IMG/VR virus record: IMGVR_UViG_3300035182_000826
Coordinates: 97,453-161,452 of that record
Strand: one strand, 5' to 3'
Source of the DNA: a virus
DNA length: 64,000 bases
This document shows, piece after piece, positions 1 to 64,000 of the stretch. The first letter of the stretch is position 1; every line of letters starts with the position of its first letter. A program made the translations under genes and the position numbers. The notes beneath the pieces were generated by a model. It saw only the letters and a program-made list of their open reading frames with translations, was not told the origin of the DNA and made no database searches.

Positions 1-6
1 TTAGCT

Positions 7-14
7 CATAAATA
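7..14 (+). promoter_or_regulatory. T4-type late promoter box
   Basis: CATAAATA, one mismatch to the T4 late consensus TATAAATA. It lies 22 bp before the start codon of the gp13-like gene. In T4 this box is read by gp55 with the sliding clamp; no gp55 gene is visible in this window. Confidence 0.75.
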
Positions 15-36
15 AGGCTGAATGAAAGGGAACGCT

Positions 37-1914
37 ATGGCTTCTGACGGATTAACTGAACTGACCACTCATGACCTTTGGATTGAGGCGCGTCAATTTT
101 CGCTCACAATTTCAAGACCATCTCCAACAACGATTGAACTGACTGTTGTCAGACCGTCATCTCTTGCGGTAGTTGATGGTGCTGTGTTGATTATGTCAAC
201 AACAAGCATCACACCTAATGATTACCCAATTGACGGAAAACAGTACGTTGGCAGCACCACATTTGGTGATCCAACTGCGTCGCTGATTGACAACTCACAA
301 GTGATTTCGTTCTGGAGCGAGATTCTTGGATCACCGTTCCCAACTTCAATCACTAACGCAGATGGCAATCTGCAATTTTCAGTGACTGTTACTGGAACTG
401 ACCCAAACACAATTTACTACGCGTCAGTTCACGCAAGCACTAATGTCTTGCAGTACTACCCAATTGGAGTTCAGTCATACCCACTTGAGGCCTCTCGTAT
501 TGAGAAGGACAGCTCAACGTATACTGGGTCGATTCCATCATTGCCATACGCCCCAGTGTCGCCAACACCAGGCATGGTGTACCATGACCAACAGCTGAAT
601 ATTGTCCAGTACTGGGATGCAGCGAATGGTGTTTGGATTCCAACTCGCACTGACAGTATCATGTCAGGTGAGTACAACCCAGGGGTGCTTGGCCAAACGT
701 ACATTCTTGCTGGATCAACACTGAAGGTATTTGACGGTAAAAAGTGGGTTCAAGCAAGCAACTCTAATCTGACTTTCAAAGACAGCACATCAGCATGGGT
801 TCCACTTGGCAAGATCACCGCGTCTATGATCATTCCAACTGATCCAATTCCTGGTGATTTCCTGTACAACTACACGTCAAACAGACCAACTTACTGGGAT
901 GGTACTGATTGGGTTGTTGCAACAACGTCAAACACTCTGTTCAACACTGGTGCCACATGGGTACCAGCATTCAAGGCTCCCTTCACTCTTGAAGGTGAAG
1001 ACCTAATTAATCCTTACATTGGTCTGTTGTTCTACAACACACGTGCTCACATCCTGAATGTTTGGGATGGTTCCACATGGATTCAAGCTAACACTGATCA
1101 GCAAGGTACATCAACCACTGATAAGATCAGCATTGGTAATGATGGCTCATATGACGAGCGTCTTCGCTTGATCAAAGTGCTGAAAGCGCAGCTTGGTTGG
1201 CCAGCACGATGTGTTGAGCTTTCTGAAGAGCAGTTCAACGTGGCGATCGACAATGCCCTTGACACGTATCGTCAGTTGAGCGTTGGCGCATACGAACGTC
1301 GGTTCATGGTGTACCCACTGCTGCGTGATCAGCAAGTGTACTATTTGAACTCGCCAATCGACAGAACTGATTCAGTCGTCAGCGTGATCAAGATTCACAG
1401 ATTGAATGTGTTCGGTGTTACTGGTTCTGGCCCAGACAACACTTGGGGTCAAGCATTCATCCAACAGTTCTACAACTTCGCAGGTGGCGGTGCTGATTTG
1501 CTAAGCACACATCTTGTTCACTCATGGTCTGAAGAATTCTCTCGTATCTTTGCGGCAGATTTGCCTTACGTCTGGAACGAGGCAAGACGTGAGCTGTACA
1601 TCATGCGCGCAATCAGAGCGAATGAAAAGGTTGTCATGGAGGTAGAGATTGAACGGTCAGAGCAAGAGCTTCTGCTTGATCGTTACTGCAAGCAGTTCAT
1701 TCAGAACTGGGCTTTGGCTGAGTGTAAAGAATACCTCGGTGTCATTCGTTCTAAGTACACATCTGGTTCACCTGGTGCATCGGGAAACATTACACTGAAC
1801 GGTGAAACCTTGTTGAATGAGGCCCGCCAAGATTTTACAGAGCTGAAAGAGGCTCTGCTGAATTATGAGTACCAAAATGGTGAGCACGGGAACTTCTCAT
1901 TCATGATTGGCTGA
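37..1914 (+). CDS. 13: gp13-like neck / head completion protein with repeat-bearing N-terminus
   Basis: Likely virion neck protein closing the filled head. The C-terminal 240 residues (LIKVLKAQLGWP..., SEEQFNVAIDNALDTY, then an alpha-beta stretch) resemble T4 gp13. It is first in a 13-14-15 order as in T4. At about 625 aa it is roughly twice T4 gp13. The extra N-terminal part holds four imperfect repeats of the type PG-x-LFYNT...LNVWDGSTWI at about nt 560-640, 670-760, 840-930 and 1010-1090. I start at 37 because AAAGGGA precedes that ATG; an in-frame ATG at 22 lacks a good ribosome site. The family call rests on the C-terminus and on synteny. Confidence 0.6.
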   Translation: MASDGLTELTTHDLWIEARQFSLTISRPSPTTIELTVVRPSSLAVVDGAVLIMSTTSITPNDYPIDGKQYVGSTTFGDPTASLIDNSQVISFWSEILGSPFPTSITNADGNLQFSVTVTGTDPNTIYYASVHASTNVLQYYPIGVQSYPLEASRIEKDSSTYTGSIPSLPYAPVSPTPGMVYHDQQLNIVQYWDAANGVWIPTRTDSIMSGEYNPGVLGQTYILAGSTLKVFDGKKWVQASNSNLTFKDSTSAWVPLGKITASMIIPTDPIPGDFLYNYTSNRPTYWDGTDWVVATTSNTLFNTGATWVPAFKAPFTLEGEDLINPYIGLLFYNTRAHILNVWDGSTWIQANTDQQGTSTTDKISIGNDGSYDERLRLIKVLKAQLGWPARCVELSEEQFNVAIDNALDTYRQLSVGAYERRFMVYPLLRDQQVYYLNSPIDRTDSVVSVIKIHRLNVFGVTGSGPDNTWGQAFIQQFYNFAGGGADLLSTHLVHSWSEEFSRIFAADLPYVWNEARRELYIMRAIRANEKVVMEVEIERSEQELLLDRYCKQFIQNWALAECKEYLGVIRSKYTSGSPGASGNITLNGETLLNEARQDFTELKEALLNYEYQNGEHGNFSFMIG

Positions 1915-1959
1915 TTGTGTATGTGGACATTTGTGAGATGGTATCATGCCATGCGGCAG

Positions 1960-1967
1960 AATAAATA
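1960..1967 (+). promoter_or_regulatory. T4-type late promoter box
   Basis: AATAAATA, 21 bp before the gp14-like gene. Confidence 0.75.
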
Positions 1968-1988
1968 GAAAAACTCTTTCGGACGGCT

Positions 1989-3803
1989 ATGTCAACTTGT
2001 CCAGATCAAGCGGGTTCTTTAAACAACCCAAACAACACAGATAACATCTCGACCATCAACGGAACAACAGTTACCAAGTATGTTCCTACTGATGTCTGCA
2101 TTGGCGAGGATGATCTTACTGCCACAGGTGATTCGGCTCTGCAAGAATCATACGCGGCAGAGAATCTGAACCTATCAGGTGCCCCTTTGAATGTGTTCAA
2201 ACTCTTAGGTGTACATGAGCAAGGTAAGCTTGTTGACGTCACTGGAAATGGAACACCATTGAACGGTAGCGGTGAGGTGTTCAACGATGATGCTACTTCA
2301 TGGGTGTCTCCACAGGTAGGATTAGCTGTTCTCCAATCAGCATGGATTGGCTATGACTTTGGCACAATCAAGACCAGCTATGGTCAAGAGGCCTATGCGC
2401 CCGGTGAGCCGTTTCTTCAGCCTGTCTCAAGCTTGAAGATTTGTCAGCCAACTGATAACAGACGCGCGCTACAGGTCAGGATTGACAGTTCAGACGGTGG
2501 ATTCTCAGCTGGAACACCAACGATCACTGGTAGCGGCACTATTGCGATCCAGTTCACAGCAGGGCCAGAGTCTAAGTCTGGTACCTTCATGTTGTCATTT
2601 ACGTCAGCCACAACATTTCAGGTGTACTTTGTTGGGCAGAGCACCGCCCTCGTTGGCCTCGGTGCCCTCGGCGCACGCGTAAACAGCATGTTTGGATCCT
2701 TTACACCGACCGGTTCCGGATTCAACCCGGGTGATCTCGTGTCGTTTCCAATTGAGTTAGACTGGAAGCGAGTTGACGTTGTGAATCTGCCAAATGACTC
2801 GAACGTGAACTTTGTCCGCTTCCGCGATTCGGCGCCTAGACGCTTCTGGAGAATTGTGCCGCTGTCATTTAGCGGTGTGTCAACTAATGATCCTTGGGAA
2901 GTTCAAAGCCTTGAACTGTTCGACTACAAACAAACACGTTTAGATGACATCCAGGACCAGTTGTTCATGGAGAATCGTGATCGTGATTATGACAAGAAGG
3001 CCGTTCAGATCAAAATCGCTTACTCAACATTTGATGCTATCTCAGATCTGACAAAGTTCGGCTTCACGATTTCAGACACTTACAACATGACCACTACCTT
3101 TACCACAATGGTAAAGGCGCTTGGGCGCCCTTTGGTTGTTGGTGATGTTCTTGAATTACCAAGTGAAGTCCAGTACGATCACAATCTAAAACCAATCAGA
3201 AAGTTCCTAGAGGTCACTGACACTTCATGGGCTGCAGATGGATTCACGACTGAATGGAAGCCAGTGATTTTCAGATTCCAAGCATCTAAGCTAATCGTTG
3301 GCCAAGAACACCGAGACCTCTTTGGTAGTGTTCTAACACAGAAGTACACAGTGGATGATGGGTCATTCTTTGATGGCATCGAGATGCTGAACACTGGGGA
3401 CTTGACCGCAACTGAAGTGAACGCCGCTGAAGCCCAAATGGCTTCACCTGAAAAGGGTGCGAACAATAGAGAGATTGCGTCAGGAACAAATCGCTTTAGA
3501 ACTCCTGGGTCCTATGATGGTGTTGATCTTTACGTAGAGGATGGACTACCTCCTGATGGCCAGCCATATACTGAAGGGTTCAAGTTGCCTGATGTTGCCA
3601 CGGCTGTTGACGGGGCGTTCTTCAGATTGAACTATGACCCTGCATTAAACATCCCATCAAGACTTTACCAGTACCGTGCTGACAAGGCACACTGGCTTTA
3701 TGTTGAAACCGATCGCCGTGGGCAGAACAACTCTCTTCGCCCTTCACAGCAGCTGATTATGGGAATGCAACCTGTTCCTTTGAACAGTAAGGACCTAGGA
3801 TGA
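1989..3803 (+). CDS. 14: gp14-like neck protein
   Basis: Probable neck protein joining head and tail. The central and C-terminal part (VQYDHNLKPIRKFLEVTD, then WKPVIFRFQASKL) resembles gp14-type neck proteins, and it sits between gp13- and gp15-like genes. At 604 aa it is much longer than T4 gp14 (about 256). Residues about 180-255 form an inserted module that also occurs twice in the sheath protein of this window. The DNA of this module near 2640-2740 is visibly GC-richer than the rest of the gene, which suggests domain acquisition. The stop overlaps the next start (ATGA). Confidence 0.55.
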   Translation: MSTCPDQAGSLNNPNNTDNISTINGTTVTKYVPTDVCIGEDDLTATGDSALQESYAAENLNLSGAPLNVFKLLGVHEQGKLVDVTGNGTPLNGSGEVFNDDATSWVSPQVGLAVLQSAWIGYDFGTIKTSYGQEAYAPGEPFLQPVSSLKICQPTDNRRALQVRIDSSDGGFSAGTPTITGSGTIAIQFTAGPESKSGTFMLSFTSATTFQVYFVGQSTALVGLGALGARVNSMFGSFTPTGSGFNPGDLVSFPIELDWKRVDVVNLPNDSNVNFVRFRDSAPRRFWRIVPLSFSGVSTNDPWEVQSLELFDYKQTRLDDIQDQLFMENRDRDYDKKAVQIKIAYSTFDAISDLTKFGFTISDTYNMTTTFTTMVKALGRPLVVGDVLELPSEVQYDHNLKPIRKFLEVTDTSWAADGFTTEWKPVIFRFQASKLIVGQEHRDLFGSVLTQKYTVDDGSFFDGIEMLNTGDLTATEVNAAEAQMASPEKGANNREIASGTNRFRTPGSYDGVDLYVEDGLPPDGQPYTEGFKLPDVATAVDGAFFRLNYDPALNIPSRLYQYRADKAHWLYVETDRRGQNNSLRPSQQLIMGMQPVPLNSKDLG

Positions 3804-4744
3804 TTAAAAACTATTGGTACTCAGAGCAGCTGAGAAGCTACATGCGCCAGTTCATGGCGATCTTTAATGGGCTCTCAGTTCAAACCGGTGTTGGTGAGTG
3901 CGGAGTTGAAGACTTAGTCCCAGTCACATGTGTCGTTGGTACACGTGATCGCGTTGTGGCTGCAATCACTAATGGAAACACTCAGAACAAACTCATGGCT
4001 CTTCCACTGATGGCTGTTCACTTACAGTCAATTCAGCTGGCACCAGAGAGACGCAAAGTTCAAGCATTCGTTGATCAACGAACTGCTATGCGCACAGGCG
4101 GAACATTTCCCGATGACTTGACTGTTGTGAAACGTGCTATGCCTGTTCCTTACAACGTGGTTCTTGAGCTATCGATCTATGCGTCCAACACACAGCAAAT
4201 GCATCAGATCTTAGAGCAAGTGCTAGTGATGTTCAATCCAGACATTCAGATTCAGAAGAATGATGCGCCATATGACTGGACAAGATTGACAAGAGTTGAG
4301 CTCACTGACATCACGAATGAAGAGAATTACCCAAGTGGCGCAGATCGCCGAATGGTGATCTGGACTCTCACTTTTTCGATGCCAATCTATTTGACTATCC
4401 CAATGGCTGTCAAGGATGATTTGGTCAGACGCGTCATTATTCAGATTGGCCTTGCAGATTCAATGAACTTTAGGGAAGTAGACCAGAATGGTGAAATCCT
4501 TCCGTTTGGTGACCCAGTAGGTGTGATTGACATTGACAGTCGCCCAGTACCAACAGAAGATGAGTGCAAGTACGTCGGTCCTGTTGCCCCAACCACAAAC
4601 CTTGAGTTTGACGATACTTGGTTCAACACACAGACTGGTTTCGCAATGAGATGGAATGGTATTGAATGGTACAAGATTGAACAGAAGATGCCAACGCCAA
4701 AGGGCCCAGATGATGACTCTCCTTCTGTTGAGGTAACTCCATGA
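3800..4744 (+). CDS. 15: gp15-like tail completion / sheath stabiliser
   Basis: Resembles T4 gp15, the hexameric tail terminator that caps the sheath and binds the neck. It opens with YWYSEQLRSYMRQFMAIF, matching the gp15 start pattern (YFY...RRY...M..LF). Later come YNVVLELSIYAS, QILEQVLVMFNP and a basic-then-WTLTFSM segment in the family order. At 314 aa it is near the usual size. The C-terminal about 45 residues add one WNGIEW-type repeat like those in the gp13-like protein. It overlaps both neighbours by 4 bp. Confidence 0.85.
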   Translation: MIKNYWYSEQLRSYMRQFMAIFNGLSVQTGVGECGVEDLVPVTCVVGTRDRVVAAITNGNTQNKLMALPLMAVHLQSIQLAPERRKVQAFVDQRTAMRTGGTFPDDLTVVKRAMPVPYNVVLELSIYASNTQQMHQILEQVLVMFNPDIQIQKNDAPYDWTRLTRVELTDITNEENYPSGADRRMVIWTLTFSMPIYLTIPMAVKDDLVRRVIIQIGLADSMNFREVDQNGEILPFGDPVGVIDIDSRPVPTEDECKYVGPVAPTTNLEFDDTWFNTQTGFAMRWNGIEWYKIEQKMPTPKGPDDDSPSVEVTP

Positions 4745-5922
4745 AACTAGTAAAGCTACAAGAACTGGCGATCAAGCCTGCAAAAATCGATCGTGCGATT
4801 GTGTCATCATCAAATGTTGATGCATTAGTTGGTTTTGAGGTTGAACTTTACGTGCCTTCAGATTCAGCGTTCTATGACGAGCCACCGTCAGAACAAGAGC
4901 TCAAAAAGATCAGCTCACCAGAAGAGCTTGAATCTGTTTTAGAGGACTCTCAAGCTACTGAAAAGAAGTTGAAGACATTGAGCAGACACTACTCGAACTG
5001 GGTAGGTGAGCGCATTGAAGAATGGGTTGATGAGAACTGGCGAGACTTTGATGATGGAGATCAGGAAGAAGCTAGAGCTGACGCTGAACATCACATCCCA
5101 GAGAGTGAATACAGCTTTCAGGCATGGATCAAGCAAGAGTTTAATTCACTCGGTGAGATGCTTGACCACTATGGATTAGTGTTCAAGGTCAGCGGCACGG
5201 GACAAGAGGTACTTGATAACATCAGAGATGAAATCTCACGCTTTCTCAAAGTAAAGTTCGTGATGCATGGTGACGCTAGTGGAAGTACATGGGCCATTAC
5301 CAATGACGATTCAGTGAAGGACGATGAGGGTAATGAGACTGATAGTGGTGAGCATGGCTTCAATGTTGAAATCATCTCACCTCCGCTCAGCCCCGTGGAT
5401 GCGCTGAGTTATCTGCAAAAGGTGTTCAGATTTGCGAACACGTATCGCCTTCGTGCCAATCAGTCAACAGGTTTGCACATCAACATTTCATTTCCTAAGG
5501 AAATGATGTCTAAACTAGACGTTGTGAAGCTTGCACTGTTCTCTGGGGATGACTATCAGTTAAGACGATTTGGGCGTGAGCTCAGCAGGTACGCCTGGTC
5601 ACAGAAAAAGTACTTGGAAAAAGAGTTCAGTGAAGCTGATCTTAGCACATTGGCATCATCTGCGTCTATGCAGGCTGCAGCCAAAAAGATCATGGACCGA
5701 ACTGGAAAATACTTCAGCTTCAATTTGAATAAGCTGCAGTATGGATACCTGGAATTTAGAACCGCTGGTGGTGTTGATTACATCAACCGGTTCAGTGACA
5801 TCAGAGACACGGTTGGCAGATACCTACACGCAATGAAAATTTCAATGGACCCTGCAGCCGCTCGCAAAGAGTACCTGAAGAAACTTGGTGCACTGGTGCT
5901 GAAGGCAAAATCTGAAAAGTGA
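4741..5922 (+). CDS. amidoligase-like enzyme (GCS / COOH-NH2 ligase fold)
   Basis: Shows the conserved blocks of the amidoligase family (glutamine synthetase / gamma-glutamylcysteine synthetase fold): GFEVELY at residues 31-37, VEIISPPL at 209-216, TGLHINIS at 243-250 and YLEFRTAGG at 337-344. The glutamates and histidine in these blocks are the expected ATP/metal and substrate ligands. Such enzymes form amide or peptide bonds on small molecules or proteins. It is translationally coupled to gp15 and precedes the sheath gene, so it is expressed with tail genes; the substrate is unknown. Residues 40-130 are a charged insert. Confidence 0.6.
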   Translation: MKLVKLQELAIKPAKIDRAIVSSSNVDALVGFEVELYVPSDSAFYDEPPSEQELKKISSPEELESVLEDSQATEKKLKTLSRHYSNWVGERIEEWVDENWRDFDDGDQEEARADAEHHIPESEYSFQAWIKQEFNSLGEMLDHYGLVFKVSGTGQEVLDNIRDEISRFLKVKFVMHGDASGSTWAITNDDSVKDDEGNETDSGEHGFNVEIISPPLSPVDALSYLQKVFRFANTYRLRANQSTGLHINISFPKEMMSKLDVVKLALFSGDDYQLRRFGRELSRYAWSQKKYLEKEFSEADLSTLASSASMQAAAKKIMDRTGKYFSFNLNKLQYGYLEFRTAGGVDYINRFSDIRDTVGRYLHAMKISMDPAAARKEYLKKLGALVLKAKSEK

Positions 5923-5952
5923 CCAAATACTGTACGAGTTTTGTGACATACT

Positions 5953-5960
5953 CATAAATA
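5953..5960 (+). promoter_or_regulatory. T4-type late promoter box
   Basis: CATAAATA, 48 bp before the tail sheath gene. Confidence 0.75.
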
Positions 5961-6008
5961 CAGTACCATAACCAAAGCCCGGCATTCTGCCGTTAAAGGA
6001 GAACATCC

Positions 6009-7865
6009 ATGGCATCACTAGTTTCTGCAGGCGTTTCAGTCTCAGTAACAGACAGCTCGCTGTACTTTTCTACTTCAGCACCAACTGTTCCGCTGATTTT
6101 CATCGCTACCCGCTCAGGCAAATTGCAGGCTGATGGTGTTACTTCCGCCGCCGGCACACTTGAGGCTGGCGTCATTCGTGAAGTAACTTCAGTTGCTGAA
6201 TCTCTCGAACTTTACGGTATCCCATACTTCTGGAAAGATGCTTCTGGAAATGAATTCCATGGTGATGCACGTAACGAGTACGGTCTGTTGGCACTGAATC
6301 AATTCCTAGGATTAGGCAATCGCGCTTACGTCATTCGCGCTGACATCGACACAACTGATGAGTCTGAGACTTTCATCAGCCTCGGTGTTCCAGCTGTTGT
6401 TCCAGGCACCGTTGAGTACAACGGTGATGGTGACGGGGTGCTGATGAACATCACTGCCGTTGATAACACTGTCAAGCCACAAACCATCACGATCACCTTC
6501 ACAACAAGCACTACATTTGCCGTAACTGGTTCTGTGTCAGGTTACATTGGATCTGGTGTGGTTGGAACACCATTCACCTCAACCAAAGTGAACTTCACCA
6601 TCAATGCTGGTTCAACGCACTTTGCTGCTGATGACGCGTTCTCCTTTGTTCTAGCATATCATCCAATTGCTGGCGTTGGTAACATCGGCAATGGCACAAT
6701 GTCGAGCCTGAAGGTTGATACGCTGGCTGTGCCTGAAACCATCACTATTACATTCACATCTGGAACTGCGTTCAATGTGTCAGGTACAGTGTCTGGCGTG
6801 TCGGCCCCAGGTGTCGTTGGTTCCCCATATGACAATAACCGCGTGAACTTCACTATCGTTGCTGGCACAACCCCATTTAATGCTGGTGATGAGTTCACAA
6901 TCAATGTTGCCTCCGTGACAATTGATACTCCACTAGGTGCTAATGACGCAGCTAAGCGCGTTGCAATTGTGACGGCTCTCCAAGCTGCCATCAACAGCAA
7001 TCAAGAAATCAGATCAGAACTTTACGAGTTCAATCTGATTCTGTGCCCTGGCTATTACGAGTGTGCTGATGAAATGGTTGCTCTTGCGGCCGATGTGAAG
7101 TACGAGGCTTTCGTAATTGCTGACACTCCAGTGAATAAGACTCCAGCTCAGGTTTCTGAATGGGCGCTGACTTCTTCACGTACATCAAGCACAAGCGTTG
7201 CTTACTACTACCCATGGGGCTTGTGCTCAAACTACGATGGTAGAAATGTCGTGTGCGCTCCTTCTGGAATTGCGCTCCGCACCTATGCAAACAGCGACAA
7301 CCAATCTTACGTTTGGTTTGCACCAGCTGGTGTTGCTCGTGGCTCAGTCACTGGTATCACGTCAGTTGGTTATGTTTCTGGAACTCTTGGAACCGCAACC
7401 ACCTTTGTTGAGACTAATCTGAACCAAGGACAGCGTGATTCTCTGTATGAGTCATTTAAGAACATCAATCCTATCGTGTACTTCCCTGGTCAGGGAATCA
7501 TTGTTTGGGGGCAGAAGACTTCAGCAGCTGCTTCATCAGCTCTTGACCGCGTGAATGTGGTCCGTCTGCTTTGCTACTTGCGTAAGGCGCTTCGCGAAGG
7601 TGCATTCCCATTTACCTTCGAGCCAAATGATGCCATTACTCGTGCAAACCTTAAGGCCGCGGCAGATGACATTTTGAACAACATTCTGTCACTACGCGGC
7701 ATCTATGAGTTTGCAACCAAGTGCGATGAGTCAAACAACACACCAACGAGAATTGATAACGGTGAAATGTGGTTGGACGTTGCAATTAAGCCAACAAAAG
7801 CGGCTGAATTCATCTACATCCCAATCAACGTTGTCAGCACTGGTGACAACATTACTGGAAACTGA
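6009..7865 (+). CDS. 18: contractile tail sheath protein (gp18-like)
   Basis: Major sheath subunit that contracts to drive the tube through the envelope. The N-terminus (GVSVSVTDSSLYF, VPLIFIATRSG), the REVTSVAESLELYG block and the C-terminus (GEMWLDVAIKPTKAAEFIYI) are typical of gp18-like sheaths. At 618 aa it is close to T4 gp18 (659). A tandem pair of about 72-residue beta-rich modules (residues about 143-215 and 229-300; ITITFT-S-T-FxVxGxVSG...VNFTI-AG...) is inserted in the variable outer domain. GGAG lies 8-9 bp before the ATG. A bidirectional terminator follows. Confidence 0.93.
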   Translation: MASLVSAGVSVSVTDSSLYFSTSAPTVPLIFIATRSGKLQADGVTSAAGTLEAGVIREVTSVAESLELYGIPYFWKDASGNEFHGDARNEYGLLALNQFLGLGNRAYVIRADIDTTDESETFISLGVPAVVPGTVEYNGDGDGVLMNITAVDNTVKPQTITITFTTSTTFAVTGSVSGYIGSGVVGTPFTSTKVNFTINAGSTHFAADDAFSFVLAYHPIAGVGNIGNGTMSSLKVDTLAVPETITITFTSGTAFNVSGTVSGVSAPGVVGSPYDNNRVNFTIVAGTTPFNAGDEFTINVASVTIDTPLGANDAAKRVAIVTALQAAINSNQEIRSELYEFNLILCPGYYECADEMVALAADVKYEAFVIADTPVNKTPAQVSEWALTSSRTSSTSVAYYYPWGLCSNYDGRNVVCAPSGIALRTYANSDNQSYVWFAPAGVARGSVTGITSVGYVSGTLGTATTFVETNLNQGQRDSLYESFKNINPIVYFPGQGIIVWGQKTSAAASSALDRVNVVRLLCYLRKALREGAFPFTFEPNDAITRANLKAAADDILNNILSLRGIYEFATKCDESNNTPTRIDNGEMWLDVAIKPTKAAEFIYIPINVVSTGDNITGN

Positions 7866-7880
7866 TAATCTAATCAGCTA

Positions 7881-7912
7881 AAATAAGGGCGCCATTGGCG
7901 CCCTTATTTTTT
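7881..7912. terminator. bidirectional terminator between sheath gene and homing endonuclease
   Basis: Perfect 13-bp stem AAATAAGGGCGCC / GGCGCCCTTATTT with a 3-nt loop, flanked by A/T runs on both sides. It serves the converging sheath gene and the minus-strand endonuclease, whose stop codon lies inside the right arm. Confidence 0.9.
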
Positions 7913-9265
7913 GAATATCCAATTCCCATAGTTCAAGACTTTTTCAAACCCAAGTGATGTCATTATCTGATCTTCAGTCATATCCATGTCAAACTCTGGA
8001 TATTGCTGAAGCAGTTTTTGCTTTTGTGTTTCGCCGCGTGACAACACAATGTTTCCGCGTTTCCACACGTAGCCTGGCTTAGTCTTACCAACTAAAGTAA
8101 AACCAGCTCTATGATAAATTGTGTCTGTTGGATCTGGTGACCATCTAGCGTCACAGTAAGTGATGCATTCCTGTACATTAAAGTGTGAAAAGCATTTTTG
8201 AAATCCACCAATAATAGTGATTCCTGGCTTCACACACCATCGATAGATTTCTAGCACTTTGTCTTTGCCAAATCTGCTTTTGCCAACAGTCATCACAGCT
8301 AGAACCTGCCCATTAAGGGTCAAGCAGATGCTAGTGCCTCTGACATAGCCTTGTGTATGGTACTTTGTCAAAAATTCATGAGCTACCAAAGATGCAGTGG
8401 TGCCAAGAAGAACTGAACACTTTCTGGCATAGATCCTCTCTTTTTTCATCAACAGTGACTGCACCCGAGATAACACCGCCTGCTCATTTGTAATCAACTC
8501 AACGTCTTGAATTGTGACTACCTTGATGCCATTCACTTTGGCATCTTGGATTTTGTCTAAATCTCGCGTTTGATCTTGATGCCAGTGTGAGCCGTTTACC
8601 TCAAAGCCAATGTTAGCTTTAGGAGAAAAAATATCTATTTCTCTCCTGTCATTAAGTCCTTGACGATAATTTGAAATCACTGTATCGTCTACTTCTTGAG
8701 CTGCCTTAAAAACCAACCCCTGAATATTTGATACTGAGCATTTTGGACAAGCTATGTATTTTGTTTTTTGGAATGGGCGTTCAAATTCAACACCACAAAT
8801 GTGCTTCCACTTAACAATATCACTGGCTTTAGTTGGTGCTTCTGTTATCAATATGAATCCACGGCTTTTTGCTTCTTCAATTTTCCTACTAAGCGCCTTA
8901 GCTGTTTTTGACTTGGCCATTTTTTCAGAAACAGCTCGTCTGAAATCCTCGTTAGACCACAAATTATCTGTTCCATATTTCCGCTCAAGTGTTTCTTTTC
9001 TTTTTGAGATTGTCACACTTGAGGATTGCCCACAAGACTTAGAACAATTTGATCTATATCCATGGGTAAAATCCCAATACTTGGTTAGATTTCCGCATGC
9101 GCATAGTGGGCGTGTGTGAAATAAATTCCAGATCTTCTCTGACACGCTACTTCCACTAAGCTCAGACAACCATGGTGCCTTATTGGCATTCCATCTTGCC
9201 TTCCTAGAATCAAATGTGCCGTTTGTGAAAAACAGTTCTTCTGCGAGGTTTTTGTAGGATTTCAT
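7904..9265 (-). CDS. free-standing homing endonuclease (PD-(D/E)XK / Vsr-like)
   Basis: Inserted in opposite orientation between sheath and tube genes, which are adjacent in T4. The N-terminal half has Cys-rich zinc-binding pieces (CAC-G near 55-58, CGQSSS near 78-83, CPKC at 173-176). A nuclease core follows: REIDIFSP (208-215) and FEVNGSHWH (221-229), the E/D and H pattern of Vsr-like EDxHD or PD-(D/E)XK homing enzymes. The C-terminal 180 residues are a separate domain. The gene is visibly more AT-rich than its neighbours, consistent with a mobile element. No TAAATA box precedes it. Confidence 0.75.
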   Translation of the reverse strand: MKSYKNLAEELFFTNGTFDSRKARWNANKAPWLSELSGSSVSEKIWNLFHTRPLCACGNLTKYWDFTHGYRSNCSKSCGQSSSVTISKRKETLERKYGTDNLWSNEDFRRAVSEKMAKSKTAKALSRKIEEAKSRGFILITEAPTKASDIVKWKHICGVEFERPFQKTKYIACPKCSVSNIQGLVFKAAQEVDDTVISNYRQGLNDRREIDIFSPKANIGFEVNGSHWHQDQTRDLDKIQDAKVNGIKVVTIQDVELITNEQAVLSRVQSLLMKKERIYARKCSVLLGTTASLVAHEFLTKYHTQGYVRGTSICLTLNGQVLAVMTVGKSRFGKDKVLEIYRWCVKPGITIIGGFQKCFSHFNVQECITYCDARWSPDPTDTIYHRAGFTLVGKTKPGYVWKRGNIVLSRGETQKQKLLQQYPEFDMDMTEDQIMTSLGFEKVLNYGNWIFKK

Positions 9266-9273
9266 GGGTACTC

Positions 9274-9281
9274 TCTAAATA
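9274..9281 (+). promoter_or_regulatory. T4-type late promoter box
   Basis: TCTAAATA, 32 bp before the tail tube gene. It gives gp19 its own late transcript despite the endonuclease insertion upstream. Confidence 0.7.
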
Positions 9282-9313
9282 GCTAAAGCCAAATTCTAAC
9301 ATGGAGAATATTT

Positions 9314-9910
9314 ATGGCAAACCTAAGTAATTTTGGCATTCCGGGCGGCGGCAATGGTATCTTTGCACCAAGGCTGTCCCACAGATGGCGCGTCACTTTC
9401 CAGAATATTGGTCGTCTAGTGTCAGGCGTGAACTCACGTGACTTGACAATGCAAGCAATTCAGGTTGAACGCCCAAACATTGAATGGGACGAAGCCGAAC
9501 AGCATCGCTACAACTCAACAGCGTATGTGGCAACGAAACACCACTTCAATGAAATGCCAATGACCGTTGAAGATGACATCACAGGTCTTGCATCAGCAGT
9601 TATCACTGCACAGCTTGAGACACAACAACGCCTGATTGGTGTTGATCTAGATGGCCGTTGGCTGAATGCTGCGGCTACCGGTTCAGACTACAAGTTCGGT
9701 TTGATCCTTGAGCTACTTGATGGTGACGAGGGTGTTGTTGAGACATGGTACATTGAAGGTGCTTGGATTAAGAGCGCCCAATTCGGTGAGATGTCTTATG
9801 ACAACAGTGAAGTTATGAAGATTCAAATGTCAATCCGTTATGATCATGCCCACAAGGTTGACAACGGTAAGGGCTATGGCACTTCTCTAGGTGGCGCGCT
9901 GACACAGTAA
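9314..9910 (+). CDS. 19: tail tube protein (gp19-like)
   Basis: Tube subunit through which DNA passes. The N-terminal FAPRLSHRWRVTFQNIG, the middle IEWDEAEQHRYNSTAYVA and the C-terminal MKIQMSIRYDHA match T4 gp19-type tube proteins; 198 aa against 163 in T4. GGAG sits upstream of the ATG. A strong terminator follows immediately. Confidence 0.88.
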   Translation: MANLSNFGIPGGGNGIFAPRLSHRWRVTFQNIGRLVSGVNSRDLTMQAIQVERPNIEWDEAEQHRYNSTAYVATKHHFNEMPMTVEDDITGLASAVITAQLETQQRLIGVDLDGRWLNAAATGSDYKFGLILELLDGDEGVVETWYIEGAWIKSAQFGEMSYDNSEVMKIQMSIRYDHAHKVDNGKGYGTSLGGALTQ

Positions 9911-9917
9911 ATAGGCA

Positions 9918-9949
9918 AAAAATGGCGAGAGAAATCTCGCCATTTTTCA
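9918..9949 (+). terminator. rho-independent terminator after tail tube gene
   Basis: 13-bp stem AAAAATGGCGAGA / TCTCGCCATTTTT with a GAAA loop and a T run. Confidence 0.92.
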
Positions 9950-9970
9950 GCATTAAGAAAACACAGAACT

Positions 9971-11539
9971 ATGAACTTCTTAGAATATCTCATTGAAGCG
10001 CAATTCAGTGAAGCTGACCTTGAGCGTATCATCAAAGTCTTTGAGCGCAGAGCGCCAAAGCTACTTGGTGGTCCGATTTACCGTTATGGTGGTAAGAAGG
10101 GCGTAGAACAACTTCCAGGCGCCTCAGTCGGCTATCTGTTTTTCTTTGCCACGAACAGAGCATTTCGGATTAGAGCGCGTGCCGGTAAGATTCTTGGGAT
10201 TGATGTCTGGACGAATTACCACCCATTCAATGGCCCTAACTTCGTGATTCATGTTGAGGAACTTGCAGCTGAGGATGTGATCGGTGCAATCAAGGAGATT
10301 GCAAGCATGATCAAGAATCCAAAGGTTGGTAAGATCGAGGTGAAGACAGCAGCGGTCACAGAAGGCATTGAACAACTTGATGAAATGGCCAAGCGTGTTG
10401 ACGCTGACTCATTCTATCAGATGATGGTTAAGTCTGTTGGTAAGGCCGACGCAGAGTCTGCTACATGGGACCAGATCAAGTCAGTGGCCAATGAAAACGA
10501 TGTGCTGATTCCAGCATACATTCGTGATCAGAAGATTGGCCGTGGTAAGTGGAACACCAAGCCAGGCTCAGTTCAGGATATCAGTTCAGGAAAAGAAACT
10601 GAATCTGACGTCAATGATGCGGCGTCAAAGAAGAAAGCGCCAATCATGTACATCAAGGTCACCGCGCAAGACCCTGATACGAAGAAGTTCATTTCTGCTG
10701 ACACACCTGAAGCACAAGCCTTGTACAAGCAGCTTCAAACAACTCTGAAGGCGCCTCCTTCAGAGGAAGAGCTGCGTGACCCTGAAACACTGTACGGCCA
10801 CATGGCTCAGCTAGTTCAGATGGCTTGCAAGGGCTCACTTCGCTCACTGCTGATTTACGGTGGCCCAGGTACTGGTAAGACCTTCACGATCATGAATGTG
10901 GTCAATGATGCCGGGCTCAGCAAGGGAAGCGATTACGTGAAGTTGTCTGGTAAGGCAACGGCGGCTGAAATCTACAAGACGCTGTTCATGTACCGTAAGA
11001 ACGGCCTGGTGATCTTTGATGACTTGGACAGCATGTGGGGTAACCAAGACGCTACCAACATTTTGAAGGCTGCGCTAGACACATCAGACGTTCGTGAAAT
11101 TGCATGGGCTTCACGCGATACCGTGAACGTGTCACGCATGTCTGACAAAGAACGTGAAGAGTTCAATGATAAGGTTGACGCCGAAATTGAAGAGAACCCA
11201 GCTAACGCTAGATACCCATCAATGTTTGACTTCACTGGCCGAGTGATCTTCATCTCAAACCTCCGCAAGGATCAGTTCGACACCGCAATCATGTCACGTT
11301 CAGCTAAGATCAACATGGACTTGACGCCAGCTGAAATTCTGCAACGTATGAGAAACATCCTCCCAACACTTGGTGGTAACGATGTTTCACTTGACAAGAA
11401 ACAGGCACTGCTTGATCACTTGCTAGAGATGCACGGTAAGGGTGAAATCACTGCTGTCACAATGCGTGAATTCATCAAGGGGTTGAACATTGTTCGTTCA
11501 GGTGTACCAAACTGGAAGGAACTCATCCAGTACGCTTGA
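9971..11539 (+). CDS. late-region AAA+ ATPase with extra N-terminal domain
   Basis: The AAA+ module is in the C-terminal half: Walker A GGPGTGKT at residues 297-304, Walker B VIFDDLDS at 347-354, and FTGRVIFISNL near 417-427 as the sensor-1 region. Residues 1-130 form a separate alpha/beta domain, joined by a charged linker. It is a clear paralogue of the AAA+ protein at 22930-23952, sharing FDDxDS, the NVLKAALD/NILKAALD strand and the VIFISNL block. It lies between gp19 and gp54-like genes, so a role in assembly or late-phase remodelling is inferred. No strong ribosome site is visible. Confidence 0.7.
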   Translation: MNFLEYLIEAQFSEADLERIIKVFERRAPKLLGGPIYRYGGKKGVEQLPGASVGYLFFFATNRAFRIRARAGKILGIDVWTNYHPFNGPNFVIHVEELAAEDVIGAIKEIASMIKNPKVGKIEVKTAAVTEGIEQLDEMAKRVDADSFYQMMVKSVGKADAESATWDQIKSVANENDVLIPAYIRDQKIGRGKWNTKPGSVQDISSGKETESDVNDAASKKKAPIMYIKVTAQDPDTKKFISADTPEAQALYKQLQTTLKAPPSEEELRDPETLYGHMAQLVQMACKGSLRSLLIYGGPGTGKTFTIMNVVNDAGLSKGSDYVKLSGKATAAEIYKTLFMYRKNGLVIFDDLDSMWGNQDATNILKAALDTSDVREIAWASRDTVNVSRMSDKEREEFNDKVDAEIEENPANARYPSMFDFTGRVIFISNLRKDQFDTAIMSRSAKINMDLTPAEILQRMRNILPTLGGNDVSLDKKQALLDHLLEMHGKGEITAVTMREFIKGLNIVRSGVPNWKELIQYA

Positions 11540-11573
11540 CGCGTGGTGAATACAAAAAGAGCGACACGAAATG

Positions 11574-11601
11574 ACACGAGGGGCCCTAGGGCCCCTCGTG
11601 T
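11574..11601. terminator. palindromic terminator
   Basis: Perfect stem ACACGAGGGGCCC / GGGCCCCTCGTGT with a TA loop and no U-tract. The core recurs almost unchanged at 62884-62905. Confidence 0.7.
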
Positions 11602-11639
11602 GTTATGCTCTGCAGTTTATTTGTTCGGTGCGCACTCGG

Positions 11640-11659
11640 CCTCACCGGTGTCGCCGAGG
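11640..11659 (-). repeat. dispersed GC-rich repeat core
   Basis: Reverse complement of CCTCGGCGACACCGGTGAGG, which recurs in the arrays at 24.07-25.0 kb and 58.7-59.2 kb. Confidence 0.8.
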
Positions 11660-11807
11660 CTGTGCTTTTGTGCACCTAAAGGACGCACAAAGCCGGGAAT
11701 GTTGTTGTCCTGGTTTCGTTCACATGAACGCACGAATTGTCTGACCCTGAGCTGTGATGGGAACATCACGCGACCATCGGTTTGAATGGCAGACCTCTTT
11801 GAACATC

Positions 11808-11815
11808 CATAAATA
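11808..11815 (+). promoter_or_regulatory. T4-type late promoter box
   Basis: CATAAATA, 26 bp before the gp54-like gene. Confidence 0.75.
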
Positions 11816-11841
11816 CAGAATAAGGGTTCAAGGGAAAGCCA

Positions 11842-13125
11842 ATGGCTGACATTTCAAATCTTCTCAAATCAGCCGGTATCAACGCTGAGCAAACCGCAAC
11901 AACTATCTTTGGCCAGGCCGTGCAAGACTTTGCCGGTAATCCAATTGCAAGTGCTATTGGAAACATCGGGAACTCGTCAACGAAGGTAAACAGAAACGAT
12001 GGGACGTGGCACGCCACCTCTTATGCGGCTTCAGCGGTGAACTCCCAGTTCAGAGGCAAGTTCAAGTTTCTCTTCAGGGTTGAGTTCTTGTTCAAGCAGA
12101 CACCAGACGTGCAACACTTTCTGACAGCAAACAAGATTGATCGGAACTTCGTCTTCATGGTGAAGCAGGTCGACCGTCCAAAGGTCGACTTTGAATATGA
12201 AGAAGTGAACATGTACAACCAAAAGACAAGGGTGCTGAAGTCAATCAAACACAAGGAATTGAACTTGACATTTATTGATGACGTTGGGAACAACGTGTAT
12301 GAGTTCTTCCGTTTCATGATGATGGTGCACTCGCCAATCACAAGAAGATCTGCGAATGCCGGATTTAACATTTCTGAGGCATATGCAGCTTACACATCTG
12401 GTAATGGTATGGTGTTCACCGACAGCATTGCTTCAGCTAACGTTGCACAGGACTTTGCATCACGTGGTGTGATAAACACTGACGTTGGTAACATCATCCA
12501 AGCGATCAAGATTTCACAGGTGTTCGTGAACCCTGCGCAAACTGGTCTTGGGAACGCCGTTAAGGAAGTCGCGTTCTTCTTCATCAATCCACGCGTGGTG
12601 TCTTTTGATCTTGATGAAATGTCTCATGACTCAAGTGACATGAACGTCTTCACCATGTCGTTTGACTATGACTTCATGGCAATGACACCAGCGCGGAACA
12701 TGCAGGCCATTGATGATGCAAAGAAGATGCCGACATGGAAGGATGCGCCTGGTGATTTGGCACCATCGTCAAACACTGGTGCTTCATCAGGTAATGCAAA
12801 TCCATATACCCAATTGATTTCGAATTCAGCAGCTCGTGCTGCTCAGAAGATCGTGAGCTCAACAGTTGGAAGGTATGTTAAACAGGTGCCTGGATTAGGA
12901 ATTGTAGCCGATACGCTTTCTGGGAAGGTAGAGCAAATCACTAGGGCTTCAGTTGGGAACCTGGCATCATCAACAGTCTCTTCTATTTCACAGGCATTTG
13001 CAAGACCATCTCGCGCGCTCGTAACTGATGACACTACTCAGCAGAATGCGAATGCATTGCAAGCGACGTACACCTCATCAACTGGTACGTACGGAACTGA
13101 TCAACCATCTATTGAGGAATCATAA
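11842..13125 (+). CDS. 54: gp54-like baseplate tail-tube initiator
   Basis: Probable baseplate protein that starts tube polymerisation. The middle region has a tube-like fold pattern: FKFLFRVEFLF, MVKQVDRPKVDFEYEEVNMY, KELNLTFIDDVGNNVYEFF and MNVFTMSFDYDFMAM, comparable to gp54/gp19-type proteins. The C-terminal 130 residues are Ser/Ala/Thr-rich and low in complexity. It lies downstream of the tube gene and is coupled to the gp4-like gene (stop TAA overlaps ATG). gp48 is an alternative assignment. Confidence 0.5.
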   Translation: MADISNLLKSAGINAEQTATTIFGQAVQDFAGNPIASAIGNIGNSSTKVNRNDGTWHATSYAASAVNSQFRGKFKFLFRVEFLFKQTPDVQHFLTANKIDRNFVFMVKQVDRPKVDFEYEEVNMYNQKTRVLKSIKHKELNLTFIDDVGNNVYEFFRFMMMVHSPITRRSANAGFNISEAYAAYTSGNGMVFTDSIASANVAQDFASRGVINTDVGNIIQAIKISQVFVNPAQTGLGNAVKEVAFFFINPRVVSFDLDEMSHDSSDMNVFTMSFDYDFMAMTPARNMQAIDDAKKMPTWKDAPGDLAPSSNTGASSGNANPYTQLISNSAARAAQKIVSSTVGRYVKQVPGLGIVADTLSGKVEQITRASVGNLASSTVSSISQAFARPSRALVTDDTTQQNANALQATYTSSTGTYGTDQPSIEES

Positions 13126-13580
13126 TGGCTAAGACAAATGGTAATGCCAGACCACGATCAACAATGAAGGGGCGGTTCATTCCAAAACACCCAGAGAAGT
13201 ACATCGGCGATCCATCAAAGATCTATGGCAGGTCAAGTTGGGAGTTCACCCTGTTCAAGTACTTTGACACAACTCCAGCTGTACTCCGTTGGGCCAGTGA
13301 AGAGTTCTCAATTCCGTACTTGTCACCATTGGATAACAAGGTCCATCAGTACTATCCAGATGCGTTCGTGGTTTATCGTGACAAAAGTGGTGGGGTCAAA
13401 AAGGAAATCATCGAAATCAAGCCATACAAAGAAACCGTATTGACACCAAAAGCTAGTGATCAAGACAAGTTAGCATTGCTGGTGAATACGGCAAAATGGA
13501 AGGCAGCTTCAGATTTTGCCCAGAGTAATGGCTTCACTTTCCGTGTCATTACAGAGCGGACTCTCTTTAAAACCCGGTGA
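13125..13580 (+). CDS. 4: gp4-like head completion nuclease
   Basis: Close in pattern to T4 gp4: KYIGDPSKIYGRSSWEFTLF, LRWASEEFSIPYLSPLDNKV, HQYYPDAFV, EIIEIKPY. The PDAF...E-I-K series is the PD-(D/E)XK nuclease core. In T4 this protein is needed for packaged heads to join tails. At 151 aa it has the usual length. Confidence 0.92.
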   Translation: MAKTNGNARPRSTMKGRFIPKHPEKYIGDPSKIYGRSSWEFTLFKYFDTTPAVLRWASEEFSIPYLSPLDNKVHQYYPDAFVVYRDKSGGVKKEIIEIKPYKETVLTPKASDQDKLALLVNTAKWKAASDFAQSNGFTFRVITERTLFKTR

Positions 13581-13611
13581 ATGTGAAACATAACCCTGTG
13601 TTTCATGTGCC

Positions 13612-13619
13612 GCTAAATA
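13612..13619 (+). promoter_or_regulatory. T4-type late promoter box
   Basis: GCTAAATA, 113 bp before the small terminase start, an unusually long leader. A 20-codon frame starting with GTG at 13651 lies in the leader; I do not call it. Confidence 0.55.
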
Positions 13620-13732
13620 GTCGATACTTTCTAGAGTCAAAAATGCTACGTGAATCCTAAAGAACCAAACCGACGTAGAAACGATTGGCAAGGAAAAACT
13701 AGCTGCTGCTAAGAAACACATTGGAGACTAGC

Positions 13733-14188
13733 ATGTCAAACTTTGTAAAACCACTTGATGAAGTGTTCAACATTGAATCAGAGCACAATGGTTTTGATGA
13801 CTATGAGATGGTGCCAGAGTCAGCATTGCCTGCAACAACGCCACAAGAGCCTGCACCATACGTCCGTGATGAAGACGACATCGAAACTGATCGAAAGCTT
13901 GATGAAGTCTATAACGAAGCCAAAAAGACCTTTCAGAATCAAATGTCTTACACCGAAATCATTGAGCCTCGATATGCAGCTAGAAACGCTGAAGTTGCGG
14001 CTACGTTCTTGAACATTGCATTGGCCGCCGCAACGTCAAAGGCGCGAGTAAAGACCGATCGCAAGCGCGCAAACACATTCATTCCAGGCATGGGATCCAC
14101 AAAGATCACTAACAACACAGTTGTTGCGACAAGAGAAGAGATCTTGAGGATGATTGACGTTGATGGAACTAAGAAAGAAATCAAGTAA
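13733..14188 (+). CDS. 16: small terminase subunit (gp16-like)
   Basis: Probable DNA-recognition subunit of the packaging motor. An acidic N-terminus is followed by a helical central region (LDEVYNEAKKTFQNQMSYTE, ARNAEVAATFLNIALAAATS) and a C-terminal ATREEILRMID, as in T4 gp16 (about 151 aa here, 164 in T4). I chose ATG 13733 because GGAG lies 6 bp upstream. It is two genes before the large terminase. Confidence 0.65.
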   Translation: MSNFVKPLDEVFNIESEHNGFDDYEMVPESALPATTPQEPAPYVRDEDDIETDRKLDEVYNEAKKTFQNQMSYTEIIEPRYAARNAEVAATFLNIALAAATSKARVKTDRKRANTFIPGMGSTKITNNTVVATREEILRMIDVDGTKKEIK

Positions 14189-14191
14189 ATA
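14184..14191 (+). promoter_or_regulatory. T4-type late promoter box
   Basis: AGTAAATA, overlapping the small terminase stop and 23 bp before the next gene. Confidence 0.6.
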
Positions 14192-14214
14192 GGTCTATGA
14201 CCTTAGGATAGATA

Positions 14215-14655
14215 ATGACTAAATTCACGACCCTGTGCTCTTTGATTGAGGCTAAAGAGCTAACGCGCCCAATGTCAAAGAAGCACTTGACACAGCGCGC
14301 TTCAGTTGCGGCTGATGATGAAAAGGAGCTTGATCTTGGCGTGGTTGATATGAAGATCAAGCAAAAGAGACCGCACGGTGATACATCGAAAGTTGATCAT
14401 AAGCTGGCTGAAAGCATTTCTGATGACGCACGCAAGATTGCAGCAGAGCTACTTGGCACCACTGTTGACAAGATGGTACCTGTTTCTCATGATCAAGAAG
14501 AACAGGTCCTTGACACCGGAAGAGAGCTGCATAAGGAGTTTCTTGACTCTGCAGCTGGTAAGTGGGTTATCAGACTGTTCAGAGCCATCGGTCGTCGGTT
14601 CGTCAGAATCGAAATGAACGATCAGAATGAGACATACACGACACTGGGGCCATGA
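14215..14655 (+). CDS. hypothetical late protein
   Basis: 146 aa, hydrophilic, not recognised. The middle has a KVDHKLAESISDDARKIAAE helix and a basic C-terminal RLFRAIGRRFVRIE. A second frame from ATG 14623 to TAA 14742 overlaps the end. It reads as a plausible hydrophilic C-terminus (HWGHDDTGQVYNNPKSLDYH), so a frameshift near 14640 could extend this protein by about 35 residues. It is preceded by a late box. Confidence 0.65.
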   Translation: MTKFTTLCSLIEAKELTRPMSKKHLTQRASVAADDEKELDLGVVDMKIKQKRPHGDTSKVDHKLAESISDDARKIAAELLGTTVDKMVPVSHDQEEQVLDTGRELHKEFLDSAAGKWVIRLFRAIGRRFVRIEMNDQNETYTTLGP

Positions 14656-14721
14656 TGACACTGGACAAGTTTACAACAACCCAAAGTCTCTTGACTATCA
14701 TGATGAAGTTGATACTGCAAG

Positions 14722-14729
14722 CCTAAATA
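14722..14729 (+). promoter_or_regulatory. T4-type late promoter box
   Basis: CCTAAATA, 17 bp before the next gene. Confidence 0.7.
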
Positions 14730-14746
14730 GCTTAGGAGACTAAATC

Positions 14747-15277
14747 ATGCCAACACCTCTAATTAAGAGCCTTGCTAAAAAATCTGGTAAATCAATTCCA
14801 CGAGCTGAAAAGATGTGGCGCAAGGCAAAGGACATCGTTGCTAAAGAGTATGGTGAAGAGAATTATGCGCTTGTCGCAGGCATCACGAAAAAGATGCTTG
14901 GTCTGAAGGAAAGCATTCAGGACGATGAGATCAATGAACTGCTAGCCATGTTGTTCAAGGCGCGTGATGTAACTCACAAGTTACATTGGGGGACAAAGTC
15001 ATTCTCTGTTCATATGGCGCTCGGTGATCTGTACGAAACACTCATTGACCTAGCAGATGAACTCGCCGAGATGTACATGGGAAAGTACGGTGATCTGAAG
15101 GTTCCTGAATCCACTATTCAGTTCACAATGAACCCTGAGCAATTCATCATTGAACTCAGCCGTTCATTAGAGGCATTCAAATCACACATGGTTCAGGATG
15201 GCTGGTTTATCAACAAGTATGAAGAGCTTCAGGGTGAAGTTCAGCGCGTTGCTTACAAAATCAAGAATCTGAGATGA
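14747..15277 (+). CDS. phage ferritin-like helical protein
   Basis: The first 50 residues (PLIKSLAKKSGKS, AEKMWRKAKDIVAKEYGE) are a leader seen on several phage virion or assembly proteins. Residues about 60-176 look like a ferritin-like four-helix bundle (MLFKARDVTHKLHWGTKS, HMALGDLYETLIDLADELAE), as in the DUF5856-type phage family. No enzymatic role can be inferred. GGAG precedes the start; the stop overlaps the next ATG. Confidence 0.6.
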   Translation: MPTPLIKSLAKKSGKSIPRAEKMWRKAKDIVAKEYGEENYALVAGITKKMLGLKESIQDDEINELLAMLFKARDVTHKLHWGTKSFSVHMALGDLYETLIDLADELAEMYMGKYGDLKVPESTIQFTMNPEQFIIELSRSLEAFKSHMVQDGWFINKYEELQGEVQRVAYKIKNLR

Positions 15278-15495
15278 GCTCCCCATCTGCATTCAAAAAG
15301 TCTTCAGTGAAGTTCACTAGGCTATCCCCAATGCCTAAAAATAGACCTTACACAATTCCTGAGATTGAAAAGGCCTTGAAAGCACTTCACAAAATGGTTC
15401 ATGACCAGGCCGAAAGGTACGGTGGTGAGCACTCTGAGCTAGTGAAAGCTGGTATTGCTGAAAGTCTGTTAAAGGAGATAAACAGCAAAACGTAA
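15274..15495 (+). CDS. small hypothetical protein
   Basis: 73 aa. A basic N-terminus is followed by an amphipathic helix (IEKALKALHKMVHDQAER). It overlaps the preceding gene by 4 bp and lies just before terL, so it is co-transcribed with packaging genes. Not recognised. Confidence 0.6.
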   Translation: MSSPSAFKKSSVKFTRLSPMPKNRPYTIPEIEKALKALHKMVHDQAERYGGEHSELVKAGIAESLLKEINSKT

Positions 15496-15507
15496 CATGG
15501 AGCTGTA

Positions 15508-17052
15508 ATGGCTAGAAATCCAAACTTGAAAAGAGCGCACGACACGTGCGAATACGACCTTGAAAAGGTGCAAGAGTTACAGAAGTGCACACAAGACCCA
15601 ATCTACTTCATGACGAAGTACGTCAAGGTTCAGCACCCTACTAAGGGTGCTGTTCCATTTGATCTGTACGAGTATCAGATAGAAATGGTTCGTGCAATTC
15701 ATGAAAACAAAGACACATTGCTATTGTGTTCACGCCAGATGGGTAAAACAACCGTGGCGGCAATGTACATTCTTTGGTTCGCGCTGTTCCACAAGGCAAA
15801 GCGCTGTGTGATTGCTTCTAAGGCAATGTCACATGCAGTTGAAATTCAATCACGTATCAAGTTCGCTTATGAAGAACTACCAATGTGGTTGAAAGCTGGT
15901 TGCACGTTCTACAATCGCACGTCAATTGAATTTGACAACAAATCAGTCATCATTTGTGAAGCAACGTCTGATAAAACTGGTCGTGGTAGCTCTCCAGCTA
16001 TCATCTTCCTAGACGAAATTGCGTTCATTCCACGCCGCATTCAGGATGAAATGTGGGGGTCACTGACACCTGCACTCTCAACTGGTGGTAAGTTCATCAT
16101 TTCATCGACTCCAAATGGCGACTCAGATCTGTTTGCTCAGTTATGGCGTGCTGCAAATTCGAAACAGAACAACTTTGTTCCATTGAGATTCTTGTGGTGG
16201 CAACACCCGGATCGCGGAGAAGCGTACTACAAGGAAATGGTTGGCAAGCTTGGTGAGCTTCGCGCGCGTCAAGAGCTAGACTGTGAGTTCTTGTCAAGTG
16301 ACGCACTGTTGGTTTCCTCAATTGTTCTACAAAGTCTCCGTTGGAAGCCACCAATCTTCGCGTCAATGGGTTTCAAGTTCTGGTGGCCTGAAGAGCTGCT
16401 ATGCGGTCCTAACAACATCTTCATGGTGGCAATGGATCCAGCGTCAGGAACTGGCAAAGACTTCTCCGTGATTGAGATTTTCGAGTTCAACACCATGGAG
16501 CAGGTTGGAGAATTCAGATCGAACGAAATCAACATTCCATTGCTATACGCGAAGCTACAGTGGGTATTGAAGTTCTTAGCAAGAAAGACTGTTGGCGGTA
16601 GTGCTGAGATTCTGTGGACCTTTGAACGCAACGGGCTTGGTGAGGCAATTGCAGCTCTGTACTGCAACGATGACAAGCGTGTTGACGAGGCTGAGTTGCT
16701 AAGTGATCACCCAATGAAGTTTGGTTTGTACACAACCGGCAAACAGAAGGTGCTCTCATGTCTGCAGCTAAAAACGCTTGTTGAGAAGACAACAAGTGGC
16801 TTTAAACTGAACTCAGAGGACTTGATCGCAGAGCTCAAGGAATTCGTTTCAAAGGGTGGTGGGTACGAAGCAAAGTCTGGTGCAACTGACGACTGCGTCA
16901 TGGCGACGGTTGGTATCACTCGCCTGTTGAAGCGGCTAAGTGAGTACAACGACAAGGCGTTCAGAACAGTGAACGAGTATCTTGATCCGGAACAGGATCA
17001 ACTTGTTCCGATGGATGAGTCTAGCTTGCCAGTTCCATTCTCAATATCCTGA
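15508..17052 (+). CDS. 17: large terminase subunit (gp17-like)
   Basis: Packaging motor ATPase and headful nuclease. Walker A SRQMGKTT is at residues 75-82 and Walker B IIFLDE at 165-170, followed by the coupling motif SSTPNG near 199-204. The RNase H-like nuclease carries FMVAMDPASGTGKD (Asp310) and the C-terminal ATDDCVMA aspartates. At 514 aa it is slightly shorter than T4 gp17 (610). GGAGCTGTAATG gives a good start. Confidence 0.96.
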   Translation: MARNPNLKRAHDTCEYDLEKVQELQKCTQDPIYFMTKYVKVQHPTKGAVPFDLYEYQIEMVRAIHENKDTLLLCSRQMGKTTVAAMYILWFALFHKAKRCVIASKAMSHAVEIQSRIKFAYEELPMWLKAGCTFYNRTSIEFDNKSVIICEATSDKTGRGSSPAIIFLDEIAFIPRRIQDEMWGSLTPALSTGGKFIISSTPNGDSDLFAQLWRAANSKQNNFVPLRFLWWQHPDRGEAYYKEMVGKLGELRARQELDCEFLSSDALLVSSIVLQSLRWKPPIFASMGFKFWWPEELLCGPNNIFMVAMDPASGTGKDFSVIEIFEFNTMEQVGEFRSNEINIPLLYAKLQWVLKFLARKTVGGSAEILWTFERNGLGEAIAALYCNDDKRVDEAELLSDHPMKFGLYTTGKQKVLSCLQLKTLVEKTTSGFKLNSEDLIAELKEFVSKGGGYEAKSGATDDCVMATVGITRLLKRLSEYNDKAFRTVNEYLDPEQDQLVPMDESSLPVPFSIS

Positions 17053-17076
17053 ACCCCAAAATTGCGATTTTGGGTT
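17052..17076 (+). terminator. hairpin after terL
   Basis: AACCCCAAAAT / ATTTTGGGTT with a one-base bulge and a TGCG loop; no strong T run. It is followed 13 bp later by a TACAAT -10 box, an arrangement repeated at other operon boundaries. Confidence 0.6.
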
Positions 17077-17089
17077 CATGTTTAAGGCA

Positions 17090-17095
17090 TACAAT
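17090..17095 (+). promoter_or_regulatory. -10 box of a leaderless gene
   Basis: TACAAT, with the start codon only 8 bp downstream, so transcription would start at or next to the ATG. Confidence 0.5.
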
Positions 17096-17103
17096 GCCAC
17101 ATC

Positions 17104-17346
17104 ATGGACAAAATCGCAATTTTTTGGTGTTCTCCTGAAGGGGCACCCCACGTAAGCTTCCTACCAGAGTCTGAATTGCTTCAGACGTTGGACATCATCA
17201 AGCAACTGAAACAAGACGGCATGCTTCACGTGACACAGTCGTTTGAACCGTCTGGTATGGTGGGGGCGTCAACTTTCGGTGCTGTTGAAAATGGCAAGCT
17301 GCCGAACGGCGACACCTATGACTGGATGAAGCGGAGACGAGCATGA
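17104..17346 (+). CDS. small hypothetical protein, probably leaderless
   Basis: 80 aa; IAIFWCSPEGAPHVSFLPES then an ELLQTLDIIKQLKQDG helix. Not recognised. There is no ribosome site and the -10 box lies 8 bp upstream. Its stop overlaps the next ATG (ATGA). Confidence 0.6.
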   Translation: MDKIAIFWCSPEGAPHVSFLPESELLQTLDIIKQLKQDGMLHVTQSFEPSGMVGASTFGAVENGKLPNGDTYDWMKRRRA

Positions 17347-17448
17347 GCTACGCGCTGTTCTCAAACGGGCGTGAATTGAACATGATCTTCACCGCGTTTC
17401 AGCAATCAAGCTGAACTCGTCACTTTCCTCAAAGAACAATTCAAGTAA
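17343..17448 (+). pseudogene. tiny ORF interrupted by an apparent 1-nt frameshift
   Basis: ATG at 17343 gives 23 codons (MSYALFSNGRELNMIFTAFQ, then QSS) to TGA at 17412. Dropping one A at about 17409 continues in frame as AELVTFLKEQFK to TAA at 17446, just before the next ATG. The joined 34-residue product fills the gap exactly and looks coding. It could be a real mutation, a sequencing error or a programmed shift. Confidence 0.35.
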
Positions 17449-17658
17449 ATGCAAATTCAAGTTGGTATGGCTGTCGATGCCGAGTTTCTCGGCAAGCGTG
17501 AGCGTTGTGGCAAGATCGCCACAATCACCAAAACACAACGTGTCAAAACTGATCTTGGTGTGAATTTTCGTTTCGTCCCAGGCGACAATGTCTGGATCAC
17601 CCAGAAGGGGCAGCGCCTAGTGTCTGCCCAGAGCGAGGAACTCCTCAATGCGGCGTAG
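17449..17658 (+). CDS. small hypothetical protein
   Basis: 69 aa, beta-rich and basic (VNFRFVPGDNVWITQKGQRL), suggestive of a small barrel fold; not recognised. The ATG directly follows the preceding TAA. Confidence 0.55.
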   Translation: MQIQVGMAVDAEFLGKRERCGKIATITKTQRVKTDLGVNFRFVPGDNVWITQKGQRLVSAQSEELLNAA

Positions 17659-17869
17659 TCAAATATCTGATAACGCAGCTGTAGCAGACTACTGTTTGCT
17701 ACTCTTATCACACAGGTGGACATTTGACAATCGAGATGCCAAGCGGCACGCGAAGTTGATTTCGCCAGGTGGTAAAAAATATCCGGTGCCATCCGCGCCT
17801 GATAACAGAGGTGGATTAAATTTCATCTCTCACGTGAAGCGAGATCCGCACGCCGTGCCACCGAAATGA
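17648..17869 (+). CDS. small hypothetical protein
   Basis: 73 aa, overlapping the previous gene by 11 bp and ending just before a perfect terminator. The HAKLISPGGKKYPVPSAP segment has the look of short HicA-like or DNA-binding beta proteins, but the similarity is too weak to assign. Confidence 0.45.
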   Translation: MRRSQISDNAAVADYCLLLLSHRWTFDNRDAKRHAKLISPGGKKYPVPSAPDNRGGLNFISHVKRDPHAVPPK

Positions 17870-17870
17870 A

Positions 17871-17900
17871 GAGAGGGACCCTAGGGTCCCTCTCTCGTTT
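17871..17900. terminator. terminator, convergent with phoH
   Basis: Perfect stem GAGAGGGACCC / GGGTCCCTCTC, TA loop, followed by TCGTTTTG. Confidence 0.85.
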
Positions 17901-17939
17901 TGCCTTACACCGTTTTACGTTTGGTGCAACCGGGGTGTG

Positions 17940-18677
17940 TTAGGCGGCACGGCGAACTACTCGTTCATCTGGACCATCGAGATGCAGCAGAATCGTCTTC
18001 ACGATTTCTGAACGCTGAACGTCACTGGTCATGAATTGAACTACGTTGATCTTGTTTGACTTCCCAGCCAAACGTCTCACGATGTAGTCTAAGCCGTTCT
18101 CTTGGACTCGAATCAGATCACTCTGAGATGAGTCACCATTGATCACGAACTGTGAGTACTCGCCGATACGAGTGACAAACAGCTTGATCTGTTCAACTGT
18201 TGTGTTTTGGGCTTCATCAAGAATCACAAAACTGTTGTTGAACGTTCTACCCCGCATGTAGGCCAGCGGCGCGAACTCAACCAACCCACCATCAAGCATC
18301 TTCTTTGTCATGGTAGGACCGATTAAGTCTTCCATGGCGTCAAGCAAAGGTTTGAGGTAAGGGGCAATCTTCTCTTCGAAGGTGCCTGGGAGAAAACCAA
18401 GACTTTCTCCAGCCTCACACACTGGGCGTGTGATAACAATCTTTGACACTTCTTTGCTCAACAGCTTTTCAAGTGCCACTGCCATGGCCAGGAATGATTT
18501 TCCTGTACCAGCGGGACCGACACCGATTGTGAGTGGCTGCTCACGCAGTGACTCTAGATACTGTGACTGTGCAAAGGTCTTTGCTTGAGGTTTGAATTTC
18601 AGCTTGATGACTTTTTCTCCTTCAGGATTAATTGGTTGAGGATACTTTTGCGCTGTGTTTGCGAGCCTTCTACCCAT
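17940..18677 (-). CDS. phoH: PhoH-like P-loop ATPase
   Basis: PhoH family ATPase, common in phages; related proteins act in RNA metabolism, but the phage role is not settled. Walker A GPAGTGKS is at residues 54-61, followed by ITRPVCEAGESLGFLPGTF (family signature), Walker B VILDEAQN at 151-158, and INGDSSQSDL. It is full length at 245 aa and transcribed against the flanking genes. Confidence 0.93.
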   Translation of the reverse strand: MGRRLANTAQKYPQPINPEGEKVIKLKFKPQAKTFAQSQYLESLREQPLTIGVGPAGTGKSFLAMAVALEKLLSKEVSKIVITRPVCEAGESLGFLPGTFEEKIAPYLKPLLDAMEDLIGPTMTKKMLDGGLVEFAPLAYMRGRTFNNSFVILDEAQNTTVEQIKLFVTRIGEYSQFVINGDSSQSDLIRVQENGLDYIVRRLAGKSNKINVVQFMTSDVQRSEIVKTILLHLDGPDERVVRRAA

Positions 18678-18813
18678 GTGATTCTCCTACAGAATGGGTG
18701 TTGCAAAGATGCGTTTGAAAACGCACGACCTGGCAGCGGGGCCGTAGTGCTGTGTTGTGCAACCAATTTGTTGACACCGTATTGTAGGAGTAGGCCCATA
18801 CCAGTTTCAAGAA

Positions 18814-18840
18814 CAGCGTTGCGAACCAACAGCAACGCTG
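18814..18840 (-). terminator. hairpin downstream of the minus-strand gene at 18848
   Basis: Stem CAGCGTTGC / GCAACGCTG, 9-nt loop, no clear U-tract. On the minus strand a TACAAT box follows (around 18781-18786) and could serve phoH. Confidence 0.5.
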
Positions 18841-18847
18841 GAGAACC

Positions 18848-19231
18848 TTAGTCTTGCTTTTGAAGCACGAAGCGGATCCATTCCGCCGTGTTGTTGCAAG
18901 AGTGGTGAAGCATTGATTCACCAGCAGCAATGCAGTCTAGCAAATATTGCGCCAGGCGTGCTTGCTCAGGACCTGATAGAGCTTCGATTGCAGCTCTTGA
19001 TGCTTCTGTAGTGCTCTCGTCACCGTACGTGACAGGACCATTCAGATTCAGATCTGCGCTCTTTAGCCCATTTTTGAAAAACCCAGCTACTCGTGCAATT
19101 GCTAGTATCTGGTAGTTGTTAGTTACCCCACCAGCATCAACAACCTCTTTGAGGGTTAGATCAAGCAACATGTTTGTATGCGTTGGTGCACCAAACGTAA
19201 CTTCATTTTCGATTAGCTGTAGTAGTTTCAT
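18848..19231 (-). CDS. hypothetical late protein
   Basis: 127 aa, helical (FGAPTHTNMLLDLTLKEVVD, LSGPEQARLAQYLLDCIAAG). Not recognised. A TGTAAATA late box lies 28 bp upstream on its strand. Confidence 0.65.
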   Translation of the reverse strand: MKLLQLIENEVTFGAPTHTNMLLDLTLKEVVDAGGVTNNYQILAIARVAGFFKNGLKSADLNLNGPVTYGDESTTEASRAAIEALSGPEQARLAQYLLDCIAAGESMLHHSCNNTAEWIRFVLQKQD

Positions 19232-19259
19232 TTTGGGCTACTGAGTTGTTGTATGTTTT

Positions 19260-19267
19260 TATTTACA
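19260..19267 (-). promoter_or_regulatory. T4-type late promoter box (minus strand)
   Basis: Minus strand reads TGTAAATA, 28 bp before the gene ending at 18848. Confidence 0.55.
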
Positions 19268-19308
19268 ACCGTGCGTTGTAGATACAGTAAGACAACTTGG
19301 AAATCACA

Positions 19309-19527
19309 ATGACCACAACTTGGGTTGACACAGAGACATCAGCAATTCCACCACATTCAACATGGGCTGCACTTGACGACATGGCGCTTCTGAAAGTCAA
19401 GGCCGCCTTGATGAACAGGCTTTACATCGCTGGGGCGAATCAAATGTATGCAATTCCGCTGAGACATGGAATTGCTGAGATCGAGGCCATTCTGATGGAT
19501 CGACTAAATAAGCCTGCTGGATCTTGA
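19309..19527 (+). CDS. small hypothetical protein
   Basis: 72 aa with helices LKVKAALMNRLYIAGAN and GIAEIEAILMDRLNK. I start at ATG 19309, since GGA lies 8-10 bp upstream; a TTG at 19297 is in frame. Not recognised. Confidence 0.55.
   Translation: MTTTWVDTETSAIPPHSTWAALDDMALLKVKAALMNRLYIAGANQMYAIPLRHGIAEIEAILMDRLNKPAGS
19503..19510 (+). promoter_or_regulatory. T4-type late promoter box
   Basis: ACTAAATA, 61 bp before the 691-aa structural gene; it lies inside the end of the preceding small gene. Confidence 0.55.
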
Positions 19528-19571
19528 TAGCTAGCACCAGCAATTGTTTCAGCTAGCGGAACGGAGAACTC

Positions 19572-21647
19572 ATGGCTTATACTCTTTCTTGGACCTCACC
19601 GGGCCTTCCATACATTCAGAAGCAGAACAGCATCACAGTGCCAACTGCTGGAACTGTGTCAAATGCAGCTTCTATCAGCTTGACGGGCCGCGGCGCCCCA
19701 AACTACGGTGTCGTGCAGCAGCAAAACCTTTTGAAGCTGCTTGAAAACTTTGCAGGCCCATCATCACCAAGCTATCCAACTGTTGGTCAACTGTGGTATG
19801 ACACTGATGCCAAGGTCCTGAAGCTTTGCACAGACACACCAACTGCGACTTCAACTGATACGATCTGGAAGGGAATGAGCTTCGTACAAGTTGGAAGCAC
19901 CGCGCCAACTTCACCAGCAATTGGCGACCTCTGGTTCAATGTCACTGGCACGAACTCTGGAATCATGTACGTGTACACAGGTCTTGGTCGCTTTCCAGAG
20001 CAGACATGGACGAGCACTGGGTATTACCCAACAGCAGTTAGCACTACACTAGCCGTGAAGAACAACTATGATAGCTTCACAAACATGAATCCAGGTGAAG
20101 GATATTTGCACGGGTTCAGCGCTGGTGTTTCCGCTGACGTTGATGGAAGTGTACTAATCAACGGAACAGCTGTCACAATTCCACGTGGTATTCTGTACAG
20201 CTCTTATCCTGTTTCGAATGGAATACTTGTTTACAGCGCAAACGGCTTCTCAATCGGAGCTGGAACAGTTAATGTTGTGATCGCATATGAGTTGGCAGAC
20301 GGTACGTGGCTGTACGACAACAACGCTGGCTTTGTCACATTCACTCCAGACAACACAATGTATGCCATTGGGCTTGCAACAGTAACGAGTGTTGACCCGG
20401 CCACATCCGGCAGCACGTCTTACGGACTATCATCAACTACAGTATGGCCATCTGGCATCAGCCTTTCAAAGATCCATCAATTCTCTGAATCGTCTATTGC
20501 AAATGGCAAGATTGGTGGATGGGAGCAGCTGTACCCTACACCAAATGTTGTTGGCGGTCGTGATGAGTATAACTACATCTTTGACATGGTGTACTCATTC
20601 ATTGGAAGCCCAACTCTGGAAGGTGGCGCGGGTGGCGCGAACGCCATTGGCAAGAACATTACGTACCTGTCACCACTGAAGTCTCTGACTGCGTCACTTG
20701 AAACCGTCGCATCAACAATCACTGACTCGAATGTGTTTGTGAATGGAGCATATGGTGATTTGACAGTTCAACCAACGTCATATGATTGGGATCGTCTATT
20801 GGCTGCTGCTAGATATGCTCTGGCACGTCTTGAGCTTCCATCTTCACTTGTGTCAAGCATCTCAAACACTCCATTTGTGTCAGACAAGCAAGCTGTTGAC
20901 ACAACAATCAACTTGCCAAGCGCAAGGTATGCGAACAACACGCTGTCAACTGCAACAATGCTTCGCACCTATCAAGAAACAGCGAACGCGCTGCAATCAG
21001 CACTCCAGAACAGGTATGTGCTGAAGGGCATGCTTGGCGCTTCAGGCACGAACACCACATTCAACAGTGAAGTGTCAGTTGTTCAGCAAGCGGCGTTTAA
21101 CGCCGCTGTGACAGGCTCACAACTAGCCTCTTCAGTCACACATGGTCTCTCGTTCAGGTTCAATGTCTTGAATCCAGAGGCAAAGAACTTCTTCACCGCG
21201 GGTCAGGCAATTGAGATCTTGCTAGCTCACTCTGGAACATCAACTGCTGCTGACACCGCGCTGCGGAACTTGCTGTCATCTTACGGTCGCTTTAGACTCA
21301 CAATGGATGAGCTATTTGTGATGACCCCATCAACAACTCCAAGCCTTTCAGTTGAACCTGTCTCTGGTGGTTTTGAGTCACTGTCAACGTCAAGCACGAC
21401 TTTGTTCAGCATCTCAGTTGGTACAGCAGCAATCACTGTTCGTGGTCTCATCTCATCTGCTAGCAATCTTCCATATGTGCAGCTATTTGTTGACGTGACT
21501 GCTGGCGGTTTAACGACTGGAACATTGAACGTGACGTGGAACACCATTGTTGATAACACGCAGTATGGCTCGCCGGCCACTTACGTCTTCCCGCGTCCAC
21601 TAACATACACGGCCACCGACAAATTGGGTTCTAGCATTTTTGTGTAA
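19572..21647 (+). CDS. virion structural protein (fibre- or baseplate-like)
   Basis: 691 aa, Ser/Thr/Ala-rich and beta-rich, typical of phage appendage proteins. The N-terminus (QQNLLKLLENFAGPSSPSYP, VGQLWYDTDAKVLKL) matches a motif widespread in T4-like phage structural proteins. Two GxLWyDT/GDLWFNV repeats occur in the first 150 residues. The helical middle (about 390-480) may trimerise. It stands alone under a late box with a good GGAG. The exact virion location is unknown. Confidence 0.65.
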   Translation: MAYTLSWTSPGLPYIQKQNSITVPTAGTVSNAASISLTGRGAPNYGVVQQQNLLKLLENFAGPSSPSYPTVGQLWYDTDAKVLKLCTDTPTATSTDTIWKGMSFVQVGSTAPTSPAIGDLWFNVTGTNSGIMYVYTGLGRFPEQTWTSTGYYPTAVSTTLAVKNNYDSFTNMNPGEGYLHGFSAGVSADVDGSVLINGTAVTIPRGILYSSYPVSNGILVYSANGFSIGAGTVNVVIAYELADGTWLYDNNAGFVTFTPDNTMYAIGLATVTSVDPATSGSTSYGLSSTTVWPSGISLSKIHQFSESSIANGKIGGWEQLYPTPNVVGGRDEYNYIFDMVYSFIGSPTLEGGAGGANAIGKNITYLSPLKSLTASLETVASTITDSNVFVNGAYGDLTVQPTSYDWDRLLAAARYALARLELPSSLVSSISNTPFVSDKQAVDTTINLPSARYANNTLSTATMLRTYQETANALQSALQNRYVLKGMLGASGTNTTFNSEVSVVQQAAFNAAVTGSQLASSVTHGLSFRFNVLNPEAKNFFTAGQAIEILLAHSGTSTAADTALRNLLSSYGRFRLTMDELFVMTPSTTPSLSVEPVSGGFESLSTSSTTLFSISVGTAAITVRGLISSASNLPYVQLFVDVTAGGLTTGTLNVTWNTIVDNTQYGSPATYVFPRPLTYTATDKLGSSIFV

Positions 21648-21655
21648 CCCGAACG

Positions 21656-21687
21656 AACACAAAAATTGTGTTGTACAGGACTATAAC
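21656..21687 (+). promoter_or_regulatory. palindrome plus -10 box
   Basis: Stem AACACAA / TTGTGTT (21656-21672), then TATAAC at 21682-21687, before the 97-aa gene. It may combine terminator and promoter. Confidence 0.4.
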
Positions 21688-21734
21688 TTCGGCCTAAAAT
21701 CGCCTCAACAAATACAAACGCGAGGAGTGATACG

Positions 21735-22028
21735 GTGGCGAGAAGTCCTATTGTGTCGGTCGGTCAAGTGTATCTACATGGTGCACTGAACGAGTATGCA
21801 GTGGTCACGAAGTCCTACCAGGGAGAAATTTTCTTTTCTGGTCCCGGGTTCAGTGGCAAGAATGAAGTCTCAGCGTTCTTGAGCAACTTCGGCCCGGTCG
21901 ACCCGGTCGATTTGACACCGCTCGAACAAGCGCAGCTCTTGCAGTTCATGCAATTGCTGCCGAATGCACCGTGCCTCAGCGTTGGCTGGGTTGGTGATTA
22001 CGACGATTCCTTCTTCGACGAAGAGTAA
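21735..22028 (+). CDS. small hypothetical protein
   Basis: 97 aa starting with GTG after GAGGAG. Acidic C-terminus (YDDSFFDEE) and GC-richer codons than nearby late genes, as for other presumed early genes. Not recognised. Confidence 0.65.
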   Translation: MARSPIVSVGQVYLHGALNEYAVVTKSYQGEIFFSGPGFSGKNEVSAFLSNFGPVDPVDLTPLEQAQLLQFMQLLPNAPCLSVGWVGDYDDSFFDEE

Positions 22029-22050
22029 TGGGGGCAATTGCCCCCATTTT
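22027..22050 (+). terminator. rho-independent terminator
   Basis: AATGGGGGCAA / TTGCCCCCATT followed by TT; it overlaps the stop codon of the gene above. Confidence 0.85.
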
Positions 22051-22123
22051 CGCATGAATCAAAAACACCAGCGAGCGTACCCGTGACCCGTGGCGTGTTG
22101 CCGACAAAATAAGGAGAAATGAC

Positions 22124-22372
22124 GTGTCAACAGTTCTTACCTCAAGACGTCAAATCGAACCGCCAAAGCGAAAAGACGTTGAACAGCTGCTTACCATCTA
22201 TCAGTCATTGGCAGAGGCAAGAGAATTTCTCGGTATGTCAATGCCCTACAATAGCGGTCGGATCATCAGCCCAGAATTAGAGCTGTCGGCCGACGATATC
22301 AGAGCGCTACTGAGAAACTTATCTTTTGAGTTCACCTCTTTCTTTCAGGAACTGAAAGCCACTAAGGCCTGA
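22124..22372 (+). CDS. small hypothetical protein
   Basis: 82 aa, GTG start after AAGGAG. Helical (DVEQLLTIYQSLAEAREFLG). It converges with and overlaps the GIY-YIG gene by 11 bp. Not recognised. Confidence 0.55.
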   Translation: MSTVLTSRRQIEPPKRKDVEQLLTIYQSLAEAREFLGMSMPYNSGRIISPELELSADDIRALLRNLSFEFTSFFQELKATKA

Positions 22373-22772
22373 CAAGAACAGCCTCGGCACCAAAGGTCGC
22401 AGTGTAATCACTGGCGACCTTTTTCTCCACCTGGTGTATCTCTTCTCTTGATAGGCCTGAGAAGAGAATCGTGAAGCACAACGTTATCCTCTTTGCGTTG
22501 CCAAGAATCTCCGGTGTGTAAAGCCTTGAGATTCCTACCTTTGTTGACACACGTGCTTGCTTCAGTGCAGACTTGTGCTTGCTCGCCCGTGTTGCAGGCG
22601 AGCGCGTCTGCCCAATGTACCAAAACACCTGTCCATCCACATCAATGGACAGCTCATAGACTGAGTAGGTGTTATCCTGGTGTTTTGAAAAATCAGTGAT
22701 CATGTCAATCAGTACTGTGCTTAGGTAGTCCTTGTACTGATCAGCAATCTCATCTAAAGAATACGTGATCAT
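22362..22772 (-). CDS. GIY-YIG family nuclease
   Basis: The GIY-YIG core appears as VYEL (38-41) and WYIGQTRSPATRASKHKSAL (51-70), with the expected Arg62 and His66. At about 136 aa it is a minimal single-domain nuclease. It could be a mobile homing-type enzyme or a host-DNA nuclease. I start at ATG 22772; a TTG 8 codons upstream is possible. A late box lies 26 bp upstream on the same strand. Confidence 0.7.
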   Translation of the reverse strand: MITYSLDEIADQYKDYLSTVLIDMITDFSKHQDNTYSVYELSIDVDGQVFWYIGQTRSPATRASKHKSALKQARVSTKVGISRLYTPEILGNAKRITLCFTILFSGLSREEIHQVEKKVASDYTATFGAEAVLVRP

Positions 22773-22798
22773 GTGCCGCCAATAGTTTCGCGGCAAGT

Positions 22799-22806
22799 AT
22801 TTATTG
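22799..22806 (-). promoter_or_regulatory. T4-type late promoter box (minus strand)
   Basis: Minus strand reads AATAAATA, 26 bp before the GIY-YIG nuclease start. Confidence 0.65.
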
Positions 22807-22815
22807 TACTGAAAA

Positions 22816-22887
22816 TGTAACGACCGTGTTCGGCCTGATCAGGTCGTTACACTTTCTGGTGTTCACCAGAAAAAATCATGTTATAGT
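22816..22887 (+). promoter_or_regulatory. TGTAAC/GTTACA operator with downstream -10 box
   Basis: TGTAACGACC (22816-22825) and GGTCGTTACA (22842-22851) are perfect 10-bp arms. A second palindrome TTTCTGGTG / CACCAGAAA follows (22853-22872). The -10 TATAGT is at 22882-22887, 30 bp after the right arm. It drives the GC-rich AAA+ gene. Confidence 0.65.
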
Positions 22888-22929
22888 TCCAACATCAACA
22901 AACAACGCCAAATACTAGGAGTGTTCAAC

Positions 22930-23952
22930 ATGGCAGTTGCTCAAGTTTCTTGGAATCCGAGTCAAGCCCGCTGGGAAGCCACCTTTGGTGGCCGAGTGAT
23001 CGCTTCGAACCGGAACTTCTCTGGTGGCGTCGACTACCTCCGTCGTGTGATCGAAGGCGGCTTCAGCCAGAAGGCCAAGAACCTCGGTATCGACAAGATC
23101 GAAGTCCTGCAAGCGTCGACTGCGCTGTCGAACGTTGTGAACGGCACGATGAACTCCGATGATGAGTTGGCTCCGGAGCCACTGCGCAGTCTGGATGATG
23201 AATTCCCGATCAACGAGCGCTTCGCGATCATGACTGACTACGTCGAGATGGTCGCTGAAAAGCAACTCGCATCAACGATCGTGACCGGTGAAGGCGGTCT
23301 CGGCAAGTCATTCACGGTGATGCGCACGCTGCGAGCCTGCGGCCTGGAAGACACCGACAAGTACCTCGGTGCCAAGGAAATCGGCTCTTCGTTCGATGGC
23401 TTCCGCGGCTACAAGGTCATCAAGGGGTACTCCACCGCGAAGGGTCTGTACCGCACGCTGTACGAGTATCGGAACCAGATCGTTGTGTTTGACGACTGTG
23501 ACTCCATCTTGAAGGATGCGAACGCGGTGAACGTGCTCAAGGCTGCCCTTGACAGCTACGATGTTCGAATCGTGTCGTGGAATGCCGAATCGATGATGGG
23601 TGATGATGACCTGCCGCGCAGCTTCGAGTTCACTGGCGGCGTGATCTTCATCTCGAACCTTCCGAAGTACAAGGTGCCGCAAGCCATTCGCTCTCGTGCC
23701 ATGTGTGCCGATGTGAGCATGTCCCGCGATGAAGTCATCGAGCGCATGCAAGTCATCATTGAGTCTGACGAGTTCATGCCGAACTTCTCGATGGAGCATA
23801 AGCGTGAAGCCCTCCAGTTCGTGTCTGATCATCGTGATGATCCGCTGATCGCTGAACTGAACCTTCGCTCGCTGGTGAACGCGGTCAAGGCCCGTGAAGC
23901 CAAGCCGGACTCGTGGGAGCGTCTCGCCCTGTACTCCATGGCGAACTCCTAA
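22930..23952 (+). CDS. early-type AAA+ ATPase
   Basis: Walker A GEGGLGKS (120-127), Walker B VVFDDCDS (185-192), a FTGGVIFISNLP sensor-1 block and a C-terminal helical lid. It is a paralogue of the late AAA+ protein at 9971-11539 but has a different, shorter N-terminal domain. The DNA is markedly GC-rich with host-like codons, and an operator plus -10 box lies upstream, so it is probably an early, well-expressed gene. AGGAG precedes ATG 22930. Cellular role unknown. Confidence 0.75.
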   Translation: MAVAQVSWNPSQARWEATFGGRVIASNRNFSGGVDYLRRVIEGGFSQKAKNLGIDKIEVLQASTALSNVVNGTMNSDDELAPEPLRSLDDEFPINERFAIMTDYVEMVAEKQLASTIVTGEGGLGKSFTVMRTLRACGLEDTDKYLGAKEIGSSFDGFRGYKVIKGYSTAKGLYRTLYEYRNQIVVFDDCDSILKDANAVNVLKAALDSYDVRIVSWNAESMMGDDDLPRSFEFTGGVIFISNLPKYKVPQAIRSRAMCADVSMSRDEVIERMQVIIESDEFMPNFSMEHKREALQFVSDHRDDPLIAELNLRSLVNAVKAREAKPDSWERLALYSMANS

Positions 23953-24033
23953 TCCCCTTATCAAACTCAAGATTTTGAAAGGTTGATCTGAACTCCTAGT
24001 GCCTGACTCCTTTGCAGTTGCCAGGCCCTCTTA

Positions 24034-24067
24034 GGCCCTACAGCGAAAGTTGTAGGGCCATTTTTTA
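24034..24067 (+). terminator. strong rho-independent terminator
   Basis: GGCCCTACA / TGTAGGGCC with an 8-nt loop and a TTTTTT run. It ends the AAA+ transcript. Confidence 0.93.
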
Positions 24068-24551
24068 TTCTGCCTCGGCGACACCGGTGAGGCCCGGCTC
24101 ACACAGGCTCGCCAAGACATATATCTTTATTGGCCACTATTTTTAAGCGCACCGGCGTCGCCTCGTGTCGCCGGCTCACGTTGAACCCGCTATTCGTCGG
24201 CTAATGCGCTCTGTGTGCGCCTCACCACTATGAACACCACCTCACTCCAATGAGAACCTGAAGAACTGGTCACCTCGCTCCAATGAAGAACTTGTTGGAG
24301 AATCCGTTGAACCCGCTATCTGTCGGCTAATGCGCTCTATGGGCGCTCACGCCTCACTTAAACTTTTTGCTAATGATAATGTCAGCTCTTGAAGGTCCTT
24401 GACCGTGTCATAGAACCCATTGAACCCGCTATTCGTCGGCTAATGCGCTCTATGAGCGCACTGTGCACCTCACACAAAGAGCCCCTTCTAATTTGGCGCC
24501 TTTCTTAAGTGCAGTTCGCCATAAGCGATAGAGCACCACCTCGGCGACACC

Positions 24552-24581
24552 GGTGAGGTCCGGCTCACACCGGACCTCACC
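24552..24581. repeat. 12-bp perfect hairpin, 'flip' orientation
   Basis: GGTGAGGTCCGG, loop CTCACA, CCGGACCTCACC. Its loop is the reverse complement of the loop in the copy at 24915-24944. Confidence 0.9.
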
Positions 24582-24732
24582 ACCAATAAGTTATGCACAG
24601 CACTTGGCCGGTGTGAGCCGGCGTCGCCTCGTGTCGCCGGCTCACGTTGAACCCGCTATTCGTCGGCTAATGCGCTCTGTGTACGCACACTGTGAGCGAC
24701 TATGACCAATGAAAACTGATCACCTGCTCCAA

Positions 24733-24775
24733 TGAAGAACTTGTTGGAGAACTTGTTGGAGAACTTGTTGGAGAG
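24733..24775 (+). repeat. 14-bp direct tandem repeat
   Basis: GAACTTGTTGGAGA occurs three times head to tail; single copies appear elsewhere in the array. Confidence 0.85.
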
Positions 24776-24914
24776 CCCATTGAACCTGCTATTCGTCGGC
24801 TAATGCGCTCTGTGTGCGCCTCACCACTAAGAACACTCTTCTAATTTGACACTTTCTTAAGTGCGGCACAAATGGCAGTTCGCCATAAGCAATGAGCACA
24901 GCCTCGGCGACACC

Positions 24915-24944
24915 GGTGAGGTCCGGTGTGAGCCGGACCTCACC
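24915..24944. repeat. 12-bp perfect hairpin, 'flop' orientation
   Basis: GGTGAGGTCCGG, loop TGTGAG, CCGGACCTCACC: exactly the inversion of the hairpin at 24552-24581, within otherwise similarly oriented flanks. Confidence 0.9.
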
Positions 24945-25024
24945 GCCAATAAGTTATGCACAGCACTTGGCCGGTGTGAGCCGGCGTCGCCTCGTGTCGC
25001 CGAGGGTGACAGGCGTCAATAGAA

Positions 25025-25032
25025 GATAAATA
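25025..25032 (+). promoter_or_regulatory. T4-type late promoter box
   Basis: GATAAATA, 21 bp before the kinase-like gene. Confidence 0.75.
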
Positions 25033-25053
25033 GCCAATCATTATGGAGTTCAT

Positions 25054-25701
25054 ATGAAAGTCAAAGATCTATTACAAGAGCTCATTGGCATCAAGAAGTA
25101 CCAAGGCGTTGACTTGCTGCAGCTTCTCATGAAGCTCCAAAGTGAAAAGAAGATCAACGTGAAGAATGGGTCTTTCAGTGTCGTAATCATTCCTGAGAAT
25201 GAAGACTTTGTGTACAGAGTGTGGACACAGGATGGTGGTTGGTTAGATTATATGGAGTACTGCATTGACCACCAAGACAATCCACACATCTTGAAAATCA
25301 AGAGTCGTGCGAAGAAGATTCCATTCATTTTTCAGAGACCTGAGGGGTTTGAGACAACACTGTATGTTGTCAAGACTGAGAAACTACAACCTTTGATTTC
25401 CAACATTGATCTGTTTGATCAGGTCAGAGTGTTCAGTAATATCGTGCAAAGAGATTTTCCAACATATGCGATTGTGAATAAGAGAATCAAAGAGCAAACT
25501 GGAATCAAGACTGATTTTGATAAGAGCTTCTATGACACGGTCAAGGACCTTCAAGAGCACTCACCCTTTCTACTTGACATCTCAACTTCGAATGTGATGC
25601 TGCGTGGAACTACTCTGGTTCTCTCTGATCCAATTGCAGAAGTCGGAACTAAGGAATTCAAAACAGCTGCTGACATTATCATTAGCAAAAAGTTTAAGTG
25701 A
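25054..25701 (+). CDS. protein-kinase-like fold protein
   Basis: 215 aa. The C-terminal segment FLLDISTSNVMLRGTTLVLSD has the D-x4-N and later DP pattern of a kinase catalytic loop and metal-binding aspartate. FVYRVWTQDGG near residue 50 could be the nucleotide-binding beta strands. No clear VAIK lysine or glycine loop is visible, so activity is uncertain. Late box upstream and GGAG before the ATG. It opens the RNA-repair region. Confidence 0.45.
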   Translation: MKVKDLLQELIGIKKYQGVDLLQLLMKLQSEKKINVKNGSFSVVIIPENEDFVYRVWTQDGGWLDYMEYCIDHQDNPHILKIKSRAKKIPFIFQRPEGFETTLYVVKTEKLQPLISNIDLFDQVRVFSNIVQRDFPTYAIVNKRIKEQTGIKTDFDKSFYDTVKDLQEHSPFLLDISTSNVMLRGTTLVLSDPIAEVGTKEFKTAADIIISKKFK

Positions 25702-25720
25702 GGTGTGAGCGCCCGTTATA

Positions 25721-25747
25721 CGCATTAGCCGACGAATAGCAGGTTCA
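25721..25747 (-). repeat. single inverted copy of the TATTCGTCGGCTAATG element
   Basis: Reads GCATTAGCCGACGAATAGC on the + strand, right after the kinase-like gene, in the opposite orientation to the array at 24.2-24.8 kb. Confidence 0.8.
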
Positions 25748-25819
25748 CGATTTAACCCAAAAAGGGTTTTAGCAAATAAACCCATTAAGTTACATTTTCT
25801 GTACTTCTAAGGTCAGAAA

Positions 25820-27082
25820 ATGGAAAGAAAACTAGTAACAGTTAGACCGATCAGCGCGCTTCTGCCAATCCCTGGGGCTGATGCAATTGAAACTGCTGTC
25901 ATTGACGGGTGGACAGTGGTTGTGAAGAAGGGTGAATTTCAAGTAAATGACCTGTGTGTTTACTTTGAGATTGACAGCTTCCTTCCAGACGGCAACCCAG
26001 CATGGCAATTCTTGGTTGACAAACAGAGTCAAGAATTTGAGGGTGTCAGAGGACATCGACTACGCACCATTCGGCTTCGCAAGCAGTTGAGCCAAGGGCT
26101 GGCTCTGCCGCTTAGCGCGTTTCCACAAATTAAAGACTCTGTTCCGAAGTCGTTTGATGTTAAACCTGGCGCGATTCACCAGGTTTATGGTGAATATCTG
26201 TCTGACACGGACTTCGCTCCACTTCTAGATGTCAAGAAGTGGGAAGCTACTCTGCCAGCACAGCTAGCTGGCCAAGCTGAAGGTCTGTTCCCGTCATTCA
26301 TCGTGAAGACTGATCAAGAGCGCTGCCAAAACCTCTGTCGTCAAATCTTCGGTTATGATCCACAAGTTGTGCCGGTTGATTCTTCAAATATCCCCCAAGA
26401 CGAGATTGATCGACTGCTGAGCACTGGCGAGTTCGTGAAGAATGAGGATGGTAGCATTTCAAAATTGCTGCCAGCGCAAGCGTCGCGTAATGATTGGTAT
26501 GAAGTCACAATCAAGCTTGATGGTTCCTCAATGACTGTCTTCAATGATGGTGGGTACTATGTGAATGAAGACGGCACAGATCATGTTGGTGTCTGCAGTC
26601 GCAATCTAGAGCTCAAGGACAACGAAGAGAACGCCCAGAACGCGTTCGTGAAGATGTTCAATGAGAGCGGCCTGAAGGACGCGCTGAAGAAGACTGGACT
26701 TGCAGTCGCCGTTCAAGGTGAGCTGATGGGCCCGAACATTCAAGGCAATCGTGAAAACCTGAAGGTGCATCAGTTCTTCGTGTTTAACATTCAAGCGCTT
26801 GCGCCAGATGTTCAGCAATTCCTGCCTCCACTGCAGCGTCTTGCAGTGCTTGAAAAGCTCTACGACGCTGGTGTGTCAAGAGAGTTGGTCATGCATGCTC
26901 CGATCCTCTTCTCCAATACCACTCTTGAGGCCCTTGGCATTGAAGATATCCAATCGCTCTTGGACTTCGCGAATGGTCCTTCACTGAACAATCCTGTTCG
27001 CGAAGGCCTGGTTTTCAAGCGGCATGACGGGCTGTTCAGCTTCAAGGCCATCAGCAATCATTACCTGCTGCAGGAGAAGTGA
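25820..27082 (+). CDS. RNA ligase, DRB0094/Rnl5 type
   Basis: ATP-dependent RNA ligase sealing 3'-OH and 5'-phosphate RNA ends. The N-terminal 120 residues look like the OB-type module of Deinococcus Rnl. The nucleotidyltransferase motifs follow: KLDGSS (Lys232 adenylation site), QGELMG (299-304), EGLVFK (395-400) and FKAIS (408-412). Full length at 420 aa. It lies 2.5 kb before an HD-Pnk end-healing enzyme, giving a complete heal-and-seal pair. The stop TGA overlaps an ATG, and the same frame stays open for 75 more codons (see 27082-27310). Confidence 0.88.
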   Translation: MERKLVTVRPISALLPIPGADAIETAVIDGWTVVVKKGEFQVNDLCVYFEIDSFLPDGNPAWQFLVDKQSQEFEGVRGHRLRTIRLRKQLSQGLALPLSAFPQIKDSVPKSFDVKPGAIHQVYGEYLSDTDFAPLLDVKKWEATLPAQLAGQAEGLFPSFIVKTDQERCQNLCRQIFGYDPQVVPVDSSNIPQDEIDRLLSTGEFVKNEDGSISKLLPAQASRNDWYEVTIKLDGSSMTVFNDGGYYVNEDGTDHVGVCSRNLELKDNEENAQNAFVKMFNESGLKDALKKTGLAVAVQGELMGPNIQGNRENLKVHQFFVFNIQALAPDVQQFLPPLQRLAVLEKLYDAGVSRELVMHAPILFSNTTLEALGIEDIQSLLDFANGPSLNNPVREGLVFKRHDGLFSFKAISNHYLLQEK

Positions 27083-27310
27083 TGGCATCATTCAAGTGCA
27101 CGAGTCCGTGCACTTGAAGAGTTCAGGAAGAGGAACCTTTTCTATCAGCTTTTTCACAAAAAGCCACATTGGGATAACTGCGTTAGCGCCCAGCGTTACT
27201 GGGCGAAAGAGTTCACCAATCTTGGCGGTGAATTTTCAATCACTGAGTCGTTCCTTCGGGACATTACTATAAGGACAAGCAATGAGCTTTCGTGTAACTC
27301 TGAAACCTGA
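27082..27310 (+). pseudogene. frameshifted or recoded small ORF with 10-bp hairpin
   Basis: ATG 27082 overlaps the ligase stop but its frame ends after 11 codons. The ligase frame itself, past its TGA, is open for 75 codons (27083-27307) and reads as protein: RVRALEEFRKRNLFYQLFHK, RYWAKEFTNLGGEFSITESF. There is no start codon in that frame. A perfect hairpin CAAGTGCACG / CGTGCACTTG with a 4-nt loop sits at 27093-27116, exactly where a +1 shift from the ATG frame would be needed. It could be a decayed gene, a sequencing indel, recoding, or readthrough extending the ligase. Confidence 0.4.
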
Positions 27311-27668
27311 CACCTATGTTGTTGGTGATCCACGACAACTTCTAGATCGCTCCACATGGGAAGAGATCAAGGAAGAGGACAATAGTGACATCATTGAATA
27401 TGATGGACATGAGTTGTGCTGGCTCGCCGTGAAGCCAGGCACGTTCTATGGCGATGAAGAAACTGAGCTTGATCTGATTTCAGGATCAGTGATCATCATG
27501 CCAGAAGAACTTGCAGTGAATTCGATTGCGCCATTGACGATTGTGGCAGATGATGGTCTTCGGGTCATCTTCAAAAATGATGTTCTTGAAGTTGGGAATG
27601 AGTCCTTTGACTTTGGCGACTCGTACTTTGATGATGAGGACGCAGACGATGAGTCATACGATTTCTGA
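27282..27668 (+). CDS. acidic hypothetical protein
   Basis: 128 aa, beta-rich with a strongly acidic C-terminus (DSYFDDEDADDESYDF). AAGGA before the start. Not recognised; such tails occur in DNA-mimic or partner-binding proteins, but nothing specific supports that here. Confidence 0.65.
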   Translation: MSFRVTLKPDTYVVGDPRQLLDRSTWEEIKEEDNSDIIEYDGHELCWLAVKPGTFYGDEETELDLISGSVIIMPEELAVNSIAPLTIVADDGLRVIFKNDVLEVGNESFDFGDSYFDDEDADDESYDF

Positions 27669-27670
27669 CG

Positions 27671-27678
27671 AGTAAATA
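27671..27678 (+). promoter_or_regulatory. T4-type late promoter box
   Basis: AGTAAATA, 25 bp before the next gene. Confidence 0.65.
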
Positions 27679-27703
27679 GTCCATAATCATCTTGGAGACG
27701 GTT

Positions 27704-28111
27704 GTGGACAGAAATACACTCATCAAAGAAGCGTGTGAAGCTGCTCTTGAAATCAATGAGCAGCTGAACTTTCTCTTAGACTCTTATGACATCTTCAGAG
27801 AAGGATTAATGACAACGCCAATCAGCACCTGCCATATCGTTGATGTAAACACTGCCATCAAAGAGATTACAGGGCTAACAAAGCTGATGTCGATTGTTCT
27901 TCAACAGTGGAAAAATGGAGTCTCTGAGTTTTCAGCCGCCGGTTTGGAGATCCATGTATTGAATGAGCTTCATGTTCAAATTTTGACACTGTTTAGATTC
28001 CTAGAGTTGATGAGTATTCACTCAAGCACTTTCGACTTGGCCCAGTTGAACGCGGCTGTTGAGAGATTCAGAATCGCAAATAGAGGCCTGAACAAGGTGA
28101 CGCATGATTAA
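27704..28111 (+). CDS. helical hypothetical protein
   Basis: About 135 aa, GTG start after TTGGAGAC; a TTG at 27692 is in frame. All-helical (IKEACEAALEINEQLNFLLD, LMSIVLQQWKNGVSEF). It overlaps the following kinase gene by 8 bp. Not recognised. Confidence 0.6.
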   Translation: MDRNTLIKEACEAALEINEQLNFLLDSYDIFREGLMTTPISTCHIVDVNTAIKEITGLTKLMSIVLQQWKNGVSEFSAAGLEIHVLNELHVQILTLFRFLELMSIHSSTFDLAQLNAAVERFRIANRGLNKVTHD

Positions 28112-28700
28112 GATTGTTGGGTTCTCAGGTGCGCAGGGCGCCGGCAAAAGTACCTTGCTAAATGCGCTAAGAGATGATTTTGTAGTTGACGACTTCAAAG
28201 TGTCCAGAGCCGTCCAAAAAGAACAAGGCTGCACGTTAGAGGATGCGGTTCAGTCTTGGGACAAAATGGTTGTGTTCCAAACAAGCATTCTTTACCAGAA
28301 GTATCTGCATGACTCAGAGTTGCTAAAGCAGCCAGGTGACAGCATCATTTTGGTCGAACGGACCTTTGCTGACATTTACGCTTACACGGCGCTCTGGTGT
28401 AAGCGCCTTGTTGCCAAGTCATTGGTAGAGCCAGAAGTGGCTGAGTCCTTCTTGACAGGTTATCTTGTGGCATGTCGCAAGTATCAAGACAAGCTTTACT
28501 CACTGCTGTTTGTGATTCCATTGATGGATCACATTCCACGAGAAGTAGACGCGCATCGCGCCGATTACGCCAGCGCGATGGAAGTGTATAACACCATTTC
28601 TACGTTCACCATCAAGGGAAATGTTCCATATGACACGATCACTGGAGTGACTGTCCAGGAACGAGCTGAGCGAGTCAAAGAGATCATTACACAATTGTAA
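28104..28700 (+). CDS. P-loop nucleotide kinase-like protein
   Basis: GAQGAGKS at residues 9-16 (P-loop), then VERTFADIYAYT (about 88-99), resembling the DR-type substrate/lid region of deoxynucleoside or NadR-type kinases. 198 aa. It may phosphorylate nucleosides or nucleotides; the substrate is not evident. Its stop codon lies inside the TGTAAC operator for the next gene. Confidence 0.6.
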   Translation: MIKIVGFSGAQGAGKSTLLNALRDDFVVDDFKVSRAVQKEQGCTLEDAVQSWDKMVVFQTSILYQKYLHDSELLKQPGDSIILVERTFADIYAYTALWCKRLVAKSLVEPEVAESFLTGYLVACRKYQDKLYSLLFVIPLMDHIPREVDAHRADYASAMEVYNTISTFTIKGNVPYDTITGVTVQERAERVKEIITQL

Positions 28701-28750
28701 CGATTGTTACAAAAAAGATTAGCACGTTGAATGCAAAATGGTGTTATGAT
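28695..28750 (+). promoter_or_regulatory. TGTAAC/GTTACA operator with -10 box
   Basis: TTGTAAC (28695-28701) and GTTACAA (28706-28712), 4-nt loop. The -10 TATGAT at 28745-28750 is 9 bp before ATG 28760, so the transcript is nearly leaderless. Confidence 0.55.
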
Positions 28751-28759
28751 TTCTCCATC

Positions 28760-28921
28760 ATGACACCATTTCAGAAACGCGAGCTCAGAAAGGTAAACAT
28801 CCGGCTGTTCAAGCTGGGCTGTGCCCTCGCGTTGAACAGCATTAAGATTTGGTGGTACTCGGGCTGGTGGGCGCCAATCACGGCAACCATCGTCGCGTTC
28901 GCCTTGAAAGAAGTGCTGTGA
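28760..28921 (+). CDS. small membrane protein, probably leaderless
   Basis: 53 aa. Basic N-terminus, then WWYSGWWAPITATIVAFALK as one transmembrane span. I chose ATG 28760, since an upstream ATG at 28727 would precede the -10 box. The stop overlaps the next GTG (GTGA). Confidence 0.55.
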   Translation: MTPFQKRELRKVNIRLFKLGCALALNSIKIWWYSGWWAPITATIVAFALKEVL

Positions 28922-29565
28922 CAAAATTTCATGGTGGCTTCACACCGTCAGCAACTTCTGCGTACACGGACTACTCGTACCTTTTCCCGCCTCGGCCTAC
29001 AAACGCGATCGCACGATCAATGTTGTCGTTTTACGAAGCCCGTGGTTGGGTTGCGCAGAAGAAAAAGAATGGAACCTGTACCGTTGTCTTCGCGAACGGC
29101 GACGACGTGATCTTCAAGACACGGCACAACGACGACCACAAGATGTGGACGCCGAAACAAGATCACGTCAAGTTCTTTCAAGGGCGCCCTGGCTGGAATG
29201 TTTACGTCTGTGAACTCTTGCACTCGAAAGTGAAGGGCGGCCCAAAGGACGAGCTGTACATCTTTGATCAGATCGTGTGTGATTCATTCCAATTGATTGG
29301 GAGCACATTCGAACAACGGCAGAAGATGCTTGATCACCGGTTTCCTGGGAAGGACACTGGAGACGTTTATCGACTGGCAGACAGGGTGTCCCGTGCAAAG
29401 TTGATTTACGACTACTTCGATGAGGTCTTCGAGGAACTCGAGCCTGAAGATGAAGGGTTGGTTCTGAAGGATCCGAACGGTGTCTTGGAGCGCTGTACGA
29501 AGGATGGAATGAACACGGGATGGCAAGTCAAGTGCCGGCTTCCCACAAAGAACTACTCAGCATAA
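28918..29565 (+). CDS. ligase-fold nucleotidyltransferase (RNA/DNA ligase-like)
   Basis: 215 aa. Shows the ordered motifs of the ATP-dependent ligase fold: motif I KKKNGT (48-53, with Asn for the usual Asp of KxDG), motif III-like VYVCEL and ELYIFDQIV (112-120), motif IV EGLVLK (179-184) and motif V WQVKCR (202-207). It has no C-terminal OB domain. It may be an RNA ligase or a divergent adenylyltransferase; the Asp to Asn change makes activity uncertain. GC-rich early-type codons. Start GTG 28918 is coupled to the upstream gene. Confidence 0.65.
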   Translation: MTKFHGGFTPSATSAYTDYSYLFPPRPTNAIARSMLSFYEARGWVAQKKKNGTCTVVFANGDDVIFKTRHNDDHKMWTPKQDHVKFFQGRPGWNVYVCELLHSKVKGGPKDELYIFDQIVCDSFQLIGSTFEQRQKMLDHRFPGKDTGDVYRLADRVSRAKLIYDYFDEVFEELEPEDEGLVLKDPNGVLERCTKDGMNTGWQVKCRLPTKNYSA

Positions 29566-29607
29566 CCCAGAAATAAGCCGTTTTTTAATCCGCTTTAGTG
29601 AATAATC

Positions 29608-29631
29608 AGGCCCTCAATAGAGGGCCTTTTT
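29608..29631 (+). terminator. terminator whose U-tract abuts a start codon
   Basis: AGGCCCTC / GAGGGCCT with an AATA loop and TTTTT, directly followed by ATG 29632. The right arm carries the only Shine-Dalgarno-like GAGG. Confidence 0.8.
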
Positions 29632-30735
29632 ATGCGCGAAATTTTTGATGCGCTCTTCTCAGAGTTCAAAGCCGGTGAATTGTGGAAAGCCATGGAAGAG
29701 ACTGTTGAAGACTCTCCTTGGCATCGTGAGGCAAATGTGGCTGTTCATACCCAAATGGTCATTGACCAAGTGGATGTGTCTCCGTTTGAACTCACTGAGC
29801 GTGAGCGATTTGTTGTGAAGCTGATTGCCATGTTCCATGATGTTGGCAAACCTGCCGCCCAGGAAGTGCTGTTTCGAGAAGATGGCACCAAGTACCGCAG
29901 ATATGCCGGTCACGAGCTGATTTCTGGTGTGCTGTTCATGGATGAGTACGTTGGCAGCGCTGCACTCCAACAGCATGTTGGCCTTACCACAGCAAGAGCC
30001 ATTCGCTGGGTCTTGGAGAACCATTTGCCTTATGGTCTCACGGACAAGCAAAAGGTGAATGGATTGATGCTCTCTGCGCATCAGCTGTTGGCCGATGCTG
30101 GCTTGTCAATGAATGTCTTTTGGGCTTCACTGTTGGCTGATTGCTGCGGGCGGATCAGTGATGATCACGCTGAAAAGATCCAAAAAGTCAAGGTCTGGAT
30201 CGAAGAGATGCAGAAATACTCGATCATGCCAATGCCTGGGCCTGCTGTCAAGCAAGTGATTTTGATGTGCGGCCCCTCTGGATCTGGAAAGACCACTTTC
30301 ATCAAACAGCACTTTTCACCGGAGGTGCCCGTGTACTCACGTGATGACTATATCATTGAGTACTACAAGGCGTCGCCGGTGTACAACGGTGAGACCAGGC
30401 AAGTGCTTTACGACAAAGCCTGGCAGTACGCTACCAGCAACGAGTTCGAAAAGGCATTCAAAGAGCGGCTTCATCACATGTTGAAATCCAACACATGCGT
30501 GATTGTTGACATGACGAATTGCTCCAAGAAGGCAAGAGGCAAAACCATCAATGTCGCTAGACAGTTTGGTTTCAGTGTGCATGCCATTGAATTTTGGGTG
30601 AGCTGGCAGATCATTGAGAGACGGAACAACACTCGTGAGCGGAAGATTCCACCGCTGGCACTGTTCAAGCAGTTCATGATGTGTTCTGTTGTGGCACCGT
30701 CAGAAGCTGATCACATCACTTCAATTATGGCGTGA
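29632..30735 (+). CDS. HD-Pnk: HD phosphoesterase fused to 5'-OH polynucleotide kinase
   Basis: RNA end-healing enzyme. The N-terminal HD domain has His31, His39 and the HD pair at 69-70 (AMFHDVGKP); such domains remove 2',3'-cyclic phosphates in characterised HD-Pnk enzymes. The C-terminal kinase has GPSGSGKT (214-221), SRDD (236-239) and an Arg-rich lid RRNNTRERKIPP. 367 aa, complete. With the RNA ligase at 25820 it can repair RNAs cut by host anticodon nucleases, as T4 Pnkp/Rnl1 do. The start codon sits at the foot of a hairpin, so translation may be structure-controlled. Confidence 0.85.
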   Translation: MREIFDALFSEFKAGELWKAMEETVEDSPWHREANVAVHTQMVIDQVDVSPFELTERERFVVKLIAMFHDVGKPAAQEVLFREDGTKYRRYAGHELISGVLFMDEYVGSAALQQHVGLTTARAIRWVLENHLPYGLTDKQKVNGLMLSAHQLLADAGLSMNVFWASLLADCCGRISDDHAEKIQKVKVWIEEMQKYSIMPMPGPAVKQVILMCGPSGSGKTTFIKQHFSPEVPVYSRDDYIIEYYKASPVYNGETRQVLYDKAWQYATSNEFEKAFKERLHHMLKSNTCVIVDMTNCSKKARGKTINVARQFGFSVHAIEFWVSWQIIERRNNTRERKIPPLALFKQFMMCSVVAPSEADHITSIMA

Positions 30736-30743
30736 AACCCAAG

Positions 30744-30778
30744 GGTGGGTTATCGCAAAGAACCCACCTCGTTACAAT
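30744..30778 (+). promoter_or_regulatory. hairpin plus TACAAT -10 box before gp32-like gene
   Basis: GGTGGGTT / AACCCACC (30744-30768), then TACAAT at 30773-30778. It gives an early/middle promoter in addition to the late box at 30816. Confidence 0.45.
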
Positions 30779-30815
30779 TTCTCCATGCTCATAAAATTGA
30801 GCTTTCTGCCGGAAA

Positions 30816-30823
30816 CGCTAAAT
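30816..30823 (+). promoter_or_regulatory. T4-type late promoter box
   Basis: GCTAAATA, 50 bp before the SSB gene. Confidence 0.65.
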
Positions 30824-30873
30824 AGTAATGCCTATGGCGCGTTTCACAATGTTTTACTTTTGGAGATTTTTAT

Positions 30874-31734
30874 ATGTCACGTTCCCTTGCCGACCTCGCA
30901 GCAGCCTTTGCCGCAAAGAACAAGCCTTCCAACTCAAACCCTGATGCACACTGGAAGCAGTTTTTTCCATTCTGGAAGGCCCCAGTCGACAGCACGACGA
31001 TCTTTCGATTCCTTCGTGATGGCGATGAATCCAACCCCCTTGACTTCCTAGTCGAAAACTACACCCACGAACTCGTTGTGAACGGGAAGCGTGAGACTGT
31101 CGCATGCCTGCGCATGTATGACGAGGAATGCCCGATCTGCGCTCTGTCAGCTCACTTCTATGACAAGAAGAGCCCTGACTACAACGAAGACCTCGGCAAG
31201 CGCTTCTATCGCAAGCGTTCTTACATCGCTCAAGGTTTGGTTGTTGAAAGCCCAGTTGAGCATGATCATGAACAACTGGTGAAGCTTGTTGAATTTGGCC
31301 CTCAAATCTTCAAGCAGATTGAAGCTGCATTCAAGCGCAACGACTTTGACCGTTACCCATATGAGCTCAAGGGTGGATACAACTTCCGCTTCGAGAAGAC
31401 TCAGACTGGTCAAGGTCAAAACAGCTACACGACTTCGACCTTCCAAGGTCGTCCGTCTGACATCGCTGATGATGTGATTGAAAAGATCAAGCTGAACAAC
31501 CTGTCTGAAAAGCGTACGCCGAAGACAGATCGCGCTGCTATTGACGCCCTGTTGACTGCTGCACTGGCTTCGATGAGTGGTCCTGCTCCTGCACCGGCTC
31601 CTGCTGCTTCGCAAATGGCCGCGGCTGCGCCAGTTCAAGCTCCTGCAGCTCCTGCAGCTCCTGCAACTGGTGGTAGCTCGCTGTCTGACGCACTGCGCGA
31701 ACGCATTCGTCGTGCACAAGAACAGGCCGAGTAA
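30874..31734 (+). CDS. 32: gp32-like single-stranded DNA-binding protein
   Basis: Coats ssDNA during replication and recombination. N-terminal basic segment, then an OB core with VACLRMYDEECPICALSAHF (Cys/Cys-x2-Cys/His zinc site), as in T4 gp32. The tail has an Ala/Pro-rich linker (about 225-262) and a C-terminal SLSDALRERIRRAQEQAE in place of T4's acidic tail. 286 aa (T4: 301). It sits directly before uvsX. GGAG precedes the ATG. Confidence 0.82.
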   Translation: MSRSLADLAAAFAAKNKPSNSNPDAHWKQFFPFWKAPVDSTTIFRFLRDGDESNPLDFLVENYTHELVVNGKRETVACLRMYDEECPICALSAHFYDKKSPDYNEDLGKRFYRKRSYIAQGLVVESPVEHDHEQLVKLVEFGPQIFKQIEAAFKRNDFDRYPYELKGGYNFRFEKTQTGQGQNSYTTSTFQGRPSDIADDVIEKIKLNNLSEKRTPKTDRAAIDALLTAALASMSGPAPAPAPAASQMAAAAPVQAPAAPAAPATGGSSLSDALRERIRRAQEQAE

Positions 31735-31745
31735 TCTGCTTAGTG

Positions 31746-31770
31746 GGCCGGAGAATCTCCGGCCTTTTTT
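31746..31770 (+). terminator. rho-independent terminator
   Basis: GGCCGGAGA / TCTCCGGCC followed by TTTTTT, after the SSB gene. Confidence 0.92.
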
Positions 31771-31793
31771 GGCTTCAAAAATGAGGTAACCAA

Positions 31794-32858
31794 ATGGCAC
31801 TAGCTTTCCTAAAGAACTTTAGAAAGAAGCTTGAGAAAATTCAAGACGTGACCACGTCCTTTGGCCCGCCGATGTTCTGGTACAGCACTGGGAATTACGC
31901 GGTTGATAAGGCAGTTTCTGGCTCTTTCTTGCATGGCATTCCACAAGGCCGCATCACCTGTCTTGCTGGTCCTTCTGGCTCAGGCAAGTCGTTCCTACTC
32001 TGCAACATCCTGAAGAACGCACAAGACCAAGGCGCCTTTGTGTTTGTTGTCGACTCTGAACATGCTCTTGACTCTGGGTTCATGTCACGGATCGGCATGA
32101 AGACAGATGATGAAAACTTCCAGTACGCTGGTGTGACGACATTCTCACACGTTGTGACTGTGGTTTCTGATTTCATCAACGAGTATGTGAGCGCATATGG
32201 GTATGATAACCCAGACGCACCAAAGGTGATCATTGCGCTTGACTCACTTGACATGCTGTTGACAGACACTGAAGATGTGAACTTTGACAAGGGTGAGCAG
32301 AAGGGCGACCAGGGTCAACGCGCGAAGCAGGCTAAGCACATGCTACGGACCCTTGTTTCTCGCATTAAGCGTCTACCAATGGCGTTCATTGTCACACACC
32401 AGGTTTACCCGAACACTGATCTGATGAATGGTCTTGGTATGTGGATCGTGAACAACGCAATCAAGTACTCTGCGTCTCAGATCTTCCTGATCACGAACAC
32501 TCGCCTGAAAGAAGAAGGTGAAGTGAAGGGTGTGAAGATGAAAGTAGAAACCTACAAGTCACGGTTTGCTAAGCTTGGCACTCAAGTGACAGTTGAGGTT
32601 CCTTACGACAAGGGCATGAACAAGTTCTCTGGCTTCCTAGACATGATGGAAGAGATGGGGATTGTGAAATCGGCCGGTGCTTGGAAGAAATTCGAGCTGC
32701 CAGGTCAGGAGCCAATCAGCTTCCAGTCAAAGAACCTCGATGACGAGTTGTTCAGGAAGATCATGACTCACCCGCTCATTGCAGAAGAGGAACGTGATCT
32801 GGCACAGTTGCTGCAATCAGAGGAAGTTCTGCATGAAGAAGCAGAAACGGTTGAGTAA
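31794..32858 (+). CDS. uvsX: UvsX recombinase (RecA-like)
   Basis: Strand-exchange recombinase for recombination-dependent replication. Walker A GPSGSGKS at 59-66, VFVVDSEHALDSGFM (Walker B region of RecA/UvsX), and VIIALDSLDML. 354 aa (T4: 391). The order SSB, uvsX, uvsY-like, uvsW forms a recombination operon. Confidence 0.92.
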   Translation: MALAFLKNFRKKLEKIQDVTTSFGPPMFWYSTGNYAVDKAVSGSFLHGIPQGRITCLAGPSGSGKSFLLCNILKNAQDQGAFVFVVDSEHALDSGFMSRIGMKTDDENFQYAGVTTFSHVVTVVSDFINEYVSAYGYDNPDAPKVIIALDSLDMLLTDTEDVNFDKGEQKGDQGQRAKQAKHMLRTLVSRIKRLPMAFIVTHQVYPNTDLMNGLGMWIVNNAIKYSASQIFLITNTRLKEEGEVKGVKMKVETYKSRFAKLGTQVTVEVPYDKGMNKFSGFLDMMEEMGIVKSAGAWKKFELPGQEPISFQSKNLDDELFRKIMTHPLIAEEERDLAQLLQSEEVLHEEAETVE

Positions 32859-32881
32859 CCCAGCACTCAAGTGCTAACGTA

Positions 32882-32919
32882 ATGGGTGTTGTTACAATTT
32901 GGTTTGTAACAACACCCAT
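32882..32919 (+). terminator. 16-bp perfect hairpin containing GTTACA / TGTAAC
   Basis: ATGGGTGTTGTTACAA / TTGTAACAACACCCAT with a 6-nt loop, then a TTTT run. It ends uvsX and contains TACAAT in the left arm, which might serve the next gene. Confidence 0.75.
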
Positions 32920-32926
32920 TTTCCAT

Positions 32927-33403
32927 ATGTCAAGAAAACTGAACTTATTTGCGCTCAGTTCTAATTTCGAAGAGATGTCAGCCGAAATTATGAACTACAT
33001 CGTTGATTGGATCAAAGACATCAACAATTCAGAGCCAATTTTTAACATTGAAGGCAAGCGGATTGAGCTGATTCTGCGTGATCTACCGCATCACCAAGTG
33101 TACTACTCTCAACGTGCAGTTGAGGCGAATTCCGTACTCAGTTGGTTGCGAAATATCAAGGCAAAGCGTGAGGCCATTGTGTTGAAGAACTACTTGAATA
33201 CACCGCGCGCCTTGAGTGTTAAGGAGCAAACTGTCCTATCACAGGGTGAACCGCAGATCGTTGAAATCAATCAGCTGATCGTTGAAGTTGAGTTCAGAAA
33301 GAACTCGCTCGAAGAGATCGTAGAGGCAATCAAACAGCTGGCATGGTCGATGAATTACGTGACGCGCATGCGTGTCGCTGAAATGGAAGACGCGGTGATC
33401 TAA
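32927..33403 (+). CDS. uvsY: UvsY-like recombination mediator
   Basis: 158 aa, helical. AVEANSVLSWLRNIKAKREA and ELNFRKNSLE-type helices ending in AIKQLAWSMNYVTRMRVAEM recall UvsY, which loads UvsX on gp32-covered DNA. The position between uvsX and uvsW supports this. Sequence resemblance alone is modest. I start at ATG 32927; an upstream ATG at 32882 lies inside the terminator hairpin. Confidence 0.5.
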   Translation: MSRKLNLFALSSNFEEMSAEIMNYIVDWIKDINNSEPIFNIEGKRIELILRDLPHHQVYYSQRAVEANSVLSWLRNIKAKREAIVLKNYLNTPRALSVKEQTVLSQGEPQIVEINQLIVEVEFRKNSLEEIVEAIKQLAWSMNYVTRMRVAEMEDAVI

Positions 33404-34803
33404 TGAAAGTTTGTGATGTTTGGGTAAAGGATGAGGTTTGGGCAGTGGTAACTGGGTTAAGCCCAGAGGATTTCGTGTCGTTGTGGAACCTGTTCGGCAT
33501 TGAGGTTGAAGGTTCATTCTTCATGCCAGCAAGAAAGTTGGGTCGCTGGGACGGCAAGATCAGGTTCTTTGACAAGCAGGGTAGGATTTTCCTACGCCTG
33601 CTACCTGAGATGGCGAATCACTTGGATCACTGGGGTTACACAGTGAACTTTCATGATGAGCGTCGCCCAGTTAAACCAATCAACATTCAAGTGAATGAGG
33701 ACTGGTTCGCTCATATTGAGACACCTAAGATCAAGCTTCGGCCATATCAAGTTTCAGCAGTGAATGCTGCAATCACAAATGGGTCAGGGTTCATTGTCGC
33801 TGCCACCGGTGCTGGCAAAACGATCATGATCAACGCGCTCTGTGACGCGTTCAACAAGTCTGGCATGACCACCCTGGTAATTGTGCCAAGCATTGATCTA
33901 GCTGAGCAGACTGCAGCTACTTTCAAGCTGACACAAACTCAGGTGTCAACTTACACTGGCGCATCCAAGGAAATTTCACAGAACACGATTGCCACTTGGC
34001 AATCACTCCAGAACAGAATGGATGTGATTTCCGAGTTTGATGTGGTAATCGTTGACGAGGCTCACGGTGCAACGGCCAAAACCATTGGAGATTTGATCAC
34101 CAATCATGGTAAGAACATTGCCTACCGGTATGGTTTCACTGGCACCATGCCAAAGCCTCTCACCGATCAGTACACACTCAGGGGGTCAATTGGAGAGGTT
34201 CTATTCTCAATTTCAGCTCGTGAACTTATTGACCTTGGGTACCTAGCAAAGCTTGAAATTGAGCCCATTCAGATTCAGGAGAATGTTGATGAGGACTTCC
34301 CTGATTATGGATCAGAGAAGTCCTTCGTGTCACGGTCTACTGACCGTCTTGATTTGATCGCCGATCTGATTATTGCAAAGGCTGCTCAATACGGGAACAC
34401 CCTAGTGCTAGTGCACTCAGTGAAGCAGGGAAGACAGTTGCAAGAACTGATTAAGGATTCGGTGTTCCTATATGGGGAAACAGAATCTGATGTGCGCGCT
34501 GAGTGGTACAGCACCTTCGAATCGCGAGATGATCTGATTGTCATTGCAACATCTGGCATTGCCTCAACCGGTATCTCAATTGACCGAGTGTTCAATCTAA
34601 TGCTAATTGACGCAGGTAAGTCCTTCGTGAAAGCAATTCAGTCAATTGGGCGCGGCCTCAGAAAGGGGCATGACAAAGAGGAGGTTCACGTGTGTGATGT
34701 GCACTCATCTCTCAAATGGGGGAAGAAGCATGCCAGAGAGAGAAAGCGTTATTACCAGGAGGCAGGCTACCCTGTTCTAAAGACCGTAAAGGTGAAACCG
34801 TGA
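33403..34803 (+). CDS. uvsW: UvsW-like DNA helicase
   Basis: Superfamily 2 helicase that processes branched DNA and R-loops. The N-terminal about 100-residue domain is as in T4 UvsW, followed by motif I ATGAGKT (134-140), DEAH (218-221), FTGTMP (motif III) and the C-terminal QSIGRGLRKG (motif VI). 466 aa (T4: 587). It overlaps uvsY-like by 1 bp and the next gene by 4 bp. Confidence 0.92.
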   Translation: MKVCDVWVKDEVWAVVTGLSPEDFVSLWNLFGIEVEGSFFMPARKLGRWDGKIRFFDKQGRIFLRLLPEMANHLDHWGYTVNFHDERRPVKPINIQVNEDWFAHIETPKIKLRPYQVSAVNAAITNGSGFIVAATGAGKTIMINALCDAFNKSGMTTLVIVPSIDLAEQTAATFKLTQTQVSTYTGASKEISQNTIATWQSLQNRMDVISEFDVVIVDEAHGATAKTIGDLITNHGKNIAYRYGFTGTMPKPLTDQYTLRGSIGEVLFSISARELIDLGYLAKLEIEPIQIQENVDEDFPDYGSEKSFVSRSTDRLDLIADLIIAKAAQYGNTLVLVHSVKQGRQLQELIKDSVFLYGETESDVRAEWYSTFESRDDLIVIATSGIASTGISIDRVFNLMLIDAGKSFVKAIQSIGRGLRKGHDKEEVHVCDVHSSLKWGKKHARERKRYYQEAGYPVLKTVKVKP

Positions 34804-35207
34804 AGAAAACACTAATGTACGCGGATAAGCTATCAAAAACAGGTCATCTTTATCCAAGGGCTGAAGTTGAAAAGGCGCTTAGCAAGAGGTCTGAGTTCTT
34901 TGGACAGGTAGGTCCGTCCTATAACGGCATATTGGATATGTCTAACATCTCTCACCGCGTAACAAATCTTGAACTTCATCCTGATGGTCGTGTTACCGGG
35001 GACGTTGAGCTCTTGAGAACGCCAGCAGGTCTTTTTGCCGAGTCATTGATAGCGAATTATCTGGTTCGGCCAGAATCTATTGGAAGTATATTCACAGCAA
35101 CTGGCAGTAAACAAGAAGGTGAAGTCAAGGTAATGACGGGAATTACGTTCCTTAGCTTTAATCTCATTGAACCACAAAACAATACTTGGCCAGATCAGGA
35201 AGAATAA
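34800..35207 (+). CDS. degenerate prohead-protease-fold protein
   Basis: 135 aa. The order TLMYADKLSKTGHLYPRAEV, then ISHRVTNLELHPDGRVTGDV, then LLRTPAGLFAESLIANY parallels T4 gp21 (NRNKRLYP..., GELNHP..., WWKGNDVYGRARVI). The catalytic His region reads GQVGPS and the serine region SIGSIFT, so both catalytic residues appear altered. It probably lacks protease activity. It is coupled to uvsW (GTGA), far from capsid genes. Confidence 0.45.
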   Translation: MKKTLMYADKLSKTGHLYPRAEVEKALSKRSEFFGQVGPSYNGILDMSNISHRVTNLELHPDGRVTGDVELLRTPAGLFAESLIANYLVRPESIGSIFTATGSKQEGEVKVMTGITFLSFNLIEPQNNTWPDQEE

Positions 35208-35716
35208 TGATTACCCTCAGTGAAGCAAATCACCCTTACGTCATAGATTCCATCACTACCCCATTAGTTTTGCGGAATCATTGGTTCTTCAATGCCAAAG
35301 AAATGGATTTTTTCCTACAGGAAGTTGGTTACCTTGAGGAGTTTGTCGGCCCAACAATGAAGCTTCTTGTTGGGATTGATGAGATTGAGGTGCCAGCCTC
35401 TTGGACAATCATGATGGTTGACAGAGAAACATACACCGTTGACATGGTACCTGTCACTGCCGCTGGTGCATTTGAGCATGATGTGTTCGTGTTTTCACCA
35501 AGCGACTCAAAGCTGATTACTGAAAAGGTCAGAGTTATCGATTACAATCCTCAGGGCATCTTTGTTTATCCATCTCTTGAACGTACACAAGCGGTCATTC
35601 ATGCAATTGGCCCAGGTCAGCTACATGGAAAAGAAATTTCACGAGGCGTGTTGATCAGCCCAAATGATCTATGGAGACATATTTCGGGTTCAACAGTGGG
35701 TGATATTCTGAACTAA
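35207..35716 (+). CDS. hypothetical protein
   Basis: 169 aa, beta-rich (SWTIMMVDRETYTVDMVPVT, KLITEKVRVIDYNPQG). The TAATG overlap couples it to the preceding gene. Not recognised. Confidence 0.65.
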   Translation: MITLSEANHPYVIDSITTPLVLRNHWFFNAKEMDFFLQEVGYLEEFVGPTMKLLVGIDEIEVPASWTIMMVDRETYTVDMVPVTAAGAFEHDVFVFSPSDSKLITEKVRVIDYNPQGIFVYPSLERTQAVIHAIGPGQLHGKEISRGVLISPNDLWRHISGSTVGDILN

Positions 35717-35736
35717 GCACCGCATAGCCGACACCG

Positions 35737-35763
35737 CCTCGGCGACACGAGGCGACACCGGTG
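35737..35763 (+). repeat. dispersed GC-rich repeat core
   Basis: CCTCGGCGACACGAGGCGAC followed by ACCGGTG: a hybrid of the CGACACCGGTG and CGACACGAGG variants of the dispersed repeat. Confidence 0.75.
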
Positions 35764-35792
35764 CCCTCAGAAAAAGGCGGGCGTATGAACTA

Positions 35793-35827
35793 ACACAGGG
35801 GGCCTTAAAGGGCCCCTGTGTCTTTTC
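35793..35827 (+). terminator. rho-independent terminator
   Basis: ACACAGGGGGCC / GGCCCCTGTGT (one bulged G) followed by CTTTTC. It ends the recombination operon. Confidence 0.88.
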
Positions 35828-35865
35828 TGTGGCCCATTGGTGTTAACAAGATTTGATACGTACCC

Positions 35866-35873
35866 CATAAATA
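35866..35873 (+). promoter_or_regulatory. T4-type late promoter box
   Basis: CATAAATA, 22 bp before the endolysin start. Confidence 0.78.
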
Positions 35874-35895
35874 TCTCTTTACGATGGAGATGTTT

Positions 35896-36483
35896 ATGGG
35901 GTACTCTGATACTTTCTTGAAAGCCCTAGCTCACGCAATGTTGTATGAAGTAGGCCCAAATTTCAACCCAGTTGATCCTGAAACAGCGGCTGGGTTGATT
36001 GCAACGGCAGCGCAACGAAAGAAGGTTGGTTATACAAACACACCAGGCGATAATGGCGGTGAGACCAAGTTCGGTGTCGCAAAGAACGCCAATCCAGCAA
36101 TTGATGTGACTAATCTTACGTACACTCAAGCCCAAGATGTGTATTTCTACAAGTATTGGTTGCCAAGTGGTTGCAACGCCATTGACCAGATCGGCATGTC
36201 AAAGCTTGCGATCTTACACTTTGATGGGTGTGTAAACATTGGCGTTGGTCGCGCGTCGCAGTTTCTTCAGGAAGTTCTTGGTGTAACTCAGGACGGAAAG
36301 ATTGGAAACGTCGCAATCACTGCGTTGAAATCAAGAGATGAAGCAGACGTCTGTTCAAAGCTTTGTGATAGACGCGCCGCATACTATCAGGCCATCGTTT
36401 CAAAAAATCCATCTCAGGCAAAGTTCCTAAATGGATGGTTACGCCGGATCCAAGAGGTACGGGACTACGTGATGAAAAAGTAA
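35896..36483 (+). CDS. endolysin, GH108-type muramidase
   Basis: Cell-wall hydrolase for lysis. GDNGGETKFG at residues 51-60 is the family signature, with the expected catalytic Glu near residue 18 (LYEVG). It continues with LTYTQAQDVYFYKYWLPSGC and the FDGCVNIGVGRASQFLQEVL segment typical of GH108 plus its peptidoglycan-binding tail. 195 aa, no signal peptide, so it needs a holin. The start at 35896 has GGAG 6 bp upstream. Confidence 0.85.
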   Translation: MGYSDTFLKALAHAMLYEVGPNFNPVDPETAAGLIATAAQRKKVGYTNTPGDNGGETKFGVAKNANPAIDVTNLTYTQAQDVYFYKYWLPSGCNAIDQIGMSKLAILHFDGCVNIGVGRASQFLQEVLGVTQDGKIGNVAITALKSRDEADVCSKLCDRRAAYYQAIVSKNPSQAKFLNGWLRRIQEVRDYVMKK

Positions 36484-36495
36484 CCCCGTGCGTCT

Positions 36496-36541
36496 TATAA
36501 CCTAGGTCTTAGGTTATATCGAAAACCCAAAACTATACAAT
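36496..36541 (+). promoter_or_regulatory. hairpin plus TACAAT -10 box before nrdA
   Basis: TATAACCTA / TAGGTTATA (36496-36518) and TACAAT at 36536-36541, 16 bp before the nrdA ATG. Confidence 0.5.
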
Positions 36542-36557
36542 TAAAGAAATCTTCTCT

Positions 36558-38912
36558 ATGTCATCTGATATTGCAAACATGAATGTCATCAAAAGAAATG
36601 GATCAGTAGAACCATTCAACCTACTCAAGTGGCAACAACAAATCAGCAAGGTCTGTGAAGGCATCGCTGACGTGTCTCCTTCAATGATTGAAATTGGCGC
36701 CCAGGCCCAGTTCAAAGATGGGATGACCACCCGCGAGCTTGATCAAATTGCCCTTCAATCGATGGTGAATCTGATCGATGAGGAACTGAATCCTGACGTT
36801 GGGAATGTGAACTACCAATACGTTGCTGGTAAGCAAATGCTAACCATGCTACGCAAGGACGTTTACGGCAAGCACGAGCCGCCACGTCTTTATGAGATCG
36901 TCAAGAAGAACGTTGAGCTGAAGTTGTACACTGAAGAGCTGCTTCAGTGGTACACCGAGGAAGAGTGGGACTACCTAGAGAAACACATTGAGCACGAACG
37001 TGACGAGGAGCTTTCTTACGCGGCCATTGCGCAACTCATTGAGAAGTACCTGATTCGCAATCGAGCGACCAATCAAATCGTCGAAACCCCTCAAGTGCGA
37101 TACATGATTGCAGCCGCAACAATGTTCCACTGTGAAAAGAAGAACCGTCTGAAGTGGGTGAAGGAGTTCTACCTAGCTGCGTCTGATGGACAGTTCACAC
37201 TGGCAACTCCAGTGCTCGCCGGTCTTGGCACGAAGACTAAGCAGTTCAGCTCTTGTGTGCTGATTCGCACTGATGACACGCTGAAATCAATCTTTGCAAC
37301 TGGCCAAATCATGGCTGATTACGCCTCCAAGCGTGCAGGGATTGGTCTTGACATCGGGCGCATGCGCCCGCTAGGCGCAAGCATTCGTAACGGTGAGGTG
37401 ATGCACACTGGCATCATTCCGTTCCTAAAGAAGTGGTACGCAGACCTTCGGTCTTGCTCGCAAGGTGGTATCAGAAACGCATCGGCGACTGTGAATATGC
37501 CGATCTGGCACTACCAGATTGATGACTTCTTGGTGTTGAAGAACAACAAGGGCACTGAAGAAACCCGCATTCGTCAGCTTGACTATTGTGCGGTTGCATC
37601 AAAGTTCTTCTGGCGCTTGTACAAGAACGACGAAATGATGACGTTGTTCGACCCGAACGAAGTGCCAGACATGTACAAGGCGTTCTACGAGAACACTGGT
37701 GAGTTCGAGCGCTTATACAAGAAGTACTCAGCTGACACGACACTTCGCACGAAGAAGCTGCCTGCTAGAACTGTGATGGGTTGGTTCATTGACGAGCGTT
37801 CTGACATGGGCCGCATCTACTTGTTGAACATCGACAATGTGATGAACCAAGGACCGTTCATCGTCGAGGATTACCCAACTACTCAGACAAATCTCTGCAC
37901 TGAGATCATGTTGCCGACAGTGCCATTCCAATCAATTGAAGATCCTGATGGAATGATTGCGCTGTGCACGCTTGGTTCTACGAACTGGGGTAAGTTCCGT
38001 CACCCAACAGAGCTGCGGAACGCAATTCGCCTATTGCAGCGCGGTCTGCATAACCTGCTTGCAAACTACCAAGAATTCCTGAGCATTCACTCAGGAACTC
38101 ACAACAGGTTGTTCGAGCCGCTCGGCATTGGTATCACAAATCTTGCTTACTGGCACGCCAAGCGCAAGCTGAAGTACGGTGAACCAGAAGCACTGGCAGA
38201 AGTCAAGCGTTGGATTGAACACCAATCCTTCTATCTGACTGAGATGTCAGTTGACCTGGCGAAGGAGTTTGGCCCTTGTGAAGGGTGGAAGAGCACGTGG
38301 GCCAGCAAGGGAGTGTTCACGTGGGAGCGGCGCGCTGAAGGTTCGAATGAACTCACCGACTTTACCCCATCAGACGATTTGAATTGGGAAGGTCTGCGCA
38401 AGGACATGGTCGCTTACGGCATCCGAAACGCCACGACAGGGGCGATTGCACCAGTTGAAAGTTCAAGCGTTGTGTTGAACAGCACGAACGGCATCAACAT
38501 GGTGAAGTCACTGATCGTGACAAAGCGATCCAAGGCTGGTGACTTTGTTCAGGTAGTTCCTGAGTACAAGAAGCTCAAGAAGTACTACCAACTGATGTGG
38601 GATCAACCTGATTGTGTTGAGTACCTAAAGACTGCTGCAGTGCTTCAGGTCTATGTTGATCAGGGCATCTCTACAGACACGTTCTATTCACCACGGCATT
38701 TCAAGGATGGCAAGATCAGCAGAACCATGGTAGTGGGTAACCTAATGCGTGGGATTCACTGGGGGCTGAAATCGTTCTACTATCATCTTGTCGAAAAGCA
38801 GGCAACACTTGAGGTGAAGGAAGAACCAACAATTGAGCAAGTGAATGCGGAGCTTGCGGCCATCACCGAAGATACCAAGGAAGAAGAGTACTGCGAATCA
38901 TGTGTGCTATGA
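36558..38912 (+). CDS. nrdA: class I ribonucleotide reductase, alpha subunit
   Basis: Makes deoxynucleotides. An N-terminal ATP-cone (IKRNGSVEPFNLLKWQQQIS) is followed by the catalytic barrel. Cys233 (FSSCVL), Cys447 and Glu449 (NLCTEI) match active-site residues, and the C-terminal CESC (779-782) is the redox pair served by glutaredoxin. Complete at 784 aa. It is transcribed with nrdB and a glutaredoxin gene. Confidence 0.95.
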   Translation: MSSDIANMNVIKRNGSVEPFNLLKWQQQISKVCEGIADVSPSMIEIGAQAQFKDGMTTRELDQIALQSMVNLIDEELNPDVGNVNYQYVAGKQMLTMLRKDVYGKHEPPRLYEIVKKNVELKLYTEELLQWYTEEEWDYLEKHIEHERDEELSYAAIAQLIEKYLIRNRATNQIVETPQVRYMIAAATMFHCEKKNRLKWVKEFYLAASDGQFTLATPVLAGLGTKTKQFSSCVLIRTDDTLKSIFATGQIMADYASKRAGIGLDIGRMRPLGASIRNGEVMHTGIIPFLKKWYADLRSCSQGGIRNASATVNMPIWHYQIDDFLVLKNNKGTEETRIRQLDYCAVASKFFWRLYKNDEMMTLFDPNEVPDMYKAFYENTGEFERLYKKYSADTTLRTKKLPARTVMGWFIDERSDMGRIYLLNIDNVMNQGPFIVEDYPTTQTNLCTEIMLPTVPFQSIEDPDGMIALCTLGSTNWGKFRHPTELRNAIRLLQRGLHNLLANYQEFLSIHSGTHNRLFEPLGIGITNLAYWHAKRKLKYGEPEALAEVKRWIEHQSFYLTEMSVDLAKEFGPCEGWKSTWASKGVFTWERRAEGSNELTDFTPSDDLNWEGLRKDMVAYGIRNATTGAIAPVESSSVVLNSTNGINMVKSLIVTKRSKAGDFVQVVPEYKKLKKYYQLMWDQPDCVEYLKTAAVLQVYVDQGISTDTFYSPRHFKDGKISRTMVVGNLMRGIHWGLKSFYYHLVEKQATLEVKEEPTIEQVNAELAAITEDTKEEEYCESCVL

Positions 38913-38998
38913 CAAATGAACTTTACCCAAATAGGGCAGCTGCTGACGACAGTGTTGAAGTTGTTGAAGTTGTTAAATTGGATGTGAAAAATGATTGA
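38909..38998 (+). CDS. 29-residue ORF bridging nrdA and nrdB
   Basis: MTNELYPNRAAADDSVEVVE then VVKLDVKND. It overlaps the nrdA stop (ATGA) and the nrdB start by 8 bp. It may be a coupling peptide or a small partner; no homologue recognised. Confidence 0.4.
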   Translation: MTNELYPNRAAADDSVEVVEVVKLDVKND

Positions 38999-40145
38999 TT
39001 ACTCGAAACAAACGGACTACACAAAGCGCAAGATGTTCTTGGACCCTGCAGGGTCCGTGTCTATCCAGCGCTACGATGAGTGCGCATTCCCAAAGATCCA
39101 ACAATACACCAAGACGCAGCGTGGTAACTTCTGGATTCCTGATGAGGTGTCACTGACGAAGGACAAGATTGACTACTCAAAGGCAGATGAAGCAACGCGC
39201 TTCATCTTCACGAGTAATCTGCTTCGTCAGACAGCCCTTGACTCTATCCAGGGCCGATCACCCGTGCAGATCTTCACCCCTGTTTGCTCTGTTCCAGAAA
39301 TTGAGGCCTGGGTGCAATGGTGGTCTGCCTTTGAGCAGATTCACAGTGAATCATATTCACACATCATCCGAAACATCTATCAGATGCCGTCTGAGCAGTT
39401 CAACCAGATCCATGATACTGCAGCGATTGTTGACATGCTAAGCAACATCGACAAGTACTATCATGACCTGCATCAGATTAACTGTGCAAAAGAAACACTG
39501 GCAGAGCTGAAGGCGCTTGATAATGCCGAGTTCCACAGAGAGACGATCAATCGCCTTGAGACACTGGTTGCTGAAGATCGTCATGTAAAAGCGATCTATC
39601 TTGCAATGATTGCGTCATATGGGCTTGAGGCGATTCGCTTCATGGTATCGTTCGCCACGTCGTTCGGCATGGTCGAGAACAAGATCTTCATTGGCAACGG
39701 GAACATCATTAGCTTGATTGCTGCTGATGAGTTGTTGCACACGAGCGCCACGGCGTACATCATCCAGACTCTTGTGAAAACTGACGAACGATTCAGAGAT
39801 GCAGCGAATGAGCTTCGTGCTGAAGCGAACGACATGTGGGCTAGTGTGATCAGTGAAGAAAAGGCATGGGCGCACTACCAATTCCAGAAAGGCACTATCC
39901 TTGGGTTGAATGAAAAGATCATGTGTGCTCAAGTTGATTGGCGTGGTCAAGAGACTTCACGTGCGCTGCCATCCATCTGTGGTGTGAAGTATGAAGCTGG
40001 CGTCAAGAGCACACCGCTTCCTTGGATGAACAAGCACCTGAACACGAACAAGACACAAACAGCTCTTCAAGAAAATGAGTCTGTCACATATGTCCTGTCT
40101 TCAATGACACCAGAAACTGACTTCACCGCGCTTCCAAATCTATGA
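38991..40145 (+). CDS. nrdB: class I ribonucleotide reductase, beta subunit
   Basis: Carries the di-iron centre and tyrosyl radical. Ferritin-like helices hold the ligands: QIHSESYSHII, LEAIRFMVSFATSF and ADELLHTSATAY (Glu/His pairs). 384 aa, full length. The C-terminal acidic tail binds NrdA. Confidence 0.95.
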   Translation: MIDYSKQTDYTKRKMFLDPAGSVSIQRYDECAFPKIQQYTKTQRGNFWIPDEVSLTKDKIDYSKADEATRFIFTSNLLRQTALDSIQGRSPVQIFTPVCSVPEIEAWVQWWSAFEQIHSESYSHIIRNIYQMPSEQFNQIHDTAAIVDMLSNIDKYYHDLHQINCAKETLAELKALDNAEFHRETINRLETLVAEDRHVKAIYLAMIASYGLEAIRFMVSFATSFGMVENKIFIGNGNIISLIAADELLHTSATAYIIQTLVKTDERFRDAANELRAEANDMWASVISEEKAWAHYQFQKGTILGLNEKIMCAQVDWRGQETSRALPSICGVKYEAGVKSTPLPWMNKHLNTNKTQTALQENESVTYVLSSMTPETDFTALPNL

Positions 40146-40585
40146 GCACAGAACCGCTTTTTCAGGCTGATCACCTTAGTGTCGGTCTTCCATCGTGTTA
40201 CTTGTTTGAGTACGATGACAAGAAGGATCCAGATGGCATTCAACGCGACTTTTTGAAAGTGGTGTTGAAGAGCCTCGTGGCTGCTAGAATGTCAGAGTTC
40301 TCTACAAAAGGCGCAGTCAGGAGCGTCTCAGTTGAGATTGATGTGAACACGACACTCTACCCAGCTGAGTTCTTTTTGGCGTTTCATGCGTTCATCAAGC
40401 AGCATCGCCAGTTTTTGACAACGATAGTCAAGAAGACTCAAATTGACGAAACATTGTCAGAACGCATTGAGCTTCCTAGATCGCAGTTCATCGCAATCAA
40501 ATTTCCACCACAACAACAAGCTGTTAGAACACTTGTGTTCCAAACTGACACAGCCATCTTTAAACTTGACAAGGACGAACAATGA
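40142..40585 (+). CDS. hypothetical protein of the nrd operon
   Basis: 147 aa, alpha/beta (AVRSVSVEIDVNTTLYPAEF, AVRTLVFQTDTAIFKLD). It overlaps both neighbours by 4 bp. Not recognised. Confidence 0.65.
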   Translation: MSTEPLFQADHLSVGLPSCYLFEYDDKKDPDGIQRDFLKVVLKSLVAARMSEFSTKGAVRSVSVEIDVNTTLYPAEFFLAFHAFIKQHRQFLTTIVKKTQIDETLSERIELPRSQFIAIKFPPQQQAVRTLVFQTDTAIFKLDKDEQ

Positions 40586-40827
40586 TTACCGTATTTTCTA
40601 AGCCGAACTGCCCGCAATGTGATCAAGCAAAGGCACTGTTAGACGCTAGAGGCGAGCCATACGGTGTTGTCATGCTGGATGTTGGTCAGGTCCGGTCACT
40701 TGAGGAAAAGTACATTACGCGTGAAGAACTTCTTGAGTTGATTCCATCGGCCAGGATGATGCCACAGATCATGATTGATGGCATTGCCATCGGTTCGCTG
40801 TCAGAGCTGAAGAAGTGGCTGGGGTAA
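40582..40827 (+). CDS. glutaredoxin
   Basis: 81 aa. VFSKPNCPQCDQAK has the CPQC active site at residues 11-14, and MMPQIMIDG is the cis-Pro loop. Likely reduces NrdA; it is the last gene of the nrd operon. Confidence 0.93.
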   Translation: MITVFSKPNCPQCDQAKALLDARGEPYGVVMLDVGQVRSLEEKYITREELLELIPSARMMPQIMIDGIAIGSLSELKKWLG

Positions 40828-40828
40828 T

Positions 40829-40891
40829 TGTAACGACCTAGCGGGACTGTTACACTTGGGCTATGTACACCCATTGTGCTTGGGCTATAAT
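40829..40891 (+). promoter_or_regulatory. TGTAAC/GTTACA operator with -10 box
   Basis: TGTAAC (40829-40834) and GTTACA (40849-40854), then TATAAT at 40886-40891, 31 bp after the right arm. A direct repeat CTTGGGCTAT occurs twice between them (40855-40864 and 40879-40888). Confidence 0.65.
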
Positions 40892-40936
40892 TCACCTTAC
40901 CGACAAACCAACGGCAATTTGAAAAGGAGTCCCACC

Positions 40937-41236
40937 ATGTCGCAAGCTCAAGTCCAAGCCCAAGTGTCCAAGTCGCAACAAGCCATGGCCGGCCGCAACC
41001 GCTTCTCGTTCGGTCGTACCTTCCTGGCGAACCTGGTCAGCGGCCAAGGTCACCACGACACCCGCAAGCTGGGTGCCTTCCTGGTCGCCGCCGGCTACAC
41101 TAGCTTCGAGAAGGTCGACAAGATGGTCGGCACCGATGAAAAGGCCGCGCGCCAGGTCCTGAACGACGTCGCCGTCGGCGTCGTGACGATGACCCCGGTC
41201 GAACAGCTGCCGAAGAACCTGAACCTGGAAGACTGA
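40937..41236 (+). CDS. small GC-rich early protein
   Basis: 99 aa with AAAAGGAGT upstream. Gln/Ala-rich N-terminus, then FGRTFLANLVSGQGHHDTRK and helices. The codons are strikingly GC-ending compared with flanking genes, like other genes behind TGTAAC/GTTACA operators. Probably abundant and early; function unknown. Confidence 0.7.
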   Translation: MSQAQVQAQVSKSQQAMAGRNRFSFGRTFLANLVSGQGHHDTRKLGAFLVAAGYTSFEKVDKMVGTDEKAARQVLNDVAVGVVTMTPVEQLPKNLNLED

Positions 41237-41256
41237 TCATTCAGACCCCACCGCAA

Positions 41257-41277
41257 TGAACGCCCTAGTGGCGTTCA
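41257..41277 (+). terminator. hairpin terminator 1
   Basis: TGAACGCC / GGCGTTCA with a 5-nt loop; followed 12 bp later by a second, stronger terminator. Confidence 0.65.
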
Positions 41278-41289
41278 GGGGGATTTAGG

Positions 41290-41313
41290 AGCCGCCCAAT
41301 GGGCGGCTTTTTC
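41290..41313 (+). terminator. rho-independent terminator 2
   Basis: AGCCGCCC / GGGCGGCT, AAT loop, TTTTT run. Confidence 0.92.
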
Positions 41314-41333
41314 GTTTCCGGAATGAACCTGTT

Positions 41334-41341
41334 CCTAAATA
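41334..41341 (+). promoter_or_regulatory. T4-type late promoter box
   Basis: CCTAAATA, 22 bp before the membrane protein gene. Confidence 0.72.
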
Positions 41342-41363
41342 TGTAGATTACAGGAGCAACATC

Positions 41364-41714
41364 ATGGACACAATCACTTTCATTGGATACACCGCGCACG
41401 TCACCACCTGGTTGATCTTTGCTGCGCTTGTGTTTATCCTCTTCATGTTCTACAGAATTCAAAAGCAGGAAAAGCTAGACTTTACTGACATGATCACTAA
41501 CAACGGCCGAACTGTGTCACTTACAAAAGTGCTCCAGTTGATTGGTGGTGTCACCGCCACATGGGTCATGATCAAGCTAACTATTGCTGGTAATCTGAAT
41601 GACAGTCTGTTTGGTCTTTACTTGGCCTATGTTGGTGGTATTGAAGGCTACAGCAAGTACGTTGCAGCAAAGTACTCGTACACAGAAACATCTGTGCGTG
41701 ACGCAAAACAGTGA
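41364..41714 (+). CDS. late membrane protein, holin candidate
   Basis: 116 aa. Hydrophobic spans at about residues 12-30 (VTTWLIFAALVFILFMFY) and 57-76 (VLQLIGGVTATWVMIKLTIA), with a third weak span around 80-95. It is late-expressed and small, with short charged ends. Size, topology and timing fit a holin, but it heads the tail-fibre operon and nothing is diagnostic. Confidence 0.45.
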   Translation: MDTITFIGYTAHVTTWLIFAALVFILFMFYRIQKQEKLDFTDMITNNGRTVSLTKVLQLIGGVTATWVMIKLTIAGNLNDSLFGLYLAYVGGIEGYSKYVAAKYSYTETSVRDAKQ

Positions 41715-41724
41715 AGGAAACAAC

Positions 41725-44358
41725 ATGCGCATCACCTTTAGACAAGGTCTCATCGCTTTTCAAAAAGACAATGGAGCTCCACAGTTCCTACAGGCCTCAT
41801 CGACTACTTCTTACGTGACACATGTGGTTTCACCAACCGCAACAGTGATCACATTTGCACATGGCAGCTCTGATTACCTGACGACATTTGACACTCAAGT
41901 AGAAACTGCTTGGGGTCCAGTTACTGCTGGTGTCACGAACTACCTATATTGGGATATGGATTTGCTAACTGGCGCCATTACGCGTGGTATCACACTGCAT
42001 CCTCCAATCTCATCACTGACGGCACCTTCATCTCCATCAAACGACCAGCACTGGTTTGATTTGAGTACAACCACAATGAAGGTCTGGAGCACTTCCAAGA
42101 ACAAATGGATGCCTAAGATCAGACTCTTTGCTGGTTATGTTTCTAATGGCAACACTTCACAAATCACAATGTACGGAGAAGGCTCTCAGGTAGGGCTAAC
42201 TACGGCGACACCGGTGGGCGCCGGCTACATTGTTCGTGACACGTTGTTGAACCCTATGAGAAAGAGTTCTGGTGAGTTCCTGACCACTGAGGATAAGACT
42301 CATGTTGACGCAACAGTTGGCACTTCAGGCGTCTTGGTCCAGCCAGTGAATCGTGTCTCAGTAGTCAGAGCTGGTGAGAACATTCCTGCAATGTCATTGG
42401 TTTACTTCTCAGGTGATGATGTTGTCAAGCTTGCAAGCTCAAATCCAGCCCTATCACCTGCTAGAGTTCCAGTTGGTATCATGCTGGAGGCTGTTGCTTC
42501 TGGTGATGTTGGTGTTCTATCTCCATTTGGTGAAATCTCCTATGACCAATGGGATTGGTCAGGCTTTGCTGGCAGTGCGCTTTACTGTGACACGAATGGC
42601 CAGCTGACAAGAACCCGCCCAGCAGGTCTGTTGGCTTATCGTGTCGGTTTCATCAAAAACCCAACTACGGTTCTACTAGATCTTGACGCCGAGACAAACC
42701 CTCAGGTTTACACCGCCGATGTGAACAGCTTGGTCATTTCTGGCATTTCTCCAGTAGTAACAACTGACACAATCAATGGACTTGGTGAACGGGTAGTAAC
42801 CATCGGGGTGCCAAATTCCACGCTGACATCAAGTGGGTTGATGAGTGCAGCTCAGGCCGTCCAGCTTGACTCATTTAACACTCGAATCACCGCAGCTGAA
42901 CAAGAGATTGTTGTTCTTGAAACTTCAAAATCTGATGTTGGCCACATGCACGCAATTGCTGATGTGACAAACCTTCAGACGACTATTGATGGCATCAACA
43001 CCGCTCTTAATGGGAAAGTGGATAAGGTGGTTGGTGTTATTGGGAACTTTCCAGCTTTTGGAGCAAGTGGTTCCATTGTTGACAGCACTTTTAGTGGCTC
43101 TTCTTTCGCGCTGGTAATTCACACGCACACAATCGCTGATGTGACTGGCTTGCAAAACGCACTAAATGGCAAGTCAAACCGCGTGCACTTTAACAGCTTC
43201 GCTGAAATCTATGAAACTGTTGACCGCACATCATCAGTTGATGTTGGATCTGGCAACACCCTTGTTACTGCGCTCGCGTTGAAGTCAAATGTCGGCCACA
43301 TGCACGCGATTAGTGATGTTTCAGGCTTACAAACTGAGTTGGATGGTAAGTCAAATGTTGGTCACTTGCACACGATTGCCGACGTTTCAGGCTTACAAAC
43401 TGAGTTGAACAACCGCGCATACGTTTCTCACTCGCACACTCCAGCCTCAATTACGGGCGGCACTGCAGGACAAGTGATTGTCTCAAATGGCACCGCTGGA
43501 ACGTGGAGCACTGTTTCGTTTGAAACTCCTGTTGCGCCAGGAACCGTCACGCAGTACTACCGTGGTGATAAGACATGGCAGACGCTGAATAAAACAGCTG
43601 TTGGTCTTGATCAGGTCGATAACACCACTGATCTGAACAAGCCAATCAGCACAGCTACTCAAGCGGCACTTGATTTGAAATCAAATGTAGGACACACCCA
43701 TGTGGCTGCAGACATTACTGATTTTGTATCAGCCACTGATACAGAAATCAATGCTCACCTTGCTGCAGGAGAGAACATCTCATTCAGTACAGTGGCTGGT
43801 CATTTGGTAATTTCTGGGCAGGGTGGCTATGTTTACAAGCCAGTTCATTTGGTCACCACTGAAAACATTGACTTGCAAACACCACCAACCACAATTGATG
43901 GCGTCGCTATTCCAAACCATGGTCGTGTTCTTGTGCAAGCACAAACAGTGCACTCAGAGAACGGAATTTACGTTTATCAAGAAGGTGCTCTTGTCAGATC
44001 AGCTGATATGCCAGTTGGTGCTTCATTAGTTTTTGGTTCATTGGTGTATGCGCTAAGTGGAACAGCATTTGGCGGGTCGCTATTCGCAGTAACGAGTGAT
44101 GATCAGATCGCATTGACTTCTATCGTTGTTGGCACCGATGGAATTGCATTTAAGCATGTTGCCTCAGGGGCCACCGGATCTTCACTAACAGTGCTAGACA
44201 CTGAGGCTGGTCTTAACGAAGATTTCCCAAGCACTGGAAGTGTTGAAACCCTCACATTTGGAAATGGTTTGAAGGTCTACACTGCAGCACCAAATAGTGT
44301 TGAAGTTATTTCCGTGATTAAGACACGGACACTGAACCTAAACATTGACAACGTATAA
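41725..44358 (+). CDS. tail fibre protein with His-x-His repeats
   Basis: 877 aa. Six HxH-type repeats (GHMHAIADVTNLQ, HTHTIADVTGLQN, GHMHAISDVSGLQ, GHLHTIADVSGLQ, SHSHTPAS, GHTHVAADITDF) lie at nt 42940-43460 and 43690-43720. They resemble metal-binding trimeric repeats of T4-type long tail fibres. The N-terminus carries one WFDLSTTTMKVW repeat shared with other virion proteins. GAAGGAAA precedes ATG 41725; an upstream in-frame ATG overlaps the previous gene. A 16-bp copy of the dispersed GC repeat lies in frame at 42203. Confidence 0.78.
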   Translation: MRITFRQGLIAFQKDNGAPQFLQASSTTSYVTHVVSPTATVITFAHGSSDYLTTFDTQVETAWGPVTAGVTNYLYWDMDLLTGAITRGITLHPPISSLTAPSSPSNDQHWFDLSTTTMKVWSTSKNKWMPKIRLFAGYVSNGNTSQITMYGEGSQVGLTTATPVGAGYIVRDTLLNPMRKSSGEFLTTEDKTHVDATVGTSGVLVQPVNRVSVVRAGENIPAMSLVYFSGDDVVKLASSNPALSPARVPVGIMLEAVASGDVGVLSPFGEISYDQWDWSGFAGSALYCDTNGQLTRTRPAGLLAYRVGFIKNPTTVLLDLDAETNPQVYTADVNSLVISGISPVVTTDTINGLGERVVTIGVPNSTLTSSGLMSAAQAVQLDSFNTRITAAEQEIVVLETSKSDVGHMHAIADVTNLQTTIDGINTALNGKVDKVVGVIGNFPAFGASGSIVDSTFSGSSFALVIHTHTIADVTGLQNALNGKSNRVHFNSFAEIYETVDRTSSVDVGSGNTLVTALALKSNVGHMHAISDVSGLQTELDGKSNVGHLHTIADVSGLQTELNNRAYVSHSHTPASITGGTAGQVIVSNGTAGTWSTVSFETPVAPGTVTQYYRGDKTWQTLNKTAVGLDQVDNTTDLNKPISTATQAALDLKSNVGHTHVAADITDFVSATDTEINAHLAAGENISFSTVAGHLVISGQGGYVYKPVHLVTTENIDLQTPPTTIDGVAIPNHGRVLVQAQTVHSENGIYVYQEGALVRSADMPVGASLVFGSLVYALSGTAFGGSLFAVTSDDQIALTSIVVGTDGIAFKHVASGATGSSLTVLDTEAGLNEDFPSTGSVETLTFGNGLKVYTAAPNSVEVISVIKTRTLNLNIDNV
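42203..42218 (+). repeat. dispersed GC-rich repeat core inside tail fibre gene
   Basis: CGGCGACACCGGTGGG, translated as part of TATPVG. It matches the core of the repeats at 24.1-25.0 kb. Confidence 0.6.
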
Positions 44359-44367
44359 GGAACGATC

Positions 44368-45813
44368 ATGATTATTTTCTTCGATGACACATATGCGGGT
44401 GAGAGAGTTGTTCTTCCAACCACCACAGCTAATGTGCTGATCAATCTCCCAATTGGATTTAATGGGTATACCTTCATTGCTGAGTGCCAAGTTGGAGGAG
44501 ACATCACTGCCACCTTTGATCTAGCAGATCAGGCTAAAGACACTGGCATGACAATGACCCCATTGGTGTTAAGACACGGTGATTCAGCGCAGTTCTTCAG
44601 GACGGAAACAACTTGGGAATACAGAGTCACTAGGGCCGCGGCCTTCAGCCCAGAGCAAGGGCTGATTGGGTCTGGCAACGGAGTCGGCGATGGTAGTACC
44701 GTGACACTTGCTTGGAACTCATTGTTTACCCCAGCGGTGGAATATGTTTCATACAGTTCATTTGCTGGTGAGTTCACACTGCTTCATGGTGGAGTGTACG
44801 TGGTTGAAGTGCAAACATCGATTGACACCCATGGTAGCATTACCACAGAACCTTTCTCTTATGGAACACAGGTCTCGGTGTCATCAATGGAGGTGCTTGG
44901 ACCTTCTCGCACCTATCACTCTAGAAATGACGCCATGACAAGTGGAACAGTGTCATTCACTGATACGTTCGTAGTGCGCGGATTAGACGGTGTGCTTCAA
45001 ACATTTTCTGTTTTGCCTTGGTTGAGTAGTTCAAACTTTCAGACTGATACGCTTACTACAACTTCGGTGGTGAGAATCAGAAAGATCGCGGAATACGAGG
45101 CCCCACTGACAGTGGTTAATTTGTTAGCACTTAACAGCTTTACATCACCTAATCGAGGTCTTGCACTAACCACAGATGGAAATTGGTTTAAATTGACAGC
45201 CAGCACTAGTGAGTTGCTTGGAACTGGCACATCACTAGTTTGTGATGCCACTGCGGCAACTAGCACGAATGTAGATGACTTCTCATACTACACGACCCTA
45301 CAAACATCGCAAACCAATGCGAACTACACCGTGACTCTCGGCGTAAGTATGTTGGGCTTTGCTACGTATCACGACTTGGATCTTGCAATCTACATGCGGA
45401 TGTATCCAGGTGATCAAATTGAAACCAGCCGGGTGATTAAGTTCAACCTCCACCTTGGCAACTCTCCTACAACCTCATTTGCAACAGTTCAAGCTAAGAG
45501 CGAGAACGCAACAACATACGAGCATACCAGTAGTGAGTTCCATCAAGACTTCTCGTCAAATCTTGCAGATGGAACACACACATTGTCAGTTCAGCTTGTG
45601 AATGGTATTTTGAATGCCACGTGGGACAATAGCCTACCAATCATCACAGATCTAGATCTGAAGGTTGAGTTCACTGATGTGAACCCTGGAATCTTCTGGA
45701 GACCTGGAACAATTGGTATTGCTATGCGTGACGCTAGCGGTGTGACTCCAACTACGATTGGCACAACGCCCGGTACACAGATCGTTAGTTTGCATGCTGA
45801 TACCATCATCTGA
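44368..45813 (+). CDS. tail fibre / appendage protein
   Basis: 481 aa, beta-rich, Thr/Ser-rich, with no recognised enzymatic motif. It sits right after the fibre gene with AAGGA before the start. It likely forms a distal or accessory fibre subunit; T4 has fibre subunits and an adhesin in the same arrangement. Confidence 0.6.
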   Translation: MIIFFDDTYAGERVVLPTTTANVLINLPIGFNGYTFIAECQVGGDITATFDLADQAKDTGMTMTPLVLRHGDSAQFFRTETTWEYRVTRAAAFSPEQGLIGSGNGVGDGSTVTLAWNSLFTPAVEYVSYSSFAGEFTLLHGGVYVVEVQTSIDTHGSITTEPFSYGTQVSVSSMEVLGPSRTYHSRNDAMTSGTVSFTDTFVVRGLDGVLQTFSVLPWLSSSNFQTDTLTTTSVVRIRKIAEYEAPLTVVNLLALNSFTSPNRGLALTTDGNWFKLTASTSELLGTGTSLVCDATAATSTNVDDFSYYTTLQTSQTNANYTVTLGVSMLGFATYHDLDLAIYMRMYPGDQIETSRVIKFNLHLGNSPTTSFATVQAKSENATTYEHTSSEFHQDFSSNLADGTHTLSVQLVNGILNATWDNSLPIITDLDLKVEFTDVNPGIFWRPGTIGIAMRDASGVTPTTIGTTPGTQIVSLHADTII

Positions 45814-45838
45814 TCTTACACAGTAGTTCTCACAACAG

Positions 45839-45874
45839 GAGCGGCATTGCTTGAGCGGTGCCGCTCTTCTGTTT
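45839..45874 (+). terminator. terminator after tail fibre genes
   Basis: GAGCGGCA / TGCCGCTC, 12-nt loop, then TTCTGTTT. Confidence 0.75.
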
Positions 45875-45989
45875 CGGCAGCACTGCCACCAGGCGTACCG
45901 CACAACCCGTGACTCGCTCACTTCAATCGATGGTCACAAATACAATGACCAAATTGTTCAAATGGAACTGAGCTGAAGTCTCTCTGACC

Positions 45990-46052
45990 AAGTGTAACGG
46001 TTGAGCGCTTGTTACACTTTTCTTTTCCTTGATCCCAAATCTGTGCTAGAAT
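45990..46052 (+). promoter_or_regulatory. TGTAAC/GTTACA operator with -10 box
   Basis: AAGTGTAAC (45990-45998) and GTTACACTT (46011-46019), perfect 9-bp arms. TAGAAT at 46047-46052 is preceded by TGTGC (extended -10). 30 bp separate GTTACA from the -10. Confidence 0.68.
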
Positions 46053-46085
46053 AGCTTCAACGTCAACCAAACTGTGGAGTTCATC

Positions 46086-46757
46086 ATGGGAATGTTCAGC
46101 GGAAACAAGAAGCTCGAAACTGCCGGGCCTTCCAAGACGAAGAGGAAGACCGAGTACGAGATCAAGGGCATCCGTGACCTGGCGATCCTCGATGCGTTCA
46201 TCGACTCGCTGACCACCATGAAAGCGACGCTGGAATCCAACGTCAAGATCGCCGGCTTCTCCAAGTTCTTGACTCTGACTGGCGGCCCGCGCCTGACGAG
46301 CTTCGTTGGTGTGGAAGACGTCGGCCGCAGCTCCGTGGAAATGCGCAAGCGTACCTCGCGCAGCGTCCTCACCGAAGAGGAAGTCGAGGTTCTGGAAAAG
46401 AACGGGTACAAGGTCGAGCCCACTGTGATCCAGAAGAAGCTGTTCGCTGTGAACCCGGAATACATGAACGACATGGCGCTGCTCCGGCGCGTCGAGAAAG
46501 CGCTGGCCAAGGTCGTTCCGGAAGATTTCTTCCTCGTGCAAGAGGAAGTGACCGCCAAGCTCGTCTCTGACGAACACATGACGAAGGCCTTTGCTGAAGG
46601 TGCGCCGGCCGAAGTCTTCAACATCATCTCGACGATGGCGCTGAAGACCACGCTGTCCCCCGAGTACGACCAACGGAACCTGCGGGATGACGCGATGGAA
46701 ATCGCCTTCCCGACGAAGCCGGCAATCAAGCCCGCTCGCAAGGCCGCAGTGAAGTGA
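46086..46757 (+). CDS. GC-rich early protein, unknown
   Basis: 223 aa, strongly GC-ending codons. Basic N-terminus, helical middle (IRDLAILDAFIDSLTTMKAT), VLTEEEVEVLEKNGYKVEP, and a Lys/Ala-rich C-terminus. GGAG before ATG 46086. Not recognised; the promoter type suggests an early host-takeover or replication-accessory role. Confidence 0.7.
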   Translation: MGMFSGNKKLETAGPSKTKRKTEYEIKGIRDLAILDAFIDSLTTMKATLESNVKIAGFSKFLTLTGGPRLTSFVGVEDVGRSSVEMRKRTSRSVLTEEEVEVLEKNGYKVEPTVIQKKLFAVNPEYMNDMALLRRVEKALAKVVPEDFFLVQEEVTAKLVSDEHMTKAFAEGAPAEVFNIISTMALKTTLSPEYDQRNLRDDAMEIAFPTKPAIKPARKAAVK

Positions 46758-46779
46758 TGAACTCTGAGGAGAAACTTTG

Positions 46780-47109
46780 ATGATGATGCATGAGTTGCAG
46801 ATGAATCGACAGATCTTCGATCCGCGGATCGCTGAGCATGTCGAATCTCTGAAGACCTTTCTTCGCACTGGCAATTGGGGCGACGTCCAATTCCACTGTG
46901 AACTTCCCTTCAACAACGTACCAGCGTGCGTGATGTCCAAGATGCTGTGCATGCTGTTGGGCGTGGCGCCCGAGAAACTGGAAGAACGCATCGCACGGCT
47001 CCAGACCATGAAGCTGGAATCACCGGTCGCAGAGACTGCAGAGCAGAAGCAGCAACGACATGCACGTGCCCATGAACTCGTTCACGAGTTCATCGCTTCA
47101 ATCAGCTGA
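46780..47109 (+). CDS. small early protein, unknown
   Basis: 109 aa. Three successive ATG codons follow GAGGAG; the first is taken as start. Helical, with MSKMLCMLLGVAPEKLEERI. It lies between the previous gene and a strong terminator. Not recognised. Confidence 0.6.
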   Translation: MMMHELQMNRQIFDPRIAEHVESLKTFLRTGNWGDVQFHCELPFNNVPACVMSKMLCMLLGVAPEKLEERIARLQTMKLESPVAETAEQKQQRHARAHELVHEFIASIS

Positions 47110-47129
47110 TCACCCTCCGCCCCAAAATC

Positions 47130-47154
47130 AAGGCCTCTTCGGAGGCCTTTTTTG
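47130..47154 (+). terminator. rho-independent terminator
   Basis: AAGGCCTC, TTCG tetraloop, GAGGCCTT, then TTTT. Confidence 0.95.
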
Positions 47155-47192
47155 CGTCCCCGATTTAGGTTTGCGTTCTCAACGATGGGTTT

Positions 47193-47198
47193 TACAAT
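47193..47198 (+). promoter_or_regulatory. -10 box of a leaderless gene
   Basis: TACAAT with TTGCGT 17 bp upstream as a possible -35; the ATG is 6 bp downstream. Confidence 0.55.
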
Positions 47199-47204
47199 AC
47201 CAAA

Positions 47205-47765
47205 ATGCGAGAACTTTGGGTGGAATTAAACAAGCGACTTTTGCGATTTGACGGGGTGTCCATTGTGGAACCGTCAGAACTTCCATGGCTGTTCAAAAAT
47301 AAAGTCAGCCCTAGTAAAATCAGAGTCCTTGACACATCTTCTGATGTTGATCAGTACAACACCCAAGTTTCTGAGGCTGAGCAATTAAGGTCAATCACGA
47401 ATGAACCTGTGCAATTGACCTTTGCCTGGGATATTCCAGAGAGCTTCAAAACACTAGATGTGGAAGCGCATGTCGTTGAGTGCCTCGCGAAACGAATACC
47501 AGAGCTCCAGTACGATGACGCTCTCATTGACAAAGCAACCCTTCGAATTGGCACCGAGCTAAGGCTGTTCAAAGATAACGGCCTGATGGATCTGCTAAGA
47601 ACCATCTGCTATGTGTTGGATGTCTTTGAAAAGAGGAACATTGTATGGGGTGTCGGGCGTGGATCATCATGCGCGTCTTACCTGTTGTTCATTATTGGGC
47701 TTCATGAAGTTGACCCAATTGTGAATGACATTGACATCACTGATTTCTTCCACACTGATGAATAA
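47205..47765 (+). CDS. N-half of a split, miniature family C (DnaE-like) DNA polymerase
   Basis: 186 aa. The C-terminal 75 residues follow the DnaE palm: ELRLFKDNGLMDLLRTICYV, NIVWGVGRGSSCASYLLFII and LHEVDPI, matching bacterial ELdvI..MGFadYFLIV, GPGRGSAAGSLVaYaL and DLDPL. The GRGSS (151-155) is the phosphate-contacting GS motif. It stops at ITDFFHTDE, where DnaE reads LLFERFLNPE, just before the catalytic PDFDVDF. That next segment is found at the start of the gene at 52235. The PHP domain is absent. Leaderless (TACAAT 6 bp upstream). Confidence 0.65.
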   Translation: MRELWVELNKRLLRFDGVSIVEPSELPWLFKNKVSPSKIRVLDTSSDVDQYNTQVSEAEQLRSITNEPVQLTFAWDIPESFKTLDVEAHVVECLAKRIPELQYDDALIDKATLRIGTELRLFKDNGLMDLLRTICYVLDVFEKRNIVWGVGRGSSCASYLLFIIGLHEVDPIVNDIDITDFFHTDE

Positions 47766-47774
47766 GCCGGCCGT

Positions 47775-47782
47775 GATAAATA
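47775..47782 (+). promoter_or_regulatory. T4-type late promoter box
   Basis: GATAAATA, 24 bp before the next gene. Confidence 0.75.
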
Positions 47783-47806
47783 GTGAACCACTACTAGGAG
47801 TCACAT

Positions 47807-47995
47807 ATGGCGCTAACACGTTCTTCAAGAGGCAATCTTGTTGATTTTGAATTGCTGAAGATCAAGTCCCAACTGGCCGCAAAGCCAGTTCCACGCGCCG
47901 TTGAAGATCGCAAACAAGTGATTGAGACGGCATCAACCAAGACGGCTGTCGTTGCAGAGCAACCTGCTGTTACTAAGTCACCAAAGAGAAAATAA
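47807..47995 (+). CDS. small late protein
   Basis: 62 aa, basic, low complexity C-terminus (Ala/Val/Lys/Pro). Overlaps the next ATG by 1 bp. Not recognised. Confidence 0.6.
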   Translation: MALTRSSRGNLVDFELLKIKSQLAAKPVPRAVEDRKQVIETASTKTAVVAEQPAVTKSPKRK

Positions 47996-48321
47996 TGGCA
48001 TTTGACAAACTGCGCCCGTTGAAGAATGTTATCCTGTTTCAGTTCCTAGACGAAGCAGGCGGCCCGCAAGGAAAATTCCAAGAGCGTACTAATGGTCTCA
48101 TTGTTATTCCGAAACTCGACAGCAACCAAAAGTCACCTCGTTGGGGAAAGGTGGTTGCAGTTGGTCCTGATGTTTATGGTGTCAGTGAAAATGATTTCGT
48201 ACTGATCGAGGGTCTCCAATGGACTCGACACGAGGTATTTGAAGGAGAAAAGATTTGGATGACTAACGACACGAAGGTGTTGATGGTCACTGATGATGAG
48301 TCTCTAACGACATTTAGTTGA
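47995..48321 (+). CDS. GroES/gp31-like co-chaperonin
   Basis: 108 aa. LRPLKNVILFQFLDE, NGLIVIPKL, RWGKVVAVGPDVYGV and KVLMVTDDE follow the GroES beta-barrel order (Rp...DRvlv, GGIvlP, G.VvAvG.G). The mobile loop is short. T4 gp31 replaces GroES to fold the capsid protein; here the late box supports a virion-folding role. Confidence 0.6.
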   Translation: MAFDKLRPLKNVILFQFLDEAGGPQGKFQERTNGLIVIPKLDSNQKSPRWGKVVAVGPDVYGVSENDFVLIEGLQWTRHEVFEGEKIWMTNDTKVLMVTDDESLTTFS

Positions 48322-48323
48322 CA

Positions 48324-48345
48324 ACAGGGGCCGAAGCCCCTGTTT
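48324..48345 (+). terminator. rho-independent terminator
   Basis: ACAGGGGC, CGAA loop, GCCCCTGT, TT; the next gene starts 10 bp later. Confidence 0.85.
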
Positions 48346-48354
48346 GGAGTGTTT

Positions 48355-49467
48355 ATGGTTTTCTTAACTTTCTTTTCAGCCTTCCTAATCGAAGGTCTTG
48401 GAACTGTAATTTCAGTTCTAGGAGCAATGGCTCTGTTTGGTGTGAACCCTATAATCACATCACTATTCGTTGGCCTTGACATTTGTAAGATGGTGGTGCT
48501 ATCGCTGCTTTACAAAAACTGGATTGGCTTCAATGGAATCATGAAGAGCTATGGGGTGATTGCAACCGTCATCATGATGACAATCACTAGTGCTGGCGCA
48601 GCTGGATACCTTACAGGCGCCTTTCAAACTGCCATCTTAGGGTCTCAAGAGGGATCACTTAAGGTCAGCACTCTCAAAGAGCAGCAAGCAAAGTATGAGG
48701 AACGAAAGAAGCAGATCGACGAACAGATTGCATCGCTTCCAGAAAAAACCTCTGTGAATCAGCGCATTCGAATGATGAACGCGTTCAAGACCGAGCAGGC
48801 TGACCTTCAATCCAAAATCAATGACATTGACAAAGAGCTGCCAGCACTACAGGTGAAACAGCTTGGGGTTGAAGCAAAGGCCGGGCCAATCTTATACTTG
48901 GCAAAGGCATTCAACATTAGTGTTGAAGAAGCCATCAAATACGTGATCATGATGATCATTGTTGTGTTTGACCCGCTTGCGGTGTACCTTGTGCTGGCTG
49001 GGAACTATCTCCTAGCTCAACGGAAGGTCGCCTCGGCGACGCCGGTGGAGCCGGTTGCACCACAGGTGACTGAGCCAACAGAACCTATTGAGACTGTTAA
49101 ACAGAGTGAGCACGTGTCACCTCGTGTCGCCGAGGCTGTTGCTCTTCCTGAGCCAGTTCCTGAGCCAGTTCCTGAGGTAGAACCTGAGGTCGTTCCTGAG
49201 CCAGTTCCTGAGGTCGTTCCTGAGGTCGTTCCTGAGGTCGTTCCTGAGGTCGTTCCTGAGGTCGTTCCTGAGGTAGAACTTGAACAGCCAGCGCAATCTG
49301 TTCAGCGCCCAGCATATGACTTGATTACCAAGGACATGCTTCTTGGGAAAAAGCGCCAGTCATCAAGCGAGTTTAGGTCCTCATTGAATGATGTTCAAGC
49401 TGACGCTTTGACACAAACTGATGGTGATCGCGCCGGCGTGAACCTAAATCTTTACACTGGTCAATAA
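48355..49467 (+). CDS. membrane protein with coiled coil and PEVV repeats
   Basis: 370 aa. Hydrophobic spans at about 1-45, 60-95 and 195-225 (YVIMMIIVVFDPLAVYLVLA), with a coiled coil between (about 100-165). The C-terminal cytoplasmic part has a Pro/Glu/Val tandem repeat encoded by 12-bp units at 49138-49280, and two in-frame copies of the dispersed GC repeat (49031 and 49120). T4-like phages often carry a related integral membrane protein; role unknown. GGAG before ATG 48355. Confidence 0.65.
   Translation: MVFLTFFSAFLIEGLGTVISVLGAMALFGVNPIITSLFVGLDICKMVVLSLLYKNWIGFNGIMKSYGVIATVIMMTITSAGAAGYLTGAFQTAILGSQEGSLKVSTLKEQQAKYEERKKQIDEQIASLPEKTSVNQRIRMMNAFKTEQADLQSKINDIDKELPALQVKQLGVEAKAGPILYLAKAFNISVEEAIKYVIMMIIVVFDPLAVYLVLAGNYLLAQRKVASATPVEPVAPQVTEPTEPIETVKQSEHVSPRVAEAVALPEPVPEPVPEVEPEVVPEPVPEVVPEVVPEVVPEVVPEVVPEVELEQPAQSVQRPAYDLITKDMLLGKKRQSSSEFRSSLNDVQADALTQTDGDRAGVNLNLYTGQ
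49031..49050 (+). repeat. dispersed GC-rich repeat inside a CDS
   Basis: CCTCGGCGACGCCGGTGGAG, read in frame as ASATPVE. Confidence 0.65.
49120..49135 (-). repeat. dispersed GC-rich repeat inside a CDS
   Basis: CCTCGTGTCGCCGAGG, the other-orientation variant, read in frame as PRVAEA. Confidence 0.6.
49138..49280 (+). repeat. 12-bp tandem repeat encoding Pro-Glu-Val-Val
   Basis: GTTCCTGAGGTC and the variant GTTCCTGAGCCA repeat about ten times in frame. Confidence 0.9.
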
Positions 49468-49508
49468 CCCGCAGCTGGGTTATTGTGAAACCTTGCCCTT
49501 CTTACAAT
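49462..49508 (+). promoter_or_regulatory. hairpin plus TACAAT -10 box before clamp loader gene
   Basis: CAATAACCC / GGGTTATTG (49462-49485), then TACAAT at 49503-49508 inside a CTTACAATTGTAAG palindrome. Confidence 0.5.
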
Positions 49509-49536
49509 TGTAAGTGGGTTAACTGCACTCAACAAA

Positions 49537-50442
49537 ATGTCACAAGTCAAGATTTGGGCTGAAAAATACAGACCTCAACACGTCAAGGATGTGCTCTTTA
49601 GGAATCCGAATGACGCACAGTACTTCAAGACGCTGGTTGAAACTAAAGACCTGCAGAACATGATGTTCATTGGAACTCGTGGGACAGGCAAATCATCCTT
49701 GTCCCAGGCATTGATCAATGATCTTGGTGTGTCACCTGATGACGTGATGACAGTGAACTGTTCAAAGGACAAGATTGACGCGATGCGCGACCGTGTGTCA
49801 GCCTTTGCGTACACCATGCCAGTCGGTGATTACAAGGTAATTCGTCTTGAGGAAATGGACTTTCTCTCGCATGACGCACAAGCCCTGCTTCGATCGTTAA
49901 TTGAGGAAGTCTCTTCTTTCTGCCGGTTCATTTGCACTGGAAATTACAAGCACCGAATCCTGCCAGAAGTTCAAGATCGGTTTCAGATCTTTGAATTCAA
50001 CACGCCGAATCTTGAAGATCTTGGCATGTTGGCTGCGGACATCCTGATGGCTGAAGGAGTTCAGTTCGAAATTGATGATGTGTTGACCATCGTTCAAGCC
50101 GGTTCTCCGTCTGTTCGAAAGATCATCCATCTTCTGCAACAAGGATCACAAAGTGGTAAGCTTCAGATTCTTGGAGAAAGCGGTGTCGCAGACTGGCGAG
50201 TGAAATTCTTGGAAGCGATCAAGACAGCTGACTTCAGAGTCGCCAGAAGTGTCGTCTGTCAAGAAGCACCGAAGGAAGAACTCATCGATGCGTACAGATT
50301 TTTGTTCCAGAACATTGATGTGTTCGGAAAGAAGGCAGATGATGCATTGTTGGTGATTGCAAGATACCAATACCAACATTCATTCGTGGCTGATCCAGAA
50401 ATTCAACTGGCAGCAATGTTCATTGAACTTGGAGCACTGTGA
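49537..50442 (+). CDS. 44: clamp loader large subunit (gp44-like)
   Basis: AAA+ ATPase that opens and loads the sliding clamp. WAEKYRPQHVKDVLF is the family opening, Walker A GTRGTGKS is at 46-53, VIRLEEMDFLSHDAQALLRS is the Walker B region, and ICTGNYKHRILPEVQDRF carries the sensor-1 and Arg-finger (SRC-like) region. 301 aa (T4: 319). No Shine-Dalgarno is obvious. Confidence 0.92.
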   Translation: MSQVKIWAEKYRPQHVKDVLFRNPNDAQYFKTLVETKDLQNMMFIGTRGTGKSSLSQALINDLGVSPDDVMTVNCSKDKIDAMRDRVSAFAYTMPVGDYKVIRLEEMDFLSHDAQALLRSLIEEVSSFCRFICTGNYKHRILPEVQDRFQIFEFNTPNLEDLGMLAADILMAEGVQFEIDDVLTIVQAGSPSVRKIIHLLQQGSQSGKLQILGESGVADWRVKFLEAIKTADFRVARSVVCQEAPKEELIDAYRFLFQNIDVFGKKADDALLVIARYQYQHSFVADPEIQLAAMFIELGAL

Positions 50443-50753
50443 TGGCTGATACAAAAGACCGTAGATCTGAAGGCAAGGCATGCAAAAGTGAATCTGCATT
50501 GGCAGGTCGAAAGTACAAGGCGCTAGGCATCTGTGTAAGGTGCCACAGCACTCCTGTCAAGAATCGATCAGTGTGTTATGCTTGCAGTGACAAGCAGCAA
50601 GAGTACACCAGGCTGTCTGGTTTCAGAAGGATTGTTCGTGAACAGAAAGTCGCCGGGCGCGGCGAGGAAATCATGAAGATTTGGGCATCTCCAAATTTGT
50701 CTACTGAGCAGAAGGAACTGTTGCTTCAATTGGCTTTACTGGTGAATCTATGA
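50442..50753 (+). CDS. small zinc-ribbon protein
   Basis: 103 aa. CVRCHSTPVKNRSVCYACSD has two CxxC knuckles. TGATG overlap with gp44 and a 4-bp overlap with the gp62-like gene place it in the replication operon. Function unknown. Confidence 0.6.
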   Translation: MADTKDRRSEGKACKSESALAGRKYKALGICVRCHSTPVKNRSVCYACSDKQQEYTRLSGFRRIVREQKVAGRGEEIMKIWASPNLSTEQKELLLQLALLVNL

Positions 50754-51196
50754 GTGGTGACGCACTGTTCAGCTTCCTTGCAAAGCTGAACGCCGGTGAT
50801 CTTGGCGCATATGAAAGCTTATCTGAGACAGATAAGAAGGCGATGCACCCATTAGTGATCATGCGTTGGATGAGTGGAACGCAAGATCCATTGCAAATCC
50901 TGAAGTTGAACACGCGTGTTAACCCTTTTGTGTTCAATCAGTCATTCAGCAAAGAGGTGCTGTTCAAACTGATTGCCTCTTGTGGTACTGGTCGAAAACG
51001 AGTTCAGTGGATTAAGGGACCAACCAACAAGCACCAAAATCTGGCCACAACTGTTCTGGCAGAAACTTACGGTTGCTCACCACGCGAAGCAGTTGAGTAT
51101 CTTCAATTTCTGGCAGATAGTGACTTGATGGACATGGCAGCTGAACTTGGATGGTCAAAGGAAGAGCTGAAGAAGCTCAGCCAGGAACTGAAGTGA
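50750..51196 (+). CDS. 62: clamp loader small subunit (gp62-like)
   Basis: 148 aa. LSETDKKAMHPLVIMRWMSG and the following ILKLNTRVNPF...F pattern resemble gp62 of T4-like phages (T4: 187 aa). In T4, gp62 is directly downstream of gp44. It holds the gp44 ring in the loader pentamer. Confidence 0.7.
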   Translation: MSGDALFSFLAKLNAGDLGAYESLSETDKKAMHPLVIMRWMSGTQDPLQILKLNTRVNPFVFNQSFSKEVLFKLIASCGTGRKRVQWIKGPTNKHQNLATTVLAETYGCSPREAVEYLQFLADSDLMDMAAELGWSKEELKKLSQELK

Positions 51197-51205
51197 TGCT
51201 TTACC

Positions 51206-51940
51206 ATGAATAGAGATGATCTGAAAAACGCAGCGAAAGATAGACGTACCGACGCGGCGATCGTCCAAGAGCGAAAGATCATCTGGCGATGCGAGTATTG
51301 TACTCGTGATTTCATGACAGAAAATGGGTTCATGAAGCATAAGTGCAAGGGACGAGAGCGTCTTGATGCGCTGAAGTCTGTTCAGGGATTTGCCGCCTAC
51401 GGGTGGTATGAAGAATGGATGAAACGCCAACGCCGCTCAGTGCCTTCCAGAGAGGTCTTTGCTTCTTCGCGGCAGTTCCTTGCATTCATGAACTTTGTTG
51501 ACTGGGTGAAGCGTGTCGCGATACCGCACCCAGAAATGTTCATTCAGCTCATGATCGACACTGGAACACCACCTGTCTTGTGGTGTCGAAACACAACCTA
51601 CGAGGCTTACCTTGAGTGGTATGACAAAGCGTACCCGCCAGAGGAGCAGTTCGTTTCATCCTGCGTATTTCTGAAGGGGCTGATCAAGGAAGCTAGCACT
51701 GAAAACATCTATCAAGAGCTTGGCGCGTCATTCATTGTGAACGCCGTAAAGAAACGAAAGCTGTCACCTTGGCTGTTGACGCTTTCACCAAAGTTCCTGA
51801 GTTGGGTCAGAACTCTAGACGAAAGCGAAAGACAGGCAATTGCTGAGGTCGTGAACTTCAGAGCCTTTGCGAACAAAATTTCTGAGCGGCCAGATCTCGC
51901 AGCCGCATTCAAACATGTCTGTGGAACTGAGAACTTTTAG
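51206..51940 (+). CDS. C2H2 zinc-finger protein of the replication operon
   Basis: 244 aa. WRCEYCTRDFMTENGFMKHK gives a C2H2/C2HC finger at about residues 27-50. The rest is helical and aromatic-rich. It could be a DNA-binding accessory factor such as a helicase loader, but no specific match is seen. Confidence 0.55.
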   Translation: MNRDDLKNAAKDRRTDAAIVQERKIIWRCEYCTRDFMTENGFMKHKCKGRERLDALKSVQGFAAYGWYEEWMKRQRRSVPSREVFASSRQFLAFMNFVDWVKRVAIPHPEMFIQLMIDTGTPPVLWCRNTTYEAYLEWYDKAYPPEEQFVSSCVFLKGLIKEASTENIYQELGASFIVNAVKKRKLSPWLLTLSPKFLSWVRTLDESERQAIAEVVNFRAFANKISERPDLAAAFKHVCGTENF

Positions 51941-51951
51941 AGAGGTAAATT

Positions 51952-52248
51952 ATGCGATGCAAAACTGGTGATCTTGCAATGATTACAGGAGACAAATTGT
52001 TTCCAGAGAACAACGGGAGACTTGTTAACATCAAGGGTCCCGCCACTGCTGAGGCTTATGAAGACCCATTGCCGGGTGAATGGGACTGCGAACCACTACA
52101 GCCGGTTTATGGAATGCTAGATGGTGCTGTCTTCCTAGACATGGAAGACACTGCCTTTGAAGACCATGAGCTAACGCCAATCAGATATCGAGAAGGTGAT
52201 GATGAGACGCTAAGCTGGGCAAAGAGACCTGACCATGTCACTGGGTGA
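51952..52248 (+). CDS. small hypothetical protein
   Basis: 98 aa, acidic. TGDLAMITGDKLFPENNGRL looks like a small beta-barrel of phage hypothetical proteins. It overlaps the next gene by 14 bp. Confidence 0.6.
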   Translation: MRCKTGDLAMITGDKLFPENNGRLVNIKGPATAEAYEDPLPGEWDCEPLQPVYGMLDGAVFLDMEDTAFEDHELTPIRYREGDDETLSWAKRPDHVTG

Positions 52249-52813
52249 TATTGACATTGATACAGCGCCGTCGTTTTCGCCAAGCCAGTACTTCAGGTGG
52301 ACACAGGCGTCGCTGGTGAAAGATGGAGAATTGACACCACACCCATGTGGTGTCTATCCACAGTCAATTCCAGTCGATGAGCTCACGGGCCTAGCCGCAA
52401 TTCCATACACTGAAGCTGAAGAGCTTGGGTATATGAAAATTGACTTCCTGCACTTAGGGGTGTATCAACACTTCACTTCAAAGGCAGAAATTCGTGAGCT
52501 GTTGAAAAAAGAACCAGATTGGTCTCTATTGGCGTTGAATTCAACTTACCCAAAGCTGTTCCAACTAGCAAAGCATGCTGAGCTGGTTTCAACACTGCTG
52601 CCGCAATCAGTCCAGGAGCTGGCTGATGCGTTGGCATTGATTAGACCTGGCAAAAAACACCTAGTTCAGCTTTATCAGAAGAACAAAGCAGCTGCTAGAA
52701 AAGTGCTTTGGATGAAAGATGAGAGCGGGTACTCTTTCAAAAAGGCTCACGCGTTCTCATATGCCATGGTTCTAGTTCTTCAGCTTCATCTAATTTCACA
52801 AGGAAGACTGTAA
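52235..52813 (+). CDS. C-half of a split, miniature family C (DnaE-like) DNA polymerase
   Basis: 192 aa. It begins with MSLGDIDIDT, equivalent to the DnaE catalytic PDFDVDF (Asp5/7/9 region). TPHPCGVYPQSI (HaaGvviap), ELGYMKIDFLHLG (GLVKFDFLGL, third catalytic Asp), LFQLAKHAELV, LALIRPG (VALyRPGP) and GYSFKKAHAFSYAM (YGFNKSHaaaYAl) follow in DnaE order. About 90 residues of fingers between the first two blocks are missing, and no C-terminal HhH, OB or tau-binding part is present. It continues exactly where the protein encoded at 47205-47765 stops. Confidence 0.65.
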   Translation: MSLGDIDIDTAPSFSPSQYFRWTQASLVKDGELTPHPCGVYPQSIPVDELTGLAAIPYTEAEELGYMKIDFLHLGVYQHFTSKAEIRELLKKEPDWSLLALNSTYPKLFQLAKHAELVSTLLPQSVQELADALALIRPGKKHLVQLYQKNKAAARKVLWMKDESGYSFKKAHAFSYAMVLVLQLHLISQGRL

Positions 52814-53808
52814 TGTCACTGAAACACACGCCCCTTGCCACATTCGTTTATGGCTCCCATTTGTACGGGACAAATTCAGCAACATCAGATTATGACTACA
52901 AAACGATGTACTTGCCGTGCATCGATGATCTGTTGCTTGGTCATAAGATGAAGACGTACAAGGTGCGGCATGACGCAAATCACCAACCTATTCCTGATGA
53001 TGCGCCAATGCCGGCAGGCGGCACTGAGATTGAAAACATTCCAGTTCACAACTTTGTTGACCACTGGCTGTCTGGCCAGGCGTATGCCGTTGAGCTAGTG
53101 TTCTCGCGCAATTTCTCGCAGAACTACACCGATCATGGAAGTCAAGAGTTCAAGGCCCTGTTGGACTTTATGCTCAAGAACCCACATCGCAATGTGTACG
53201 GTATGCTTGGGTTTGCACAGAAACAGGTGATCGATTATGTCAGACGCGGTGAGCGTAAAGTAGCAGCTGAAAAGCTTGTACAAGCCATCAAACGCTGGCG
53301 CGCCATCAGCCCTGAAAAGCTACGTCTTGACACTGTTGTTAACGACGAGCGCATCATTGTTCACTTGGCAGCAGAGCTTGATCTTGAAACAGGGTTCACT
53401 CAGAACAACAATCGCACGTTCTTAACGCTGAAGCTGAACGGGCGAGAGTATCTTGAGACAACGACGCTCGAGCATCTCGAGAATGCTGTTCAAAAGCTGA
53501 TCGACGTCTATGGTGAGCGATCCGCAAAAGCAGCTGAGGAACAGGTTGATTGGAAGTCGCTGATGCACTCGAAGCGCGTCTTTGAGCAGGTCAAGGAGTA
53601 TCTGAGAACCGGCACCATGACGTTTCCCCGGCCAAATGTTGAAGAGCTGCTCAAGATCAAGCAGGGTCTTAGGCCTCTTGAAGACGTCAAGGCTGAATTG
53701 CTTGCGCTTGACAATGAAGTGCTGGCGCTTTGTGAAGCATCAACATTGCCTGACCCGAGGACGCTTCGCGAAAAGGCCAACGAGATGCTTCTGTCCTTCT
53801 TCATCTAA
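52813..53808 (+). CDS. RlaP-type nucleotidyltransferase (Pol beta superfamily)
   Basis: 331 aa. FVYGSHLYGTNSATSDYDYK (residues 11-30) is the GS...DxD active site of the minimal nucleotidyltransferase family PF10127, whose cellular members (RlaP) accompany RNA ligases. A helical C-terminal half follows. It overlaps the DnaE-like gene by 1 bp. It may add nucleotides to RNA ends before ligation, or tag another target. Confidence 0.75.
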   Translation: MSLKHTPLATFVYGSHLYGTNSATSDYDYKTMYLPCIDDLLLGHKMKTYKVRHDANHQPIPDDAPMPAGGTEIENIPVHNFVDHWLSGQAYAVELVFSRNFSQNYTDHGSQEFKALLDFMLKNPHRNVYGMLGFAQKQVIDYVRRGERKVAAEKLVQAIKRWRAISPEKLRLDTVVNDERIIVHLAAELDLETGFTQNNNRTFLTLKLNGREYLETTTLEHLENAVQKLIDVYGERSAKAAEEQVDWKSLMHSKRVFEQVKEYLRTGTMTFPRPNVEELLKIKQGLRPLEDVKAELLALDNEVLALCEASTLPDPRTLREKANEMLLSFFI

Positions 53809-53811
53809 AAA

Positions 53812-53850
53812 TTGTAACAGTCTTTCCGTGTTTGTCGTTCTGTGTATAAT
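53812..53850 (+). promoter_or_regulatory. half-site TTGTAACAG plus TATAAT -10 box
   Basis: Only the left half of the TGTAAC/GTTACA operator is present. TATAAT at 53845-53850 is 6 bp before an ATG, so the transcript is leaderless. Confidence 0.5.
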
Positions 53851-53856
53851 CTCATC

Positions 53857-53964
53857 ATGACAAGCAAGAGCAAGACTGAACAATCGCGTGGGCAGTACGG
53901 CCGTCAACGTCGTGCTCCCACACCCCCGAAGGACAAGCGGCAATCGGCGCCGATGAAAGGTTAA
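53857..53964 (+). CDS. 35-residue basic protein, leaderless
   Basis: MTSKSKTEQSRGQYGRQRRA then PTPPKDKRQSAPMKG. Highly basic, Pro/Gln-rich; perhaps nucleic-acid binding. The perfect -10 box just upstream supports expression. Confidence 0.5.
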   Translation: MTSKSKTEQSRGQYGRQRRAPTPPKDKRQSAPMKG

Positions 53965-53966
53965 GC

Positions 53967-54263
53967 ATGAATACTGTTACTGTTGTTGATGGTATGGAAT
54001 ATGTCATTCCACGGCCAAACCTGAAGACGAAGATCATCTTCTTCTACCAAGTGATTCGCTGCTTTATGAAGTACACCTTCGGAAAGACAAGCGAGTGCTT
54101 CACTGGTGCACCAAGCTGGGTGGTTGCCATCGTGGTTGACATCACACCGATGATCATGGAAGATGAGACCTATGATGAGCACTTCCAAAAGTCATGGACA
54201 CACTTCTGCCAAGGCGCCCGCATCGAACTTCGGTACCGTCAACGGAGGAATCATCATGCTTGA
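53967..54263 (+). CDS. hypothetical protein
   Basis: 98 aa with a hydrophobic/aromatic middle (TKIIFFYQVIRCFMKYTFGK, SWVVAIVVDITPMIM). Not recognised. Ends overlapping the next ORF by 8 bp. Confidence 0.55.
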   Translation: MNTVTVVDGMEYVIPRPNLKTKIIFFYQVIRCFMKYTFGKTSECFTGAPSWVVAIVVDITPMIMEDETYDEHFQKSWTHFCQGARIELRYRQRRNHHA

Positions 54264-54447
54264 GTCTGATAAAAAGTGCGAGCTCTGCGAGAAGAAGGAC
54301 AACATCCTTGTCGACGGCCGAACCCGTTTCGGGTATTGGGCCTGGATGTGCAGGGGTTGTCACTCTCGCGTTGGCGTCGGTCTCGGAACTGGCTGTGGTC
54401 AGAAGTATAAGAACGAACATGGAACTTGGAAGAAGATCGAAGGCTAA
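54256..54447 (+). CDS. small zinc-ribbon protein
   Basis: 63 aa. CELCEKKDNI...MCRGCHSRV has two CxxC pairs. GGAGG before ATG 54256. Function unknown. Confidence 0.6.
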   Translation: MLESDKKCELCEKKDNILVDGRTRFGYWAWMCRGCHSRVGVGLGTGCGQKYKNEHGTWKKIEG

Positions 54448-54466
54448 TCTCTTCCATGAAATTGAA

Positions 54467-54487
54467 GGGGGCCAATGGCCCCTTTTT
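54467..54487. terminator. terminator between convergent genes
   Basis: GGGGCC / GGCCCC, AAT loop, TTTTT. Confidence 0.9.
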
Positions 54488-54924
54488 CATTTGAACTGAA
54501 TCACCACACCGCGTGGCTTGATTTCTACACAGCTTTGGATTACTGGTGCTCGACGCCTTCTTACCCTGATTGGTTCAAAGCTGTATTGGAACGCGTTTCC
54601 AACTAATCTGGTCACTGCCCCAACATTGAATGTCTTGTAGATCCGCTTTGTGATCCCGGATAAACCACGCTTACTGAACTCAAACGATATAGGATACAAA
54701 CAGCCTTGGTCACGCCACTCCAATGCAATGTCCATGAAGATTTTCAGGTCAATTCCCTCCTGTTGAGCTTCATCTAGGACGTAAGCGGTAACAGCCTCGT
54801 CTGTTATGTTGTCCACAATCACGAGGTACTTTTCTTTGGCGTGCTCAAGAACACAAAGCAAATGAAGATTGCCTTCATCTGAAATTTGCTCAATGATCAG
54901 TGTTGGTATTTTTCGTTTGGCCAT
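54487..54924 (-). CDS. hypothetical protein
   Basis: 145 aa, alpha/beta (KYLVIVDNITDEAVTAYVLD), basic C-terminus with RVRRRRAPV. Not recognised; no late box on its strand. Confidence 0.6.
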   Translation of the reverse strand: MAKRKIPTLIIEQISDEGNLHLLCVLEHAKEKYLVIVDNITDEAVTAYVLDEAQQEGIDLKIFMDIALEWRDQGCLYPISFEFSKRGLSGITKRIYKTFNVGAVTRLVGNAFQYSFEPIRVRRRRAPVIQSCVEIKPRGVVIQFK

Positions 54925-54949
54925 AGTTTACAAGTTTCAGGTATTTAAG

Positions 54950-55261
54950 ATGACCGGCAGCACAAATCAAGACCCAGACTTCCTGAACATCCTTCCGGCT
55001 TTCGGTGATGAAACGGGTCCAACGCCAACTCGCTTCGGTCTGAAAGTGACTGGCGCTACATTTGATCTGAATGACGCGCTGGCAATTTTGAAGCTAAAGC
55101 GAGTCAGACGAGTAGCGCTGCACGTGGACACGGCGTTCATGATGATGGACGTGAATCTGGCGAAGATGTTGCAGGATCCAAAAAAGATCCCATTGCTTGT
55201 TGTGCTGGCATCAAAGGTGCTGAAGGCAGCTGATGAAGCTGGATACAAGCCGACTGTGTGA
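54950..55261 (+). CDS. hypothetical protein
   Basis: 103 aa. ILKLKRVRRVALHVDTAFMM and a helical C-terminus. The stop overlaps the next ATG. Not recognised. Confidence 0.55.
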   Translation: MTGSTNQDPDFLNILPAFGDETGPTPTRFGLKVTGATFDLNDALAILKLKRVRRVALHVDTAFMMMDVNLAKMLQDPKKIPLLVVLASKVLKAADEAGYKPTV

Positions 55262-55722
55262 TGACGCAATTCGACAAATTACCGCAAGTTCTTAAGGAAG
55301 GCATCACAAAGCGATGCCTTACGAGGATAGAGCGCCAGCGGCTTGGGTTTCCGGGTGCGACAGTGCTAATTGTTGGTGATCGCCCAGCACCATCAGCGCC
55401 TGACACTCCGACATTTCACTACACCCCATTTGCAACGATCAAGCACTCGTCGTTGTTCATCAATCTAGAGTTGGAAAACGCTGGAATTGATGAGCGTAAG
55501 TTGGCATGGGTGAATGCCGCTTCTTTCCATGATGAGAGAACCTCGAGTGCGGTTCTTGATCATGACTGGAAGCTCATCGTTGCACTTGGTGATGCAGCTC
55601 AGCGTTGGGTGAACACTGGCGGCAAAACATGCGTCAAGATCACGCATCCAGCCTATCACAAGCGATTCAAAAGCCGGGAAGTGTACCCGCTTGTGAGCAT
55701 TTTGAAAGAATGTAACGGTTAA
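55261..55722 (+). CDS. uracil-DNA glycosylase-superfamily-like protein
   Basis: 153 aa. VLIVGDRPAPSAP, SLFINLELENAGIDERKLAW with VNA, LIVALGDAAQRWVN and ITHPAYHKRF follow the order of the UDG-like fold (G-x-x-P water-activating loop, N, ALG, HP-x...RF). The catalytic loop is atypical, so function is uncertain. Confidence 0.45.
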   Translation: MTQFDKLPQVLKEGITKRCLTRIERQRLGFPGATVLIVGDRPAPSAPDTPTFHYTPFATIKHSSLFINLELENAGIDERKLAWVNAASFHDERTSSAVLDHDWKLIVALGDAAQRWVNTGGKTCVKITHPAYHKRFKSREVYPLVSILKECNG

Positions 55723-55759
55723 GAACTGGTTACATTTGAACCCCGGATTGTGCTATAAT
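55709..55759 (+). promoter_or_regulatory. TGTAAC/GTTACA operator with -10 box
   Basis: AATGTAAC (55709-55716) and GTTACATT (55729-55736); TATAAT at 55754-55759 preceded by TGTGC. Spacing from GTTACA to -10 is 19 bp, one helical turn less than at other copies. Confidence 0.66.
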
Positions 55760-55786
55760 GCAACCATCAATTGAAGAGAGGGTGCA

Positions 55787-56389
55787 ATGAGAACACAACT
55801 CCGTGGGCACTGTCAGGCATGCGGCCGCCTTCAAGCAGTTCGCTCTGGCCAGGTCGCCTTGCATGGATATGAGGTGCAAGACGGGTTCTTCAACGGAACC
55901 TGCGCCGGTTCTCGACATGCCCCAGTTGAAGTCGAAAAGACGTTCACTGAAACCGTCATCAAGGGGTGTCTTGAACAGGCAGCGCAAAAAGATGAGGTGT
56001 ACAAGCAGATCGAAACCGGTGAACGAAACCCGGTTTCTGGCAGGAACTTGCGTTGCCAAATGGTGTCTTGGGACGAGCTCTCGCCGGCCGAGCAGACCCA
56101 CGCAAGAACTGCCACCTTGTACAAGTTGAAGCAGGCCGCGAAGTTCTTCAATGATCACGCGAAGTTCCTGACGGAGCTGATCGCTGAGTGTCATGAAAAA
56201 GAGCTCACCACTGTCAGCGTTCAAGCACCGCCGCCCGAGATCTTCAATGGTGAAAAGCGGCTGAATGCCAAAGGGAAAGTCCTTGTGGTGACCGGAACAA
56301 GTAGTGGGAAGGTGTCCTGGAAAGACGAACGCGGCTTCATTGGATCATGCTCCACGCGGATGTGGCGCACCTTCGCTATCATGGAATGA
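55787..56389 (+). CDS. early zinc-knuckle protein
   Basis: 200 aa. N-terminal CQACGRLQAV and NGTCAGSRHAPVEVEKT look like a zinc-binding fold; then helices and a beta-rich C-terminus. AGAGAGGG before the ATG. Similar small proteins occur widely in phages without known function. Confidence 0.6.
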   Translation: MRTQLRGHCQACGRLQAVRSGQVALHGYEVQDGFFNGTCAGSRHAPVEVEKTFTETVIKGCLEQAAQKDEVYKQIETGERNPVSGRNLRCQMVSWDELSPAEQTHARTATLYKLKQAAKFFNDHAKFLTELIAECHEKELTTVSVQAPPPEIFNGEKRLNAKGKVLVVTGTSSGKVSWKDERGFIGSCSTRMWRTFAIME

Positions 56390-56574
56390 TGATGCTGTTC
56401 ATTATGCCCTTCATCCTGTTCGAGGCATTGAACTTCATTGTCTTGACTATTGGCATCGTCTTCATTTTCTTCAGTGCCTTGGTGATCATCGCGGTAGTGG
56501 CGTCAAGCTTGATGTTTCTGGCCGTCGCCTATGGAACGATCAGGAACTGGCTCAAAAGGAGAAAGTCATGGTGA
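56386..56574 (+). CDS. small membrane protein
   Basis: 62 aa, two transmembrane spans (FIMPFILFEALNFIVLTIGI, ALVIIAVVASSLMFLAVAYG) and a basic C-terminus. ATGA overlap with the previous gene. Confidence 0.6.
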   Translation: MMMLFIMPFILFEALNFIVLTIGIVFIFFSALVIIAVVASSLMFLAVAYGTIRNWLKRRKSW

Positions 56575-56822
56575 AAATGATCTACACGGGCGCCATCATG
56601 AGCATGGTGTTTGCCTTTACCAAGCGATATGAGGCACATCAAGACTGGCTCTTGATTGGTGGATTTGTCGGCTTGGTTCTTGGGCTGGTGGCGCAAATGC
56701 TCTCTGAACGCGAAGGGCAGATCGCGCTGGTAGGTCTCCTGATCATGAACTTCACCAAGGTCGTGATTTTTCTGATCGCCGCGGGGCTTGCTGCCTGGCA
56801 AGTGTTCTTTGTCTGGCATTGA
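56568..56822 (+). CDS. small membrane protein
   Basis: 84 aa, with spans LLIGGFVGLVLGLVAQML and FTKVVIFLIAAGLAAWQVFF. Overlaps the preceding membrane protein by 7 bp. The pair may act at the inner membrane, for example in superinfection exclusion; this is inference. Confidence 0.6.
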   Translation: MVKMIYTGAIMSMVFAFTKRYEAHQDWLLIGGFVGLVLGLVAQMLSEREGQIALVGLLIMNFTKVVIFLIAAGLAAWQVFFVWH

Positions 56823-56857
56823 GCCCGAATTTCCCCCGACGCTGACCATTACGAGGA

Positions 56858-56863
56858 TACAAT
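56858..56863 (+). promoter_or_regulatory. TACAAT -10 box before DNA ligase
   Basis: TACAAT 19 bp before the ligase ATG, followed by TTTGGGGA as ribosome site. Confidence 0.45.
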
Positions 56864-56882
56864 TTTCCTTTTGGGGAATTCA

Positions 56883-58250
56883 ATGAGCAAACTGACGTCT
56901 TTCGTTCAAGCAATCAAGACCTGTGAGTCCTTCACCGGCGCCGGCAAAAAGAAGGTCATTCAAGAGGCGTTGGCCAGTCTCGATGAAGTCGGTCGCAAGT
57001 TGGTGTTCTACGCAATGAATGCGTATTACACGTATGGTGTCAAGAAGTTCGAGCGCCCGTCGCTCTACTCTCAAGAGGATGGCGATCCTGATCTGATCTT
57101 CACTGTGCTCGATGAGCTCAGAAGCCGTGAAGCAACTGGAAACATCGCCAGGATGAACGTGACACTCCTGCTGTCAGCGTTCACGGCTGAGACCGCGTCC
57201 TACATCGAGCGTGTGATAGAGAAGGACCTCAAGGCTGGCTTCTCGATCGACACCTTCAACAAAGTCTGGCCGTCCGAGCCCATTCCAGATTTCAAGGTTA
57301 TGCTCGCAGACAAGTGCGAGACTGAGGAGCAGTATGAAGAGCTGCTGCAATCGCCGGTTCTTGGTGATTGGAAATATGACGGCGAGCGGAACATCACGCT
57401 GGTGCCGTCGCCTGACAAGATCAGCCACATCAGCCGATCTGGTCTTGAGGCGTTCCACTTGGACGGTCTGTTCGACGAAGAGCTCCGTGACATCTACATG
57501 TACACGAAGGAACATTGGGGTTGGGATGGATTCGTCCTCGACTCTGAGCGGTTCGCCAGAGACTGGAATGACACAGTGAACGCAAAGAAGTCTGGCAATC
57601 AGGACTCCAAGGCGCGGATGTTCTTGATGATGTTCTTCATCATGCCGTACAAGGACTGGGAGGCCCGTAGTTGCTCCATCACCATGATGGAGAATCGTGA
57701 CAACATCGCCGAGATTCTCGGCGCGCTGCAACACATTACCCGCCTCCGCATTTCCAGCACCAAGCTGCTGAAGTCCTATGCTGATGTCATTGATTACTGT
57801 GATGCGGTGACGATGCCTGGTTTTGATGGTCGCAAGAATGGGCATGAAGGGTTGATCCTCAAGCGGACTGATGCTGTGTATCGCTGGGATCGATCGCTTG
57901 ACTGGTGCAAGGTCAAGAAGTTCCACACGGCCGATGGCATCATTGTTAGCGTCAAGCCTGGGCGCGCCAAGTCCAAGTATGAGAACACTACTGGCCGGCT
58001 GAATGTCAAGGGTCGCCTGGAAAATGGTGAAGTGTTCGAATGCGGCGTTGGAAGTGGTCTCAAGGACTGGGAGCGTGATGCGATTCGCGATAACCCTGAG
58101 CAGTACCTGAATGGTGCTGTCACCGTTGAAATCAAGTACCAAGATACCTCAAAAATCAAGGGGCGTGAAACATTGTCCCTGCGGTTCCCGACTTTGCATC
58201 GTATTCGGACCCGCGATGACAAGATCATCAACCCAGCCGAAGTGGAGTAA
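56883..58250 (+). CDS. ATP-dependent DNA ligase
   Basis: Seals nicks in phage DNA. An N-terminal helical domain (about 1-150), motif I WKYDGERN near residue 163-170, HEGLILK (motif IV), and WCKVKKF (motif V), then an OB domain ending LSLRFPTLHRIR (motif VI region). 455 aa, close to T4 gp30 (487). GC-rich early codons. Confidence 0.92.
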   Translation: MSKLTSFVQAIKTCESFTGAGKKKVIQEALASLDEVGRKLVFYAMNAYYTYGVKKFERPSLYSQEDGDPDLIFTVLDELRSREATGNIARMNVTLLLSAFTAETASYIERVIEKDLKAGFSIDTFNKVWPSEPIPDFKVMLADKCETEEQYEELLQSPVLGDWKYDGERNITLVPSPDKISHISRSGLEAFHLDGLFDEELRDIYMYTKEHWGWDGFVLDSERFARDWNDTVNAKKSGNQDSKARMFLMMFFIMPYKDWEARSCSITMMENRDNIAEILGALQHITRLRISSTKLLKSYADVIDYCDAVTMPGFDGRKNGHEGLILKRTDAVYRWDRSLDWCKVKKFHTADGIIVSVKPGRAKSKYENTTGRLNVKGRLENGEVFECGVGSGLKDWERDAIRDNPEQYLNGAVTVEIKYQDTSKIKGRETLSLRFPTLHRIRTRDDKIINPAEVE

Positions 58251-58325
58251 GCAGTACCTTCTGACTGAGGTACTGGTCAACTTCCCTGAAAAGCTTCCTC
58301 ACTACTCACTGAAAGGTGAACTCAC

Positions 58326-58718
58326 ATGACCTGCATCTTCGTTGGAATGCCGACTGCAGGCTCGGTTCAGGATGGCAAGATCAAAGAGGACATTTTGCGT
58401 CTCATCGCAGACATGCACTCTGACGACGGCGTCACCGTCATCGCGCCCATGATCCAGGCCTACCAACTCCTGCCGTTCATGAACACGGACGCGTCCTACA
58501 AGGTCTGGGGCAGGCGCTGTGAAGACGTGCTGATCCGATCTGACATCGTTGCGATCATCCTGTGCGAAGGCTGGTCCGAGCCTACCACGAAAGAGTCCGA
58601 GAAGAACTACTCGACTGGTGTCAAGGCTGAAATCGCGACGGCGAAGAAGTACGGCAAGTCGATCTTCTTCGTGGATCCGGCTGTCCGGCCGATCGGCTTC
58701 CTCTTTCCGAAAGAGTGA
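58326..58718 (+). CDS. nucleoside 2-deoxyribosyltransferase-like protein
   Basis: 130 aa. CIFVGMPTAGS at the start and DVLIRSDIVAIILCEGWSEP, then GVKAEIATAKKYGKSIFFVD, match the Rossmann-like order of the NDT/DUF4406 group, including the late Glu. Such enzymes exchange bases on nucleosides. GC-rich early codons. Activity unproven. Confidence 0.55.
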   Translation: MTCIFVGMPTAGSVQDGKIKEDILRLIADMHSDDGVTVIAPMIQAYQLLPFMNTDASYKVWGRRCEDVLIRSDIVAIILCEGWSEPTTKESEKNYSTGVKAEIATAKKYGKSIFFVDPAVRPIGFLFPKE

Positions 58719-58732
58719 CCACACAGGCACAG

Positions 58733-59216
58733 CCTCGGCGACACCGGTGAGGTCCGGCTCACTTCGAATTTAAGAGGCGTTAAGATATACACCAGGGCTC
58801 TTTCGTGAGCCCTGGGGCGTTTTAGGTGACACGAGAAAAGAATAGGTCCTCTTAGGTGCAGCGCGCACAGAGCGCATTAGCCGACAGATAGCGGGTTCAA
58901 TTGGTTCTTCAACAAGTTCTTCATTTGGAGAGAGTGGCCAGTTGCTCACACAGCGCGTGCCCATAGAGCGCATTAGCCGACAGATAGCGGGTTCAACATC
59001 ATCCGGCGACACGAGGCGACGCCGGCTCACACCGGCCAAGTGCTGTGCATAACTTATTGGCGGTGAGGTCCGGTGTGAGCCGGGCCTCACCGGTGTCGCC
59101 GAGGCTGTGCTCTATCGCTTATGGCGAACTGCACTTAAGAAAAGGCGTCAAATTAGAAGGTGGCCATTGTTACTCACAGTGCGTGCCCACAGAGCGCATT
59201 AGCCGACGAATAGCGG
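58733..59216. repeat. second repeat array, inverted relative to 24.1-25.0 kb
   Basis: Gene-free 560-bp gap (58719-59279). It has CCTCGGCGACACCGGTGAGG at 58733, its complement at 59085, and three copies of GCGCATTAGCCGACRRATAGC near 58870, 58970 and 59195. A long segment (about 58995-59160) is the near-perfect reverse complement of 24490-24640, including the DnaA-box-like site and the 12-bp hairpin at 59062-59091 (one mismatch). A terminator-like stem AGGGCTC / GAGCCCT lies at about 58794-58814. Confidence 0.85.
59062..59091. repeat. 12-bp hairpin of the second array
   Basis: GGTGAGGTCCGG, loop TGTGAG, CCGGGCCTCACC; one mismatch against the two copies in the first array. Confidence 0.85.
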
Positions 59217-59242
59217 AAACATGTAAGTCTATCGTGTCAGAA

Positions 59243-59250
59243 AATAAATA
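59243..59250 (+). promoter_or_regulatory. T4-type late promoter box
   Basis: AATAAATA, 29 bp before the 60-aa gene. Confidence 0.7.
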
Positions 59251-59279
59251 CCGTTGAAGTAGTTCGAAAGTAGGACGAT

Positions 59280-59462
59280 GTGAAGATCTACGACTTTTCA
59301 CTTTACGCAAAACGCAGGGCGTTGACAAAATCAGCAGCTCAGGTGAAAGAGTCGATGGAAAAAATCAATGAGCCAAACATGCCAAACACCCTGCGTGGCC
59401 ATGTTGAAACTTGGTTTTCACTTCATCAAGAAGTGCAGAACCTAATTAAAAAGGCTGGGTGA
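59280..59462 (+). CDS. small late protein
   Basis: 60 aa, GTG start after AGGA. Helical and charged (KSAAQVKESMEKINEPN). Not recognised. Confidence 0.55.
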   Translation: MKIYDFSLYAKRRALTKSAAQVKESMEKINEPNMPNTLRGHVETWFSLHQEVQNLIKKAG

Positions 59463-59475
59463 CATTCGCAATTTG

Positions 59476-59481
59476 TACAAT
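59476..59481 (+). promoter_or_regulatory. TACAAT -10 box before phosphoesterase
   Basis: TACAAT 24 bp before ATG 59506, with AGGAG in between. Confidence 0.45.
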
Positions 59482-59505
59482 TAGGTCTCTTCACAGGAGA
59501 CTCAC

Positions 59506-60318
59506 ATGCAGCTCAGAATTGCGTCAGACCTACACATTGAGGGTAAGCCGTTATACGACAAATACCCAGATGATCCGTTGCTATTCAGTGGACACTTTCT
59601 TCCAGTCGCCCCTAATGAAGATCAGCAGACGTTGATCTTAGCAGGTGACATCACCTCAAAACTCGCGAATCTGGAATTGATCTTTGAACAGGCGTCAAAG
59701 CGGTTTAATCGCGTGATTTACGTCCCAGGTAATCATGAGCGTTATTGGCATGACTTTGATGAGTGGACTGTGCAGGCTGAAAATCTCAAGCTAAAGTTCC
59801 CAAACATCTTCGCTGCAATGGATGGTGTTGAGCGAATTGAGCTTGACGGTGTCAGATTCATTTACGGCACCCTTTGGACTCTTGGTGGCCGTGATCTAAC
59901 AGAATGTCAAAATGTCCAAGACTCGCTGAACGACTTTTACCTGATCAGATACAATGGTGGCGTTTTTTCAGTGAGCTCCATGATTGACAAGTGCAATAAG
60001 CAAATTGATCTGATTGACACTTACCTGGCAGAACCAACAGAGTGTCATACCACTGTGGTGGTCACTCACCACCTGCCGTCATTCAAATTCTGCGCTGCGC
60101 GATTTGGTGGGCGTATCGACGGTGGTTTCGCTTCTAATTTTGATGATGTGATCAAGACTCGGAAGCCAGATTACTGGGTGTTTGGGCATACGCATGACAC
60201 TATTCAGCGAAAGCTTTATGGCACCATGTTCATCTGCAATCCAGCTGGTTACCCTGGTGAATATCACACACAGCACAACCAGTACATTGCCAATGGTCCT
60301 TTGGTGGTGAGTGTCTGA
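59506..60318 (+). CDS. calcineurin-like metallophosphoesterase
   Basis: 270 aa. SDLHIEG (Asp8, His10), AGDI (46-49), GNHE (75-78), VVTHHLP (about 184-190) and FGHTHD are the five metal-binding motifs in order. Possible substrates are nucleotides or 2',3'-cyclic ends. AGGAG before the start; 1-bp overlap with the next gene. Confidence 0.88.
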   Translation: MQLRIASDLHIEGKPLYDKYPDDPLLFSGHFLPVAPNEDQQTLILAGDITSKLANLELIFEQASKRFNRVIYVPGNHERYWHDFDEWTVQAENLKLKFPNIFAAMDGVERIELDGVRFIYGTLWTLGGRDLTECQNVQDSLNDFYLIRYNGGVFSVSSMIDKCNKQIDLIDTYLAEPTECHTTVVVTHHLPSFKFCAARFGGRIDGGFASNFDDVIKTRKPDYWVFGHTHDTIQRKLYGTMFICNPAGYPGEYHTQHNQYIANGPLVVSV

Positions 60319-60704
60319 TGGCTACGATCTATGAATTTACAGGGGCTCAGAAGATCCCATTTTCTGAGCGTGCGAATGTAGCCATCGCAAAGCTTGCAGA
60401 TGATTGGATCGACCATGTCAAGCAAGGCAAAACGCCGTTCTTTGCAGCAAAGTATCTTCAAGATGTTGATATTGGCTTCTCTGAGGACTTGAATCAAATT
60501 GCGCTCAGAGAGCGTAGCTTGAATTACTATCCAATCATCTATGGACCGCGAACAAAAACACCGGAGCAAAATGGATGGTTCATTCAGTTTTACATGAATG
60601 AGGAGCTTTTCACAATGCCAGAGATGCTAGGTGAAAGTAAAGCAAGAACGTTTGCGCTGATAGCATGGCTAACGTTGCGCTCATTGCTATCAAATGAACC
60701 ATAA
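60318..60704 (+). CDS. hypothetical protein
   Basis: 128 aa, alpha/beta (RANVAIAKLADDWIDHVKQG, SLNYYPIIYGPRTKTPE). Coupled to the phosphoesterase. Its stop codon lies within a tandem repeat. Not recognised. Confidence 0.6.
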   Translation: MATIYEFTGAQKIPFSERANVAIAKLADDWIDHVKQGKTPFFAAKYLQDVDIGFSEDLNQIALRERSLNYYPIIYGPRTKTPEQNGWFIQFYMNEELFTMPEMLGESKARTFALIAWLTLRSLLSNEP

Positions 60705-60739
60705 AAGAACCATAAAAGAACCATAAAAGAACCATAAAA
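60696..60739 (+). repeat. 11-bp A-tract tandem repeat
   Basis: GAACCATAAAA occurs four times head to tail. Its 11-bp period puts A-tracts in phase and should bend DNA just upstream of the HNH gene promoter. Confidence 0.92.
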
Positions 60740-60799
60740 AGAAACAATACTGTTGTCGGTTTGTGAGATAATGGAGACAACTCCATATGGTGCAAATCC

Positions 60800-61285
60800 A
60801 TGAAAAAACGATTCAAGTATCATGGTGTGATGTTTCTCAGGAGTCTTTCCCTTGAGGAAGGATTTTCGCTGGTGAATAGTGGTGAAGTCCTTATCAACGG
60901 GAAGGAATTCTCTCGTTGTAAGGGCTTTTCTCTTTTCAATCACTATCATGCCACAGGACGAGCAATCTTCTGCCCGTACTGTGAAGCGCATGCTAATCAG
61001 TGGGTGCTCACGCGACATAAGAATGACAAGGCGAACAGTCCTGTTCTTGAACTGTTCGGCGAAACTGCCGATGGACACCTGGTCATGATGACACGCGATC
61101 ATATCATCCCAAAGTCATTCTACGGCTATGATGTGATCGAGAACCTGCGTCCAATGTGTGAGCTCTGTAATCACTCACGCGGGAACCACATGGATCGTGA
61201 AGCAATCAGATTCATGCTGCTCAACCCAGGGCTTTATGACAGCAGGCGTTTTCTCACGGAGACAAACAATGAAAACGTTCAATGA
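60800..61285 (+). CDS. HNH endonuclease
   Basis: 161 aa. CPYC (58-61), MTRDHIIPKS (97-106, the HNH core), ENLRPMCELCNHSRGN with a second CxxC. Zinc-stabilised HNH nuclease, either free-standing homing or DNA processing. A GATAAT -10 box and a phased A-tract repeat lie upstream. Confidence 0.78.
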   Translation: MKKRFKYHGVMFLRSLSLEEGFSLVNSGEVLINGKEFSRCKGFSLFNHYHATGRAIFCPYCEAHANQWVLTRHKNDKANSPVLELFGETADGHLVMMTRDHIIPKSFYGYDVIENLRPMCELCNHSRGNHMDREAIRFMLLNPGLYDSRRFLTETNNENVQ

Positions 61286-61290
61286 GGAAG

Positions 61291-61650
61291 ATGTTGCAGT
61301 TTATGTTCGACCTCAAGAGAACTGATGGCGCCGACATCCTTGATAAGCTACCGGCCAAGTTCAAGGTGTCCAGGATGGAAGCCGCTCGGTGATGTCGGTC
61401 CTAACTGCTGACAAGTTCTCACCAATCATCACTTGATGACAACGCCAAGGCGGCCATTACCAAGACCGCGCCGGTGGAAGCAGTTGAACCGAAGGTTCGC
61501 AAGGTTCGCAAGGTTCGTGATAGCAAGCTGCAACGCATGGCCGCTGCGTTCCGTGAACTGGTGACTAGCGACAACGAGAAGGGTCAACCGCGTACTTGGT
61601 CGAACATCATGAAGGATACTGAAACCAAGCGTTTCGCATTGTCTGTCTAA
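61291..61650 (+). pseudogene. disrupted gene, apparent compensating frameshifts
   Basis: MLQFMFDLKRTDGADILDKL... runs from ATG 61291 to TGA 61390. MSVLTADKFSPIIT (61393-61434) follows in the +1 frame, then the original frame resumes as DDNAKAAITKTAPVEAVEPK and continues to RFALSV, TAA 61650. Joined, these give one coherent basic protein of about 118 aa ending before a terminator. A short ORF MKTFNEEDVAVYVRPQEN (61269-61325) overlaps. Explanations are decay, two sequencing indels, or three tiny genes. Confidence 0.45.
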
Positions 61651-61670
61651 GCGATCCTCGCCTGCAAAAG

Positions 61671-61700
61671 AAAATGGGACCCATTGGGTCCCATTTTGTT
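61671..61700. terminator. bidirectional terminator
   Basis: AAAATGGGACCC / GGGTCCCATTTT, ATT loop; between convergent genes. Confidence 0.93.
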
Positions 61701-61717
61701 TCTCTCTACTTAGACAA

Positions 61718-62767
61718 TCACTTGTCTTTGTCTCGACGATCTTTAACTTCCTTGATCGCTGCGAGCAAGTTCTCAAGCCTATAGCTCTTTCTTAGACCGC
61801 GCTGTTTTTCGATTATTTCTGGAAGACCACGCCATCTTTCGACTAGTTCTGGAATGCCTTCGGAACCGACTGCAAGATTGATTGCCTGTGCAATCTTCTG
61901 CAAGTCATTTATCTTGGCGGTGATTTCAGCGAGTTCAGCATTCACATCAAACTTCATCTGCTTACCTTCAGCAGCCCCATCGAACATCGACACGACTTTC
62001 TCTTGAAGCTTCACGAGGACTTCAGAGATTTCGTCTTGCAGGATCTTGGCCACTTCATTTGCCTTGCTCTTCAAGTATTTCTTGTCTGCGGCGACCAAGT
62101 CGGCCCTCATTGAATCACGTCCCGAACGCTCTGCTGGCCTGTTAGCCAAGCGCTCTTTTCTTTTAGCTAAACGATTGGCATCAGGAGTGATACCGTAGAT
62201 TTCAATCGTGCTTTCTTTGAAGATGTTGTCTGCATTGACTTCGTTTTCATCATCCGACAATGCAAGAGCAATCGAATTTTGTAGACGCATAAGTAAAGTC
62301 GACATTGGCATGCCTTCTTGTTCATAAGTATATGAACTACGCTGTATGACTGTGTTGTAGCGACCGGTAGATGGGTTCTTTACCTTTTGGTAATAATACT
62401 TGGCACGGCGTTTCTGGATCTTAGACTTCTCACCATCGACGGCAACAATTGAGTATTCAGCACGTACGCCAGGCAAGTTCTTAGATTTGTAAATCAAAGC
62501 GAATGGTTGACCTTCAACCTTGACGAAAACAGCAACATACTCGTTTTCTTTCATTGCGTCGATGATAGTCGTACGGTACTTGCTGACACTATTAACTGGC
62601 GAAGCAAGCTCAACGATTTCGGAACCTTTGCCGCCGATGGCAAGGCTACCCTTGGCGACGACATTCATCCAAGTATCAGGAATTTCGGATAGATTACCCT
62701 TATCCTCTTCTAAGATCCCGTATAGATCATTCAGATTTTCTGCGAGTATGGATTTTAGTAATGACAT
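61718..62767 (-). CDS. late hypothetical protein
   Basis: 349 aa. The N-terminal half is alpha/beta (EYVAVFVKVEGQPFALIYKS) and the C-terminal half is a long coiled-coil-rich region (KANEVAKILQDEISEVLVKL). AAGGAGAC and a GATAAATA late box lie upstream on its strand. Possibly a virion or injected protein; not recognised. Confidence 0.7.
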   Translation of the reverse strand: MSLLKSILAENLNDLYGILEEDKGNLSEIPDTWMNVVAKGSLAIGGKGSEIVELASPVNSVSKYRTTIIDAMKENEYVAVFVKVEGQPFALIYKSKNLPGVRAEYSIVAVDGEKSKIQKRRAKYYYQKVKNPSTGRYNTVIQRSSYTYEQEGMPMSTLLMRLQNSIALALSDDENEVNADNIFKESTIEIYGITPDANRLAKRKERLANRPAERSGRDSMRADLVAADKKYLKSKANEVAKILQDEISEVLVKLQEKVVSMFDGAAEGKQMKFDVNAELAEITAKINDLQKIAQAINLAVGSEGIPELVERWRGLPEIIEKQRGLRKSYRLENLLAAIKEVKDRRDKDK

Positions 62768-62795
62768 AATGTCTCCTTTGCAGGCATAAGTGAAC

Positions 62796-62803
62796 TATTT
62801 ATC
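62796..62803 (-). promoter_or_regulatory. T4-type late promoter box (minus strand)
   Basis: Minus strand reads GATAAATA, 28 bp before the 349-aa gene. Confidence 0.72.
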
Positions 62804-62883
62804 TAAACAGACTATAAGGACGAGGAAAGACCCATGCCAGATCAATCCCAAATTACTCAGTCGCAGTTGTATGTCTCAATGTA

Positions 62884-62905
62884 CGAGGGGCCCTAGGGCC
62901 CCTCG
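62884..62905. terminator. palindromic terminator
   Basis: CGAGGGGCCC / GGGCCCCTCG, TA loop; near-identical to the stem at 11574-11601. Confidence 0.7.
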
Positions 62906-63054
62906 GAGGCGTCTGGTGTCGCCGACAATAGTGCTTTAGGACCACTGTTATACTGCCACCGTTCGTATAACCCGACAATGGGTTAGGTTGAAAAGGCGTA
63001 AAAACCTAAAATGAAGCTGAAAGACCAGCTGCCTTCGGAGTACTGACATGATTT

Positions 63055-63258
63055 ATGACGTATTGGTTGTATCGGTTCTTCTTCGACGGCAATAAGCGCA
63101 CGTCACGCTTCATGATGAATGGCGTGCTCATGGAACACCCAGCGCTGGGTACGAGACGTGGGTGTGACCCCGACCATCGCCAGCATGGCCTGGCCCCAGT
63201 GGCCACAGCCCAAGGAGCCGACGTGAAAGCCAGACGCCGGCCGTCGCCTCGCTGCTGA
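63055..63258 (+). pseudogene. Fic-domain remnant
   Basis: YRFFFDGNKRTSRFMMNGVL matches the Fic core HxFxDGN(G/K)RTxR, but His is replaced by Arg and the rest of the domain is missing. The residues after about 35 do not look protein-like. Probably a decayed fragment of an AMP-transferase gene. There is no ribosome site at this ATG. Confidence 0.35.
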
Positions 63259-63329
63259 AGAAAGAAAGTGAATAACACCAGCACCTAGTAACGTGCCTAA
63301 CCCGCTCTCACTCAACCCCTAGGATCACC

Positions 63330-64000
63330 ATGACAGAAAAATCCATCACCTCATTCAAAGGCTTCGATGCCAATCTGAAGTGTCGAGGCTTCCAGTACGA
63401 AGTAGGGAAGAGCTACGAGCATGCTGGCGGCGTAGAAGTCTGCAAGAGCGGCTTTCATGCCTGCGAGTACCCGCTGAGCGTATTCCACTACTACCCACCA
63501 GCCGGCAGTCGATTCGCACTCGTTGAGCAATCCGGCTCGCTGAGTCGTCGAGGTGAGGACGGCAAAGTTGCCAGTCGCCATATCAGCGTGAAAGCCGAGC
63601 TAACCATCGCTGACCTGGTCAAAGCTGCGGTGGAGTACACAACCAGCCGCAGCAAACCTATAGACCCAGAATCCGCAGCATCCGCAACGGGCGACTACAG
63701 CACCGCATCCGCAACGGGCTACCAAGGAGCAGCGTCCTCCACGGGCTACCAAGGAGCAGCATCCGCAACGGGCGACTACGGCGCAGCATCCTCCACGGGC
63801 TACCAAGGAGCAGCATCCTCCACGGGCGACTACGGCGCAGCGTCCGCAACGGGCGACCGAGCCGCTGCATCCGCAACGGGCGACTACGGCGCAGCGTCCG
63901 CAACGGGCGACCGAGCCGCTGCATCCGCAACGGGCTACCAAGCCGCTGCGGCCGCGACTGGCGTATGCGGAGCAGTGTCCTCCACGGGCTACCAAGCCGC
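63330..64000 (+). CDS. partial repeat protein (pentapeptide-like ATG repeats), open at window end
   Basis: The N-terminal about 110 residues (SFKGFDANLKCRGFQYEVGK, GFHACEYPLSVFHYY, SVKAELTIADLVKAA) form a conserved domain found in many phage and prophage proteins. From about nt 63670 the protein is a tandem array of ASATGDYGAAS / STGYQGAAS units (about 11 residues), probably a beta-solenoid. No stop before 64000. GC-rich codons differ from the rest of the window. Confidence 0.75.
   Translation, partial: MTEKSITSFKGFDANLKCRGFQYEVGKSYEHAGGVEVCKSGFHACEYPLSVFHYYPPAGSRFALVEQSGSLSRRGEDGKVASRHISVKAELTIADLVKAAVEYTTSRSKPIDPESAASATGDYSTASATGYQGAASSTGYQGAASATGDYGAASSTGYQGAASSTGDYGAASATGDRAAASATGDYGAASATGDRAAASATGYQAAAAATGVCGAVSSTGYQA

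Follow-up and report, generated by a model that had tools for sequence, protein, structure and literature searches.

A predicted HD-Pnk beside Rnl5-type RNA ligase and KxNG genes in a large T4-like phage that also carries Rnl1

Enzymes of the HD-Pnk type occur in bacteria, e.g., in Runella, and 5'-kinase and 2',3'-phosphoesterase activities are known for relatives of the protein described here. RNA repair by phages in response to host tRNA cleavage is an established strategy (PMC7824862). The HD-Pnk of phage RM378 (NP_835697; Blondal et al. 2005), as cited in PMC1997131, is a 5'-kinase/3'-phosphatase by assay, and both the enzyme type and its pairing with Rnl1 are already known from other phages. 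Campylobacter phages likewise carry HD-Pnk with Rnl1, and the gene labelled “poly A polymerase” in many of them and in RM378 is mislabelled, as it encodes an end-healing enzyme. The bacterial HD-Pnk DRB0098 of D. radiodurans is encoded in a putative DNA repair operon induced by radiation, and the authors left open whether DNA or RNA is what it repairs (PMC1997131); membership in this operon counts against assigning HD-Pnk to an RNA heal-and-seal pathway. The adenylation-only D. radiodurans protein DRB0100 is reported to seal nothing.

The DNA examined here belongs to a large T4-like phage represented by a metagenomic contig, and comprises a window (the whole stretch analysed) of 64 kb and ~97 kb of further record. 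The features discussed are collected in Table 1.

Table 1. Positions in the window of the genes and the hairpin discussed in the text
Feature	Position	Strand	Characteristics
Rnl5-type RNA ligase	25820..27082	+	420 aa; TIGR02306, PHA02142, RNA_ligase and NgrRnl matches
P-loop kinase-like protein (AAA_28/thymidylate-kinase-like)	28104..28700	+	AAA_28 3.2e-7
KxNG protein	28918..29565	+	215 aa, GTG start; adenylation-domain-only ligase fold; motif I KKNG
Terminator-like hairpin	29608..29627	+	consensus scan, 8-bp stem; T-run after hairpin ends at HD-Pnk start codon
HD-Pnk	29632..30735	+	367 aa; AAA_33 3.5e-21; invariant catalytic residues; AF2 and Foldseek
Single-strand DNA-binding protein (SSB)	30874..31734	+	phrog_1192 1.4e-29; conserved neighbour downstream of HD-Pnk
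UvsX/RecA-like recombinase	31794..32858	+	homologous to recombinase gene, same order in relatives
RlaP-type (Pol-beta) nucleotidyltransferase	52813..53808	+	PF10127 23.2 bits vs. cut-off 23; phrog_388 1.7e-45
Ordinary ATP-dependent DNA ligase	56871..58250	+	motif I KYDG; phrog_114 2.3e-67; PF01068 3.8e-10
Calcineurin-like metallophosphoesterase	59506..60318	+	PF00149 2.5e-11; phrog_1649 4.9e-42

The sequence-only reading, which covered the window, had proposed an HD phosphoesterase-kinase fusion and an Rnl5-type RNA ligase with a full motif set, and both are borne out. Judged by its residues, the fusion is a true HD-Pnk with its HD and kinase sites all intact. The N-terminal HD phosphohydrolase domain (residues ~1-195) has the H, HD, H, H, D set, and the C-terminal 5'-OH polynucleotide kinase domain (~205-365) is T4-like, with P-loop, catalytic Asp and lid Arg. 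Across the HD-Pnk alignment (n = 30), the metal-binding residues H39, H69-D70, H94, H131 and D170 and the kinase residues G219-K220, D238 and R302 are invariant, and G214, G217 and R335 are kept in at least 90% of the rows. The AF2 model (pLDDT 95.3) is matched in Foldseek by the C. thermocellum and T4 polynucleotide kinases. The enzyme is predicted to have 5'-kinase and 2',3'-phosphoesterase activity. A single AAA_33 kinase, HD-Pnk itself, was found in the whole record, and a second Pnk kinase was not; therefore, HD-Pnk is likely the end-healer for both Rnl1 and Rnl5, replacing T4 Pnkp. Its ribosome-binding site may be hidden in the terminator-like hairpin, because the 3' arm of the hairpin carries GAGGG. 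The hairpin is weak evidence, since terminator-like sites in the region showed no excess over shuffles in the consensus scan.

The Rnl5-type ligase combines an N-terminal OB domain with a C-terminal nucleotidyltransferase domain having motifs I to V (motif I, KLDGSS). It matches the Pfam families PHA02142 OB-fold (3.9e-35) and RNA_ligase (7.5e-19), scores 165.5 bits against NCBIfam TIGR02306 RNA_lig_DRB0094 (equivalog cut-off 151.15), and matches Naegleria NgrRnl 5cot at 4.1e-72. The protein is predicted to seal 3'-OH RNA nicks in duplexes. The P-loop kinase-like protein encoded next is also near Rnl5 in the 368-kb relative G001 (homologue L018:11882-12514, 8e-20, downstream of Rnl5). Furthermore, the same genome encodes an RNA ligase of the T4 Rnl1 type (gp63 kind; motifs KRDG...EGLI...WKVKT). 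HD-Pnk plus ligase had been proposed as an alternative to T4 Pnkp/Rnl1; HD-Pnk does take the place of Pnkp, but Rnl1 is not replaced, because the phage also carries its own Rnl1-type ligase. The finding of HD-Pnk and Rnl5 in an Rnl1-bearing phage agrees with the view that phages retain several RNA ligases to deal with cuts of different kinds. Rnl1, Rnl5, the KxNG protein and HD-Pnk are all present in the relatives G001, G003 and G005. No RtcB or cRec was found by searching the whole record; in G001, cRec lies beside Rnl1.

We give a probability of roughly 0.6 to a heal-and-seal pathway of the T4 style, with HD-Pnk in the place of T4 Pnkp; here we infer the activities, the substrates and the joint action. 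What the analysis itself establishes are the protein families, the intact catalytic residues, the predicted HD-Pnk fold, the co-occurrence in relatives and the sole Pnk kinase. The idea of healing before sealing gains from other genomes, because at 34 of the 39 bacterial loci (found in Bacteroidota and Gilliamella/Snodgrassella) the HD-Pnk gene has a PF09414 RNA ligase gene as its immediate neighbour, and RM378 and the Campylobacter phages pair HD-Pnk with Rnl1. Cleavage of an RNA, most plausibly a host or phage tRNA cut by a defence ribonuclease, would yield one end bearing a 2',3'-cyclic or 3' phosphate and another bearing a 5'-OH. HD-Pnk would strip off the phosphate with its HD domain and phosphorylate the 5' end with its kinase domain, after which Rnl1 would seal single-strand breaks, e.g., in anticodon loops, and Rnl5 would seal nicked RNA duplexes. 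Lost nucleotides may be replaced by RlaP. The KxNG protein is a separate ligase-like enzyme with only the adenylation domain, which may or may not take part in these steps. Reversal of RNA cleavage during infection is the most likely role of HD-Pnk and the ligases.

The immediate neighbours of HD-Pnk point to another possible substrate. In the nearest phages, HD-Pnk adjoins SSB-UvsX, genes of DNA recombination, and not a ligase, which counts against the heal-and-seal reading for RNA. The order HD-Pnk-SSB-UvsX is kept in the window, in L008 and G005, and at ~10 phage loci, among them G001 and L164, in which HD and Pnk are split. Such conservation would be expected if HD-Pnk were mainly a DNA end-healer of phage recombination, acting on 3'-phosphate/5'-OH DNA ends that the ordinary DNA ligase then seals. 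The presence of that full ATP DNA ligase in the genome and the phosphorylation of 5'-OH DNA by DRB0098 (PMC1997131) agree with such a role. We nevertheless consider it unlikely, given that the partner of bacterial HD-Pnk is an RNA ligase, that HD-Pnk occurs with Rnl1 in RM378 and Campylobacter phages, and that no SSB or UvsX was found in the searched flanks of more distant phage HD-Pnk loci.

The Rnl5, KxNG and HD-Pnk genes lie within 5 kb of the window and do not form an operon. When Rnl1, Rnl5, KxNG and HD-Pnk were placed at random, three starts fell within 3.9 kb in ~0.7% of cases, a post hoc figure. All three genes of the proposed RNA-repair cluster are in place, identified far above chance, but the 5-kb cluster is particular to this phage and is not conserved in relatives, where HD-Pnk stays by SSB-UvsX and the Rnl5 and KxNG genes are 14-43 kb away. 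Rnl5 is located past the metallophosphoesterase in G003, G005, G037 and G042, with KxNG, where present, after NrdB. In the window genome, both Rnl5 and the metallophosphoesterase are immediately preceded by repeat arrays. Both these arrays and the other locations in relatives would suit a functionally meaningless accident of local rearrangement, whereas the arrival of two genes at the same spot beside HD-Pnk and the rarity of such clustering under random placement speak against it. We regard the odds of such an accident as evenly balanced.

A wider cluster of RlaP, metallophosphoesterase and Rnl5 looked promising in relatives and was dropped; their proximity is not specific evidence, because synteny extends over the whole region reaching from HD-Pnk as far as the metallophosphoesterase, clamp loader and DNA ligase genes included. 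RlaP (YGSHLYGTNSATSDYDYK) has the Pol-beta GS...D-x-D signature as YGS...SDYD, together with a PF10127 match of marginal score (23.2 vs. 23). RlaP and the metallophosphoesterase lie inside a conserved replication block that is syntenic across relatives, and therefore their position says little on function. The suggestion that they share the repair function receives little support from this neighbourhood.

The 215-aa ligase-fold protein with KKNG (motif I, QKKKNGT) is present as described earlier, with family alignment and model agreeing on the fold. Its assignment to the RNA heal-and-seal set fared less well, as RNA ligase identity is not supported and the profile is nearer DNA ligases. It scores 24.8 bits against Pfam DNA_ligase_A_M, just under the cut-off of 26.2 and its sole match; no OB or C-terminal domain was found in the protein. 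It lacks the PF09414/PF09511 matches at cut-off and the extra domain of Rnl1 to Rnl5, and also the C-terminal OB domain with motif VI and the KxDG of ATP DNA ligases. The AF2 model (pLDDT 93.1; Foldseek 9dfa, 2.3e-8) and the family alignment match ATP-dependent DNA ligases. By these profiles, the family has the adenylation domain only, and RNA ligases are more distant from it than ATP DNA ligases. No fewer than 69 loci of large phages belong to the family, which is widespread and has no name in Pfam, PHROGs or NCBIfam. The nucleotidyltransferase motifs, with conserved K/G/E/D/EG/K, are kept in 53/53 rows of its alignment, and the third position of motif I is N in 49 and D in two of the 53. KKNG as a decayed, inactive KxDG was rejected, because it is conserved across the family together with the remaining catalytic residues. 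A role as the only DNA ligase of the phage was likewise rejected, and the KxNG protein need not be its DNA ligase, since an ordinary one is encoded.

The KxNG protein could instead belong to the same pathway as an RNA ligase in addition to Rnl1 and Rnl5, acting jointly with HD-Pnk. The fully retained nucleotidyltransferase motifs, the adjacency to HD-Pnk in the window phage, the occurrence in relatives having Rnl5 and HD-Pnk, and the weaker NgrRnl matches (2.6e-5) are consistent with this. We find it doubtful, as the protein most resembles ATP DNA ligases in both profile and fold, intact HD-Pnk is missing from most KxNG phages, its neighbour in G001 is a Fapy/Nei DNA glycosylase, and a Nudix hydrolase follows it in megaphages. 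Equally tentatively, KxNG proteins may form a distinct family, spread among large-genome phages, of ligases or adenylyltransferases that consist of one domain, lack the OB fold and have asparagine in motif I; they would seal or adenylylate a special kind of substrate (RNA or DNA carrying damage), in some phages together with HD-Pnk. KxNG itself is a clear catalytic signature of the family.

Compared with described systems, the window proteins combine several affinities. DRB0100 resembles the KxNG protein in having only the adenylation domain and in adjoining HD-Pnk, DRB0098 (PMC1997131), but its lysine 40 lies in EKLDG (mutagenesis primers, PMC1997131), not in KxNG. D. radiodurans DRB0094 and Naegleria NgrRnl (Rnl5) share the OB and nucleotidyltransferase domains and the full motif set with the window ligase, which differs from NgrRnl by ~45 extra residues between its two domains. 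Bacterial HD-Pnk has the architecture and the invariant residues of the window enzyme and, unlike the phage genes, lies beside an Rnl2-like PF09414 ligase; in the HD-Pnk tree, phage and bacterial proteins form separate clades (100/99) on long branches. The RM378 enzyme, from a genome also encoding Rnl1, has the same domain order at ~27% identity and does not adjoin SSB-UvsX, unlike the window HD-Pnk; a search of the RM378 record gave no KxNG and no Rnl5 match. With T4, the window phage shares Rnl1 (gp63 kind), whereas T4 Pnkp has an N-terminal kinase followed by a HAD phosphatase, and the window enzyme has an N-terminal HD phosphohydrolase followed by the kinase.

The phage record is 161,452 bp long, and the window is its final 64 kb. 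Judging by its terminase, tail sheath, UvsX, helicase and clamp loader genes, the record comes from a large, contractile-tailed phage of T4-like type. All three genes that the sequence-only reading had grouped as an RNA heal-and-seal cluster are present: an Rnl5-type ligase, a 215-aa ligase-fold protein with KKNG as motif I (the KxNG protein), and a fusion of an HD phosphohydrolase with a polynucleotide kinase (HD-Pnk). Naegleria RNA ligase aligns with the Rnl5-type ligase across both domains, and the AlphaFold model of HD-Pnk has a pLDDT of 95.

Positions of the ligase and end-healing genes, repeat arrays and associated genes
Feature	Window	Record	Remarks
TTGAACCCGCTATTCGTCGGCTAATGCGC repeat array	24060-25760		
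TTGAACCCGCTATTCGTCGGCTAATGCGC repeat array		22826-24487	
TTGAACCCGCTATTCGTCGGCTAATGCGC repeat array		92600-93514	
TTGAACCCGCTATTCGTCGGCTAATGCGC repeat array	58872-59194	156324-156646	
Rnl5-type ligase	25820-27082		NCBIfam DRB0094 equivalog, 165.5 bits (cut-off 151.15)
KxNG protein, 215 aa	28918-29565		GTG start
HD-Pnk	29632-30735		HD and kinase catalytic residues retained in 30 relatives
RlaP nucleotidyltransferase	52813-53808		
ATP DNA ligase	56871-58250		ordinary type, same genome, separate from KxNG protein
Metallophosphoesterase	59506-60318		
Rnl1, T4 gp63-type		7305-8507	outside window; phrog_562 1.5e-62, PF09511 4.2e-22

The KxNG protein belongs to a family found at 69 loci in IMG/VR by profile search, for which Pfam, PHROGs and NCBIfam hold no dedicated model. 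In a 53-row alignment, every row has the Lys and Gly of motif I, Arg69, Glu99 (motif III), Asp117 (IIIa) and Gly180 (IV), the other residues of motifs IV and V are almost invariant, and the third position of motif I is Asn in 49 of the 53 rows and Asp in two. KKNG is therefore a trait of the family and no sign of decay. The structure model (pLDDT 93) consists of an adenylation domain only, and its best Foldseek match is to archaeal ATP DNA ligases (2.3e-8). In profile comparison, too, archaeal ATP DNA ligases match it best (3.4e-7), ahead of the Naegleria RNA ligase NgrRnl (2.6e-5). A Nudix hydrolase gene lies directly downstream of KxNG in many loci, a neighbour family common to 26 of them, and in G001, a 368-kb relative phage, a Fapy/Nei glycosylase gene is found downstream.

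Other ligase-like genes were observed in these phages. On the minus strand of the record that holds the window (record 73338-75602; L005:13338-15602), a 754-aa protein matches RNA_ligase below threshold in its N-terminal part (0.0026) and shows the motifs EKLDG...IEGYVLRD; it may be a long protein to which another ligase-like domain is fused. In G001, a gene for the cyclic-phosphate domain protein cRec (PF20274, 3.7e-19) lies near Rnl1 and Rnl5 genes (L018:6890-10945), which supports the published link between cRec and RNA ligases. The same phage encodes an Rnl2-like (PF09414) ligase with an N-terminal part that, judged by eye, resembles an HNH nuclease domain (L019:4422-5450).

The gene order around the cluster was compared with that of four relatives (G003, G005, G037 and G042), whose contigs were read in part, with the HD-Pnk of G003, G037 and G042 placed by a separate search. 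Their order is HD-Pnk, SSB, UvsX, helicase, NrdA and NrdB, followed by KxNG (in some cases), clamp loader, RlaP, DNA ligase, metallophosphoesterase and Rnl5. The window differs in having Rnl5 and KxNG directly upstream of HD-Pnk. Random placement of Rnl1, Rnl5, KxNG and HD-Pnk would bring three gene starts within 3.9 kb in about 0.7% of cases, a figure that follows a post hoc choice. A terminator-like hairpin that runs up to the start codon of HD-Pnk makes it doubtful that KxNG and HD-Pnk are transcribed together. RlaP and the metallophosphoesterase, proposed earlier as possible parts of the same function, retain their position within a general replication block; since this block keeps both in place, their closeness to Rnl5 in the relatives is weak evidence for a shared role. 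The position of HD-Pnk beside SSB and UvsX is likewise conserved, and for this reason a role of HD-Pnk in healing DNA ends, instead of RNA ends, is a real rival explanation.

A 29-nt dispersed repeat (28 copies at no more than 4 mismatches) is arranged in arrays, in which a GC-rich palindromic repeat is interspersed. Both Rnl5 and the metallophosphoesterase gene have such an array immediately upstream, and the arrays may have helped gene movement. The first 28 bases of the repeat have no exact match in IMG/VR. An ORF at 25054-25701 has a weak match (E = 0.025) to phrog_15752, a family of phage protein kinases, and contains a kinase-like stretch, LLDISTSNVML...LSDP; segments of 31 and 79 nt from the 3' end of this ORF recur upstream as inverted copies, at 24308-24415.

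Beyond the window, the record also encodes an Rnl1. Both Rnl1 and Rnl5 require 5'-phosphate and 3'-OH ends, so HD-Pnk is provisionally the only end healer seen for the two ligases. A search of the record for AAA_33 kinases matched HD-Pnk alone, and neither RtcB nor cRec was found in it, absences that are provisional because the record may be incomplete.

HD-Pnk was found at 40 phage and 40 bacterial loci. A PF09414 ligase gene adjoins the bacterial HD-Pnk in 34 of 39 loci, an arrangement that ties HD-Pnk to ligation. The phage HD-Pnk proteins near that of the window form a clade distinct from the bacterial ones (support 100/99), to be read with caution given the long branches. HD and Pnk are two adjoining genes in G001 and are likewise split at two other loci (L164 and L165). 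The records of Campylobacter phages commonly label HD-Pnk as a hypothetical protein or as poly A polymerase (for example at 126838-127878 in GU296433); the latter label, which looks wrong, arises because the HD part matches poly A polymerases.

These genes are best read as a T4-type heal-and-seal pathway in which HD-Pnk serves two RNA ligases, together with a distinct ligase-like enzyme. The original interpretation is partly supported: healing and sealing by HD-Pnk and Rnl5 is kept, KxNG is set apart from it and Rnl1 is added. Similar pairings are seen in Campylobacter phage NCTC12673, where HD-Pnk, labelled putative poly A polymerase, lies 1.3 kb from rnlA, and in phage RM378, which has both HD-Pnk and Rnl1 and in whose enzyme the HD domain was shown to carry 3'-phosphatase activity (PMC1997131).
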